This document shows, in pieces, positions 1 to 64,000 of a stretch of 64,000 bases of DNA. The translations under genes were made by a program, and so were the position numbers. The notes under the pieces are model-generated. The model was not told the DNA's origin and made no database searches. It worked only from the letters and a program-made list of their open reading frames with translations. Source of the DNA: Cliona cf. orientalis (Eukaryota; Porifera; Demospongiae; Clionaida; Clionaidae); contig OZ005704.1 in NCBI GenBank assembly GCA_963930775.1, forward strand, positions 2,046,001-2,110,000. The letters are read 5' to 3'. Within the stretch, counting starts at the first letter, position 1; every line of letters begins with the position of its first letter.

Positions 1-2
1 AC

Positions 3-89
3 CCCACTCGTGCTGTTGTTGCTGCTGCATTGGTTGCTTCGGGGACAGTAGTTGCATTGTATGCTACAAGAAGGTCCCTATATACGTGA
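3..89 (+). CDS. 3' end of an unidentified gene ending in a membrane helix
   Basis: One frame is open from the window edge to a TGA at 87-89. It encodes about 28 residues: a hydrophobic Ala/Val/Leu-rich stretch (AVVAAALVASGTVVALY) followed by a short basic end with two arginines. This looks like the C-terminal tail of a single-pass or tail-anchored protein whose remainder lies outside the window. The family is not identifiable from so little sequence. The other two frames are also open for a while and read less naturally, so this could be chance. Confidence 0.35.
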   Translation, partial: PTRAVVAAALVASGTVVALYATRRSLYT

Positions 90-1532
90 TACATCAACTT
101 TAGGCACATTGTAACCTAAGTAATTGATTATTATTTTTTTAGAAATATTTATACTATAGGAGAATGTAGCTTGTTTTGTATTTAAAATTGCATCTGGGAT
201 GACATTGTATGTTAGCATTAAATTTAACTGACTTTGATAGGCGCGGTGTTTACGATGCTTGTGGTCCCTACCAAACAGTTCAATGACATGAATGTATAAT
301 AATATTATTATGATGAGGTGTACACATTTGATTCTTATACAATGTCGTGTAGGTAGAACCAATCAGTGACTCTTGACACTTGCATGCTGCAAATTAGACA
401 AGGAGCTTATAATAATAATTTATTATTATTGTATGGTGCAGGTTCGATTCAATACTACTGATTCAAGAGTAGGGATGATTTTGAGCATAATAGGTATGTG
501 TAAGCATTTGAGAATTATGCTAGCATTATAGGTATCAACTGACATAATTTTGAGAATTTTGGGCACACAATTGCAAGTAGCTGTTAATCGATCTTTGTCA
601 CAATGCCTGGACTACATATTATGGACTTGTAAAGGGTTGATCAATCAGCTGGTACCCACTTACGAATCAGAGCACATGTAAAATTGAAATGACTATATAC
701 ACTCGATGATAGTGTAACCAAGTCTCCTCATATCTCACATTGCTTTTTATTTATAGCTTTGTATCCTAGGCAACAGGGGTGGTTTTAAAGTGATAGATCC
801 CTGTTTGTGGCCCGATAAATCCTCTACTTGTAAATTTATAATTGGCAATTACAAGATGTTTACTTCGTCATATTAGTTGACCAATAGGAAGCAGGATATA
901 TACCAGTTAAACCATAGCATGCAACTAGGGATTTATCTTGGAAAGCCATACCCTCTCACTCGGGCTCCACCCTCATGATCAGGGTGGTTTTCCAAGATAA
1001 ATCCTGTGGTTTAACTATCTATTACATAGTCGGTTCAACTTGAGCATAATATTATAATGGGCAATGTATTGGGAATAATAATAATAGGTGCACTTCTTGA
1101 GCATTAAGTTTTGAGAATAGCATTATAGGCCAAAAATTTAATATATCATTAAATTCAAGAGAAGCAGAGTATTCATGGTCAAGTATACTTAGAATTGGAC
1201 CATGGCCAGATGCTCCAATATAATAATTATAGTGGCCAATAATTAATTGTAAAATTTAATATGCAACCAGCCTTGTGAACATGTACACTTACACTAAGTG
1301 TGTGGAGTAATTCGACCATATGATTTCAAATTGTGGATTATTCAATTCTAATACCATTGCTACAATTAGTTGTAGCAAAATCAATAACAAAAATTAATAA
1401 CAACAGAACAACAGCAATGGAATAACCAATAATAATATTATAATATTATATAGCCATGCAGTGCATGGGCCGGGATATAATAATAGATCATGCATAAAGA
1501 ATAATGATAATTAATGCACAATAATACTAGGA
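90..1532. other. Intergenic, AT-rich
   Basis: No coding exon recognised. The sequence is AT-rich with short TAATAATAAT runs and one inverted-repeat element at 905-1016. It separates the gene fragment at the window edge from the 3' end of atlastin. Confidence 0.6.
905..1016. mobile_element. Small inverted-repeat element (MITE-like)
   Basis: AGTTAAACCA at the left is mirrored by TGGTTTAACT at the right. A second block, GGGATTTATCTTGGAAA, is mirrored by TTCCAAGATAAATCC. The sequence can fold into one long hairpin. No target-site duplication was established. Confidence 0.6.
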
Positions 1533-4500
1533 CTAGTCTTTCTTTGTTTTTGTTGCCATCTTTACGGCTCGCTGTAGTGCCTGCTCAGCTATCTTGGCAT
1601 ACACAGGCTGGATCACCTACAGAAACAATTCAGTAATCAATGGCTTTAAAAAAGACTAAATAGTTAGTGATTATTGTGAAGATAATACTATTATAGAGAT
1701 GGAGATGGAAGTGGGGCAAGCAATACTAATTTGAGTAACGCAAATGTGGTATATACAAGATCATTAATTTTATAAAATCCATAGGCTCCAATTGTCTCTG
1801 AATCTCCAGGACAGTCCCGGATTTTTAGCAACTGTCCCGCATCCCGGTAGTCTCTACTATAATAATTGTTGTATTATTGGTCCTGGAAGAGGTACAGACA
1901 CCAGCATAAACACTGTAGCAGTAGTACAACAAATCACTTATTGGTGGTAAAATGAACCAGCTGCTTGTGGTAGTGCCTTACAAACTTCGGTTTTTACAGT
2001 AGCAACACTATAGGAGGTCTATATACTAGGCTTGTAAATTCATTCTCTAGAAAGTATATGTGGTCATCTGGTGTGGGTGAAATTTTAATTAATGATGGGC
2101 GGATCTAGTGGGTGTGGTCTATGTCCCTGGAGCTGTTCAGGAAAAGTTGGAGCGTATGAAAATCTAACATGAAAACTCAAAATTGATATATTTTTGATAT
2201 GAGATAATCGGGGTTAACATTTAAGCATACGATACTGAACATCATTTACATGTAATCAGATTCTACGGTCAGCTCACCTGCTCCCAAATTGCTGACGTGA
2301 CATTATCAATGAGCTGCCCGACCTCCCTGAAGTCCCCGCTATACTTGACATAGAGCCAGACCAGAGTCAATATGAGGGGAATATACAACCCAAAGATGGC
2401 TGTCCGAGAGAGAGACTCCACCCCAATCGTGTCCAGGACGCTCGATATCAAGTATGAGAGCACCATTATGGTAGCGAGAACGGCCGGAGTGCGGTAGGCG
2501 TACAGTATGTGCTTGCTCTCGTTGCGTTTGACGAATGATTCGTAGGCCTCTTCAATCTTCCTGATGAGCTCGTCCTCGTAGGTTTGGCTGATCTGTGAGC
2601 TGCCCATCTTGCGCTTGGATCTGAACTCCTCTAGGCTGGCAGCCTTGATGGCTTCATGCTTTGTCTTGAGCGTCTCGGGAGAGAGGTAAGGCTTGTCCGC
2701 TCCACACAACTGAGGGTAGTAATAGCAATAGCATTAAATTTTAGAGGATAACAATGTATACATAATTATACATTGACATTCTTAGTGTTACTGTATATAC
2801 ACTTGTGTGGCAGATACTGACAAGATTCATGATAACAAAGAATGCATAGCATGGGACTTTGCACAAAATTACTCCTTAAGGTTGATCACAACATCTCAAT
2901 TCACAATAGCGACACACGTAATGTAGTACATGGTACGTACGTCATCCATTTGTTTATTGTACATGTCGATTGCGTTGATTTGAGCTGCAAGATTGTTGAC
3001 CTCAGCGGTGGCCTGGAGGATGGTCATGGGAGTGGGCAGCTCCTCGCTCTGAAAGATGTCCATGTAACCCTGCATAGAGAAAAGAAATGGAAGTGTTAAC
3101 ATCAGCAAGAGAGGGCGTTATGAAGGAACTCAAGCTTTGGCTCCCTCCTCTAACATGATGCCTTTCCCTATATTATTATTAAATTTTATTAAGGGGTTAC
3201 CTCCCTTGAAGTTTGGCACTGCTACAACCTAAAAGGTCAGTTTGCTCTGTTATCACAAATATGTAAATGTGGATTAATGAGGGCAAGCATTCCAAACTGT
3301 TTCAATAGGAATCAGCTTGATCTATGATTATTTTTGCTTTACGAATTTTTTATTCCTACATAATATCATAGACTTGTTACTGACTATGAAGCACTGAAGG
3401 AGTGTTCTTCCAATGGCTGGAGTGTCCCCCAGTCTCTTCACCACCAGGTTCTTGGGAGACAGCAACAGAGGAGCCAGCTCCTTCAACTGCTGCTTGAATT
3501 TAATATCAATATCTGCATGGGAGGAAAGTGAGAAATTTGAAATTGACAATAGTGCAACCAGGAGAAATGCAATACCCATTTCAAGGGATTAACAATTTTC
3601 GCGTTTTTCATAGATATTCAATTAACAGTAAAAAGATAATAATTATTGAAACGATCATGTGCCGCTGCAAAATTTGAATCTGCTAAATGTCCACAAAACT
3701 CGAGTCCCTCAAACTTTCTAACTTTTTGTACATAAACATAGATTCCAACAATTAACTATTGCCACTATTGAAAATTTGAGCTATGTAGCTCAGTACCCTA
3801 ACCTGATAGTTTTCCATCCTCGCTGCCTCCTGTGGCAATGACCAGCCCGGGGTGGGGCATCATGAAACCAAATAGATTGTCAAAACACGACCTCACATGC
3901 TCCCGGACTAGCTTGAGCTCTGGGTGCTGGTCCTCCGTCAGCTGTGGGGAAGGCAATGGCATAGAGCAATACAATAAGGATAATTAACACTCACTATATT
4001 ATATGCAAGCCTCTACAAGAGGGCACTGCTAATATAAGAAGTACCCCCTCCTTCAGGACACATTTATTCCAGTGTATAAAGACTGGTAGTGTATCATATT
4101 AAAAAAACTACCCTTGAGCCCATGCACCTCCCCCCACTTTAAGGGTGTTGCTACATAGAGAGGTTCCATTGAAGTGCGTAAGAGTAAAACAGGATATTTA
4201 GTGAAACTATACTAGCAACATTTTGGGTAAAATCCAGGTGGCTGAATATAACAGGCACGTGCAAGAGAAAATCCAATATTATTACCATAATTCTTTCATG
4301 AGAAATATTAACTCACCCTTAGGACCTTCTCCAGATAAGATGTTCCACCTTCCAAGCCAAACTTGTGATCCCTCTCATGGTACCAGTCACGAACAAGGAA
4401 ACACAGCGACTAGAGACGAACGCATGTAAGTATGTACAAAAAGCATCATAATAAACACATGTAAACATGTAATATACATTTCTAGCAACAAGGTTAATTT

Positions 4501-7500
4501 TAATATTGTTGAGATATCACTTAGCAACCATAATTATTATAGGCAAAACAAATAGCCAACCACCAGAGGGGTGGAGTGATCACAGGGTAGGCTCACCATA
4601 TTACGTGTGTATGTATATCATACTACATAACAGGAAAACTTCAAGGGGTCCAATTTTCGTGGATAATCGACTAACCGTGAAAATTAATGAAGTAAGCACC
4701 ATTATACAGTGCATGACTGTGCATGACCGTGAAAATTTCCCGCTATGTGGTTACTAAACACAAATAATACCTGGAAGGCCTTGATATTGTCGTCCTGGTT
4801 CATGGCCAGTTTCCCGTACTCTGTGAACAGCTGCAGTAATAAGAGAGAGATAGGAGAAGATATCAGCAGCTGCACTGAGGAGGCACTACAACTCCATGCA
4901 CACATTAACTTAACAACTCCAAGCTCAACTACATGTACATGTACATGTACATGTACGTATTCGATAGATATGTGTATACATGTACATAGCTAGCAGGGAC
5001 TCATACAACATTAATTGCTGGTTGTTTAGGAGGGGGGGAGGGAAGTCAAGTACTAGGCTATTCTCTATGTAAACTTGGGAAATTCAAGGGGTGGGAAATC
5101 CCTGTGCGCCCCACCCTCTAAATAAATCCCAGCGCAGGACATACTGCGAGCTATTCAAAACAGATCATCCTCCCCCACAAAGAGGGGAATTCTGTTGTTC
5201 AGTAAACAATAATAAACTCACATGCAAATGTTGCAGGTCGTTCTCTTGAATCTGAGATGATAGGTTGTAAACCTGCAATACAAAAGAAGAGAAAATCTGT
5301 GACTACAGTTGCACTATTATTCCTGTTGTAAACACGAGGCACTAAAGTGCATGATGCCCACCCCACACCATGCTTCTATAGTGTGCATGAAAACAATACA
5401 TGCACATGTAATTATATGTGTAGGTAGTTAGCCCCCACCTGCACAGAGGATATCATGGTGCTGAGGGCAAATATGGTGGCACTATCTTTGACTGTGGACT
5501 GGTTATCAAAGGCTCCCTGTGTGTCCAGCAGCAAGATGGCCACCTGGAAAGACATTGAAGAAGAAAGAAGTAAAAACAGAATTGCCTAGGATATACATTT
5601 ACACTATCAAGGATGGTGTGCAGCTGCCCCAGTCTGTCAGTCTTGAATTAGGCAGTGTACAAGGCTAAAGAGGCTACCTTTTCCCAACAAAATTGCTAGG
5701 AGTGCATCAACTATACATGTATATTATATACAAGGATGGTTGATTTGGAGCATCTAAAAATCCTTGTAGGTTTGTTATCAGGTAACGATTTATATTGTAT
5801 CAAGCCTTACAGGCATTGCTGCTAGGATCTACAAGACTTGAACACTTTCATTCCATCCACACCTTGGCCTCTTGCCCACAAAACATCATCACTACACCAT
5901 ACACACGCAGTCCACCCACCTCTTCTCCAGTCTGTGGTATAGTTGCTATGAAGGGTCTGCTCCACATGAGTATCCCGGTGGTCTCTCTATCACTGCCGCT
6001 GCGCCATGAGAACCCAGTCAGTGCCTCATCCTCCAAACCCATCCAATCCTCCTTGCCATCAAGACCCTGAACCAGAAAGAGTAGACGTGATAAGTTTTAT
6101 CACCCTCACTACTTTTATATACTTTCTACAATGCATGCATATTCAGTCCCTGTTAAGATATTAGGCAGTTTCTAAAAGAATCAAAAATTTTGCATGTTTG
6201 CAAGAAGTCTGTCGTATCACTGGATTGCAAGGTCTGTGTACATGTACTGTAGGTGCCCCAACCCTGGCCTGACACAGGACATCAATCATGCGAAAGAGGA
6301 CTGCACTTTTGGCTCAAATATCACAGTGTGTGTGCACCAATACTGCATGCATTGATGGGATGGGCAGATTGAGTCAATTCATGCCAGTAGTTATCCCATT
6401 AACAGCATATCACCATTTTATGATTCTTTAACACAAGCAAGGGATTACAAAAGCTGCTAATTTCCTCAAATGCTAGATGCTTACCGCTACTTTATGTGTG
6501 CTCCCTCAAACAAACAAAAATCTACGTAGCACTATAATTTATATTATTTGTACATCAGTACAAGCAGATGCACATAGCAGCACATGGCATTCTCTAGAGT
6601 CTTCTTTCTCTAGTATTATTTGTTTCATGATGAAAAGCAGTTGGGAGGATATTAAATAGTACAAGTATAAGCATGACCATCCGTTCATATGAATGTACCA
6701 CTGACTATACCGTATTATTATAATATGCTAGATAGGATGATTCAGAATCTCATTCTTATAAAGTTCAATAATTATCATAATGTTGCCCTCAATAACATTA
6801 CATTTTGTCCAAATCTACTATTAGTAATCACTAACTTACCCCATAGTTGAGGTATCTTAGGAGATAATCAAGGAGGAATGATTTGCCCTTCCTGAAGGCT
6901 CCCGCCACAGAGAGCACCATCACCTTACGGTCCTTCACGTCATCTGAGAGGAGTATCTCCCTCAGTGCCTCCAGGTCTAGCTCAAAGGTATGGTCCGGCT
7001 TGGCCAACACAATCTGTATGGGTCTAGGGTGGAGGGAGAGCTCCACGTATGACGCACCCACGCTCATCTGGGGATCTGTGGGTGGAGGAGAGGAACACTG
7101 ACCTCAATAAATATACATGTACAAGCAGTCACCTCTTAATTATAGCCATAGGCAACCGTTTAATATGGACGGGTTCCACTGTAGAAAGATTCTAATTGTT
7201 TAATAATATATGTACCTATGGCTATAAACGATTGGAGGGGGGGGGGCTGGTTTATTGAGGTGTATATCTGCAGGCGTCTAAGGAACCATCAAATTACAGG
7301 TACATGAATAAGGATTACAATGACAACATAACTACCACATGACAAGCTCAAGACATGGTCGTAATCATGTCATGTGGCACATGATGTGCACACAAATGCA
7401 TGAAATACCAGGGTATTGTGTATATTGGTGAGCGGATGGAAACAACTTGTATGCCACAGAAAACTATTATACAAAACTAGTCTGGTCTGAGACTAGTGTA

Positions 7501-7731
7501 CTATCATATATTGAACATTCAGCCTACATGCAATTTATTCGGAAAAACGATCAAAGGCGCGGTGTCAGTATTAATTATTAAAATCTTATAAGTGCGGTAT
7601 GACAAATCAGCTGAGCGTTCTTTTAAATTCCCCTCACCATAGCTCCGCGCACTTGAGGTCACAGAGGACGGTTCCGACTCTCCCACTCTGTGCCTTAGCT
7701 CCTCCACTCGCTCGGCTGTACGCTGGCTCAT
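1533..7731 (-). CDS. ATL: Atlastin, ER membrane-fusion GTPase
   Basis: Twelve exons on the minus strand: 7731-7638, 7075-6840, 6066-5920, 5543-5439, 5272-5222, 4830-4771, 4409-4317, 3941-3803, 3512-3385, 3069-2941, 2709-2278 and 1616-1533. They join in phase to 565 residues, the normal size for the family. Atlastins are dynamin-like GTPases that fuse ER tubules. Visible features are the P-loop GAFRKGKS (90-97), the switch I region with SDRETTG, the G3 motif DTQG (166-169) and the G4 region VRDW (237-240). These are followed by the three-helix middle domain, two close hydrophobic segments (about 469-487 and 497-515) forming the ER hairpin, and a short amphipathic basic tail ending TKTKKD. The start ATG is the first in its exon and gives a 34-residue acidic/serine-rich leader. 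The TTCATA/GTCAGT donor at 3385 was chosen because it restores the family alignment. All catalytic motifs are intact. Confidence 0.95.
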
Positions 7732-8051
7732 ATTCTGCAGCTTGGATGCTCTCGCTCGAACTCAGAATATTCCGGGTACAAGTTGAAGTTTGAGAAACGT
7801 GCTCTTTAAAATTTTTTGCTGTGCTTGCAATTTTAAATTGACGTGTACAAGCGCGTGACTAGCACGTGCTATTTGGATAACGTCATCAATGCATACTACT
7901 ATACTACTAGACTGTATACTGGCAGTGCAGTGCAGCAGGAGGACGTGCATACGAAGCTCCTTGTCGTTTGTTTTGCTAGCGTTTCCGTTAAGTTAAGAGG
8001 TGGCAAGGCCCGGCTGATCGATAGTCTCTGCTTTCTACCGAGAGAGGAGAG
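7732..8051. promoter_or_regulatory. Shared divergent promoter, atlastin / Rab4
   Basis: Only 320 bp separate the atlastin start codon (minus) from the Rab4 start codon (plus), so both 5' UTRs and core promoters must lie here. The interval is richer in CG and CTCG motifs near the atlastin side. No clear TATA box is seen. Co-regulation is inferred from spacing alone. Confidence 0.6.
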
Positions 8052-11329
<3,278 letters not shown>

Positions 11330-11791
11330 AAACTAGCTCACTCTTCTTCATGCTCACTGTGTAATAATTAAAGTTTGTGTTATTTTTTTCCGGTTGGTCT
11401 TGTCGTTAGATTTTATTGACTCCCTATAATTATGGCAAGCACATAACTAAATTTTACCGTTATATTATAATTATTGTTATTACATAACCACTACAATAAT
11501 AACAGAGATGGCTACAATTAAATTTTTAAACTGATGGTTTTGTCCAAGCCAATTTACTGCTGTCACTGCTGGGGATGATTCTATCCGATGTACCCTCTTC
11601 CTGCAAGGATCGGCTACATGTGCCAGACTAGGGGACGACTTCAAGGTTTAAGTGTGCATGTCCTGATAAAGTGAAACGTGTATTTTATCTCCATGTTAGC
11701 AGAGGACCAAGTGCATGTGCATAGTGTCCTGATTGATTAGCAGTGGAGTATCAGGTAATGGTCGTCACCCGATGCCTGCCTGCATGCGTGG
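11330..11791. other. Intergenic, Rab4 to ADAT3
   Basis: About 460 bp holding the Rab4 3' UTR and the presumed ADAT3 promoter. No exon or clear repeat structure is seen. Confidence 0.6.
11367..11372 (+). terminator. Candidate Rab4 polyadenylation signal
   Basis: ATTAAA lies 38 bp after the Rab4 stop codon and is followed by a GT/T-rich stretch (GTTTGTGTTATTTTTTT). This is the usual layout for a short 3' UTR. Confidence 0.5.
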
Positions 11792-14700
11792 ATGGCGTGG
11801 AAGTTCTCTGCCGTTCTCAGAGATGAAGTCTATGGTAGCATCGAAACAGGTGATTGTTATAAATTATTGCTGATATAGTAGGCGCTTTATCAGTGTACAA
11901 TGACATAGATAGCTCAGTGATATAAATTTGATGGCAGTTTAGGCTTGACCCCTGAGTTCGTCTGATACTAGCTGTGATAGGGGTGCAAATTAATGCATTC
12001 ATAGGCCTACATCCATATCTATGCTATGTACAAGAAGTGTAATTATTGTGGATGATTGTATATATTTTCCAGCTGAAATGTATTGTGCTGTCATCCTGGA
12101 CAAGAAGTGTACGTCGAGTATTATTAGGTGAGTTGATAGTGTGAATCAATTATCACGTTTCTTCATTGATCTATTTTTCCAGAAAGTTAAACTCCGTGTG
12201 CCCGCTGCCAGAATTTGCTCATCTAAAGAGAGTGAAAACACAAGAAGGTAAGTGGTTACTACGAAGAATCCAATGAGTTTTATTTAAATATCCCAAAAGA
12301 GTCAGAGCCATCAGCGCCGTCCCATTTGGTCTAGTGGTTAGGATTCCTGGTTTTCACCCAGGCGGCCCGGGTTCGATTCCCGGAGTGGGAAGCTACCTTT
12401 TTTTTCCATTCGTCGTTCACTCCTTTCTTTCTCCCTCTTCCTTTTGCCATCTTTTCTGTAGAAACGTTAGTTGTTCTCTTGCTTCCATGTAAGAAAGATG
12501 AAGATCCTGAACAAGGAAAAGCGGCTGTCCAGATATCTCTTATCCAAGCCCATGAACTGGCTGGAATAGGAGAAATTTTTATTGCATCAGTTGTAAAGCA
12601 AAAGCCTGTAACAAGAAAGCAGTATGAACAGGCCAGCTCCTACTGGCCTACACATTTTTATGAGAATAAAAGGTATTATTAGGCAAGGCAAAATAAATTC
12701 AGTTTATCATCACAGACTTTTCGATTTTGCATGCGGGTGGGTGGTCATTATTCAGATTTCAAACTAGTAATAGAGTGCGAGAAACACTAAGTTTGAACTC
12801 GCGATCACCGAGGCCATACCCTTTAATTGCAGTGCTCGAGGGGGTGGGGACAAAGTGCCATAATTTTTATATACAGTCTGAAATCTGAAATTTTTTTGCA
12901 AATCCAAGTGGGTGGTGACGATAAACTGCGAATTCAGTTTGCCTGGCCTTAAAAAGGTATGTAGTATCGGATTTAGTCACTGTTCCAGTAATTGGCAGGA
13001 TTTCTATGCCATTTATATTTTATGCTGTGTTTTGCGATAATTATGTGAAAATCTACTAGCACTCATTAGCTGTTATATACGATGTACTTCTTCAATTATT
13101 ACAGACTGGAAAAGATGCTTAAGGGTGAAATGTTCAGTGCTACTGAGCTCTCTGAAATTGGAACTTTCATGAGTCTTACTTTGAAGGAAACTAATACTGA
13201 AGTATGTGTGAACAATCTACCTTAAACATAAGAGCGGCTACCATAATTACCATAGTGTCTTGGGCAAGCGCCCATTTCCGGGTAAGTGCCCATGTACCTC
13301 ATTTCAAAGGGTCAATGTAGCAGCTTCTATATAAACGTATGGAAATTATGTCCTGGGTAAGCGACCATGCCGGCCAAAATCGTGATGTTTACCGGGACAC
13401 TATGGTATATTATAAACTATAAGTTTTCCTACATTCATTATAATTATTATGGTGTGGGGGTAGACCTTCATAATTATTATTGGATTCATAATTTGGCTTG
13501 AGTTGACTAAAACACAATACTTGAAGGGTGTGACATTGGAGAGGACCATGGGATGGATTTTGATGTAGTTGGGAATATGCATAGTGTCCTAGAGGTATAC
13601 TCATTGAAGTATAATGTCATTAATATTATAGCTATGCTTGGGATGATCTGATTCAGTCCTAACCACAGGAGGTTCTTATTGTATGTGTCCCTTGTCTCTC
13701 TATATTGTAATAGCCATCAGTTGGAGCTGTGATAGTTGACCCAGCTACCAAGGAGGTCGTTGCTATGGCTCACAGTGATCCCGACCATCCAACCAGACAT
13801 GCTGTGATGGTCTGCATTGATGGTGTTGCTAAGAGACAAGGAGGCGGGGCCTGGCACAATACCAGTGAAGGAAAAAAGCAAGGTATGTTCACTATAACAG
13901 TGATACAAACACAAGGAAGCTTACTTCTAGATATCCTTTTTCTTATCAGTATGTACATTATATGTATCATGGCTGCAGTAAATCCTTTGGATAAGATTCG
14001 CATTGAAGAGCCTCCTGCTAAACGATACAAACAGAACTCTCAGTATTTATGTACTGGCTATGATGCCTACATTTCAGTGGAACCATGTGTCATGTGAGTG
14101 CCTGGTATGTTGTACAGTAGAACTTCCGAATAACGGACACATTGGGAGCAGGCCTTTTGTCCTTTATATGGAGGTTGTCCCTTTACAGAAGCGGAGACAA
14201 TTTATATAATGATATAATAATAGTCTACACATAATAATTATTTATGATAGCTATTATAGCTAGTTAGCGTTTGCAGAGGAGACTGGAGAAAGAATCAACA
14301 GAAAAGCAGGATATGAGCTGGATTTGAGTCTAAGTACTGTGTATACACTTGAATTGTATCGTGCAATGCATTAATCTCGCCCCAGACCCCACCTTTAAGA
14401 TAGCGCCCCTCCTACGAAGGGGGAAGGGCCAGGCTAGGCTGTGGTGCCAGCAATTACGTCACTGGCCGCGAAAAGGGGTGTGGCTTCCTGGACGGCAGCT
14501 ATTTGGATTATACTGAGAGGTTCAATCGGGTCCGAACAATCCATCTGTTATAGTGAATTGAGAGGTTATCCGCTCCTTGGAGGTTCGTAATGTACTTAGT
14601 CTATAGAAAATTCAATCCGTTCCATAGTGGTTGTCCGTTATATAGTAGGTGATCGCTCCTGGGAGGGTCCGTTATGAGAAGTTCCACTGTATTCCTGTTT

Positions 14701-16115
14701 GTTTGAGTTAATTGTAGCCTAAAAATTGTAGGGTAACTTAGCGCAAAATTTAGTACCTTTCTGGTAAAAGATGAAACCACTAATTGTGTTGCACATTGCA
14801 ATGTCAGATCATACGTATACAACGTTAACGACCCTTTACCATCTCCTAGGGATGAAATTTTCAGATGTCAGTAGTTGAGTCTTATGATTTGCAGCTGTAT
14901 TTGCACTAAGTTATGATACCAACATGGGGAAGATCCACATACATAAGAACTAATAAACGTATGGCATTCCATACAAGACAAAAATATCAAATACAAAATA
15001 TCAAGTTCAAACATCAAATATCAAGTTCAAAACAAAATATCAACTTCATTTGAAGTTCAACAAAACATCATTTTGCGCTTCATAAAATCTCAAAAGTTCA
15101 AAGGTTGCAATTAAGGATAATTACATATTTTAATAACTTTATTACTTCCTAATTAAAAATAAAAAATGCGCTGTGCATTCATATCCAGGCATATTATTAT
15201 TATAGTATACGCGCATGCGGAGTATAATCTGTTGTGAAGTCGCGATCGTCCTTGTTGCTGTCAGGACAAGACGTCATCCTCGAGCCCTCAATAGTTTGAG
15301 TACGAGTAGATCACGCACTTGGTCCCAAAACTGCTGACAGCGGAGTAGCTAAGCTAGGTACGTATCAGAGATACTGTCTTCAAAACTCGGAGCTAGCTAT
15401 GCATACGCATGCAACTCGTAGACACGTGCTGCTGTGCTGGTCTGTGCATGTGTATACTATAATATGTGATAATAAAATTAATGGGCAGCACATTTTTTAT
15501 TTTTAATTAGGGAAGTAATAAAGTTATTAAAATATGTAATTATCCTTAATTGTAACCTTTGAACTTTTGAAATTTTATGAAGTGCAAAATGATGTTTTGT
15601 TGAACTTCAAATGAAGTTGATATTTTGTTTTGAACTTGATATTTTGATGTTTGAACTTGATATTTTGTATTTGATAAGTTGATATTTTGTTTTGAACTTG
15701 ATATTTGATGTTTGAACTTGATATTTGTATTTGATATTTTTGTCTTGTATGGAATGCCATATAAACGAACTAGGCATTGAATGTTTTCTTATGCATGCAT
15801 ACTCTGTGTTATACATATGCGCTACATGCATACATCATACTATTACATACATGTAGGTAAAGTTTTGATAACGGATACAAAGTATATGTAAACACACTAA
15901 AGCACACCATTCCTTTTTAATATTATACTACATTGTGCAGGTGTGCAATGGCTCTGCTCCACTCCAGGATAAACAGAGTATTTTACCATGACTCCAATTC
16001 ATTCTGTGGAGCTCTGGGATCAAAGTACAAACTGCATGTACAGCAAGGATTTAATCATCATTTTGAGGTATATCAAGGAACACACATGTCAGTTGCTGCT
16101 GAGTCAGAAGACTGA
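11792..16115 (+). CDS. ADAT3: ADAT3-type subunit of the tRNA A34 deaminase
   Basis: Eight exons (11792-11849, 12073-12127, 12183-12247, 12462-12672, 13105-13201, 13714-13882, 13979-14093, 15941-16115) join to 314 residues. ADAT3 pairs with catalytic ADAT2 to convert adenosine to inosine at the tRNA wobble position. The deaminase fold carries H191-A-V193, with valine in place of the catalytic glutamate, and the second zinc site EPCVMC (253-258). C-terminal blocks LLHSRINRVFY, GALGSKYKLH and NHHF are typical of ADAT3. The N-terminal half (ILDKKCTS, PLPEFAHLKRVK) matches the tRNA-binding part. The start at 11792 is the only nearby ATG whose phase fits exon 2. The exon 7 acceptor (13977-13978) has a weak pyrimidine tract. 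An alternative AG at 13929-13930 also stays in frame but would add a hydrophobic insert. Confidence 0.92.
12320..12391 (+). tRNA. tRNA-Glu (UUC), nested in ADAT3 intron 3
   Basis: A 72-base cloverleaf. The acceptor stem TCCCATT pairs with AGTGGGA. The D arm reads GTCTAGTGGTTAGGAT, and the anticodon stem is CCTGG/CCAGG. The anticodon TTC is at 12353-12355, and the T arm is CCGGG-TTCGATT-CCCGG. The A and B boxes match the pol III consensus. It lies on the same strand as ADAT3, wholly inside the 214-bp intron between exons 3 and 4. No intron and no encoded CCA. Confidence 0.97.
12398..12405 (+). terminator. Pol III T-run terminator of tRNA-Glu
   Basis: Eight consecutive T residues begin 7 bases after the tRNA 3' end, a standard RNA polymerase III stop. 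The run also sits within the pyrimidine-rich end of the host ADAT3 intron. Confidence 0.85.
14113..14691. mobile_element. Inverted-repeat element with TACAGTRGAACTTC ends
   Basis: The left end TACAGTAGAACTTCCGAATAAC is mirrored by GTTATGAGAAGTTCCACTGTA at the right. TA at both edges fits a Tc1/mariner-type non-autonomous element. It lies in the last ADAT3 intron. A shorter relative is at 53554-53710. Confidence 0.65.
14960..15761. mobile_element. Foldback DNA element, 802 bp, TSD TAAACG
   Basis: Long inverted arms (about 210 and 270 bp) begin TATGGCATTCCATACAAGAC and end with its complement. The 6-bp sequence TAAACG stands directly outside both ends (14954-14959 and 15762-15767), marking a target-site duplication. 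The arms consist of degenerate short repeats (ATATCAAGTTCAAA...), and the right arm has an extra repeat block. The roughly 320-bp centre has no coding capacity. It lies in the last ADAT3 intron. Confidence 0.85.
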
Positions 16116-17930
16116 CTTGTTTCTAATGATAATAATGATGATGACAATCAAGAGCAAGTCCCTTCAGTTAATGGCCTATACTTCCTGAGTCTGTGTACTT
16201 GTCTTGTAGTTGTATGCAGTGACATTAAGTACTGGTTCAGTGAACACAGGAGAAGCCCAAATTAGGCAGCACTCCCAGTATGTGGGGTTGTGCTCCATGT
16301 ATGCAATTGAACAAGTGTACACTACAACTTTCTGGTTCAGATGCATTAGCAGTACAACCCCTCATTATTGCATTAGGTACTCATAGCTAGATGGTTGTCA
16401 TGATTCTGGGTATGGAGTTAAGTAGTATACTCATTTCCTTATTGAATTTAAGAAAGGCATTTCCCAGGGTAGTAGTAGTATGCTCAGCAGGATACTGGTT
16501 CAGAGCTTAAATACCCCCGTTTTCACTCCATTAGGTTGTCAAGTGTAGTGGGACAGTATCCAATAGAGCAGAATTTCATCTAGTGATGCATTTAACAATG
16601 AGACTATACATAGCTTACTTAACTAGAGCTCCCTAGAACACCATGCATGTTCTGTATCTGCATCCGGCATCCATCTGCACCTACATAGAGACGAGAGCTG
16701 TATGTATCTGTTGATGATCTTGCACGCCATACCAGGCCAGTTGTGCTCATGAGCAGAAAGCAAATGGCCACTAGTAGGCGTAGCAGATAGGCATATGAGG
16801 ACAGACAACTTTACTGTGCATGCGTGCACAGAATTATACATATTATTATAAGTATGTGCCCTAGCTATAACATTATTGAACTGCATGGTCCACAAACATC
16901 CAGAGCTACATGTACATGTACACAATATTGTGGTAAGTAATTACTAGTTGCAGACCTCCATTGGATGTGTATGAGATGCATAGTCAAATGCACTCCCTAC
17001 TATGTGTTCACCCACACCCCTCTGTTAGCTATTATCAATGTGACCACAATCAATGATATACAAAGTAACAATAACACAGGCAAGAAGAAGAAAAGTGGAA
17101 GTCCACCCTCATAGTTACACTTGAGTGAATCTGTTCATGCTTTGATAGCAGGTGATGAGGGTGTACATGCAGCTCAAACTGCATGGCTATGAAGAGGAAC
17201 TTGTAGTTCTATAGTATACCTTAGATGATTTCCACCAATTAAGCTCTAACTGTGCAGTTGAGTGGGTGGAACTATGGTATATATACCAATGCTCCACCAT
17301 ACAGGCACTGTACACTTATTGTGGGCTAGGGTAGCTCTCTGTTTTGAACATGACTTGACTATGGATGCTACTGGAGAATGGTCTTAGTGACATTAGCTGT
17401 TGTTACCATAGTAGCAAGTATAAAGAGTACACCAATGGCATGCCAAGGTCGGTTTCTACGTGATTTAGAAGACCTCAGGGCTCAGTATGTAGAACCCTCG
17501 CTCTGCTCAGAATTCTATATAATATTATATAGAGCCCAAAACATCTGTTGGACTAAATATCATTCCTCATAGCATTAGCATAACTACCTGTTTACAGTTT
17601 TGGTAGTCATGTAGCTAGGTTTTCTCCCTCATTATATAATATTGATGACATAGTCATTTTCTATGTGAGCAAAACACTATTATAATAGCCCACACAAGAT
17701 GAATATTATAATTATATTCATAGTCATAATGAATTTCACTGTAAGTCTTAAAAAGTAGCAACATAAATATTATTTAAATTAATGTTCAGTGATCCTAAAA
17801 GAAGAGAAATAGTCAACATTAATTTTATCAATGCAAGTGGGAATACAGTATTTTGATACAATCACAAACACAAATCAACCAACAAACAAAAAATTTTTAG
17901 AGTTGTATAATAATTATCATAGTGTACATC
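16116..17930. other. Intergenic between convergent ADAT3 and vWFA receptor genes
   Basis: Contains the 3' UTRs of both neighbours and AT-rich sequence with ACATGTACATGT runs (near 16910). Short open frames here have no recognisable content. Confidence 0.6.
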
Positions 17931-20900
17931 TTACTTCTCAAAAATAGCATTGGTGGCTGAAAAGTTATTATTGACCTTTTTCAGATTTGCCTTGACCAGC
18001 TTAATTTCTGACAGATGAAATTGCGGCTGAGTCAATCGAGTCGACAAAGATTTACGTCTCTTGTATTTTCTCCGTGTAATGATCGAAACAAGCAGTACAA
18101 TCAATGATACCAATACAACACCGAGAACACAACTTGGCAGTATGATGTGTAGCTGGTTGCGATTGGGGGTGTTTATGATTCTGTTCCCTGCATGATATTA
18201 TAGCAAGAGTATATTGTGTACTACGACATCTATGTATAGCCTTGACCCTGAGGTCATTCTTATATTTGGGATTTTTCTGCGTTTAACATTTAAAACGTGA
18301 GTGGCCTGGGAATGAGGCTAATTGAGGTATGTAGTTCCATAATGACACTAATTAAGAGATTAACATTACCTGTGCACTCAAATCCATCTCCACTGAAGCC
18401 TTCTTGGCACTCGCAGTAAAAACTCCCGTCAGTGTTGTAGCATATTGCTGACTCATCACAAGGGTAGGGCTCCTGTTCACACTCATTGGTATCTGTATTG
18501 CAATGTAACATTACTGTCTGAACTAAAGGGAAATTGTGTAGCTAATTCTGCCCTCACATATTAAAGCTTCTCACCCCTGGGTGACGATACTATCACCTGT
18601 GGCACTTGGCTAGATGCTCTATCCATCAGGCTCGACTCATCAAAATTGATAATCATAAGCTATAGCACTTTTATACATGTCCCAAGATTTTTCATGGAAA
18701 AAGGTCTCCAGTCGAGTCCTGGCATTTTTTTCTCAAAGAAAATAAAACATCTTGGGACTGGTATATACATTGGCATATTATTATTATTATGCTCTAATGA
18801 ACTAGTGGTAAGATACAGCCACAGTGTGGTTGCCATACACAATTGTGGTAAGACAAGACCCACTGTGGCACTAACAGCTGCACAGTAACTACTAATGTAG
18901 TATACTGGTTAAGCACCCGTGGGCACTTCACATAATAGCTCACTATTAAATTCTGGCTATACTTAATATAAATAGTCCAAGCTGCTACATTGAATGTGGC
19001 ACATGGGTATTTACCTGGGAGTATTTTAGATGCCTCATTCAAAGTAACCATGCAAATTCTAATCACTATTAATTAGCTCTTCCATTATACAGGCACACCC
19101 ACACGCATAGACAACACACTTGCATACACTCTACACACATTACACATTAATTACTGGCTTATAGACACCTTACCAAAAGTCACATTTCCATTAGCAGTCT
19201 GCAAAGTAACTAAACTGCTGTTATCTTGTCCTACAACTGATATGTAGACTATTCCAGTATCATCTTCTGAGACTTGGTTGCGGCGCTTTCGTTCCTGTAT
19301 TGGTCTATAGTGCACGTGGTCGAAGTATGTACTACAAGCAATAGCTATCTTTTCTTCTGGTGTAATCGTTATCCGATAGTCATGTACTGCATCACTTGGA
19401 TTTGGAATTGACGAAACATACAATGTGACCCTTCCGCTCCTAATGCATAGCCTAATAGTGACACCTTCACCACCAACACCCTTTCTTATCCACCTCATGA
19501 TCTGATCTCTCTCCATTAATGCAGTTCTGTTTTCCTCTTGTTCATCAATTGGCTCAGAAACTGCAAGTTATAGTTACAGGATGGGTTCCTATACTACAAA
19601 GGGTAATACAATAATTAGGTTGATAGTAGCTGCTGCTAACTCGGCAATTATAACCATGTCACAGATGTTCAATGTATAATAAGTCCTTACTCCTACTCCT
19701 AGATTAAGCACAGTATCTCCACGGTATGCTCTTCAATACATTCAAACCCCTTCAACAGCTGACACTGTATAATGGATACTTACTTTGATCCACTTTGAGC
19801 CTACACAATGATAGTGAGCGATCTTGCATAATGGACCCCCGAACTAAAGGGTACCCCACTAACCACTATAGTTAAGTGTCCAATGGCAACTTCTGAGGAC
19901 GTACATACGCATATTAATTATTAATTTTACATACGAGTGTAACATATCTGATAGCGGAGAGAAGCTGGCATTCCTGCTGTTTGTTTGTAGCTGTCTAATT
20001 CAACAACCAAATGACGCCCTGAAGCAATTGTTGAAAGTTCCTCAAAGTCTATCCGATGTCCTATTCCAACTGCCATGACCAGAATATGTTTGTTTTCAGT
20101 GTGTATGAGATTGGCCACATCCTCGGTGTTTCCCCTACACGCCTCATCCTCTGAAATATAGTTTGATCGACCATCACTTAATACAATTGCCAGGTGTAGC
20201 ACATTTTGATTACGTCGCCATTCTTCTTGTTTCATTTTGCACAGGCCATCAGCGGTGTTGGTATATTCAAAAGGTTGGTATTGAAGATTGCAAATCTTAT
20301 TTAACAGAGCAGTTTTGTTCAAGTTCTCATTCAGAGGATGGTATACGAACGCAGTAGACCGAATTAGTACAATTCCAATTCTGTTGTACCCGCGTCGTTC
20401 AGGTTCATTGGACATAGTCATGTTTGTGAAGTTATAAATCATTTTTTTTGCATGTGATAAGTTCCTTTCAGAAACACTGTTTGATGCATCAATGACAAAC
20501 ACCACATCAGTTTTAATTGTACAATCTGCATTATGATCAGTTGAATTCTATAATAGCTATAGCATTATACCTTACCTTGGTTTGTGAGATGAGTTTCTGC
20601 GTCGAACCATCTGTGATCTTCATCGTCTGCACCATTAAAATGATTTTTCCACAGTTGTATTTGATCAGAAAGTAGTTCACTCAATTCACCAACATTGTTT
20701 CCATTAGTAAGTGCTTGGTCTAAGCGTATCATAGTAGCAAGGCCAGAATACAGTGGTACTGATAGATTATTCTTCTCAGCATTGAATCCAATAGCCATCC
20801 AATCAAAGCCAAGGAATGATGAATTGATCCTCTGCCTGAGGGTTTTATTTCGTCTATTGAAAGTATCAGTACTATTGGCATACATTTGCGTATTTATAAG

Positions 20901-21275
20901 CTCATCTTCAGAGATAATATTCCATATTCCACCTCTCCTCTTTTGTCTACCATCCTTGCTTTCTACATAAGCCATACGTCGTAGGAAAGATTTTGCATTA
21001 TCTCTACCAAGTCGAAACCATTCTGAGTTTTCAAACACTTTGGAGGCATCAATTTTTTCCAAAACAGCAATCACGACATTTACACCACTAAACCCAGGGA
21101 TGAGTGTTCCGTCAACTTGTATAGATTGTACTCCTCGTGGTTGCATTGAAATACAGATCACAATAAGGAGAACATGCTGCAAACACATGCGCGACACGGT
21201 TCCATGGGCAGACTTTGACTGCGGCATGTTCGCAAGTAGTACTGCTATTAGTAAATGTGACTCACGCACTTGCAA
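17931..21275 (-). CDS. Single-pass receptor with vWFA and EGF domains
   Basis: Five exons (21275-20576, 20525-19935, 19560-19174, 18492-18370, 18187-17931) join to 685 residues, all in class-1 phase. The order is: leader (the likely signal peptide starts at the second-choice Met MCLQHVLLIVICIS, residue 30), an N-terminal domain (about 50-230), and a von Willebrand A domain from 234 with MIDAS motif DASNS (246-250) plus downstream TNT and SDG. A 130-residue linker domain with a tetrabasic site (RKRR), an EGF domain (about 560-600, six cysteines, NTDGSFYCEC) and a membrane helix (615-637) follow, then a basic tail without obvious tyrosine motifs. The intact MIDAS predicts metal-dependent ligand binding outside the cell. 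The N-terminal block (AYVESKDG, then GGIWN, then PLYSGL) recalls lysozyme-like folds attached to invertebrate vWFA proteins, but this rests on memory only. The gene diverges from the adhesion GPCR. Confidence 0.85.
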
Positions 21276-21619
21276 TGGATGGCCCCTCTAAGAGCTTTAT
21301 CAAATTCACTCACCGTGATCTTCCAATCTGTTGTGTAGCTATACTATATTCAAGCACATTAAGTTTTTGATTGTTTCGGCCCGGCAGTTGGGTGGAGCCC
21401 CTGGGCTGGAGCTCAAGATCATTGTTTATTCACGTACCGTCGGGAATTATGTCATGACGTAATAGCTATGCTGTATACGTCAGAAGTCGTTGAGTGCATG
21501 CTTTAATTTACAGGCCGGTTCCGTATAGCTAGGTCAGATATTCTGTGATTAGTGGTCGACTGAGTTGTATTCTACTAACTTGTTCAACAAACGATAGGCG
21601 CACTGAGGCTCGGGGAATC
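21276..21619. promoter_or_regulatory. Shared divergent promoter, vWFA receptor / adhesion GPCR
   Basis: 344 bp lie between the start codons of the two divergent surface-receptor genes. The CCAATC at 21324-21329 resembles a CCAAT box. Joint control of the two receptors is inferred from spacing. Confidence 0.45.
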
Positions 21620-24600
21620 ATGGCGCCGGCAATGATAGCCAGTGCTGGACGGTGTGTGGCTGTGGTTTATTCTGCTACAATAGCTATTATGAGTATGCTG
21701 GGAAGTACAGTGACTATGGGATCTGCACTTGGTAATCAACCAACTGACACAGTGTTGGAGGGCTTTCGGCCCCAGCATCTGCGGGGGCTAAACATTTGTG
21801 ATCAGGGGAAAGCCTGCAGTCACTTAATGTCAGCATTAACCACCGATTCAATCATGTCCTTGGAACTTTCTCATTCAGTGAAACTATTTCACTGTGTTGG
21901 TCAAAGAAACAGGATGAAAATTAAAGGTTTTCGCAGTACTAGTGAAAATTCAAATGAAACAGAGGCTTGGATTTCCTATAAAGGTAAGAATTAGCTATTC
22001 ATCTGTGTGCAGGTGTATCTATTCGCTGGACTGGACTACTCAGGGACTCACCTTTGACCCCAAAATATTAGAAAGAAATGGTCATTTTGCACTGATTGGC
22101 AGTGATAGAATGCTATCGTCCCTTCTCTGGTCCGGAAGGTATTAACTTTACATGCTATCAGGCCTAGTAGATGAAAATCAATTATTATATAGCTAGCTAG
22201 CTAGCTACTAGCCAGTCTGCATGATATTGCCAAACCATGCAACTAGGTAGCTAATGTAGCTATTTGGTAATAGCGACATGGATAGGTACCGATAATAAAA
22301 AGGTCCTCCCTCCTAGTTAGTAGCTAGCTATAATAGCTAGTTAATAGCTAGCTTGTTTCCTCTAGATGGCAGTGACTATATGTTTGCATGCCAAATGATC
22401 ATGCATCGATGATAGAAAACTCTTCCATTTTCTAGCTACATAGCTACCTTGACCATCGAATAAGCAATCACTACATTGACTATTCAGATGTATCATGGGA
22501 GTAGGCTGAGCAATGTGGTTTACTGTAGCAATTAAAAATTGGCATTAGTGCCAGTAACACCCATTTTGTAGCAGTGTGATATTTAGCTAGCTATAGATTG
22601 GACACCAATGATTGGGTATCATCATTTACATGTAGTAGCTATAGGACATAATAATATTATTATTATAATATTACATATTCTGAAGAGGCTCTAGCCCGAA
22701 AAATAGGTGCTGGGCTGACCGGACAGCTAGCTAATAGTGACCGTACTGGCATAGCTATAGCACAGTACTAGCAAAGCAACTATAAAGATCCTGAATCAGA
22801 TCACTATGGTGAAAATGGAAGGGCTGGGGGTATTAAATCCTCAAGTTCTCATTTGTGCCATTTTTGGGTCAAAGGTGAGTCCAGTAGTCCAATCCAGTGA
22901 ATGGACACACCCTGTATTTAAAGTAATGGCATATTCCATACCGTAGAAACTGGTTGTTAAGCGCATGCGCTTATAACACGCGGCAGCAAGAAAATATGCG
23001 CTTAACAGGAAGCATGCGCTTAATTAAAAGTGCCAGAACACGGTAGGTGGGGCGTGCGTAAAGAACGTGTCGAGGGCAGAAAGGTCTACAGCGATGGCCA
23101 AGAAGCGACCAGAGAGCGTAATTCTCGACGTTTTCTTCTCCAGCCTACTTCTAGCCTTCTTTCTGGGATCGTGTAAACGATTGCTCGTCATTCAGGTGGC
23201 TTGCTGGGCATATGCGCCTAACAAAGAGCGGCAAAGCTCGCACAAAACTATGCGCTTAATAAAAAGTATGCGCTTAACAGCGAGCAGCGCTTAACAACCA
23301 GTTTCTACGGTATAATATTATAATAAAAGCCAACAGGCTCAAGCTTGGTGGATGCTGGGACTGGAGCTATACAATTTGATAGTCTCTTGTGCGCGTGGTA
23401 CATGTAGACAGTGAATTTTTCAAGTGGAGGCAGCCACTGATATTTCAGTTAATTAAGCACTGGAGTGCAGAACCCTCACCGCTACTTATATACCCTGCAC
23501 CTGAACAGAGTTCTGGTAGAGGATGGTAGCTACTATTCTATTCAGATCTAGAGTCAGATTGGGAGCAGGGGAAAGGCACCTTGCTATATCACGGCATAAA
23601 CTGAAAGCCTCTGTGACATACCTAAACACTGCATATTTATACTGTATACTGCGTTGACAACTGACCAGCAAAAGCACAGAATGGCAATCAGTCATGTAGG
23701 TGCCATATGCATGCTGATAACAGTGCAGCTGCTCACTGCTACTACACCACTGGGCAGCACTACTACACCATTGGGCAGGACCACTATTCCTTTATGCCAA
23801 GTGCACACTTTCTCTCAGATGACCCTTACCATTTAACACAGGAGGGTTTGGGTGGATGGACAGATGGATAAAAATTACTGAATGATTGTAGTAACCCCAC
23901 CACCTGTATACGCTTTGTGGCAAGAGTTAAGAGATATCTTGCCAGTGAAACTATTCCCAAGTAAGGACTATGATCAGTCACTGAGTGATATATTAATTAC
24001 CCCGCGCGCATGCGCTAGGGGTAAAGCAATCGGTTTGTATGTCTGTCGTTGTCGTCGTCGTCGTCGTTGTCGGCACGAAAATCGCCAGATCTAGCGTTCT
24101 AGGTATCTATGCGTGCTGAAAGCACGACCAATCGGTGGATATCGGTGAAAAACTGCTTTATACGTGTTTCAAATTCCTCAAAAAGGCTTACTAGTGCTAC
24201 AAATCGTGCATTTTCTGTTCAGCATGCCTGTGGTTTATCGACCACACCCACTCTTTTAGCATAATAGTATGCGGATGCGACTACGCATGCTCAAGCACTG
24301 TGTTGGAAAGGGTCGTCACGTCATGAAACAGCTACATGTATGCCTCATAGTGTTGCAATACGACGCTATAGTGGCTACAGAGCGCGCGGGGTATGTGCTC
24401 TACAGAGCTCTAGTTTTAATATGGCATTTAGACACATCTCTGTTTCACGTTTTGTAGCTACCATTGCATGATGGGAGTGATATGCACACCTGCATTTCTT
24501 TCATATGCATTATAGGCCACGAATATAACATAATTAATGAACACTATAGTATTTCCGGGAAGATACACAATCAATGTATACATCATGATGGTTATGATTT

Positions 24601-27600
24601 ACTCTAGTACCTGAATTTCCCAAAGATCATTATGTTGACAGTTTATGTCTCTTGATTATGTCTGTTTTTTTCTACGTATGACTTGCCGGACATAGGATGT
24701 TATATTATAATTAATACAGCCTGTCATGGCAAGAATAATTGCGTGCAGAGGTTGTCACCATGCCCATTTATTGAACCACACCCATTTTTAATGATCCGCG
24801 CCCACTCAATTGTCCCAGAAAGATCTGCACTAGTACCAGTAATTGGAAATATACAAGCAAAGACTGTGAATGTTTGGACCCACATCACACAAAAATGAAA
24901 AGTAGCCATAGTGTGACTTTCCGGCTTAGTGTTGCCCAAATGTTTATCATCGTCACAGTTCACTAGTAGATACTCTCCCAGGACCCTAGATCTTTCGTCA
25001 GAGGCATGTATGGTCTCTTCTTCAGCTCTCTTAGTGTGTCATTCTGAGTACATGCAGTATTTTAAGGCTTACCACTAACTATATTATAGGTGGTGTACTG
25101 TGGTTAGTTACAGTAGCTGATACCACATTCAGGGTGGTTTGAGGCCAATTTAGTAAAATAGCTTTGTCTGCTGCATGCTAACCACAGTGATAGCAACTAT
25201 GTCAAGATACATAGTATAGGCCTGGTATGTAGGTGGCCATGGGTTGGGCTGCTCAGAATGACTGGAGGGGGGGGGGGGGTGCGGGTTTGCAACCCCCTGA
25301 AACCCCTAGATCTGCCCCTATCATTATCCACTGATACCCGAACGTTTGTTTAGACTTAGGTATTTATTGACTTTAAAACACATGCAACCGACCTATATTG
25401 GGACCATTCCTTATTTGAACCTGGCTTGTATTTGAGGATATAGAGTACAATGTGTTTATGACAAATGTAGCTACTTTGAGTCCGGTATAAGGACAATATT
25501 TTGATAAGCGTTCATTATGTTGTATCAAGAGTATATTAGGAAGAGTACATAGCTGCGTGGACGAGCAAGCTCCACGCTGTGAAATGGGGGCGTCATACAA
25601 TGTGTGCCAGCCTAGCCATAGCTAGGTATGCAGAATCCATATTTTTGCTTACACAGTGATCATGCATGTGTGGTTTGCATACAGTGTCGGGTCAGAATTC
25701 CCCCATGTAAGGTTTCTACCCTACAATCATGATTATTCATAGGCTTGTGGCCATACTATTTTCATAAAATCATCATAGAGTCGGTAGACTCTATAAGTAG
25801 GGATGGCCCGGATATGCCATATATGTAATACATTACAAAAACATTAATAATTCAGAGCAACTTAAACTTTAAGATTTTTAACTTTCATATTCATAATCTA
25901 CGCCAGAATATCTATCTAGAAAGCCCCAAAACATCTATGGAAACAATCAGGTATACCAGAACAAGCTGTGTAAAGAAATCACAAAAAGTGCTAAAATCTC
26001 AATCTTTGTTTTTCCAGGGCTATAACTCAAAACTCCCTGGATCGTTTACCTTGATTCGAGCATAAATCCTCTCCGTTTTGGAGCGCGCACATCTGTGGCA
26101 TGCTCGTTTTTGTGTTATCAGGAAAGCGATTTAATTGTGGGCGTGTTCAGCACATTTTGCAAGTGGGTGTGTCTGAATCGCCATTTTATCATAATAATGC
26201 GCATGCTCATATTGTATTGGTAACCATGGTGAAGTCATGTGACACTGGCATGGCACCGCGCGCGACCGCATCGATCACTCGCATGCGCACGCGCACTGCA
26301 CTGTACTCTGGGCCTGCGCGACCTCATCGATCGTGTGCGCGCGAGTGGAGCTGACAGAAGGCACTCAGGCTCACACTAGGGCTAAGGCCATGAAAAATGT
26401 CTGTTTAGGGAGCAAATCTCAGAAGCCAGTAAGTTTATTGCCTGGTAGTAACTTCTCTGGGCCTGGGATAGAGTCATGGTGAGTTGGCCCGTCGAACAGC
26501 TAAGCCAAGGTAGTGCTATACTTTTATCATCAACAAAATGAGCAGAACTTGATCGCTAATATGCGCTATCATGCAGCAACATAGAGTCATAGAATCTATG
26601 GCAGGAAGTAGTGATGGCTTGGTGCGGTCTGAGATATTTTAGCCAATATTGGAAAACAGCTTTTTGACTATAATGAAACAAAAGTGGCAACTGTTGAGAG
26701 TGGTGCTGTGCAGCTTCTGTGTAAATGTACCCCACTAAAAATGAGATACAGATGGCCCCGGACCCTGCATCGTGACAAGCGGTGAAAGATTATAATACTA
26801 TTGATCATATAAATGCAATTATGTGCGAGGTGTCCGTTTTTAATAACAGCCTCTGTCAGGAAATACCCTACTCAGTCTCTACTTAGCTATATTATGAGTT
26901 AATGGAAAAATCATGTCAGATGGTATTAATGAATTATCCTAAGAGGAATAAAAAGAGGAACAGAAACAAGTATAACAATGAAATTGAAGGATGAAGTAGG
27001 GATGGCAGGGTCAAAAAGTACACAAACAAGATTTGTAGTGATAATCACGTTCACTATACATCCCTACGCTTGCTTTTTGAGTAGGTGCAGGAATTAACTA
27101 ACCATGCAGGCAGTACTGCAACGATCAAAGCTGATTAATCTCCCCCCCCCCCACCCCTCTATGACGTGCATAGAATACAAACTAAGGATATAGCACCAAT
27201 GGGTCACCATCAACAGGCACATGATAATCGAAAAAAGCTAGCGTAGGGATGTATAGTGAACGTGATTATCACTACAAATCTTGTTTGTGTACTTTTTGAC
27301 CCTGCCATCCCTACTTCATCCTTCAATTTCATTGTTTTTTATACTTGTATACATTGTACTATGTGCTGTGATGCCACGATCATACTACATAAGCACAATA
27401 CTAACATACAGGAGCTACTAATACACTTTGTTTTGTGGATCCAAATGTGTATGTCAACTTAAAGGGTCTGAAAGTTATCATAGCAGTGTTACCACAGAAT
27501 ACTATGGAGCACTACTATTGTGATTGTTGCCATTGCCCACAAAAAGATCACCAGATAACAGTATCAGTTTCTAATACAGTATGTTGGATTTTTTCATGGT

Positions 27601-30600
27601 TAAATTTGGTGACCGTGCTAGCAACCAAGTCGATGGGTATGACGCTACACAAACAACAAGAGCTCTCGAAAGCACATACCCCATGTGCTGCATCTACATG
27701 CTGTCAGTGTAGCATGTCTTGTTCACCTATAAAATTATTATGTTGGGTTATGTGCATGGGGTGTAGTTGATAGGCATGGCCAACAAAACACATGCAGTGT
27801 TTGCAATGCTTGTGGGCCTTATTACATGTAGCTAAATGATTTTTGATGATTTCAATTGATGGAAGTATTGTGCTCAGATACCTAGATCTCGAGATCTGGT
27901 GATTTTCATGCTGACAACAGATAGACAGACCGACAAAAATATTTAAAATTAATGAATGATGTAATTGTTGCATGCTGTTGATCTCACACTGCATATCTAT
28001 ATATTATGACAATGAGTCGGTTAACTTCTGCCGCAAAGCAAAGGCGGAGGATACTTGATTTTGTCCATCCGTCTGTCCCTGTGTTTTCTGGTAAGGGTCA
28101 TCCAGCATAAAGGAATAGTGATCATAGTGATCATGTTAAGTCTGTTGTAGTGTGCAGCTGTTGCCAGTCTGTGTTGACATGGCACCTACCTGACTGACTG
28201 ATTGCAATTCTGAGAGTTGTCAATGCAGTGACAGTGTAAACAGGCAGTGGCTCTCAAGTGCATAATTACCCCGCATGCGTAGCAAGGGGTAAGCAATCAA
28301 TTTGTCTATCAGCATAAAAATTGGCAAATCTCAACATTGAAGCAAATGTATGATCAATAAATGGGATAAAATGGTGTAAGACGGCAAAAAAACTACCTCC
28401 TATCCCTTTTCTTAACCCTAGGTAATCGGTAGGGGAGCTGCAAATCGGGCAAGTATGTCGAACACTCCCATCTAGTACCTGTGAACTAGGCATCTACTGT
28501 GCATGCTCGAGCTTCTGTACTAGGGAGTCTGCTGTGCATGCTCTAAAATTAATGTGATTTGTGATTATGGATCTCAGAAAGGAATCAAAGAGATCACTTA
28601 AAGTTTCTGAGTAGCAAGAGGCTAAACATCAAAGAATAGCGGCCTCTAAAAGACGTAGTTGTCTTGATGCTTTATAGAACAATGAATTGGACACATAAAA
28701 TTTATAGAAAGTGTACCCAAAAGTAAGCAATAAGGATGTGAATAATAAGCATTACTGACAGCATAAGCTACGTTTAAATGTACGTACTGAGGAAACTGAA
28801 ATGCATTTATCTGGGAGTGAATTCCTGAGTGATGTGGTGTGTGGAACAATAGAATTTTGTATGGACAACGGAACAACGTAGCTTGTGGATAATCTTGAAC
28901 AAAAGACCAAGTTTTGCATGTAGCCTACATTCCTTGCGATATTGGTGATAATTTAATTATTATTTCGGGGTATATTATGCTCTATGAGCTCTAGTTCTGT
29001 TTAGGTGTCACAGTGGTTTTCAATTTAGCCAGGTGCCTTCCCCTACTCATAGATCATGCACTGATTTGCGGAGAACAATAACATCCTTACCAGAACCCTG
29101 TTTAAGTGCACAGGACCAGTACATTAAATTTTATACTGTATATATCCCGCAAGAAGCTATTGTTTATACCTGTAGCTAGCTATAGTATCATATAGCCTAG
29201 TGCTCTAATTCACAGGGGCCAGTACGACAGAGCACCTTGTATTTTGGGATCAAACCGTTTCCGCTGATGAACAAAACTGTTGCAGCAGCCTATAATATAA
29301 AGAAAAATATTTGTTAGACGGACATTTTTCTTATTATAGTCCATGTTCTAACCTGGAGGGCATAAAAGATGCGCTCTCCTACAAGTTCAGAAGGCCCACG
29401 ATTGATCAGGATCAGTGAAGTGCTGTGTGCACAAGCAAGGGTGCCATGGCCTAGGGGCCATAGAGACACATTCTTAAGCAAAATTTAATGGTGTGAAACG
29501 CCGCGCATTTTGAGAGGCCTGCCCACTGAGAGGCGAGGTTTGTTCTTTGTCATAGTCTGGTGGTGGTAGATTCAACGAGAGAGAATATCGCCATTTACAT
29601 GACAGTGAGTTTGAGCAGCTGCCCTTGGCCTGCAATGAGGGGTGTGGTCCACACCATAATAGCATAGCTTTTATCTGCACATGCGCACTGTACTAACTGG
29701 CAATTGATTGTATATTAATTTTGTGTATGCGTGTACTGAGTATGCTGTTAGTATAAGATTATAGCTCATGCATAATAGTCACGTTATCCTATAGTTGTGA
29801 CATCAAACATAGGCTTGTTTAATTCTGTAAAGTTATCTGTGTCATTAAATTTTGTTATTGGCTCGTTTGGTAATGCATAGATTATCAGTATGAATTAATC
29901 ATATGGGACCTATTCTATATCATTAATGCAGTACAATTAACGTGCATTTCCGATGCAAGCGTGGAGTCCATGATATTTTCTGCTCGGATACTTTCTGATG
30001 ATACCCCAATTATGGGTAGAATGAATAATATTGTAACAAATTGGATGTTTAAGCCAATAACCTGCACTCAGGACAAGATACAAGTAAGTTTGTCGGATTT
30101 CCACTGCATGGCATGCATGACATTTATCTACATGTGCTCATTATATTATGTACACCAAATATAGGATTCTCCAGTCCTATTGATGAGGCCACAGTTACAC
30201 ACACCTGAGACTTTGAATCTTAACTTCACAATTACTTGGGTTGCATCATCAAATATTAATTTAAAACTCGCGGCTGAATCAAAAGCTACAACTAGTCTAA
30301 GATTTCTTGAGTAAGTTAGCTACTCATTATTATATTGGTATCAGAAGTCATGTCCTTGTATTGCTCTGTTGCAAAGGCTATTCTGAGTGGTCAGAGTTTG
30401 TTTTGCGATTTGTAGGCCATGTGACTACTTTTCAAGATAATTTTTTTGCTAAAGCAGCACTACTTGGCTATAGCTACTTTTTTGACGTACTATATATACG
30501 CTATAGCTGAGTGAGCATTACATGGTTAGTCACTGGTGCATGTGGCATAATATGTATATATTGTGCAACCATCCATGACAAAACCAGCCATAATTATTAT

Positions 30601-33600
30601 TAGCAAAACCATTTTTGGGTTATGATGAGCATCACCAAGCACGATCTTTGGACTGGGATTGGTTTTGCTGTGCATGGCCCTATATTGCTATTTAGCTTTA
30701 TTTACAATCATTGATACTCTACTTGTAATTAGGTATGCAATGTTTGACTGTATGTCAGAGCAACTTTATCAAGAAAGATTACAACTTATTAAACTGGTAT
30801 GATACTTAGCTACTGTTAAGCTGAAAAACTTTACAGGAGAAAAATTTGTCAAGCCCAGCTAACTTTGTAATAATATTATTATTATTTTGCCAACGTGGTA
30901 AAACTTACAATAGGTAACAGGAGAAGAATTTGCAACAATAGGTGATGAAATTTTCTCCTGGTGTATATTTCCAGCTGTATCTAGTATAATAGTATTTCTT
31001 TATAATCATATTCATGTCTCCATAGGTAAACCATGGTCATTTTCCAGTGAAATCCTTGAAGAAGAGGGGTAAATTTAAATCTTAATAGTTTTGCATCTTA
31101 ATAATATCAATGCTTCTATAGCTATAACTGAGGGGGTATCTGGGTATCTCATTGTGGCCAATCGTCTCTACATCCATCATATTAGTCTGGACGGAAGTCG
31201 GATGAATGTAGCTGTTAGTGGACTTAAGTATGCTGTTGCTGTAGATTTTCATTTCAGGACTAACTCACTCTACTGGACTGATTCAAGCCGGAGAGCAATA
31301 ATGAAGTCCACTCTAGATGGAACAAAGTTAAACATATTATTAGATCACGGATTAACCCAACCAGGTATACAGGTTTCAACTTCATACATTGTCAAGTAGA
31401 ACGATAAACTATGTAGGGGTGATGGTGCAAAAAGGGTACACAAACACAAGGATATTAGCTGGTGATGGTATATAATACAAGGTGCATCACCATCTCTTCT
31501 TATGGTTCTTTTGAAATGATTTTTGTGCTATATATGTATACGAAGCAACAGCACTGAAGCCCTTTTCTATGAACTAATCAGCAGCTCAATACCGTCACAC
31601 ACTCAACATTGAGGGCCATGGTTAACTATACTCATAGTGCTATCATCTATGCTATGGGACACTACGTGGTGTGTGAAGTTCCACAATCATGCGCATTTTT
31701 GCATTAAATGGTATCCTACAATGAACAATGCGCTGATTTAATCTGAGAAGAGTACTGATACTTCATTGAAACGAATAATTATACAATAAGATGGAGCTGA
31801 TTTATGTTCAAATTAGAGTGAATGGTCAAGGCACGTAGTCCTGAGTTAGCGATCTGTTCCATTAACCATTATGATTACATTGAGAGAAGGGTAAATGGCC
31901 TGCAAATTTAGCTTTAGCTGGTTAGGTCACTATAAAATAGTGGATTCATACCTCCTCCCTACATAATTAACCAAGCGTGAGGAAATCACATATTGTCTGA
32001 ATAGCCCACATTCCTCAGAATTGTAAACTACTTAGTCAGGTACTCAATACAATAGACTGAATAGCTAAAACTTCTCATGGCCTTTACCACTCTCTAAGTG
32101 TGTGTATCCTGGCTAGCTGCCTATGTGCAATATGCTACAAACACTGGAAGCCAGTAATCACTAGTATACGAGTAGGGAAACTTCAAGAAACTCTCACTTC
32201 TCATCCATTATTTTGGACATAACGCTTTATTATCGCATTCGTCTATTTCATGGTCACCCTACTATGTCATAGCCCTTTTAAGCTGAAGATTGTGAATGAA
32301 AATTGATCTCTATTGGGATATACAGCTTTTGTAATGTATGGGAGTGTCCGAACTATCCTTACTTATAGAATCTATACTGACTCTGATGATTTCAAGGTTG
32401 AGATTTCAGGAGTCAGAGCAATGCTGAAAAATTAAAATTTTTTTGCATGTGTATTTCAAATTTTGAATTTGATAAAGTTAACATGCAGATACAGTGAATG
32501 GGAACTAAAGTTTACTTTGTGGGCAAACTTTGGCAAAGAGATGATTCAAAAGCATTAAATTTTATCCCCAGATTTTATATTATTCTGTAGAGAGCCTGGC
32601 TATCGACTGGATTAGCAATAAGCTCTACTGGACTGATGTGGGAGAGAGAGTAATAGGGGTCCTGGACCTCATCAGCTTTAACTACAAGCATTCCTTGATA
32701 TCAACGGAGACAAGTGTTAGTCCTAGAGGACTGGTAGTAGATCCAGTTATGAGGTAATTGTGTTAGTGGTACATAATTTCCCTTATGATATAAAAAGTTT
32801 TGTGGCCTCTAATTATTGTAGAAATTGTGTATAATATAATGGTTAATAAAAATTTAATAGCTATCATAATATTATGTGTAGGATTCTATATTGGACAGAA
32901 TGGGGTCGCACTAGTGCTAGGATAAGAAAGGCTTCCATGGATGGACAAAACACAGCAGTACTCTTTCAAGATGATTTACGGCGGCCATATGGAATAGCCA
33001 TGGATTATGATAATCAAATTCTATGTTGGACTGACTCTTACTTTGATAAAATTGAATGCGGAAATGTTGATGGAACAGGACGTAGGATGGTAGTCAGTTC
33101 TGGACTAGAAGAACCATTTGACCTAACTTTGCTAGGTGACACGTTGTATATATCCGATTGGAATTTGGGAATCTTGGCTACCAACCAATCAGGAGGTCAA
33201 CCACTACGAACAGTTTATGATACATTCTGTGATGGCATACAAACATTTGGGGTTCAAGTTGTTGCAGAGCAGAGGCAATTACTAGGTAAAGTAATATAAT
33301 ATAATATGTTGGACATCAGGCTACTATGCTCTGCTGAAATTCCGTAGCTGTAAACCCTTGTGATGATGACAGTGAAAGAAGATGCAGTCACTTATGTGTT
33401 TTGAGTTCGGTTAACTCCAGCGGTTTCTCTTGTTTATGCCCTGATGGGATGACCTTAGATGTTGATGGATTAACTTGTTCCCAAAGTAACCCATTATTCA
33501 CTATTTGTACAAACAATTGATTTTCCTTGTATATACACACACACTCTGTCAGCATCAGATACAAATGTAACAGTTTCAACAGTAATGGGTAAGCATTTTG

Positions 33601-36600
33601 AGAACAGCTGACTGTGACTTAAGCTTTATAAATTATGTGAGAATGAGATTCTGATACTTATTTATCTTAGGTTCATGTCGTATGGCTGGTTATGAAAGCT
33701 GCTGTACAAGTGGTGTGTGTAATGGCAGTCTCTCTCTGTGTTACTGTGATTCGGATTGCTATCACTTTGGCGACTGTTGCAATGACATTGAAAACACATG
33801 CTCATCAGCACAAACTCAAAGTAAGTACATAATTATGCATACATAAAGATGTTTTTCATAAGCTGTTTTTTTTTCAAATTAAGGAAATGCATATTTGCTG
33901 ATATCAAACGTTTTTTATATTCATCGGATAAGTCTTGATGGTGTACGAATGAAGACGTTGGATGCCTCCAGAGACATGATCAAAGCTATTGACTACAACT
34001 ATTGGTAATTAATCCTCAGCACATATACTATAGAGTTATGGTAGTCATTACCCCAGGCGCATGTGCAAGGTGTAAAGCAATCGGTTACTTGGATTTTGTT
34101 ATATAAGCTGGGCGTGGCATTTTTATCCAGTGAAATGTTTACTGTGTATATATGGTATAATTATCTACTCCAGATTATAATTATGCATTATTAAATTTTT
34201 ATCTTGTCAATAATTATTCAGGACGAATCATATATACTGGAGTACATCAAACAGGAATATTCTTTGGCAATCTCAGCTCGATGGGTCAGTGGTTACTCCC
34301 TTGCTGACTGATAATCTACAAACTATAGGTATGTTTGGTTTATCTCACTCCATGCACTAAATCAACTAATATCACATTGTACATGCATGTATACCTTATC
34401 AGATGATATAGCTGTTGATTGGATTTCAAACAAACTCTACTGGACTGATAATGGTCAAATAAGCAGAATAGGGGTGCTAGACATTGCATCAGGCTACTAT
34501 ACCTCAATTATCAACACTGGAGCTGGCACAAATCCAAGAGCTATAGTCGTTGATCCTATTCACAGGTGCAATTTGCTATTATGATAATATTATAGTATGC
34601 ACCATCTATCATAATAATTTGTATGTACATCCAATATATTATATACCAGAGTTCTGTACTGGAGTGATTGGGGTAGTGTGGCAAAGATTGAAAAGGCTTC
34701 AATGAATGGAAAAAATCGAACAGTGATTATTGATACTGGGTTGGTGTGGCCAAGTGGCTTGACAATTGATCATGCTCAACAAGTTTTATACTGGACTGAC
34801 AATAGCTATAGTCGAAGAAGAATTGAACGTTCCAACATTGATGGCTCTAATAGAAGAACAATCAGCGATCAGAGAATATATCAGCCATTTGGTATTTCTG
34901 TTTACAGAAGTACACTGTACTACACAGATTTTATAAGTGGAGTGAATACATTGAATATCAGTGGAGAATCTTTGCCTAAAACAATAGTGAATAGTCTCTG
35001 TGAAGATGCGATTGGAATAGAAGTGTTTAACATTGAAAGGCAACCAGCAGGTACCTATTAAACGATACTACAATGGACAAACTCACAATTTGTGATTATT
35101 CATGCAGGTACAAATCCTTGTCAGATGGCAAATGGTGGCTGTAGCCATATTTGTCTGTTGAGCTCTGTTGAGATAAGTGGATTTTCTTGTGCTTGTCCAG
35201 ATGATCTGACGCTTGATGTTGATGCTCAAACATGCATATCTACCAGTATAACATAAATTTAATGGTTATGGTACACACAATTATTCATGATAATAATTTA
35301 TAGGTACACAAGACACAGTAACACAAAATCCTTTGACTGGACAAGGTGAGGTTTATGAACTGCTTTAGCAAAGTTAGTCATATTGATTGGTAGGATAAGT
35401 TTGTAAGTGTATTTAAATCAAGTATGCTGGGGGGTTTCCTATATCTTACATGTATTCATGGGTGCATAAGGTACATGTGCCGCTGCTGGTTACACTGGTG
35501 GGTGTTGCACAAGTGGCATATGCAGAGGATTACCTCCCACCTGTTCCTGTGACTCTACCTGCCATGTGTTTCGTGACTGTTGTAGTGATGTTCCACCCTC
35601 TTGTCAACCAGGTTATATAGTATTAATGCATGCACTGATAGTTATTATAATATTGATCTTGAAGTGATATTATGATTGTATGTTAAGAATGGTTATCTTT
35701 AATAATAGCTGTAGATGTGTTGGAATTTGTCCAAGTTCCTTCTAACGTGACCACAATTCTTGATGGTCGGCAACAACTCGGCCAATTTCATTGCTCAGTA
35801 CGAGCATCTCGTGTAACCAACTTTCAGTGGAGATATACTGCTGTAAATCATGGATTGTTATCAAGTTCAATACATGGTGACAGTAATTCTCAGCAAATAT
35901 CAAACCAAGTTGGATCTCTTGACACCAGATATTCAGTAGTTTCGAGTGATTATTCCAGTGAATTGATCATTACAAACGTTAGTTTCTCTGATGCTGGAAT
36001 TTATACTTGCATTGCGAGTATAGGTGATACAGTCAGCCTCATTGAATCTTCTGCTTTTCACACAGTAGAAGGTAAAATTAATGCCATATTAATTGTAATT
36101 AGCCAATCATTGTGGTTTGGTCTTGTTAATTATTCATGGTGTCGTAGCATGTGACTCGATTGTGATACAATTTATACGTGGGTATAGAATTGTTCATGTG
36201 ATTCAATATCTTCTAACTCATTGTGTAGTGCTTCCTAAGGTGACTGACATGACTGGAAACTACTCGTTCAGCAATGAGGAAACACTACATGTGTGGTGTA
36301 GGGTGGAGGCATATCCACAACCATCCTTGGCATGGATTATCAGAAAGTTTAAGACAATAAGAAGAATACTTCCCACAACTAGGGCTTCCGTAGGAAGTAC
36401 TTTCTTTATTATTGACAGTGGAAATCCTTACTTGAGGAGTGAACTCACTATTGATAATGTAAACTCAGATGATAGTGGTGAATATATATGTGCAGCCACT
36501 GCAGATATTAGGTACTCCCTCGTTCGAAGTGGTTCCCACCCTGTCACTATAATATGTAAGTTTTTTATATGGAAATAATGTAGTATTGATAGGTAAAAAC

Positions 36601-39600
36601 TCTCTTGTTGATAGCAACTAATGAATGTGAAAAATCCCACTCACCATGCTTGAATGGTGGAACATGCATAAACGACAATGGAAGATATCAATGTGTTTGT
36701 TCAAGTGATTACAGTGGAAGAAATTGTTCTCAACGTACGTATAGATCCCATGCAATGCCCTAAGTTTCTGTTACGTTCACTCTATCCTTGTAGGAATTGA
36801 GCCATTTTCCAAATTAGTGAAACCATTCTTGACCAGTACACCTACTAGCAAGGTGATAGTTGAGTTGGGAAACTCAACCAACCTCACCTGCGAAGCAGCA
36901 GGATATCCTACACCAACTTTCCAGTGGTATAAGGATGGTGTCCCGATTTGGGGGGAGAATGAACCCTCATTATTCATATCTGAAGTATTACCAGGTGATA
37001 GGGGAAACTATTCTTGCAAGGCAACAAACAGTCAAGGAGCAGTTGAATCTGGTCAAACACAACTTTTAATACCACGTATGAGATATTAACAGTTTTTGTA
37101 TGATAATACAATGATCTATATGACATATTGTCTCCATAGGCATTTTTCAGTATGCACCGACCTTGAAATGTAATGGGACTCTTAATATCAATGATTCTCA
37201 TGAGGTGCATAATACTAATTACATAAACATTGATGTATATGCATGGTTTATCCCTTGTATAGATTCTGACATTGATAGCTGATTCTTCTTTTCTTAATGG
37301 TCATGGTATAATCTATTCAATCGAGCATTTGGAAGATCACACGAATTTAAGGTAAATATCAATGACCAAAGTATCCAGCAAATGTATATGCCCAATATCT
37401 GTGTTAACATATTCACATGCAGTACCAGTCATCTACTTTTGACTCTATTAACAATGGATAATATGCCACTGTATGACATTGTAAGGAAATTGCTTACTTC
37501 AGAGCTTATGGAGATTTGTTCAGTGTTGTCACTAAATAGATTTGGTAAGTGCAAAACTTAACATACCGTACTTGCTCTAATTATCCGAACGGCCAAAAAT
37601 AATTATTAATATCGCCGTTCGGTGTTAAATAGAAAGTAAATAGATTCGGGCAATGGTTTGTTCGAGTGTAAATAGAACGGATCCGGTGCAAATGGAGAAA
37701 ACACTATTATATCTATAGCAACGAAGAAACAGCAGTCGATGTCCAGCTCTAGAGTTCTCAGTATCGCTGTGCTCTCAGGAGCGATCACAAAATGATCGCC
37801 GTCTGTGTCTGTTACCTTTCTGCTCTTATATGCTGTCCAAGATGTGGTAGCCACTACGGTGGCCCAGAAGGGCCATGTCCATTACCCGATACAATATTTC
37901 TCATTACCAATTTCGACTTTTCTCATTACCAGCTTCCAATTTGGTTATTTCTCGTTTCCAATTTTGAGTTTTCTCATTACTAACTTCCAATTTGGGTGTT
38001 TCTTATTTCCAATTTCCAATTTCAAATTTTCTCGTTTTATAACTAACTTGGCTAATTATTTCAATTTGGGTAGGTACTCTTTGCGGGGTTAGTGAAGTAT
38101 CATAGTATTGATAGGCGTGTACACATGGAAAGCAAGAGGGTGGACAGAAACTGGTCATTAAATACTATTTATACGGCATAGCTACCCTATGGCTGAGGTC
38201 ACACAGTGCTGGCTATGTTAAAGACCCTTTCTTCTGACAATCTTCTGAATTACCCAAATCTTGGACCCTCCCCTCTCCCCCTTTAAGTTAGCGTCATGGC
38301 AGTCATAGAGCCACACACCTGTAATGCAATTTAAGCATAGAGGGTGTGGGTGGCTCCAAAGGCCAGGCTGTTGTCATATCTGACAGGCCCTGACTATCAA
38401 CCTCTTCCCCCTTACAGTCTACACTAAGACCTACCGTTTAATGGCAAAACGGAAATGATGTTTTCCTGCGTATGATTACGCACGCGCGCGTACGTATTAC
38501 GCGGGTACACGCAATAATCTCGTATACGTCCGTATATCTATCCGTGTACCGCGCCCTACCCAGGACAGAATGAATTTTTCTCATTTTCGAAGGCTCGTTT
38601 CTCGAAGCGCCTCGAGCGGTTCTGTTCCACGCTACTGCTATACACTGCCACTATGGTATAGACATCGAGGATGCCTCGTTTTTCGTTCTGGAATGAGTGT
38701 TACAGATTTGCCCCGAATTCAAAGTTCCATTCAGCCAGAAAAGATCAAGAAATGGACGAGCGAGTTGAACTGTCAGGAAGAAAGTACTCAAGACGAAGAG
38801 TTGGTAGCTATAACATAGCTAATTTAGTAGCTAAAGTTCAGTATTTTCTTTAGTTGACAGTCTAGCTAGCTACTGTCAAGAAAATAAAACAGGCTAAAGT
38901 GATAAATTATTTTAGATTTTCAAAGAACGCTCGTGGTGGCTGGGTGACCCTGGAAGACTCGGGATTCAACGGAGTAACTGCCCTGGTACTTACCTACTAG
39001 TGGACCAAGTCCCCTAGTGCTGGTGTGAGTGTTACAGATTTGCCCCGAATTCAAAGATGCCATCAGCCATACGCGGCTGAAAACTGGTTCATGTCTACTT
39101 CGGTCATCTCGGCACGCTTAGTCTTGTTCTTGGTATCAATATGAAGCTCAGCTCTTCTTCTTTACAATGGTACTTTAGATAGAACGATAGCTAACTCACA
39201 CTAGAAGATACAGTTGTACATAGACATGCACTATTTTTGACCCCACGTGTATGGCATGCATATCATTAACCCCCATAAGCGCCATGCAAACCGCGCGTTG
39301 ACATTAAAATGTATTGTACGTATATGGACTTCCGGTGGTCTTAGTGTAGACTGCTTAACATCGTAATTATTATTATAATGACGCTAAACAGTCATTGTAT
39401 AAAAGAGGTCTACGGAGGTTTAGCTAGACATATCACTAGTCTTGTGCCCAGCCCCCTTCACTGTTTCATGCACGAAGGGGGCTGGGCACAAGACTAACAT
39501 GTAGCTTCCATGTTGCACAGATGTGGATCAGAGCACATTGGCACATGCATACAACTGGCGCCTATGATAGTTAACTATACTTGCAAAGAGAATCCACATT

Positions 39601-42600
39601 GAAGTATCCCAGTTAATAAACCAGTAAATAACAGAAATGAGAAATACCCAAATTGGAAGTTGGCTAGTATAATAAAACTCAAAATCGGAAATAAGAAATA
39701 ACCAAATTGGAAGTTGGTAATGAGAAAACTCAAAATTGGAAACGAGAAATAACCAAATTGGAAGCTGGTAATGAGAAAAGTCGAAATTGGTAATGGGAAA
39801 TATTGTACCGGGTAATGGACATGGCCCTTCTGGGCCACCGTAAGCCACACTCTTCGATGAATGTAGAAGAGTTGTCTCGAGCTCCTGCCATGCCGTACCG
39901 TGTGGCCGTTCGGTTGATTTAGAGCGGATGAGAAAACTTGAAATTCAAGATATTCGACGAATTAGGAAGGAAATAAATTACTTAAACTTGCTGTTCGGGC
40001 TATTAGAATGTTCGAATAATTAGAGCGAGTACGGTACCCATACTTCTGAATGTAAAAATTAACGATCTTGGTATACATGCAGATGGATGTGAGATTAGTA
40101 GCCATAGTGAGCTTGACATTGGAGAGTTGATTGACGTTCCGTGTCCATGCCATGAGTATGTTTGGATGCTACCAGATGTAGGGAATCAAAGAGCCAGAAT
40201 AAATTGTGGTGGCTCTTATGCAAGTGGACCTGAACTGATGGATACCGACTTCAGTCAATGCATCACTGTTACTGATTCGACAACAAGTAGTTTATGTCAA
40301 GTGGCTATGGTAATATCCTCATTTATAGTTCCCTCACCCAGTTTGATGGTTTGTATGCATGCAAATTATTTAGTCCCTGCAGGGTACTCATGAGTATCCT
40401 TCTGAGTTAGTGGAGTCTGTACTTAACACTACCTCTGAGCAACAGCTAACCTCTATGGTAGATATTTCTCTGTTAGCTGTGATAGTCGAATTATTGACTA
40501 ATGAAGCCATAACAAATCCAAAGGTTTGTTGCCATCATATTATTATAGTTAACAGGTCATCCATACACTATTATTACATATTATTTATAGATCAGGGATG
40601 GTTACCTAAAAGTTATCGATTATTTTCAAATGTTGGACCCTCACCAATTAAGAAAATTGCAAAGTAGTACTAATTCCTCAACAAGGTGAGCAATAAGTTT
40701 ACTCCCAAAAATTTGCATTGAGTTTGCAATTAATTTGATTAATAGGGTCCTAAAGAGCCTTGAGCAGTTTGCTTCTGCGGTCATTATTGCAAACACCAAT
40801 GGAAGCAATATGGCTACTTCTTGGGGGTATCAGTCATACGGAATTTCATTGGTTGACATAGATACAGTTACAATTACAAATGGACAGACATTCAGTGCCA
40901 GAAGGAGAAAAATTTCAACGACAAGTGTCACTGAGTGGACGTTAGCGATAGTTGCAGGGAAGGACAACTTAAGTGAATCTCTTGTTACACTCGAATTGCC
41001 TAACCAATTTCTGAATGAATGTTTTTCTGCTGATGGTTCTCCGGGAGTGATTCGAGTTGCTTATTTTGTGTTTTCTGGAAGTAGCTTGTTCCAATCACCA
41101 TCAAATGAGGAGCAATTAATTGGATCAGTGATAATTTCAGCTCAAATAAACTGTAGTTATGATCAGATTTCATCACCAATTGCAATAACTTACGACACAT
41201 CTGCAGAGGTATGGTTAAACAATGATAAACAGCAAGTTTGCAAAAGTGCATGATTGACAAACTGCATGTTTGCAAAAGTAAATTGAAAAAGTGCAAGTTT
41301 ACAATTTGAAAAACTGCTAAGATGAATGGCCCTTCTGGGCCACTGTAGTAATTATATGTATATACATACCATCAATGATCGTTACGACTACACATCCTTG
41401 CAGGAAGATATGCAAAGACAATCTTGTGTATCTACATCGATATCACAAGGTATTACGTAGTATTGTCAAGAGTACATTAGAGAGTCTCAGAGTAAATTAA
41501 ATATTATGCAACATATAGTAGTTTAATAATAATTATTATAGAAGCATTTATTAATTTTCTGGACTTTATGTAAACTGTGGGATGCCAGCTGGTACTTAAA
41601 CTAAAGTATACATGTAGTTCAGGATCATAGGAGGTATATTAGGCCACTACAAATAATTGGATCATAGTTTGCCATCCACCGCCAACTTTTTCTATTATTG
41701 CACTTAAAACAAAAATATTGATGATGTAATTGTATTTTCAATAGTATTATAATTTATGGTCTATTCATATACGTTTGAGTTGCAAGCTGAGTTGGTGATG
41801 TCTGAGAGAACATATTGATTCTTCCTGTGCTTAATATCAACGTTCAGGCTGATGGGAATTAATGCACCTGCACGGAGATCAAGTTAACAAGGGGTAATTG
41901 TGATTGATCTTTTTTTGCAGGTTTGTGGTTAACTACACACTGCCAACAATCCTTGGAGAGTAGTAGTGATTTAATTAAATGCAGCTGTTATGAATTACCC
42001 TATTTTGGATTGCTACCCGTGAGTTTTGTGGCATTTAGCAACGGCAAAATCCATGGTAATAATTATATCTACAGGAACCATTGTCAATTGATATCGTTGT
42101 ATTGGTGTACATTGCTGTTGTATTTTCTTCCTTTGTTCTTATATTTACAATCATCACTATCATTGAAGCAAGGTAAGTCTATTCCCATATTATACATTAC
42201 ATTTATAGTAGCTATGAACTGCATGTGCCAAATCTTTTGCAGGCTTATTAAGCTAATCTCTATCGCTGAAGTGGTTGTTCTTTTCCATGTTGATTTGATA
42301 CTGATTTTTAATTACTTCTTTTTTCTGCTTGGAGCCAACTTTACAACTATTCCCATCCTGTGTGGCATTAACTCTGGTGTGCTACAACTCATCACACTTG
42401 TGTTCTATTGTTGGTTAGCTACTCAAGCAGTCCTGTGGTATCTTAAATATTATCAACACTCAAAAAAGCAGTCACTCATGTGTATGGCTGTTTTATCATG
42501 GAGTAAGTCGTGTTCTACAAGATAAGCACCATAATAATAATATATTATTATGCCATAATATTATTATTATAATATTATTATATTATATGTTTGCGCTTCT

Positions 42601-43624
42601 GTTTGTTTGACACCCCTTCGTTATAGTTTTTTTGGCAAAGGATTGGAATGGAGACTATATTATTAAAGAACAGGGTGCCTCTGAAACTTGGGAAAACCTC
42701 ATGCATTACTTTATAGCTATTCAATATTTGAGTATTGTCATGCTCTTAATACATGAAATTAATATTATGCATATCTTTCTTGCATGCATCTAACACTTAT
42801 GTGTATACAGTTCTACCATTGGTGGTGGTTGGTTTGACAGCAGCTATTTGGTATGAATCCTACGTCGATACCTATTTGTAAGTTATCAGCATGTTGTATT
42901 ATCATAGTTGGCTGACTGTATGATTATTATTAATTTTGATGTTCATGGCAGTTGTGGAGTAACTGATTGGCCACTTTTGTTAGGGCTAACGCTTCCTCTT
43001 GCGTTTATTGGCAGCATCCATTTTGTCATTATCATTCTCCATTTCTACAAACTAATCATCAAAAGCAGTCGAATTAGGAGTGCTACTCAATCATCATCGC
43101 CAATGAAGTCTTATCCAAAAACAATAAAAGTGATTATTCTTACAGCTGCTGTGTTCTTCACTTTCTACTCTGGTGCAATATTTCAGCTTCTGTCTGTAAA
43201 TCGCCGACTAAATCATTATTCAAAGCACTTTCAGGTTGTGTATTCAGTATTGGCCATTATACAAGGACCACTATTTTTTGCACATGTTCTTTATTGTTCA
43301 GTGAGAGACATCAAACAACTTAGTACGTACAAGTTCTTCTGTTGTGCATATATCACAAGAAGCGCCCACCTCAGTGGTGAAAGTTACCACACTTCTGAAT
43401 CAACTAATACTACTAAAGCAAGCATAAATTCTTTATCACAAGCTGAATCAACCACTAAAGCAAGTATCAATTCATCTGACATCTTTAAAACAAACAATGT
43501 GAGTGGGGAAGTCGTCCCTACCATGAATGCAAATCCGGCATATGAAAGACATGTGATACAGTGGAGAAAAAACGAGTTTGCCATGAAAAAAAATGATGTA
43601 TACGAGACAGTTACAATGCTTTAA
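21620..43624 (+). CDS. Adhesion GPCR with YWTD, SMB, Ig, EGF and GAIN domains
   Basis: About 35 exons join in phase to 2,183 residues. Main exons: 21620-21983, 29932-30083, 30165-30310, 31122-31364, 32591-32753, 32882-33285, 33348-33485, 33671-33820, 34650-35050, 35108-35245, 35471-35611, 35709-36071, 36229-36555, 36615-36734, 36794-37075, 37423-37544, 40083-40309, 40746-41208, 41404-41449, 41921-42018, 42075-42172, 42243-42502, 42811-42877, 42952-43624. Order: leader region; YWTD propeller 1 (257-526), EGF (527-572), 10-Cys somatomedin B (585-634); propeller 2 (635-898), EGF (899-944), SMB (959-1005); Ig1, Ig2, EGF (1236-1275), Ig3; HormR-like and GAIN regions (1462-1770); GPS; seven helices; and a tail with NPAYE and DVYET motifs. 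Helix 1 ([17 protein letters not shown]) appears only if the 56-bp intron at 42019-42074 is spliced out. The link from exon 1 across an 8-kb intron rests on phase only, so the true 5' end is uncertain. Probably a plasma-membrane adhesion sensor. Confidence 0.85.
22941..23310. mobile_element. MITE with CCGTAGAAACTGGTTGTTAA ends, TA duplication
   Basis: The left end CCGTAGAAACTGGTTGTTAA is mirrored exactly by TTAACAACCAGTTTCTACGG at the right, with TA on both sides. Internal TGCGCTTA motifs recur. The TA duplication suggests a Tc1/mariner-driven non-autonomous element. Confidence 0.8.
24000..24100 (+). repeat. Dispersed repeat, ACCCCGCGCGCATGCGCTAGGGGT family
   Basis: A short palindromic core of a run of C, GCGCATGCGC and a run of G, followed by AAGCAATCGG and GTTGTCGTCGTC. 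Related copies appear near 28266-28330 and 34055-34090 on this strand, and near 27860-27930, 53000-53095 and 62930-63010 on the other strand. Mobility and class are unknown. Confidence 0.6.
26966..27350. mobile_element. Near-perfect long hairpin element
   Basis: Arms of about 105-113 bp (26966-27071 and 27238-27350), containing GTAGGGATGGCAGGGTCAAA and its complement, are almost identical. They surround a 165-bp loop. The high arm identity suggests recent origin or gene conversion. A truncated relative starts near 31411. As part of a GPCR intron, the transcript would form long double-stranded RNA. Confidence 0.85.
38415..39353. mobile_element. Nested element with CAGTCTACACTAAGACC ends
   Basis: A 17-bp perfect terminal inverted repeat, with CTTA next to both ends (38411-38414 and 39354-39357), lies wholly inside the 37855-39842 foldback element. 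The 939-bp interior has no recognised protein. The 82-residue open frame at 38570-38818 has no known motif. Confidence 0.7.
39437..39496. repeat. 60-bp perfect hairpin
   Basis: A 23-bp arm (TAGTCTTGTGCCCAGCCCCC plus TTC) and its exact complement flank a 14-base loop. Its end resembles that of the element at 51538-52198 (TAGTCTGGGTGCCAGCCC). A half copy is near 62788. Confidence 0.8.
41211..41347. repeat. Solo terminal repeat of the foldback family
   Basis: It ends GGGCCACTGTA, the complement of the family end TACRGTGGCCC. It carries the TTTGCAAAAGTGCA subrepeats also found at 48290-48412. It lies in a GPCR intron immediately after a donor site, and no partner arm is present. Confidence 0.65.
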
Positions 43625-44403
43625 CTATAATCAACTGCATATATGCATGCATGCATGAACACAGCTTAAAATAATCACTACGACCCTACACTGAAATTCT
43701 TAACATTATCATTAAACTTTCGATTTTTTGTAAATCGCAAAACAATTCAAGTTAATTATGCCATAGGTTTCTTCCCTCAAAAGTTTCCCTTTCTATGGCA
43801 GTCTAACACATTAACATAGCAATGACATATCTAGTTAGCATGTTAGCACACACAATCTTAATGACCGCACAACCTATAGCAACATTACATTAACAGATCG
43901 AGTATAATATAATATTATACTGGACACAAAGATCAACACAATGTCATACTGGGTACTACTACAGAGAAATTCATAATGAATGATAAGTCTAGATCTATGA
44001 CAAATCTTTCAGGCTATGTAATTATAATTGTACGGTATTAAATTTAAGGACCATGTACTATTTTAAATCATATTCTTTGTTGTTCCGTCAAACAACTTCA
44101 AAGTTGGCTAACATAATTAATGAAGCATTGGTTCCTAATGTGAAATCCAACAGTGCTCATAGTAACTTCGACATAATAATATTATATTAAATGTCCTGAT
44201 TGATATCTTTGAAATGGTACAGACATTGTGAAGTCCTATGGCTCATAGTACGTAGTGAACCTTTATGTGGTGCTTGTGCTATAGATACTGAGTATATATG
44301 GCACTAAAAAATGCATCAATGGGTTGCAAGCTGTGAGGATAGGTTCCGAGACATGTTTACCTATAGTAGCAATTTAGCCACCATATCATGATCACTTTGT
44401 GTT
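43625..44403. other. Intergenic, GPCR 3' flank
   Basis: The presumed GPCR 3' UTR and AT-rich sequence. No exon or clear repeat was recognised before the LINE fossil. Confidence 0.6.
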
Positions 44404-44770
44404 GTGGAATCTTGGCTTAGCAGTGAGATAGATGACTCAGAGATTAGTATTCAGGGCTACAATGTTGTCAGACTGGACCGCACCAGACATGGTTGGTGGC
44501 CTTGTAATTTATGTTCATGATATGTTTTCATATTCTAGTCTGTTTTGTTCAATGGGAGCCCTGATTTTGAATTACTCACGTTATCTTGTAAGTCACCCAC
44601 AAATAATCCTGATTTTTATCTTGCTCTTTTTTATAGACCACCCAGTTCCAATTTTTTTTATTGTTAGATACTTTATTTTCTACTCTTTATACTTTTAGCC
44701 CAGCAGTCTTTACTAATTTTTGTATCATTGGAGATTTTAATGTTAATTTTTTATCACCAACAGCTCCGTC
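44404..44770 (+). mobile_element. Fossil of a LINE endonuclease domain
   Basis: Spread over frames broken by indels, the strand encodes the hallmark order of a non-LTR retrotransposon AP-like endonuclease: ESWLSSEI near the start, GYNVVRLDR, then GGLVIYVHD, YRPPSS and finally IIGDFNVNF. At least two frameshifts and stops disable it. The reverse transcriptase part is missing. The fossil ends shortly before the foldback element at 44794. The clade (CR1, jockey or similar) cannot be decided. Confidence 0.8.
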
Positions 44771-45088
44771 ATAATAAACTCACGAATATTATGTACGGTG
44801 GTCCAGAAGGCCCATTCCAAACTTCCAATTTCTCGATTTCCATTTCTGAATTGGTCATTTCCAAAATTGTCATTTCAAAATCTTTACTTAAAACCTTTAT
44901 CTTAGCCAGCAACTAGACTACTGTGTTTAATGGCTTCTGCGAACTCCGCATCTTTGAGCATAGATAGAGTGAGCACTCAAACCAGATAGCACACCGCGTC
45001 ATACTCCAAATTATATCGGCGTGCGGACTAGGGGGTCAAAGGTCAACACTACATGGTTCTCGATTTCTATTTCTGAATTGACGATTTC

Positions 45089-46427
45089 TATGGTGGCCGA
45101 GAAGGACACTATCCGTGGTACACATCGACCCCGACGCGTGAACACCTCTCCCGACGTACGTTTTCCGACGCGTGAACAACTCTCCCGATGCTCATTTTCC
45201 CGACGCGCGAACTATGGTGGCCGAGACGGACACTATCCATGGTACACTGTCACACTGATCCCCCAACGTGTGTTTCCCGACGCGTGAACTCCTATCCCGA
45301 CGTGCGTTTTCCGACGCGTGAACCCCTCTCCCGACGTGCATTTCGGGCCCGACGCATGAAACTCTTCCTCGTCCGACATGCATTTTCCCGTCGTTCGTTT
45401 CCCGCTTCGTACTTTTCCACATTGGCCTTATCAGAGGTATGGTTCAAGCTCTCGATGTGCGTTTATCTCCCGAAGCGTACAGCGGTTTGCAAATGTCAGT
45501 ACAGTAAACAGAGCGCCGTGCGCATAATATGTCTTGGGGGTTGGCAGTGGTCTCCCAAATTAAGCCTTCACATTTGAGAGCCAAGTAAGTGGTTATCACT
45601 TAAATAAAGGCCTAGATCATAAGGCCGCTAGAAGCGTAGAGGTGGAGGAGCCTAGTTCGAGGCTACAAATATATGTGGGCGTGGCCGCGCAAAAGACGCT
45701 TATAGGCGGGATGACCGCTTCTCTATTAATAAATAAAGGTTCATCTCTTTTCCTACTAAACTTAATTGCAACTTAGGAATATTAATATTATACTGGCAAT
45801 ACAAATGAACTAGAGTGCGCAATTTCTATGCTTCTGCACTTTTTAGTTAAATAAATATTAAATAATTATTATTTATTGTGCGTTATTCTAAATAGCTATT
45901 ACGCATGCGTACTACAAAGTTTCGGCTGTAACGCGGACAATGAATATAGCTATAGCTAGTGACTGTCTCTGCTGCTCATCTGCACCGTTAGCCAAGGATG
46001 CATATGTGACACCCCATGCAACCCTTATTTTAAAAGAGTGCTCGTAGCTATGTACACGCTGTGGCACATCAGAGTGTTTCACAAGTCGAGAACGCATGTT
46101 GGAAGATTTCGCATGTTGGGAAAACGCGTTGAAAGACCAGTAGCTATCACATATCGAAACAGTTTCAAAAGTTTCACGCGTCGGAAATCGCACGTCGGGA
46201 GAGGATTTCACGCGTCGGGAAAACGAACGTCGGGAAAGGTTCACGCATCGGGAAACGCGCGTCGGGAAAACGAACGTCGGGAGAGGGGTTGACGAGTCGG
46301 AAAACGTATGTCGGGGCAAGATGAACGTCGGGAGAGGGGTTCGTACGTCGGAAAACGAACGTCGGAAGAAGTGTTCACGCGTCGGGGTCGATGTGTACCA
46401 CGGATAGTGTCCTTCTCGGCCACCATA
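45089..46427. mobile_element. Inner foldback element, 1,339 bp, TSD GATTTC
   Basis: The ends TATGGTGGCCGAGAAGGACA and its complement are bounded by exact GATTTC repeats (45083-45088 and 46428-46433), proving insertion into the arm of the outer element. The arms are CpG-rich arrays of motifs such as CCGACGCGTGAAC and TCCCGACGT, quite unlike the AT-rich host arms. An extra copy of the terminal motif lies inside at 45214. No transposase is seen. Confidence 0.92.
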
Positions 46428-46759
46428 GATTTCCAATTCTGGGGATTTCTAATTTAGTAGATTCCCTATTTCATTCTAGCTACGTAGCGTTTGCATCCTT
46501 CCCTTCAGGGAGTTACATAGGGCGCATGCGCACAGGAATGTGAACCTTTGCGTGTCCAAGCCCCGCCCCTATCTGTGAAGCGCATGGAAGATAATATTTA
46601 ATATCGCTGATGGTCACAGAAAAGCCTTACTAATGCAATGGTGGTGAAAACAAAATTAATATAAAAAGTAGCTATAGAACGCAAAGAGATAGTTTTTATA
46701 CAAAAAATTAATGGGAGGGGCAAGCTAGGGCTAGGATTTAATATACTGGGAATGTATCA

Positions 46760-46820
46760 AGCCTCATTCCCAGGCCACACCCAGTTGCCCGCTGACTGGG
46801 AGTGGCCTGAGAATGAGGCT
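46760..46820. repeat. 61-bp hairpin, AGCCTCATTC ends
   Basis: AGCCTCATTCCCAGGCCAC is mirrored by GTGGCCTGAGAATGAGGCT with one mismatch. A half copy is at 18298-18318 in an intron of the vWFA receptor, so this is a dispersed family. Confidence 0.75.
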
Positions 46821-47436
46821 ACGATGTACCACAACTTTAGAAATGAAGAGTTTAGAAACGCAGCGCAGTGAGGAATTGGAAATCGTTACTTCAGAAACAG
46901 ATATCGACTCGACGATAACTCGATAGTGTTGACCATTGACCCCTAGCCTGCGTGCCAGCATTAGAGTATGACGCGGTATACTATATCTGGTTTGAGTGCT
47001 CGCTCTATCCTCTGTCTACGCTCAAAGACACGAAGTTCGCGGAAGCTACCATTAAATACAGTAGTCTAGCTGCTGGCTAAAGTAAAGATTTTGAAATTAT
47101 AATTTTAGAAATACGAGTTTGGAAATGATAAATTCAGAAATGGAAATCGAGAAATTGGAAGTTTGGAATGGGCCTTCTCAGCCACCGTAACGTATAGGAG
47201 ATGCACATGCATTGTACAAACCTATGGTGGCCCAGAAACCAGAGGGGCCATCCATCTTGTAATTTGTAATTTGGATTTTTTTCAATTTTGTACTTTTGCA
47301 AAGTTGTATTTTTTCAATCTTGCACGTTTGAAAACATGCAGTTTGCCAAACTATAAATCTAAGAGCAGGTGAAAATTGTGTAGTGTATGCCATGAGTACG
47401 GTGGCCGAGAAGGTACATGAGATTTCCCACACATGT

Positions 47437-47463
47437 ACACACACACACACACACACACACACA
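47437..47463 (+). repeat. (CA)n microsatellite
   Basis: Roughly 13 CA units following ACATGTA. It is the source of short open frames here. Confidence 0.95.
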
Positions 47464-47536
47464 TGTTACGACGCAAATGCGATCCCGACCCATTCGCGAT
47501 ACGCCGGTACGTACGCCGCCGCGATCACTGGACGAT

Positions 47537-47750
47537 ATGGATGGGAGGGGCTGGGAGGTCAGGGGATGGGTTGCGAATGGTTAGTGTGGGAGGGGCTGGG
47601 AGGTCTGGGGATGGGTTGCGAATGGTTAGCAGGGTTAGTCTCTAGGGTTTGCGTATACATGGACTGGAGGGGCTGGGAGGTCTGGGGCTGGGTTGTGAAT
47701 GGTTAGCAGGGTTAGTGTGGGAGGGGCTGGGTTGTGTAGGGTTTGTCTAT
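47537..47750 (+). repeat. GC-rich minisatellite
   Basis: About four imperfect units built on GGGAGGGGCTGGGAGGTC, then GGGGATGGGTTGCGAATGGT and TAGCAGGGTTAGTGT. Spacing between units varies because of a partial insert (47640-47665). Confidence 0.85.
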
Positions 47751-47784
47751 AAAATAGTTGAAATAACAGCTGTCGGCAGCAACA

Positions 47785-47852
47785 ACGGTGGTGGCCGAGT
47801 GGTTGGGCTCTTATGTATGGGACGGAATGGAGCGGGTTCGAATCTTGCCGTA
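47785..47852 (+). ncRNA. tRNA-derived sequence (SINE head), tRNA-Ser/Leu-like
   Basis: An A box TGGCCGAGTGG (47792-47802) and B box GGTTCGAATC (47835-47844) lie about 33 bp apart, as in a pol III internal promoter. A T arm can form (GCGGG-TTCGAAT-CTTGC). The acceptor and anticodon arms do not form properly, so this is not a working tRNA. T-runs follow at 47862-47877. Best read as a SINE or tRNA pseudogene. Confidence 0.6.
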
Positions 47853-48424
47853 CACTTTGACTTTTTTCTTTTTTTTTCCCTGTCGAATTTTTCTAAGTGT
47901 TGATAGATCGCATTTGCGTTAGATCGCATTCGTGTCGTAACAACACACACAAGTTGGGTATAGTATTGATAACCTTACTATGATGACATAAGCTCACACC
48001 CCCTGTCATCAAGGCTGCATCAACATCGAGGCCAACTTGCACTATTAGTCTTGTATCAATAATTATTATGGCATCATTCCCATTTCAAGTTGATAAACCG
48101 ATAATGGATTTCTTTGCTTCTATGCGGACTGATAGCAACAGTAGATGGTGGTGCTGCTATGACATTGTAGTGTGCACCACGGTTATATAATGTGCATCTC
48201 TTGTGCATACACATCATAGTTTTTACTAGATCTTAATGTATGTCCCTTACTGTTGGGGTACTGAATGCAAATTAACTAGTAAACAGCAGGTTTGCAGAAG
48301 TGCCTGATTGACAAACTGCATGTTTGCAAAAGTGCAAAATTGATAAACTGCAAGTTTACAAAATGTAACTTTGAAAAATTGCAAAGATGGATGGCCCTTC
48401 TGGGCCACCATACCGAATGCATAC

Positions 48425-48991
48425 CTTCCTTTGTTTTCATTGTTTGCCAGTTTTCCATCATTGCCATAATTCCAAGTGAACACACGACCAACACCTGGAA
48501 ATAAATTATTGGTGATCATTAGGTAAAATTTGGTACATACTCATACTCGAGGACACTCAAGGTTTTCATAACCTCCTTCCCCCCCCCCCCCACTAGCTTC
48601 TCAGTGTCACTTTTTTGTATGTGAACATAACATTGAAAACCTTGGACGAGCTCGAGGCTTGGTGACACACACAATTAATTTTCATGCAAATTTATGATTT
48701 GAGCACACTCACTACTTAAAATTACTGAATGACAAATGTTGACTCACTAGTCAGAGTGGCTGAGAAGTTTGCACCGCAGGCAACCTGTGAGACCTGAAAT
48801 CCCGAGGGATTATTGACCTGCCTTGGTTTGGTGACCTCTGTGTAGGAGACGGAGAGGCCAAGCTGAGAGACGCTGTTGTCCCCCCCCCCCCCCCCCCCAG
48901 AGCTGTACACCACACCAGTCGAGGAGAGAGCAAGGTTGTGACTGTCACCACAACTAATGTCCGAAGTGATCGGCCCGGCTGGTTGCAATTG
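48425..48991 (-). pseudogene. RCC1-repeat gene fragment, 5' copy
   Basis: Two exons on the minus strand, 48991-48748 and 48494-48425, splice in phase. They encode RCC1 blade sequence (ISCGDSHNLALSS, VACGANFSATLT, then GRVFTWNYGNDGKL). RCC1 propellers commonly act as exchange factors or scaffolds. No start exon is visible before the divergent kinase gene. The second exon's donor is followed within 15 bp by the end of a foldback element, so the rest of the gene is missing. A 19-base G run (minus strand) in the first exon encodes consecutive glycines. The second exon is duplicated at 55588-55657. It could be expressed as a truncated product, but I regard it as a remnant. Confidence 0.7.
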
Positions 48992-49193
48992 CTAGAAAAT
49001 CAGTATGTGCATGATGTGTGTGTAATTAAATTCAGTCGAGGGAACATACACATGTAGAACGCTCTACATACATGTGATGTATAAGAACAATGAGTACCAT
49101 TGTACCTTCGTTACCATACATGGAAAAATTTTCGATATCTCGACTGCGGCTCCGCTACTGACGACCCTTGCCTATTCATTATCAAAACACGAC
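48992..49193. promoter_or_regulatory. Short 5' region of the kinase-Kelch gene
   Basis: About 200 bp between the divergent RCC1 remnant and the kinase start codon. It must contain the kinase 5' UTR and probably its core promoter. No clear promoter element is seen. An in-frame upstream ATG at 49074 would add 40 residues of uncharacteristic sequence. Confidence 0.4.
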
Positions 49194-52100
49194 ATGGCTG
49201 CATTGAGAGGTCAGTTTCGAGGTCTTGCAAACGACAGGAACCTGCGACGATTCGTGGTGCAGGCGAGACCCACTGGTAGACAGCTGGGCACTGGCTCCTA
49301 CGGAACAGTAGAAGAGGTAATAGAAAAATTAATGGTAAAATCATGTAGCTAATAGGTGCTAACGAGCCATATGCCCTTGTTGATGCAGGTTGAGGCGAAC
49401 GGGCTAGTGTGTGCTGGAAAGAAAATCCTTGAGATTCTATTGGACGTTGGAAATGTTGGAGTGAGAGACATTGCTGCCAAGTACGTGCAGGAGTGCCAGC
49501 TGATGTCTGATCTTCGTCATCCAAACATCACCCAGTTCCTGGGTCTGTGTTTCCTCCCCAACTGCCAACTCCCTGTGCTGGTGATGGAGAAACTGGAGAG
49601 TAGCCTGGACGATCTACTTGAGAGTGTCCCCAACATCCCTCTAGCCCTGAAGCGCTCCATGCTCGAGGACGTAGCCAGGGGTCTGCTCTATCTACACAAC
49701 CATGATCCTCAAATCATCCACAAGGACCTGACGGCAAAGAATGTGCTCTTGACTCCCTCTCTTGCTGCCAAAATCACAGACTTTGGGAATTCTCGTATCG
49801 TGAACATCCAGCCAGGTCAGCTAGCTCAGACGCTGTCTCGAAATCCAGGGACACTGGTGTACATGCCTCCTGAAGCACTTGCTGATACTGCTCGATACGG
49901 CCCCAGCCTGGACATCTTCTCATTTGGAATTTTTGTTGGATTACAGGTAGGCCCTCAGTTTTATACTTCTCTTTTAGATGCCACCTATAGTTATTCTAAC
50001 TGTTAAGTAAAGATTTGATATTGTCTCTAGTTGATTGGAAGAAAGGATATTGGCTTTTTTATTCCACAGATATTTCCTGGAACGCTTTTAGAGCCCACAT
50101 ATTCTGATCCTGAAAATCAAGATAATCTCTTGGCACGTTCTGAAACTGAGCGACGTCAGGTATACATTGATCATCTTGACCGAAAACTACCAGAATATGG
50201 ACACCACCCCTTTGTACAACTGGTGAAACGCTGCCTGAAAAACACAGCTTCACAAAGACCCACGGCTGAAGGTGTGCTAAGATCTCTGGAAGAAATGAAG
50301 CCAGTTATCGATGGTCCTTGTGGAGAAGTAGCCAGGATTGATGCTGTGAGACAGGTGGTGATGATGAGAGCTATACTGGGAAGAGAGACAGAGGTGAGGA
50401 GGAAGACTGATGAGTCAGCAGCTAAGGATGAGGAGATTCATCACCTACAACAGGAGTTGGAGCAGGAGCAGGTAGGACAGTTATGAGAGTGCATCATCAT
50501 TATTACTAGTGGTGATGAAAATCATCTGTGTGGGGTGAGCCTTCGCCAAGTCAAGATTTCTTGAAAGCACACAGGCATGGGGCTGGGCCAACTGACTAGT
50601 ACATGTATGTCAGTCACTTGCACAAGTAATAGCATAGCTAGGCCTGAGAAGCTACCTTGAGAGTGAAAGCATCATAGATTGCTAGTAGTCAATGATGTAC
50701 TACATGCACGCCATGACCTAGTCCCACTAGCCACACCCTTCCCTTGGATTGTGGGGTGTGGCTTGTGAGACTAGCCATGACCTTCAAGTATCTGTAGCCA
50801 GGCCCTGTACAAGCCTCATGATGCAGTCACCTTCATGCTAAGTGAAGTATGCCTACCAGTGATGTTAATTGTGGACCTGAGCCTTGCCAGTGTAGTCCAG
50901 CACTCACCTTTTCCAGCTTCATGCCTTACCTACACTGTTCAAGTCACCTCAGTACCCACAGATCGCATGCAGCACAGTATGAAGTGCGCATGCATGCGTA
51001 TGACGACCATTACATAACGCATTAAAAATTTTAACTCTCTCCTCACTGAAATGATCACCCCACAAACATATATATACGTATAATAATATTATATATATAA
51101 ACCGCTTCCTGTCTCTCGTGTATTCGGGGCTCGCTCAGGCTCGCCCCGAATTAAGTACATGCATGAAATTGTCACTTGATCATTCAGGCTGAGCGAGCTA
51201 GGACTGAGGAACAACTTCAACATACTAATGCACAGCTTCGTCAGCGCACTGCCGATTTACAACAGGAACAGGTTTGTGGGATTTTGAGTACATAAATAAA
51301 CTAGAGCTCTGTAGAGCATATACCCTGCACGCACATTGCGCAATCTGTAGATTTACTATCGGTGCATGACTATAATTTGTGAACTTCAGAGAAATAATGG
51401 AAATTCTGCTTAGTTGTACTGAGGGTTCCGGTGACACTTGAAAAGCGCTCTCTGCACCCAGACCTAGCCCAGACTAGGAAGATATGAATAGTAGTATAGC
51501 TATCTTACATTATGATTGGTTCCATAGGGCAGTCACTTAGTCTGGGTGCCAGCCCTTTCATAAGAGGAGGAAGGGTCTGGTACACTTCGCATCAGCGACT
51601 TGTTCTTCACACCCCACGGGTACCGTGGGGCGACAATTGAGTGTGAAAGCGTCATCCATACGTATTGTGACGTGTACTTGCGTAAGTGTGTGCACTCCAT
51701 AGCCATGCCCATACCAATAATTCTAGTGCAGCTAGCTAGGTCTATTATCGATAGGAAAATCTGATCGCCTCGTGCTTAGTCATGGATTCGGCCATCAGCG
51801 CTCTTAGTGAAGATCACGCTGACTGAATAGCTGATATGCTGTGCTTCTCTTGGGTACATTTTGAGGGCCAAGTGCTTCAGTTCATCTTGTATTCGTACCC
51901 AGGCCACGGGAAGTATGAGACTAGCTGTACCGGCGCTATCGGTGTAGGCCTGGTCCTCGCGTTTAGTGGATAAGAATAGTAGCGGGCGAACTTTTCTGTT
52001 GTTGACCGAGCCTGCAAGTATCGTTCGATCGCGTTCAGTTTCAAACTCGACCCCCCGTCAAGCCCCGTCTGTTGAATTAGCACTTCCGAATTTATGTTCA

Positions 52101-54793
52101 CATCCACTTCGTTAGAGCTACTTTGCTGCAGAACAAGTCGTTGATGTGAAGTGTACCAGACCCTTCCTCCCCTTGTGAAGGGGCTGGCACCCAGACTAAC
52201 AGTCATTATAATATCACGAGCATTATTTAGAACATCGATAATCTTTACTAGTCATACGCTTGGCCACTTAGTTGTGCGCATAAGCAGAAAGCACAATTGG
52301 TATGCATATGCATTGATGGGCACTGTCGATAGACGTGGCTACGGTGGCCAACAAAAAGGCACTATTTGTGACGTTCGTGGACCATATCCCACGATTTGAC
52401 GCACACTGAAGCCAGTTTTTTTTGTGCTAACGACAACAACGACAATGACAACTAGAGCTTTATAGAACACATACCCTGCACGCACATTGGGCAATCTATA
52501 GAGTTGCTTTTGTGTGTGTGGCTATAGTGAACTTCAGAAAATTAGTGGAAATGCTGCTCAATTGTACATAGCTACTGGAGGTCCCAGTGACAAATGCACT
52601 CTCTCTGCACCAGATCTAGACCACTAGGAGATATGAACTGATACTCCCAATATTTTGTTGTAATAGTATAGCCATCTTACATTATGATTTGGTTCCATAG
52701 GGCTACAGATTTCAGCTCCATCAGCGGATACGGATAGACTATAGATTTCACGAGCGTTATTGATTTCGACTATCTTTACCAGTCACATTCTTGGCTACTT
52801 AGTGTGCATGCATGAGCAGAAAACACAATGGACATGCATTATTCATCGAGTAGGCACTGTTGATAGGCGTGGCTACGTTAGCCAACAAAAAGGCACTATT
52901 TGTGACGCCCGTGGACTGTGTCCATCAATTTGACGCACACTGAAGCCAATTTTTCGCCGGATTTGATTGATTCGTTGTGCTTACGAGTCGCTTAGATACC
53001 TACATCTCGAGATATGGCGATTTTTATGCTCACGACAACAACAACAAAACGACACGACCGATTATTTTACCCCTTGCGCATGCACGCGGGGTAATTAATA
53101 AGTTAATTGTCACTGTGTTAGGCTGAGAGGGCTAGGAGCGAGGGACAACTTAATGCACAGCTTCAGCGGACAACCACTGAACTGCAACAGAGAGATGCTC
53201 AAATTCAGCAACAGGCAGCTAATATCCAACGGAAGAATGTCCGAATCCAACAGAATGAGGAAGAATTAAGACAAGCAACAGTTGAGCTCCAGCAAAAAGG
53301 TGTTGAGTTGAACAGTGTCCAACAAAGTCTGCAGGTATTATATCCATGCTCATCAATAATTATTGGGCGTGATTGTTATTCTTTGTACTTACGACGTACA
53401 GTGTCTGCGTGCTGATCTTGAGGACAGAGAGGCTCGGTTGAGGGCACAGGAGGAAGAGATGAAAGAGAGGGATGCTGAAATCAACACACTACTGGGAGAG
53501 CTATGGAGATGTCAGGCTCAATTACTGGGACTGCAGGTAGTACAGAATGATAATACGGTGGAACCTCTCTTAATGGCCACCCATCTATAAAAGTCACTCA
53601 TCTTGGTCCAAGCTACATTGATCACCATACATAGGGGGAAACCCTGAGATAAGGCCACCCCTCTGTAATGGCAAAGCCAATAGTGGCCACTGTAGAGGGG
53701 CTCCACTGTAGTGACATTCATGTATTATTAGGGAGTCTCAGTAACTGTTACATCATTTATAATAATATTATTATGTATACATGTAGGAGGAGCTTTCACA
53801 TATACAGTGGAGAAAGGGACCACCTACGAAACTGGTGAGTTTAGCCGTACATCAAATAATTAGCTATTAGTGGTTGCACAATACTGTCACTAAAACTTCT
53901 TATAGATATCATTGAAAGATCCTCTAAAGTTGAAGTGGAAGCGAGGAGAGGATATGCCATACAGTATGTCAAGCGCCATACAAGCTATAGTGATTGGTGA
54001 TAATGTCTATGTTGGAGGAGGAGCCACTCTATCTAATGAGAATACTTATACTGTGATGGTGTACTCCCTTGCTAGTGGGTCATGGAGCGAGCTACCACCT
54101 CATGAGACTCAGTATTTTGGCATGGCTGCAGTGAATAACAAACTTGTTCTGGTCGGTGGTAACATTGATGATTATAAATATAATATTAAAGCTACTAGTA
54201 TCCTGGCAATGTGGGATGAAGGATCACAAACTTGGACACGCCCCTTTCCTGGGATGCCAACTCCACGACATTTACCATCTATTATTTCCTATCAAAAATG
54301 GCTAGTTGTTGCTGGTGGTTATATTGGACATTCTTATCCAAAAAAGGTAGAGATACTAGACACTCTTTCAGGACAGTGGTATGAAGGATCACCAATGCCT
54401 AGTGGATGTACAGAATTATCTTCAGCCATCAATGGGAACATGTGGTACCTGTCAAGTGGATTTAATTCTCAAGGACCCAACAAACATGTATTCAGTGTAT
54501 GTTTGGATGAGCTCATCTCTCAAGCTCTTTTGCAGTCTGCTGGTAGTACTTCACCTCCTCAGCCATCACCATGGCAGACTCTGACTGACCCTCCACTGAC
54601 ACTCTCCACTGTCTTAGTTCTCAATGGAGCTCTATTGACAGTTGGAGGATATGGAAGTTCAGCCATCCACCACTACCAACCTAGCAGCAGGAGCTGGGTC
54701 AAGGTTGGTGACTTGCTGACTGAACGACAGCAGTGTGCTTGCACAGTTCTCCCTAATCAGTTCTCCCTAATGGAGAGCTATAGCTATTTGTAG
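49194..54793 (+). CDS. Protein kinase-coiled coil-Kelch fusion
   Basis: Eight exons (49194-49316, 49389-49946, 50070-50471, 51188-51271, 53122-53334, 53402-53536, 53787-53834, 53906-54793) join to 816 residues. A complete kinase domain has G-loop GTGSYGTV (32-39), Lys52, helix-C Glu76, catalytic HKDLTAKN (152-159), DFG (172-174) and YMPPE (199-203). HKD replaces HRD but the aspartate is present, so activity is expected. The overall look is TKL-like, with some tyrosine-kinase flavour. A long Gln/Glu-rich coiled coil (about 335-515) follows, in which exons 4 and 5 begin with the same AERAR module. A Kelch-type propeller (about 522-816) follows with repeated VGG motifs. There is no signal peptide or membrane segment, so it is cytosolic. 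The last blade is cut short by small tandem duplications at 54746-54787. A Kelch ending (VVGGYTGILER) resumes in another frame to 54849. Confidence 0.88.
51300..52960. repeat. Two copies of a dispersed repeat in kinase intron 4
   Basis: Copy A (51300-51537 continuing at 52199-52400) and copy B (52445-52960) share ACCCTGCACGCACATTG, GGTTCCATAGGGC and the stretch ending GCCAACAAAAAGGCACTATT. Copy A is split by the inverted-repeat element 51538-52198, while copy B is unsplit. Confidence 0.75.
51538..52198. mobile_element. Inverted-repeat element, TAGTCTGGGTGCCAGCCC ends
   Basis: Arms of about 65 bp (AGGAAGGGTCTGGTACACTTC and its complement inward from the ends) flank a roughly 530-bp centre without coding content. 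CAGTCA occurs close outside both ends but offset by one or two bases. It interrupts repeat copy A, and copy B shows the empty site region. Confidence 0.8.
53554..53710. mobile_element. 157-bp MITE, TACGGTGGAACC ends
   Basis: TACGGTGGAACCTCTCTTAA at the left and GAGGGGCTCCACTGTA at the right form an imperfect terminal inverted repeat with TA edges. It lies in kinase intron 6. The left half recurs at 55933 after the copied exon, so it was present before that duplication. Confidence 0.7.
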
Positions 54794-54915
54794 TTGGTGG
54801 CTACACGGGTATACTTGAGAGGTCTGTGCGTGTAGACTTAGGAGTTTGATATAAATTATCAGCAGCCAACACTTGAATAATATGATGTATTGTACAGTAT
54901 AATGTTCATACAATT
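54794..54915. other. Kinase 3' end overlapping RCC1-FYVE remnant
   Basis: Contains the out-of-frame Kelch ending (to 54849) and presumed 3' UTR. It faces the convergent RCC1-FYVE pseudogene. Confidence 0.5.
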
Positions 54916-55657
54916 TCATATATACAACAATGTGATTAACTGTATACTATTGTTTTTTGTGAAGACAGTATAGCAGCGCTTGCAGACGTGTACAGGGTCA
55001 CTGTACCCTTACTCCAATAATGGAAATCTCTTAGCGCTGCAAGCTCCACAGAATACACTACATGCACCACACTTGTGATAGTGATGCTGCATGAGAAAGA
55101 TCTAGAGAGAGAGAGAGTGTGAGAGAGAGAGAGAGAGAGAGAAATAGAGAGAGAGGTTTGCATAAAATCTGACTAGATTTAGACTAGAAACTGGCTTACT
55201 CTTCTCCTGATTGTGGTGAAGTTCTTGTTACATGCCATACAGTCCTTTGCCTCCTCATCAGGGACCATGCAGCCATGGACCACTGTGCAGGCAACATGGT
55301 GGGCACCACACGCTATCATCCTCACTTGCTTATCCAGTAATACCTCGACCTCCACTTGCTGGGCTCTGGATAATAGAGGCATTTAATAGCTTATTAATTT
55401 ATTTATGACATTGTACTAGTAACATGCACTAGAGCATTAATTTTCAACAAATTAATGGTGATTTTATGGTGTATTCATTGTCAGTTTATTCTGAGAGTGA
55501 AGTTCAGTGGGGGTATGATACATGCACAAGTCGTACAAAATGCTCTGCATGTGTTTATCAACATGTACAAGAATACCGAATGCATACCTTCCTTTGTTTT
55601 CATTATTTGATAGTTGTCCATCGTTGCCATAACCCCAAGTGAATACACGACCAACTC
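54916..55657 (-). pseudogene. RCC1-FYVE gene fragment with nonsense codon
   Basis: Minus-strand exons 55657-55588 (RCC1 blade GRVFTWGYGNDGQL), 55365-55200 and 55086-54916 join in phase. The middle exon encodes the end of the propeller (IACGAHHVACTVVHG), then the start of a FYVE zinc finger (PDEEAKDCMACNKNF, RRR). The last exon continues it (HHYHKCG, VFCGACSAKRFPL) but meets TAA at 55011-55009. In the same frame beyond it the finger resumes (GYSDPVHVCKRCY), which shows this stop to be a mutation of a longer ORF. The usual HHC is HHY, losing a zinc ligand. FYVE fingers bind PI3P on endosomes, and this copy probably cannot. A GA repeat (55104-55142) forms the pyrimidine tract of the last intron. 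The upstream exons are absent. Confidence 0.75.
55105..55155 (+). repeat. (GA)n tract
   Basis: An imperfect GA array. On the minus strand it is the CT-rich tract before the acceptor at 55087. Confidence 0.9.
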
Positions 55658-55793
55658 CTGAAAATATAATAAATAATATTATATTATTGGTGATCATTAG
55701 GTAAAAATTTGGTACATACTCGCACTCAAGGACAACTCAAGATGCATTAAGGTTTTCATAGCCTTGTCCTCCCCCAAATGTCTGTGTGCTGAT

Positions 55794-55911
55794 CTTGAGG
55801 ACAGAGAGGTTTGGTTGAGGGCACAGGAGGAAGAGATGAAAGAGAGAGATGCTGAAATCAACAGACTACTGGGAGAGCTAAGAAGATGTTAGACTCAATC
55901 ATTAGGACCAC
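55794..55911 (+). pseudogene. Duplicated kinase-Kelch exon 6 with stop codon
   Basis: Near-identical to the coiled-coil exon 53402-53536 (LEDRE, LRAQEEEMKERDAEIN) and continuing into the same intron sequence with the MITE left half. TGT TAG replaces TGT CAG, so the reading frame stops. It is joined directly to RCC1 intron sequence homologous to 48500-48600, marking a duplication breakpoint near 55790. Confidence 0.85.
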
Positions 55912-56019
55912 AGGTACAGATATAGAATGATAATACAGTGGAACCCCTCTTGATGGCCACTCATCTATAAAGTTGCTCACTCAATCATTCAAAGAATTCC
56001 AGTTTCAGCATGTGCAGAT

Positions 56020-57279
56020 GCCGGAATTTCTCTAATTTTGAAGGCATCATTCTCATCATTATAATGTTAACATTGGAGTTGGAGTATAATATCTTATTAA
56101 TTTCATAGCTGGAGCAAGTGTTACATCCATCCCAGCCCTCTGTGGTGTTGTCTCAGGACTGCAGCACTATCTCATACTGGTTTACTCCCTGTGGGTATAT
56201 CTCAGTCTGTTTTCCTTCTGTGGATGCATGGTCTAAGGAGTCAAAAATGAGATTTGTCAAGGCTACAATATGTTTTTCTTGGAGTAAGTCATTGATCGTT
56301 CAGAATAATAGTTGCATGGCCGGAGGGAAATAGATTTAGTCGAACTGAAGCTACTTGCATGCAGGATTAATTTTATTCTGTGGTGGTACTAAGGGGGTGG
56401 GGGGGGGGGGGGTGGGTGGGGAGGACATAACATGCCATACTAGAGATTATTATGCAATCACAGTTCTTATTCTTCACTTACAGTTCTTCCCTTGCTGGTT
56501 GTAACCATAACAGCCAGTGCTTGGTCAGACTCTTACGTTAGCACGTACTTGTGAGTATTATTATTATTGCCTGTCTATGCATGTAGTAACTATTGTATTC
56601 ATGATCCTATTCTTTTCTATATAGCTGTGGAGTAGTTGAACAGCCACTGTACTTTGGGCTAGTTCTTCCTCTTACATTCATCAGTATCATTCATTTCATC
56701 TTAAGCATTTGTATTCTTAGTAAACTTAATCGATATCATCGCGAAATCTCGACAAGTAATCCAACAGATTCCCCACGAAAAACGTTTGGATCGACGAAAG
56801 CAAAATATTCCATTGCAATCATTACCACAACTTTTATCACTTTCTACTTTAGCTTCATTTTTGGACAGCTTTCAACAAACCCCCGATTACAAAACTATTC
56901 AGTGTTTCTTCAAATTGCATTTGCCATAGTTGTTATTGCTCAGGGACCACTTGTGTTCATATACACACTATTCTCAATCAGTAGTCTCAAAATTTCATGG
57001 ATCTGGAAAGTATTTTGCTGCTGCAAATCAATGATACCTATGGGAATTGATAATACTAATGCTGATCTACCTCCCACAACAGACACAAGTGCTCAGTCGT
57101 CACAAGCTGCAACATTAAACTTCACGACGAAGGAAAATAAGGACAAGGGAAGTAAAATGATTGTTACCAATACAAACCCAGCATATGAACCGGTCATGTT
57201 GCGTAGGAAGAAAGAAGAGTATACTATGACAGAGAATGAACTGTATGGTACTCGGAAGAAGCAAGGCATAATATTATAG
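56020..57279 (+). pseudogene. Decayed C-terminal part of a second adhesion GPCR
   Basis: Homologous to the last exons of the GPCR at 42243-43624. A degraded helix 2-3 segment (GASVTSIPALCG) carries a frame change near 56215, where the frame that continues (AWSKESKMRFVKATICFSW) differs from the one that started. Clean exons follow at 56484-56549 (helix 4, VLPLLVVTITA) and 56626-57279 (CGVVEQPLYFG through helix 7 and the tail NPAYEPVML, ENELYG). Helix 1, GPS and all extracellular exons are absent: the upstream DNA is RCC1 and kinase debris. The last exon is unbroken over 650 bp, so loss may be recent, or a chimeric transcript may use it. Confidence 0.75.
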
Positions 57280-57737
57280 ACAGCAGATTCCTCTTTTTTA
57301 CATGCCATAATATTATAATAATATTATTATTATTATTATGGTATCATTGCACATTAATGTTTGTATTCAGTGGCTTTTGTACACAATAAGAACTGGTGAT
57401 CAACAATTTTGATACTAATGTCTATAATATCATCATAATAGGGTATAAATTTATGTGCCCCTTGTTTAGCATAAGGTGCTGTCGTGTCAGCACAAGGTAT
57501 TGTGAAGGCAGTTTGTTCACTTTAGTTATGATATATATCCTGGATCAAATATAGGGTAACTAGGATTATGCCAGATAGTGTGACATTGTTAGAAGGATCA
57601 GATTCACACAATGTACCACAATGAGTTTACGACATGCATTGTTGCTTGCATTCAACAGCCAGCAGGGCATTGCTATTTGCTGTGCACATTTGCAAACACT
57701 GACTATGCAACTACGATAGAATTAATATGTTATAGTT

Positions 57738-57844
57738 ATTCACTGGGGGCCAAGGAATTATGGCAGTAAACGAACCGATCCCGAGGGCGCAGCCCGAGGG
57801 TGAGGTTTGTTTACGTTGCCATAATTCCTTGGTAACCAGTGAAT
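57738..57844. mobile_element. 107-bp palindromic MITE
   Basis: ATTCACTGG at the left and CCAGTGAAT at the right, with an inner block CCAAGGAATTATGGCA mirrored by TGCCATAATTCCTTGG. A short GC-rich loop separates the arms. Confidence 0.8.
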
Positions 57845-59172
57845 CACTAATATATTTACTACTAATCGTCTAGGTTACGCATTCAGTACCTAGAAACAAA
57901 ACTAACCAAAATTTGAAAGTAGAAATGAAGTAGCTAGCCAGTAAAACTTGTAGTCCGTCACTGGACACTATCAAGCTCAGTGTATGACAACCTAGACAGC
58001 TATAAACTATTCCAGAGTAGCATAGTACCTTACAGGTCAACTTTAGTTCAGGTTCTCATTGTTTGTTAGTCACAGTATCCATGTATACAGCTACTAGAAC
58101 CATAGATTATATATTCCCCTAGCATAATCTATGCTAGAACTCATCACAAAACAGACAGACTTCGCAGCTGCTCTATAGGAGGTGTGCACTAGTTAGAGAT
58201 AGCTCCTCCCACTTTGTTTACACAAGCGACCTAATTGAAATACTTGTGGTGGTGTCAATGTCTGCTGCTGTACTAATGTGTATGTGTGTGGATTCAACCT
58301 ATGCTCAAGCCCCAGTACAATTTCTTATGTTCAATTACTGAATTGTTTCCAAGTGCATTTTACACTTGCTCAGTTGCTATGCAAGATCTCTACTGTGATT
58401 GGCTCAAGTGCCCCCCTGGGGGAAGTATGATATCTTCATATCAAACGTATTACCCCATGGGAAGTATGATATGGAATATAATTCCTGCTTATTACCTAGG
58501 AAACAAGGCTCAGTAGTAAATATTTAGTAGATACATTCGTTAGGGACTTCTCTGTGTAGTATGTGTTGGTCTTTGTGTTAAGTACCTTGTTAATGTGCTG
58601 TTGCTAGGTTGTACTATCACTTTGTGTGTGCTAATGTGCTAACTATAATAATATTTACTAGGTCGTTCGATATAATATTATGTTTGCTGTGTTAATGTGT
58701 CACTATGTGTTTGGTTTTCTATAATTGTTTAGTCGAACAGTATAGGATCATCATACTATCGTGCATAAGGCATGATATTAATGTTAAGTCTTGGTATCAT
58801 TATTATGAATCCAGGCTTTACTACCGTTAAAATATTAGTTAATACTGTGGCTGGGATTCTACCATCTCATACCAATACATGATCATCCACCACAAAAAGG
58901 TAAATGAAGCACTAGATAAGTTCAATATGGAACATATTATGAAACCATATATGTACGTAACACTAGGAAATCCTACTGTAGCTAGCTACTACTCTTCAGT
59001 TTAATCATCATGACACTCACTAAGTCAACATGCACTGAGCCATATCTAATGTTCAATTATTATGTACCATAATAATAATTATTATACCCGGTACCACATT
59101 CAGATGTGCTGCAATACTCAGGTTTGATTATAAACTTATTTACATCAAAATTAATGGTAGTATACTCAAGTA

Positions 59173-59461
59173 TCAGGCCCGTAGGCAGGGGGGGTGCAGG
59201 GGGGTGTATGTGCACCCGGGCCCCCTTTTTCAGCCTAATAATTGAATGTCATTTCACAGAAGTTCTTAATTTCATGAGCAATAGAGTGAGGCTGCATGCT
59301 ATCCTCTCTATCAGCTTGACAAAACCACACTTAGTGCAGCTAATTAACATCACACCTCAATCAATACGCAGTTGTGACCAATACGTACATAATTATTATA
59401 GTAGTCACTAAACCCATACACATGTGCACACCCCTTTTAAAAAGTCTGGCTACGGGCCTGA
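59173..59461. mobile_element. 289-bp MITE, TCAGGCCCGTAG ends, GTA duplication
   Basis: A perfect 12-bp terminal inverted repeat TCAGGCCCGTAG/CTACGGGCCTGA, with GTA on both outer sides (59170-59172 and 59462-59464). The 3-bp duplication fits PIF/Harbinger-type mobilisation. Confidence 0.78.
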
Positions 59462-59500
59462 GTATAGCGTAGAGATTTATACACTACTCATACTACGGTC

Positions 59501-59826
59501 AGGAACATATGAGCCGCCCAAAGGAGCGTCTGACTATCGTAGGGTTGGCTGTAGCATGTGTTAGGCGAAGTACTTAAGACTACACTTCCTTATTTGGAAC
59601 GTGCAGCTGCTGCACTGCACAGCAGATTACTTTTGTACAAGCCACACTGTACTAGCTAATTGACTTAGTCTGTAGTGTGGTTGTAGACTGTGGTGCTATC
59701 ACTATGGAGATCGGTCAGAGCTTAACTCCATATAAGGTAAAGCATTGCTAATGAGCTTCGCCTAACACATCTGACACACAGTCCAACGCTCCTTAGCCGC
59801 CCTTTGGGCTGCTTATATGCTCCTGG
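59501..59826. mobile_element. Foldback MITE with AGGAACATAT ends
   Basis: GCCGCCCAAAGGAGCG and TGTGTTAGGCGAAG at the left are mirrored by CTTCGCCTAACACA and CGCTCCTTAGCCGCCCTTTGG at the right. Arms are about 70 bp with gaps. Confidence 0.7.
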
Positions 59827-60013
59827 TATGGTGCATCAGGAAGCAAGCCTTATCCGCCACACACAGAGTGGTTTCGGTTCAAAACCATAATTATGGTTCC
59901 ACACACACTTTGCATGGACAAGAGAAGGATGCAAACATGAAATCAAGCATAATACTTCAGAAATCACACTATATCATACCATGTTAATGACTATTATAAT
60001 TATCGTGCTGTAT

Positions 60014-61582
60014 TTAATATACGACATTATAAATGCCTGAGGAAACACATTCAGATGTGCTGCAATAAGCAACATTTTCCTGCAGTACAATTTTCTGCTT
60101 GTGGCATTTTACTTGTTCATAGACAACATTCTTTGACATGTTGATATCCTTTTCCTGATGCTCCACTGCTGTGACACTATCTTTGAATTTAATTTCATTC
60201 TCCTTCTGATTATTACTGCATCCTAAGCCTGAGAAGGTATACACACATGTCATGCAAGCATGTATCTAATTTTATAACTCGTACCTTTTCTGATAATTAT
60301 GATTATGATCAGAATTGCGATTGCCACACATACTCCTGCAAACAAGACTCCCACTGAAAGACAAACCCCGATCAGCATCCAATTTGTCTCCTTTTGCTTT
60401 CTTGTCTCTAGCATTGATTCAGAATCTACATGTACAGTATCATGGAGATGAATATGAAATATTATATATCGTATAGCATGAAACTTTTGAGGGAGAAAAT
60501 CCTCACAAATTTCACAATAGCCCCCCTCAAAAGATTTTTCCACGAAAATTTTAGGCATACCACACTCATTTATGCGATCAGTATTTTTTTCTCTGCAAAA
60601 TGCTCCCTTCCTACTGATCCGCGAAAGTTTCCCGGTATATGGTATATGTTTTAGATTATTACTAGAACTGTTCAAGTGATAGCTACCATTTGTATGTCAC
60701 GGTTTCCCCTTATTAACCCACAGCTGCAGGCATAAAGCATGTATCACTGTACCTGTGAGAGTTGAAAATGTGTTTGAAGGAGGTAAACTGGAGAGAGGAC
60801 AAACTAGTTGAGCAGGATCAGGCAACCAGGTGGCATTCTCAGAGCACCATGATGTGTATATTGTCACATTATCACCCTCACCACACCAAAGTAGCAGTCT
60901 GGAGCCAACCAATGTGGAGTTGAGCTGCAAATTGACACTTGGATTTGTAGTGGGTTCTCCACAACTAACTATAAATTTGTGTGTGAAAGTCAATACTTAT
61001 AATTACCACATTCCTATTGACATGATGTTGTATATAGTGTTTATGTAATGTTGTGTAACCATAAAATGTTTCACATAAATTCTAAAATTGTCACAATATA
61101 CATGTCAATGCATGAGCAGTTCATGCTATATTAGGTGTGTATGGCCTAGAAGCGTACAAATTTGTACGATCGGCCAGCGTCTTGATTCATATAATTATTT
61201 GAAACTCGCACAAAAAATTGTCGCTTTACAGTATTGAACTTACCATAGTTCAGTTCAGTGATGCTTGTTGTACTATTTACTCCACAGAGACTTGCTACAA
61301 TGCTCAAGTTGTACGGTGTATTGTAGAGCAGCACTAGTTCTATGCTGGCATGTCCAGTGACATTTCCAGTGAGCATCTCCACTGCGAGGCTTTCTGGAGT
61401 GACACTGGCACTATAGGATACACCACCTCCCTCGTTAAGCCACTGTAGAATGACTGTGATATTGTCCAATCCAAACTGCTCTGAACGAACTTGTACCACT
61501 GGGCTAGTTGGAGAACCTGTACCAGGTGTTTCATGGATTTGTGGAACAGTATGACATTGTGTAGAACCTCACCCTTAATTAT

Positions 61583-61625
<43 letters not shown>

Positions 61626-62131
61626 TACGGACAAACCTGCAGTAGCTGTGTTCACTACATGAAGAACCAGCATAGCAGAGTTTCCGTTTTCAGTAAGTTC
61701 CCTGCACATAATTGTACTATCATTCAGAATGGGGAGAACTTGGTTTGCCAATGCTGTGGACGTCAAAGGATTCTTAGTTATTAAAAATTCAAATGTAATG
61801 CCATCCAATTCAAGGGGCGAAACAAATCCAGCGACATTATTCTCCAAGATAGATCGTGTATAGGACCGAGAATTGGCAGGAATTGTCAGAGTCCATTGAA
61901 GATACCTGCTGTCGTTTGACCTGCAAACCACTTTAAGTTGGTTTGGACTAGTACACACATACACTTCACCAGACGGAATTAATTCAAACATACCTGTGCA
62001 TTGTGCAAAGAATTATAGATAAGAACAATTTTCTATTCAGATGTGACTACCAGTCCAAGTTTTATACCATAAGAATGATCAAAAAGCAGCAAGGAGATGC
62101 TGACGAGTGTATTTAACTTGATCATGAACAT
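60014..62131 (-). CDS. Single-pass receptor: Ig-like, FN3-like, sushi, tyrosine tail
   Basis: Six exons (62131-62068, 61993-61637, 61516-61244, 60968-60753, 60425-60285, 60228-60014) join in class-1 phase to 421 residues. Exon 1 encodes a signal peptide (MFMIKLNTLVSISLLLF). Exon 2 is an Ig-like domain (22-140). Exon 3 is a fibronectin III-like domain (about 141-231) with N-glycosylation sites. Exon 4 is a sushi-like module (232-303, CGEP to WLPDPAQLVC). Exon 5 has a membrane helix (about 320-348) ending in RK. Exon 6 is a 70-residue cytoplasmic tail with Tyr387 (VVYEQV), Tyr405 (VAYCST), Tyr417 (IYNVV) and a terminal Tyr421. YEQV and YNVV suit SH2 binding once phosphorylated, so this resembles an immune-type or adhesion receptor. 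The ligand is unknown. The next gene upstream is beyond the window. Confidence 0.85.
61587..61622 (+). repeat. (GA)n microsatellite
   Basis: About 18 GA units in the intron between the FN3 and Ig exons, 15 bp inside the donor of the Ig exon on the minus strand. Confidence 0.95.
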
Positions 62132-64000
62132 TGAATTGATTACCATCACTGAGTGCATGACTTCAGGTGAAATCGATCCTGCATGTAGTTAAAATTAATT
62201 ATTCATGTCTCACTGAAAGTAATGAGCAAGTGATATCCTTATGATGACAAAACATACAAAAATTGCTATGACTTGTGCAAATCTATCACATGAATATCCA
62301 AACATGTTGGCCAGCTTCTGACAGGGCAATACCAAGTAGCTAGTAGCTAGGCTTTAATGGATGATACACTTGCTCACCTGAGTTTGGTTCTTCAGCGAAG
62401 TGAATAATATATTGAAGATCACGGTGCTACAAACTGTGATCAAGCTACAAGAAAGCACGTACGTTGATAAAATTAATACGAGTACGTATTAATTAGCACT
62501 ACGTATACCTGGGAGGCTTCCCTACATCTGCGGTTGTACCTTCCGTTTTCAATTCAGTGCAACATCCTCACCGCGCCATCCGGATGCCAGAGGTAACGAA
62601 TCACTACTGTACGTAGACCATGAAACTAATACTGTGTAAACTTTTACTTTCTGCTAGCTACTATTAAAGGTGTATGTAGTCCGGGATTTTTGTCACTGAG
62701 CTCAAGCATGCGCTGTCGCATCAATACTGAGTAGAGAATGGGTGTGGTCGATAAACCACAGGCATGCTGAACATCGTGCCCATGGGCCCAGCCCCCTTCA
62801 TGCACGCGCGAGAATAAAGGATAGAAAATGCACGATTTGTAGCGCTAAGCTATAAATTCGAAGCTACCAGAAACCTTTTTTTTTTCACCGTTATCTACCG
62901 ATTCGTTAATGCTTACAGCACGCACATAATATTATGCCAAGAACTCGACATCTGGCAATTTTCGTGCCGACAACAACAGATGCGTAAACCTACCCTTGCG
63001 CATGCGTGCAAGAGTCGCATACACGTGCCTGTGGATGTGCACGATTGCGCAATTGCAGCCCTAAAACTACCCATTGCGCATGCACACTGCACTGACGAGG
63101 CTGCACGTATGTAGAGGCGTGGTCTCGCTCTCATCAGCTACACATAAATATAACTGTGTATCAACAGTATCGATCAGGCTTCAACTCGAGATCACTCTCA
63201 GCTGTCAGTATTAGTAAAATCTAAGGATTGGTCACCAGCTGCCTGGTTGAAATTGCATACTGTATCTATGCTGTACCGATATGATGTTCTCAACTAATAG
63301 GACGAAGCCCCTGGCGAAGGTACTAGCATGCTACAGTAGCGTTGCATGTAGCAGTATATTCATCAATCATGTATGGTATACACCCAAACATATAATATAT
63401 AGCTTGCTTATTCAAGTATTGAGTCCATGGTGAACTGCCTGTCAGCCGCCATGATAATATAGTAAATTAGCTACCTACCTAAACTTATTGCATATCAGAA
63501 TTTCTAGTGCATGCTAAGGAGTCAAATCTTCAACCCTAAATATAGCTAGCTTGCTATACGATTCTCTGCACCTAGAGTGTGACTAAAATTAATTATGCTG
63601 CATGGTGAAGTCAGTAGCTAATAAAGAGTAGCTAGTCTCCTCATTTTTCGGGCTTCATAATATTATCATGATTGCCAGTGATCCATTATAGCTAAATATA
63701 GACAACCGTATTTTAATTTCAGCATGCAATATTGAAATCTGTGCATGGATTTTCTTGGGATTGGATGATAATTTAATTGTCACATGAAAGCTGATACAGT
63801 GATAGAGTTTTGAACTGCTAGCTATTAAATTTTGGTCAAACAACCAGTTAGCTAGCCAGGCTACAAAAGATATTATAGTGGCATGCAGATCCTATAGCTA
63901 TATGCAATAGCATATTATCTGTCCTGTTACTATCATTGACAAGTAATAATCCTATTTTGTACTACTAAAGCCCTGGAGATCTAGGGTATGCCCTATAGTA
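62132..64000. other. Upstream region of the tyrosine-tail receptor, no gene seen
   Basis: Holds the receptor promoter and 5' UTR, a copy of the CGCATGCG dispersed repeat (62930-63010), a half copy of the CCCAGCCCCCTTC hairpin (62788), and a stretch (62690-62770) that is the reverse complement of sequence near 24220-24300. The last kilobase is AT-rich with no recognised exon. Confidence 0.55.

Follow-up and report, generated by a model that had tools for sequence, protein, structure and literature searches.

One gene in the window analysed here, a stretch of 64,000 nucleotides from the sponge Cliona cf. orientalis, probably encodes a cleavage-dead adhesion (class B2) GPCR with an LRP-type ectodomain that would signal through G proteins by way of its agonist strand. 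The predicted protein begins with an undefined N-terminus, followed by two successive cassettes of a YWTD propeller, an EGF and a somatomedin B (SMB) module, an Ig-Ig-EGF-Ig stretch, a linker, a HormR domain, a GAIN domain with the GPS, and seven helices. The same domain order recurs at three loci on other contigs, referred to as C18, C14 and C1; the cassette is single in C18 and doubled in C14, C1 and the window (three of four loci). Comparison at the sequence level establishes this predicted architecture, the homology of its named parts, the cassette duplication, the three related loci, and the loss of the self-cleavage triad alongside retention of the agonist-strand Phe and Leu.

The gene was modelled as 36 exons on the plus strand (21620-43624; Table 1), giving a spliced frame of 6,552 nt that encodes 2,183 amino acids, with its sole stop at the end of the model. 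The initial annotation had counted about 35 in-phase exons with the same summed length; this agreement arose after the model had been corrected with guidance from the C18 paralogue, which set the splices between the GPS and TM2 and the placement of exon 25, and it was not steered by the earlier sum. A 33-exon version of 6,660 nt, in which two GPS-TM2 introns were kept as coding and exon 25 was misplaced, was ruled out by the C18 splices. Exons 1-6 are the weakest part of the model. Exon 1 lies about 8 kb upstream of exon 2, and the 258 residues encoded by the six exons matched no Pfam family. Compared with the DNA upstream of the related loci, these residues scored 232 at C18 (192-204 in six shuffles), 136 at C1 (116-127 in six shuffles) and 132 at C14 (116-132 in six shuffles, and hence not above them). 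The C18 and C1 matches are marginal as support for this region, and homology is not established.

Table 1. Predicted features of the receptor gene (positions are those of the window)
Feature	Position	Strand	Basis or remarks
Putative exon 1	21620..21983	+	ATG, hydrophobic start, Cys-containing N-terminus; open frame with GT donor, in phase with exon 2; least certain exon
Putative exons 2-6, N-terminal region without known domain	29932..31046	+	In-phase GT-AG exons; exons 4-6 uncertain
YWTD propeller 1, exons 7-9	31122..33285	+	Pfam Ldl_recept_b 7e-33
EGF 1, LRP type, exon 10	33348..33485	+	FXa_inhibition 1.7e-8 on exon 10 alone
Linker exon 11	33559-33588	+	
SMB module 1, exon 12	33671-33820	+	10 Cys; Somatomedin_B 0.0023, below Pfam cut-off
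YWTD propeller 2, exons 13-16	33884..35050	+	Ldl_recept_b 2.4e-25; PDB LRP2, LRP4, LRP6, LDLR
EGF 2, LRP type, exon 17	35108..35245	+	FXa_inhibition 1.2e-8
Linker exon 18	35304-35345	+	
SMB module 2, exon 19	35471-35611	+	10 Cys; Somatomedin_B 0.023, below Pfam cut-off
Ig domain 1, exon 20	35709..36071	+	One of three Pfam Ig_3 stretches; best V-set stretch
Ig domain 2, exon 21	36229..36555	+	One of three Pfam Ig_3 stretches
EGF 3, exon 22	36615..36734	+	Pfam EGF 3.4e-5
Ig domain 3, exon 23	36794..37075	+	Best Pfam Ig_3 stretch
Linker domain, exons 24-26	37140..37544	+	Position and motif shared with C1, C14, C18
Transposable-element insertion, intron 26	37564..40036	.	27-nt terminal inverted repeats; 168-nt inner inverted arms
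HormR (HRM) domain, exon 27	40083..40309	+	Alignment with paralogues matching HRM; Cys and PCPC invariant in four members
GAIN domain with GPS, exons 28-32	40383..42018	+	Four-member profile against ADGRG6
GPS, exons 31-32	41404-42018	+	Window Pfam E 0.013 and 0.0099 in two scans, both below cut-off
Seven-helix domain, exons 33-36	42075..43345	+	PDB matches and hydrophobic clusters
Cytoplasmic tail and stop	43346..43624	+	
NPAY (NPxY-type) motif in tail	43532-43543	+	

A Pfam search recovered Ldl_recept_b and an LRP-type EGF in both cassettes, and beyond them a further EGF and Ig matches in three stretches. Ten cysteines were counted in each SMB module, as first described, with sub-threshold Pfam scores for both. 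The order originally given (two YWTD-EGF-SMB units, three Ig domains, an EGF, HormR/GAIN and seven helices) stood in outline and was amended in two places: the EGF sits between the second and third Ig domains, and a linker of roughly 90 residues separates the third Ig domain from HormR. Where this linker domain joins exon 27, the motif R[FY]DGC[NE] is conserved in the window, C1, C14 and C18. The initial annotation had also described the YWTD-EGF-SMB units as duplicated, and the two units found in C1 and C14 agree with this. A cassette tree of 15 rows was rebuilt leaving out two long-branched C14 rows, and in the rebuilt tree window units 1 and 2 paired with C1 units 1 and 2, respectively (support, 99/95 and 100/99). 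With the C14 rows included, units 1 and 2 were not kept as clades, and the C14 units joined each other weakly; the C14 propellers are eroded.

On the window protein alone, Pfam returned no HRM, GAIN or 7tm_2 match, just the sub-threshold GPS. Because this protein is too divergent for Pfam alone, its HormR, GAIN and seven-helix assignments rest on the paralogues and on matches in the PDB. HRM was matched in three of the four family members, the window being the one without a match, and the GPS was matched in all four, with the window's below the cut-off. A four-member profile searched against the PDB matched ADGRG6 across the GAIN part (6.1e-12); adhesion GPCRs accounted for 22 of the 37 rows returned, and the other 15 were DOT1L at 0.15 or worse. 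All six phmmer matches of the window helices in the PDB (E up to 10) were adhesion GPCRs, with ADGRL2 the best (8.1e-5), and the 15 hydrophobic windows of this region, grouped by eye, formed seven clusters.

In adhesion GPCRs, a HormR domain before GAIN is frequent without being universal; likewise, the H-x-S/T triad of self-cleavage is common but not required, and uncleaved members exist. This triad is absent from all four loci, which carry E-L-P (window), Y-I-A (C18), Q-F-G (C1) and Q-L-A (C14). As a control, HLT was present at the GPS of three other receptors (L006-L008), which form one look-alike group and were found in three of the eight loci scanned (L001-L008). The tethered-agonist strand has retained its Phe and Leu at all four loci; in the window it reads YFGLLP, the last residue being proline. 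We infer that the window receptor does not cleave itself and functions as one chain. The available text of PMC13062082 discusses agonist strands that act without cleavage, describes HormR-GAIN proteins of ADGRB2 and ADGRB3 (BAI2 and BAI3) that were obtained uncleaved at the GPS, and argues for ADGRB2 that the H-x-S/T motif is insufficient for cleavage. In the mechanism that we favour, the propeller-EGF-SMB rods and Ig domains would bind a matrix protein or a protein of a neighbouring cell, force or binding would loosen the GAIN domain, the uncleaved agonist strand would reversibly engage the seven-helix bundle, and the engaged bundle would signal through G proteins.

The loss of the triad at every locus would also suit a receptor for adhesion or scavenging in which the seven helices are chiefly an anchor, with LRP-like ligand uptake, internalisation through NPAY and no agonist-driven G-protein signalling. 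Such a receptor would be consistent with the LRP-type propellers, the NPAY in the window tail and the strong divergence of the window helices (27% identity to C18 over the GPS-7TM part). However, among the three complete proteins (window, C18 and C14), a tail NPxY is confined to the window, and the NPFY matches of C18 and C14 sit inside the seven-helix region. Furthermore, the C18 helices match 7tm_2 at 3.4e-27, those of C14 resemble them, and the agonist-strand Phe and Leu are kept throughout. We therefore regard an anchoring role as unlikely and a signalling adhesion GPCR as the better account.

From the first Ig domain to the end, the window protein shows about 29% identity with C14 and with C18, against 47% between these two, making it the most divergent of the three members with complete helices. 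This divergence, together with a partial second copy ~12.5 kb downstream of the window gene, leaves a slight chance that, within a family that otherwise works, the window gene is a duplicate in decay and yields no functional receptor. Against this, 2,183 codons run without a stop, GT-AG is found at all 35 introns, and the last exon can still be aligned with the tail of the downstream copy.

The window introns are mostly common to the paralogues in place and phase (within 6 alignment columns and of equal phase). This holds for 21 of 24 introns in C18, for 24 of 29 in C14, where the model is a draft with one exon of 5 nt and with 9243-10084, a stretch of further Ig-like matches, left out, and for 26 of 29 in C1, counted to TM1. 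In the C1 DNA examined, where the gene runs on the minus strand, only TM1 and possibly TM2 are discernible, and alignment beyond them is not credible. Splice-aware alignment on C1 scored 5916, compared with 744 for one shuffled protein and 498 on the wrong strand. With the C1 protein as query, 24 of 29 exons were rebuilt exactly as in the hand model, and with the C18 protein, 9 of 25. Intron 26, which the transposon fills, includes an inner repeat of about 940 bp (38415-39353); its C18 counterpart is 86 nt long (13915-14000 of L024+L025). These comparisons support the assignment of the LRP-type ectodomain and the seven helices to one gene, as the initial annotation had held. Since the domain order and the linker exons bridging the Ig part and HormR recur at three other loci, with introns and phases in common and no stop before 43622, it is very unlikely, close to negligible, that the 2.5-kb transposon-filled gap between exons 26 and 27 marks the border of two adjoining genes, one LRP/Ig-like and one GPCR, read as one.

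For most adhesion GPCRs no ligand is known, and domain shuffling is regarded as the way in which their ectodomains evolve. A sponge family with whole LRP-type cassettes would be a concrete case of such shuffling, with NIDO-type proteins of the same genome as the candidate source of the module. As a natural set of receptors that have lost the triad and kept the agonist-strand core, the family would also make the use of a tethered agonist by uncleaved adhesion GPCRs testable in an early-branching animal. It is a long shot that the family reads LRP-type ligands directly, its LRP5/6-like tandem propeller-EGF units binding secreted cystine-knot or Wnt-pathway-like proteins while the same chain signals via G proteins without proteolysis; if true, one sponge molecule would do what elsewhere needs an LRP co-receptor and Frizzled.

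Among known systems, the window protein shares its GAIN-GPS-7TM core with adhesion GPCRs, the nearest solved structures being ADGRG6/GPR126 for GAIN and ADGRL2/latrophilin-2 for the helices. It differs from HormR-GAIN-7TM receptors in its ectodomain of YWTD-EGF-SMB cassettes and in lacking the H-x-S/T triad. The latrophilin (ADGRL) ectodomain combines a galactose-binding lectin and an olfactomedin domain, and neither was matched by Pfam in the window pieces scanned. ADGRB2 and ADGRB3, as described in the available text, are uncleaved, like the predicted state of the window receptor; in the window family, the triad itself is replaced at all four loci. SMB modules are described in adhesion-type GPCR ectodomains of amphioxus and in NvX/PARF1 of Nematostella and planarian (PMC2246102, PMC3261222). 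These receptors have SMB in common with the window, and no YWTD propellers are named in the descriptions available; the term YWTD is absent from the accessible text of the amphioxus paper. No publication turned up in a literature search that paired YWTD with adhesion GPCR. Within the same genome, a cluster of NIDO-SMB-YWTD-EGF-SMB proteins (C15) carries the same propeller-EGF-SMB cassette, with NIDO-like stretches, recognised by eye, instead of a receptor core. Among the GPS matches listed, which also miss the window's own weak GPS, none lies near this cluster. LDLa (class A) repeats were not found in the five window-protein pieces scanned with Pfam (E up to 0.1). With LDLR and the LRPs (LRP2, LRP4, LRP6), the window protein shares the module of a YWTD propeller and a following LRP-type EGF, with an alignment that spans almost all of it, and the NPxY trait of their tails, which the C18 and C14 tails lack; it differs from them in placing somatomedin B after the EGF and in having seven helices, not one.

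The 36-exon model of the window receptor (21620-43624, plus strand), built by reading 21200-44800 by eye and joining exons at GT-AG borders, sums to 6,552 nt, as the initial annotation had claimed for its in-phase total, and encodes 2,183 amino acids with a sole, terminal stop. Pfam searches identified Ldl_recept_b in both YWTD propellers (7e-33 and 2.4e-25), an FXa_inhibition-type EGF in both units (1.7e-6 and 1.2e-8), Ig_3 in three stretches of the Ig region (1.4e-34) and EGF in the third EGF module (3.4e-5). The first somatomedin B (SMB) module scored 0.0067 in a longer context, in which no Somatomedin_B match was listed for unit 2; in single-exon scans the two modules scored 0.0023 and 0.023, both under the cut-off. 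Each contains 10 cysteines; the SMB domain of vitronectin has eight. When the propeller-EGF of unit 2 was compared with the PDB, it aligned over nearly its full length with LRP2, LRP4, LRP6 and LDLR chains. The GPS had a Pfam score of 0.013, again under the cut-off, and 7tm_2 was not matched in the window protein by Pfam; in a PDB search of the helices at E values up to 10, all six matches were adhesion GPCRs, the best being ADGRL2 (8.1e-5).

Features of the window receptor gene (nucleotides of the window) and its protein (residues)
Feature	Position	Remark
Transposable elements, nested	37564-40036	inside intron 26, gap 37545-40082
N-terminus	1-258	exons 1-6, weak part of model
YWTD1	259-528	
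EGF1	529-574	
SMB1	585-630	
YWTD2	635-898	
EGF2	899-944	
SMB2	959-1005	
Ig1	1006-1126	
Ig2	1127-1235	
EGF3	1236-1275	
Ig3	1276-1369	
Linker	1370-1461	
HormR	1462-1537	
GAIN	1538-1818	
7TM	1819-2091	
Tail	2092-2183	

Profile searches of the genome gave at least 70 matches to PF00058 and 113 to GPS, a list that lacks the window's own GPS, so that further weak GPS sites may be missing too. Comparison of the lists by eye revealed same-strand neighbours of the two kinds on three other contigs, C18, C1 and C14. On C18, tblastn with the window protein recovered the order YWTD-EGF-SMB-Ig-EGF-Ig-GAIN/7TM, and a 25-exon model runs in frame from propeller to stop (1,577 amino acids; one first-codon base assumed), with Pfam matches to Ldl_recept_b (1.4e-30), GPS (2.4e-7) and 7tm_2 (3.4e-27) and an HRM match under the cut-off (2.7e-4). 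The C1 and C14 loci each carry two cassettes followed by the downstream order of the window; helices are visible on C1 only as far as TM1/TM2, and the C14 model, with eroded propellers, is a draft. Window introns were matched in place and phase (within 6 alignment columns, equal phase, over the overlap with the window) at 21 of 24 positions on C18, 24 of 29 on C14 and 26 of 29 on C1, where the count ends at TM1. Intron positions on C18 were set manually, while those on C1 and C14 came from a splice-aware aligner blind to the window introns. On C1 the splice-aware alignment scored 5916, against 744 for one shuffled protein and 498 for the wrong strand; exact window exons were rebuilt in 24/29 cases with the C1 protein as query and 9/25 with the more distant C18 protein. 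A pre-HormR linker ending in R[FY]DGC[NE] is alignable in all four receptors. Judged from sequence, such recurrence of order and introns would not be expected of two unrelated neighbours, and together with the linker it upholds the single gene proposed initially.

At each end of the element in intron 26 is a 27-nt terminal inverted repeat (37564-37590; 40010-40036). The element encloses inner arms of 168 nt and a ~940-bp inner repeat, for which 39 other genomic matches were found at 93-99% (40 of 946 candidates scored). The intron that hosts the element is also present in C18, where it measures 86 nt. Elsewhere in the window, tblastn shows part of a second receptor at 56090-57279, TM4 through tail, with 33% in the last exon; a TM3-like stretch is visible by eye, and the tail motif, NPAYE, resembles that of the window receptor. 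Minus-strand open frames at 17931-21287, divergent from the receptor gene, carry a VWA domain, an EGF and, by eye, a probable membrane helix. At 49356-54793, an exon for a protein kinase is followed at some distance by kelch repeats, possibly as parts of one gene.

Within the window receptor the two units share 43.6% identity, compared with 49.5% between the first units of window and C1 and 55.0% between their second units. In a tree without the two long C14 rows, window and C1 grouped by unit (support 99/95 for unit 1, 100/99 for unit 2), and the cassette doubling therefore looks older, on these sequences, than the split of the two genes. With the C14 rows included, the C14 units paired together with weak support (73/54). 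On C14 (L045, positions 9309-10021), additional Ig-like stretches follow the first Ig and precede the EGF, suggesting an Ig-pair duplication in that receptor. The cassette also occurs in C19 clusters and, outside receptors, in tandem genes on C15 (L035-L038, C15:5512001-5552000) with an SMB, a YWTD propeller, an EGF and three SMB, plus NIDO-like stretches by eye; these genes are a possible source of the receptor cassette. Seven SMB matches lie within 15 kb at C15:1632891-1647613 (L009-L015), in open frames of ~500 codons. YWTD domains have been reported alongside SRCR-like domains in Stylissa carteri, GPCRs being unmentioned in the part of that paper available (PMC4772301).

The last GAIN strand reads CECTYIAHFGIL in C18, CECSQFGHFGIL in C1 and CECTQLAHFGIL in C14, and the window has E-L-P in place of the triad. 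All four lack the His and Ser/Thr of H-x-S/T, the canonical motif as given in PMC13062082, and all four retain the agonist-strand Phe and Leu. Elsewhere in the genome, the three receptors L006-L008 carry CKCNHLTHFAIL; they are the only pattern matches among loci L001-L008. Given the lost triad, and since it has been argued that the agonist of uncleaved receptors may work reversibly (PMC13062082), we expect the window-type receptor to be uncleaved and reversible. It would bind a ligand, sense force and couple to G proteins.

A full-text literature search for YWTD with the phrase "adhesion GPCR" returned no papers, and an unremarked example in figures or supplements is possible. The available text of a choanoflagellate GPCR survey in eLife contains neither YWTD nor propeller (PMC12716839). 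The legend abbreviations of a Halichondria survey include LDLa, SO, NIDO, HormR and GAIN, with the class B repeat absent among them (PMC8242945). In the Amphimedon survey, HRM, EGF, Ig, fn3 and SRCR are named, and neither YWTD nor LDL receptor nor somatomedin occurs in the main text (PMC4302439). SMB-bearing adhesion receptors are known: the domains reported for amphioxus adhesion GPCRs include somatomedin B, LDLa and I-set (PMC2246102), and the NvX/PARF1 receptors carry SMB (PMC3261222).
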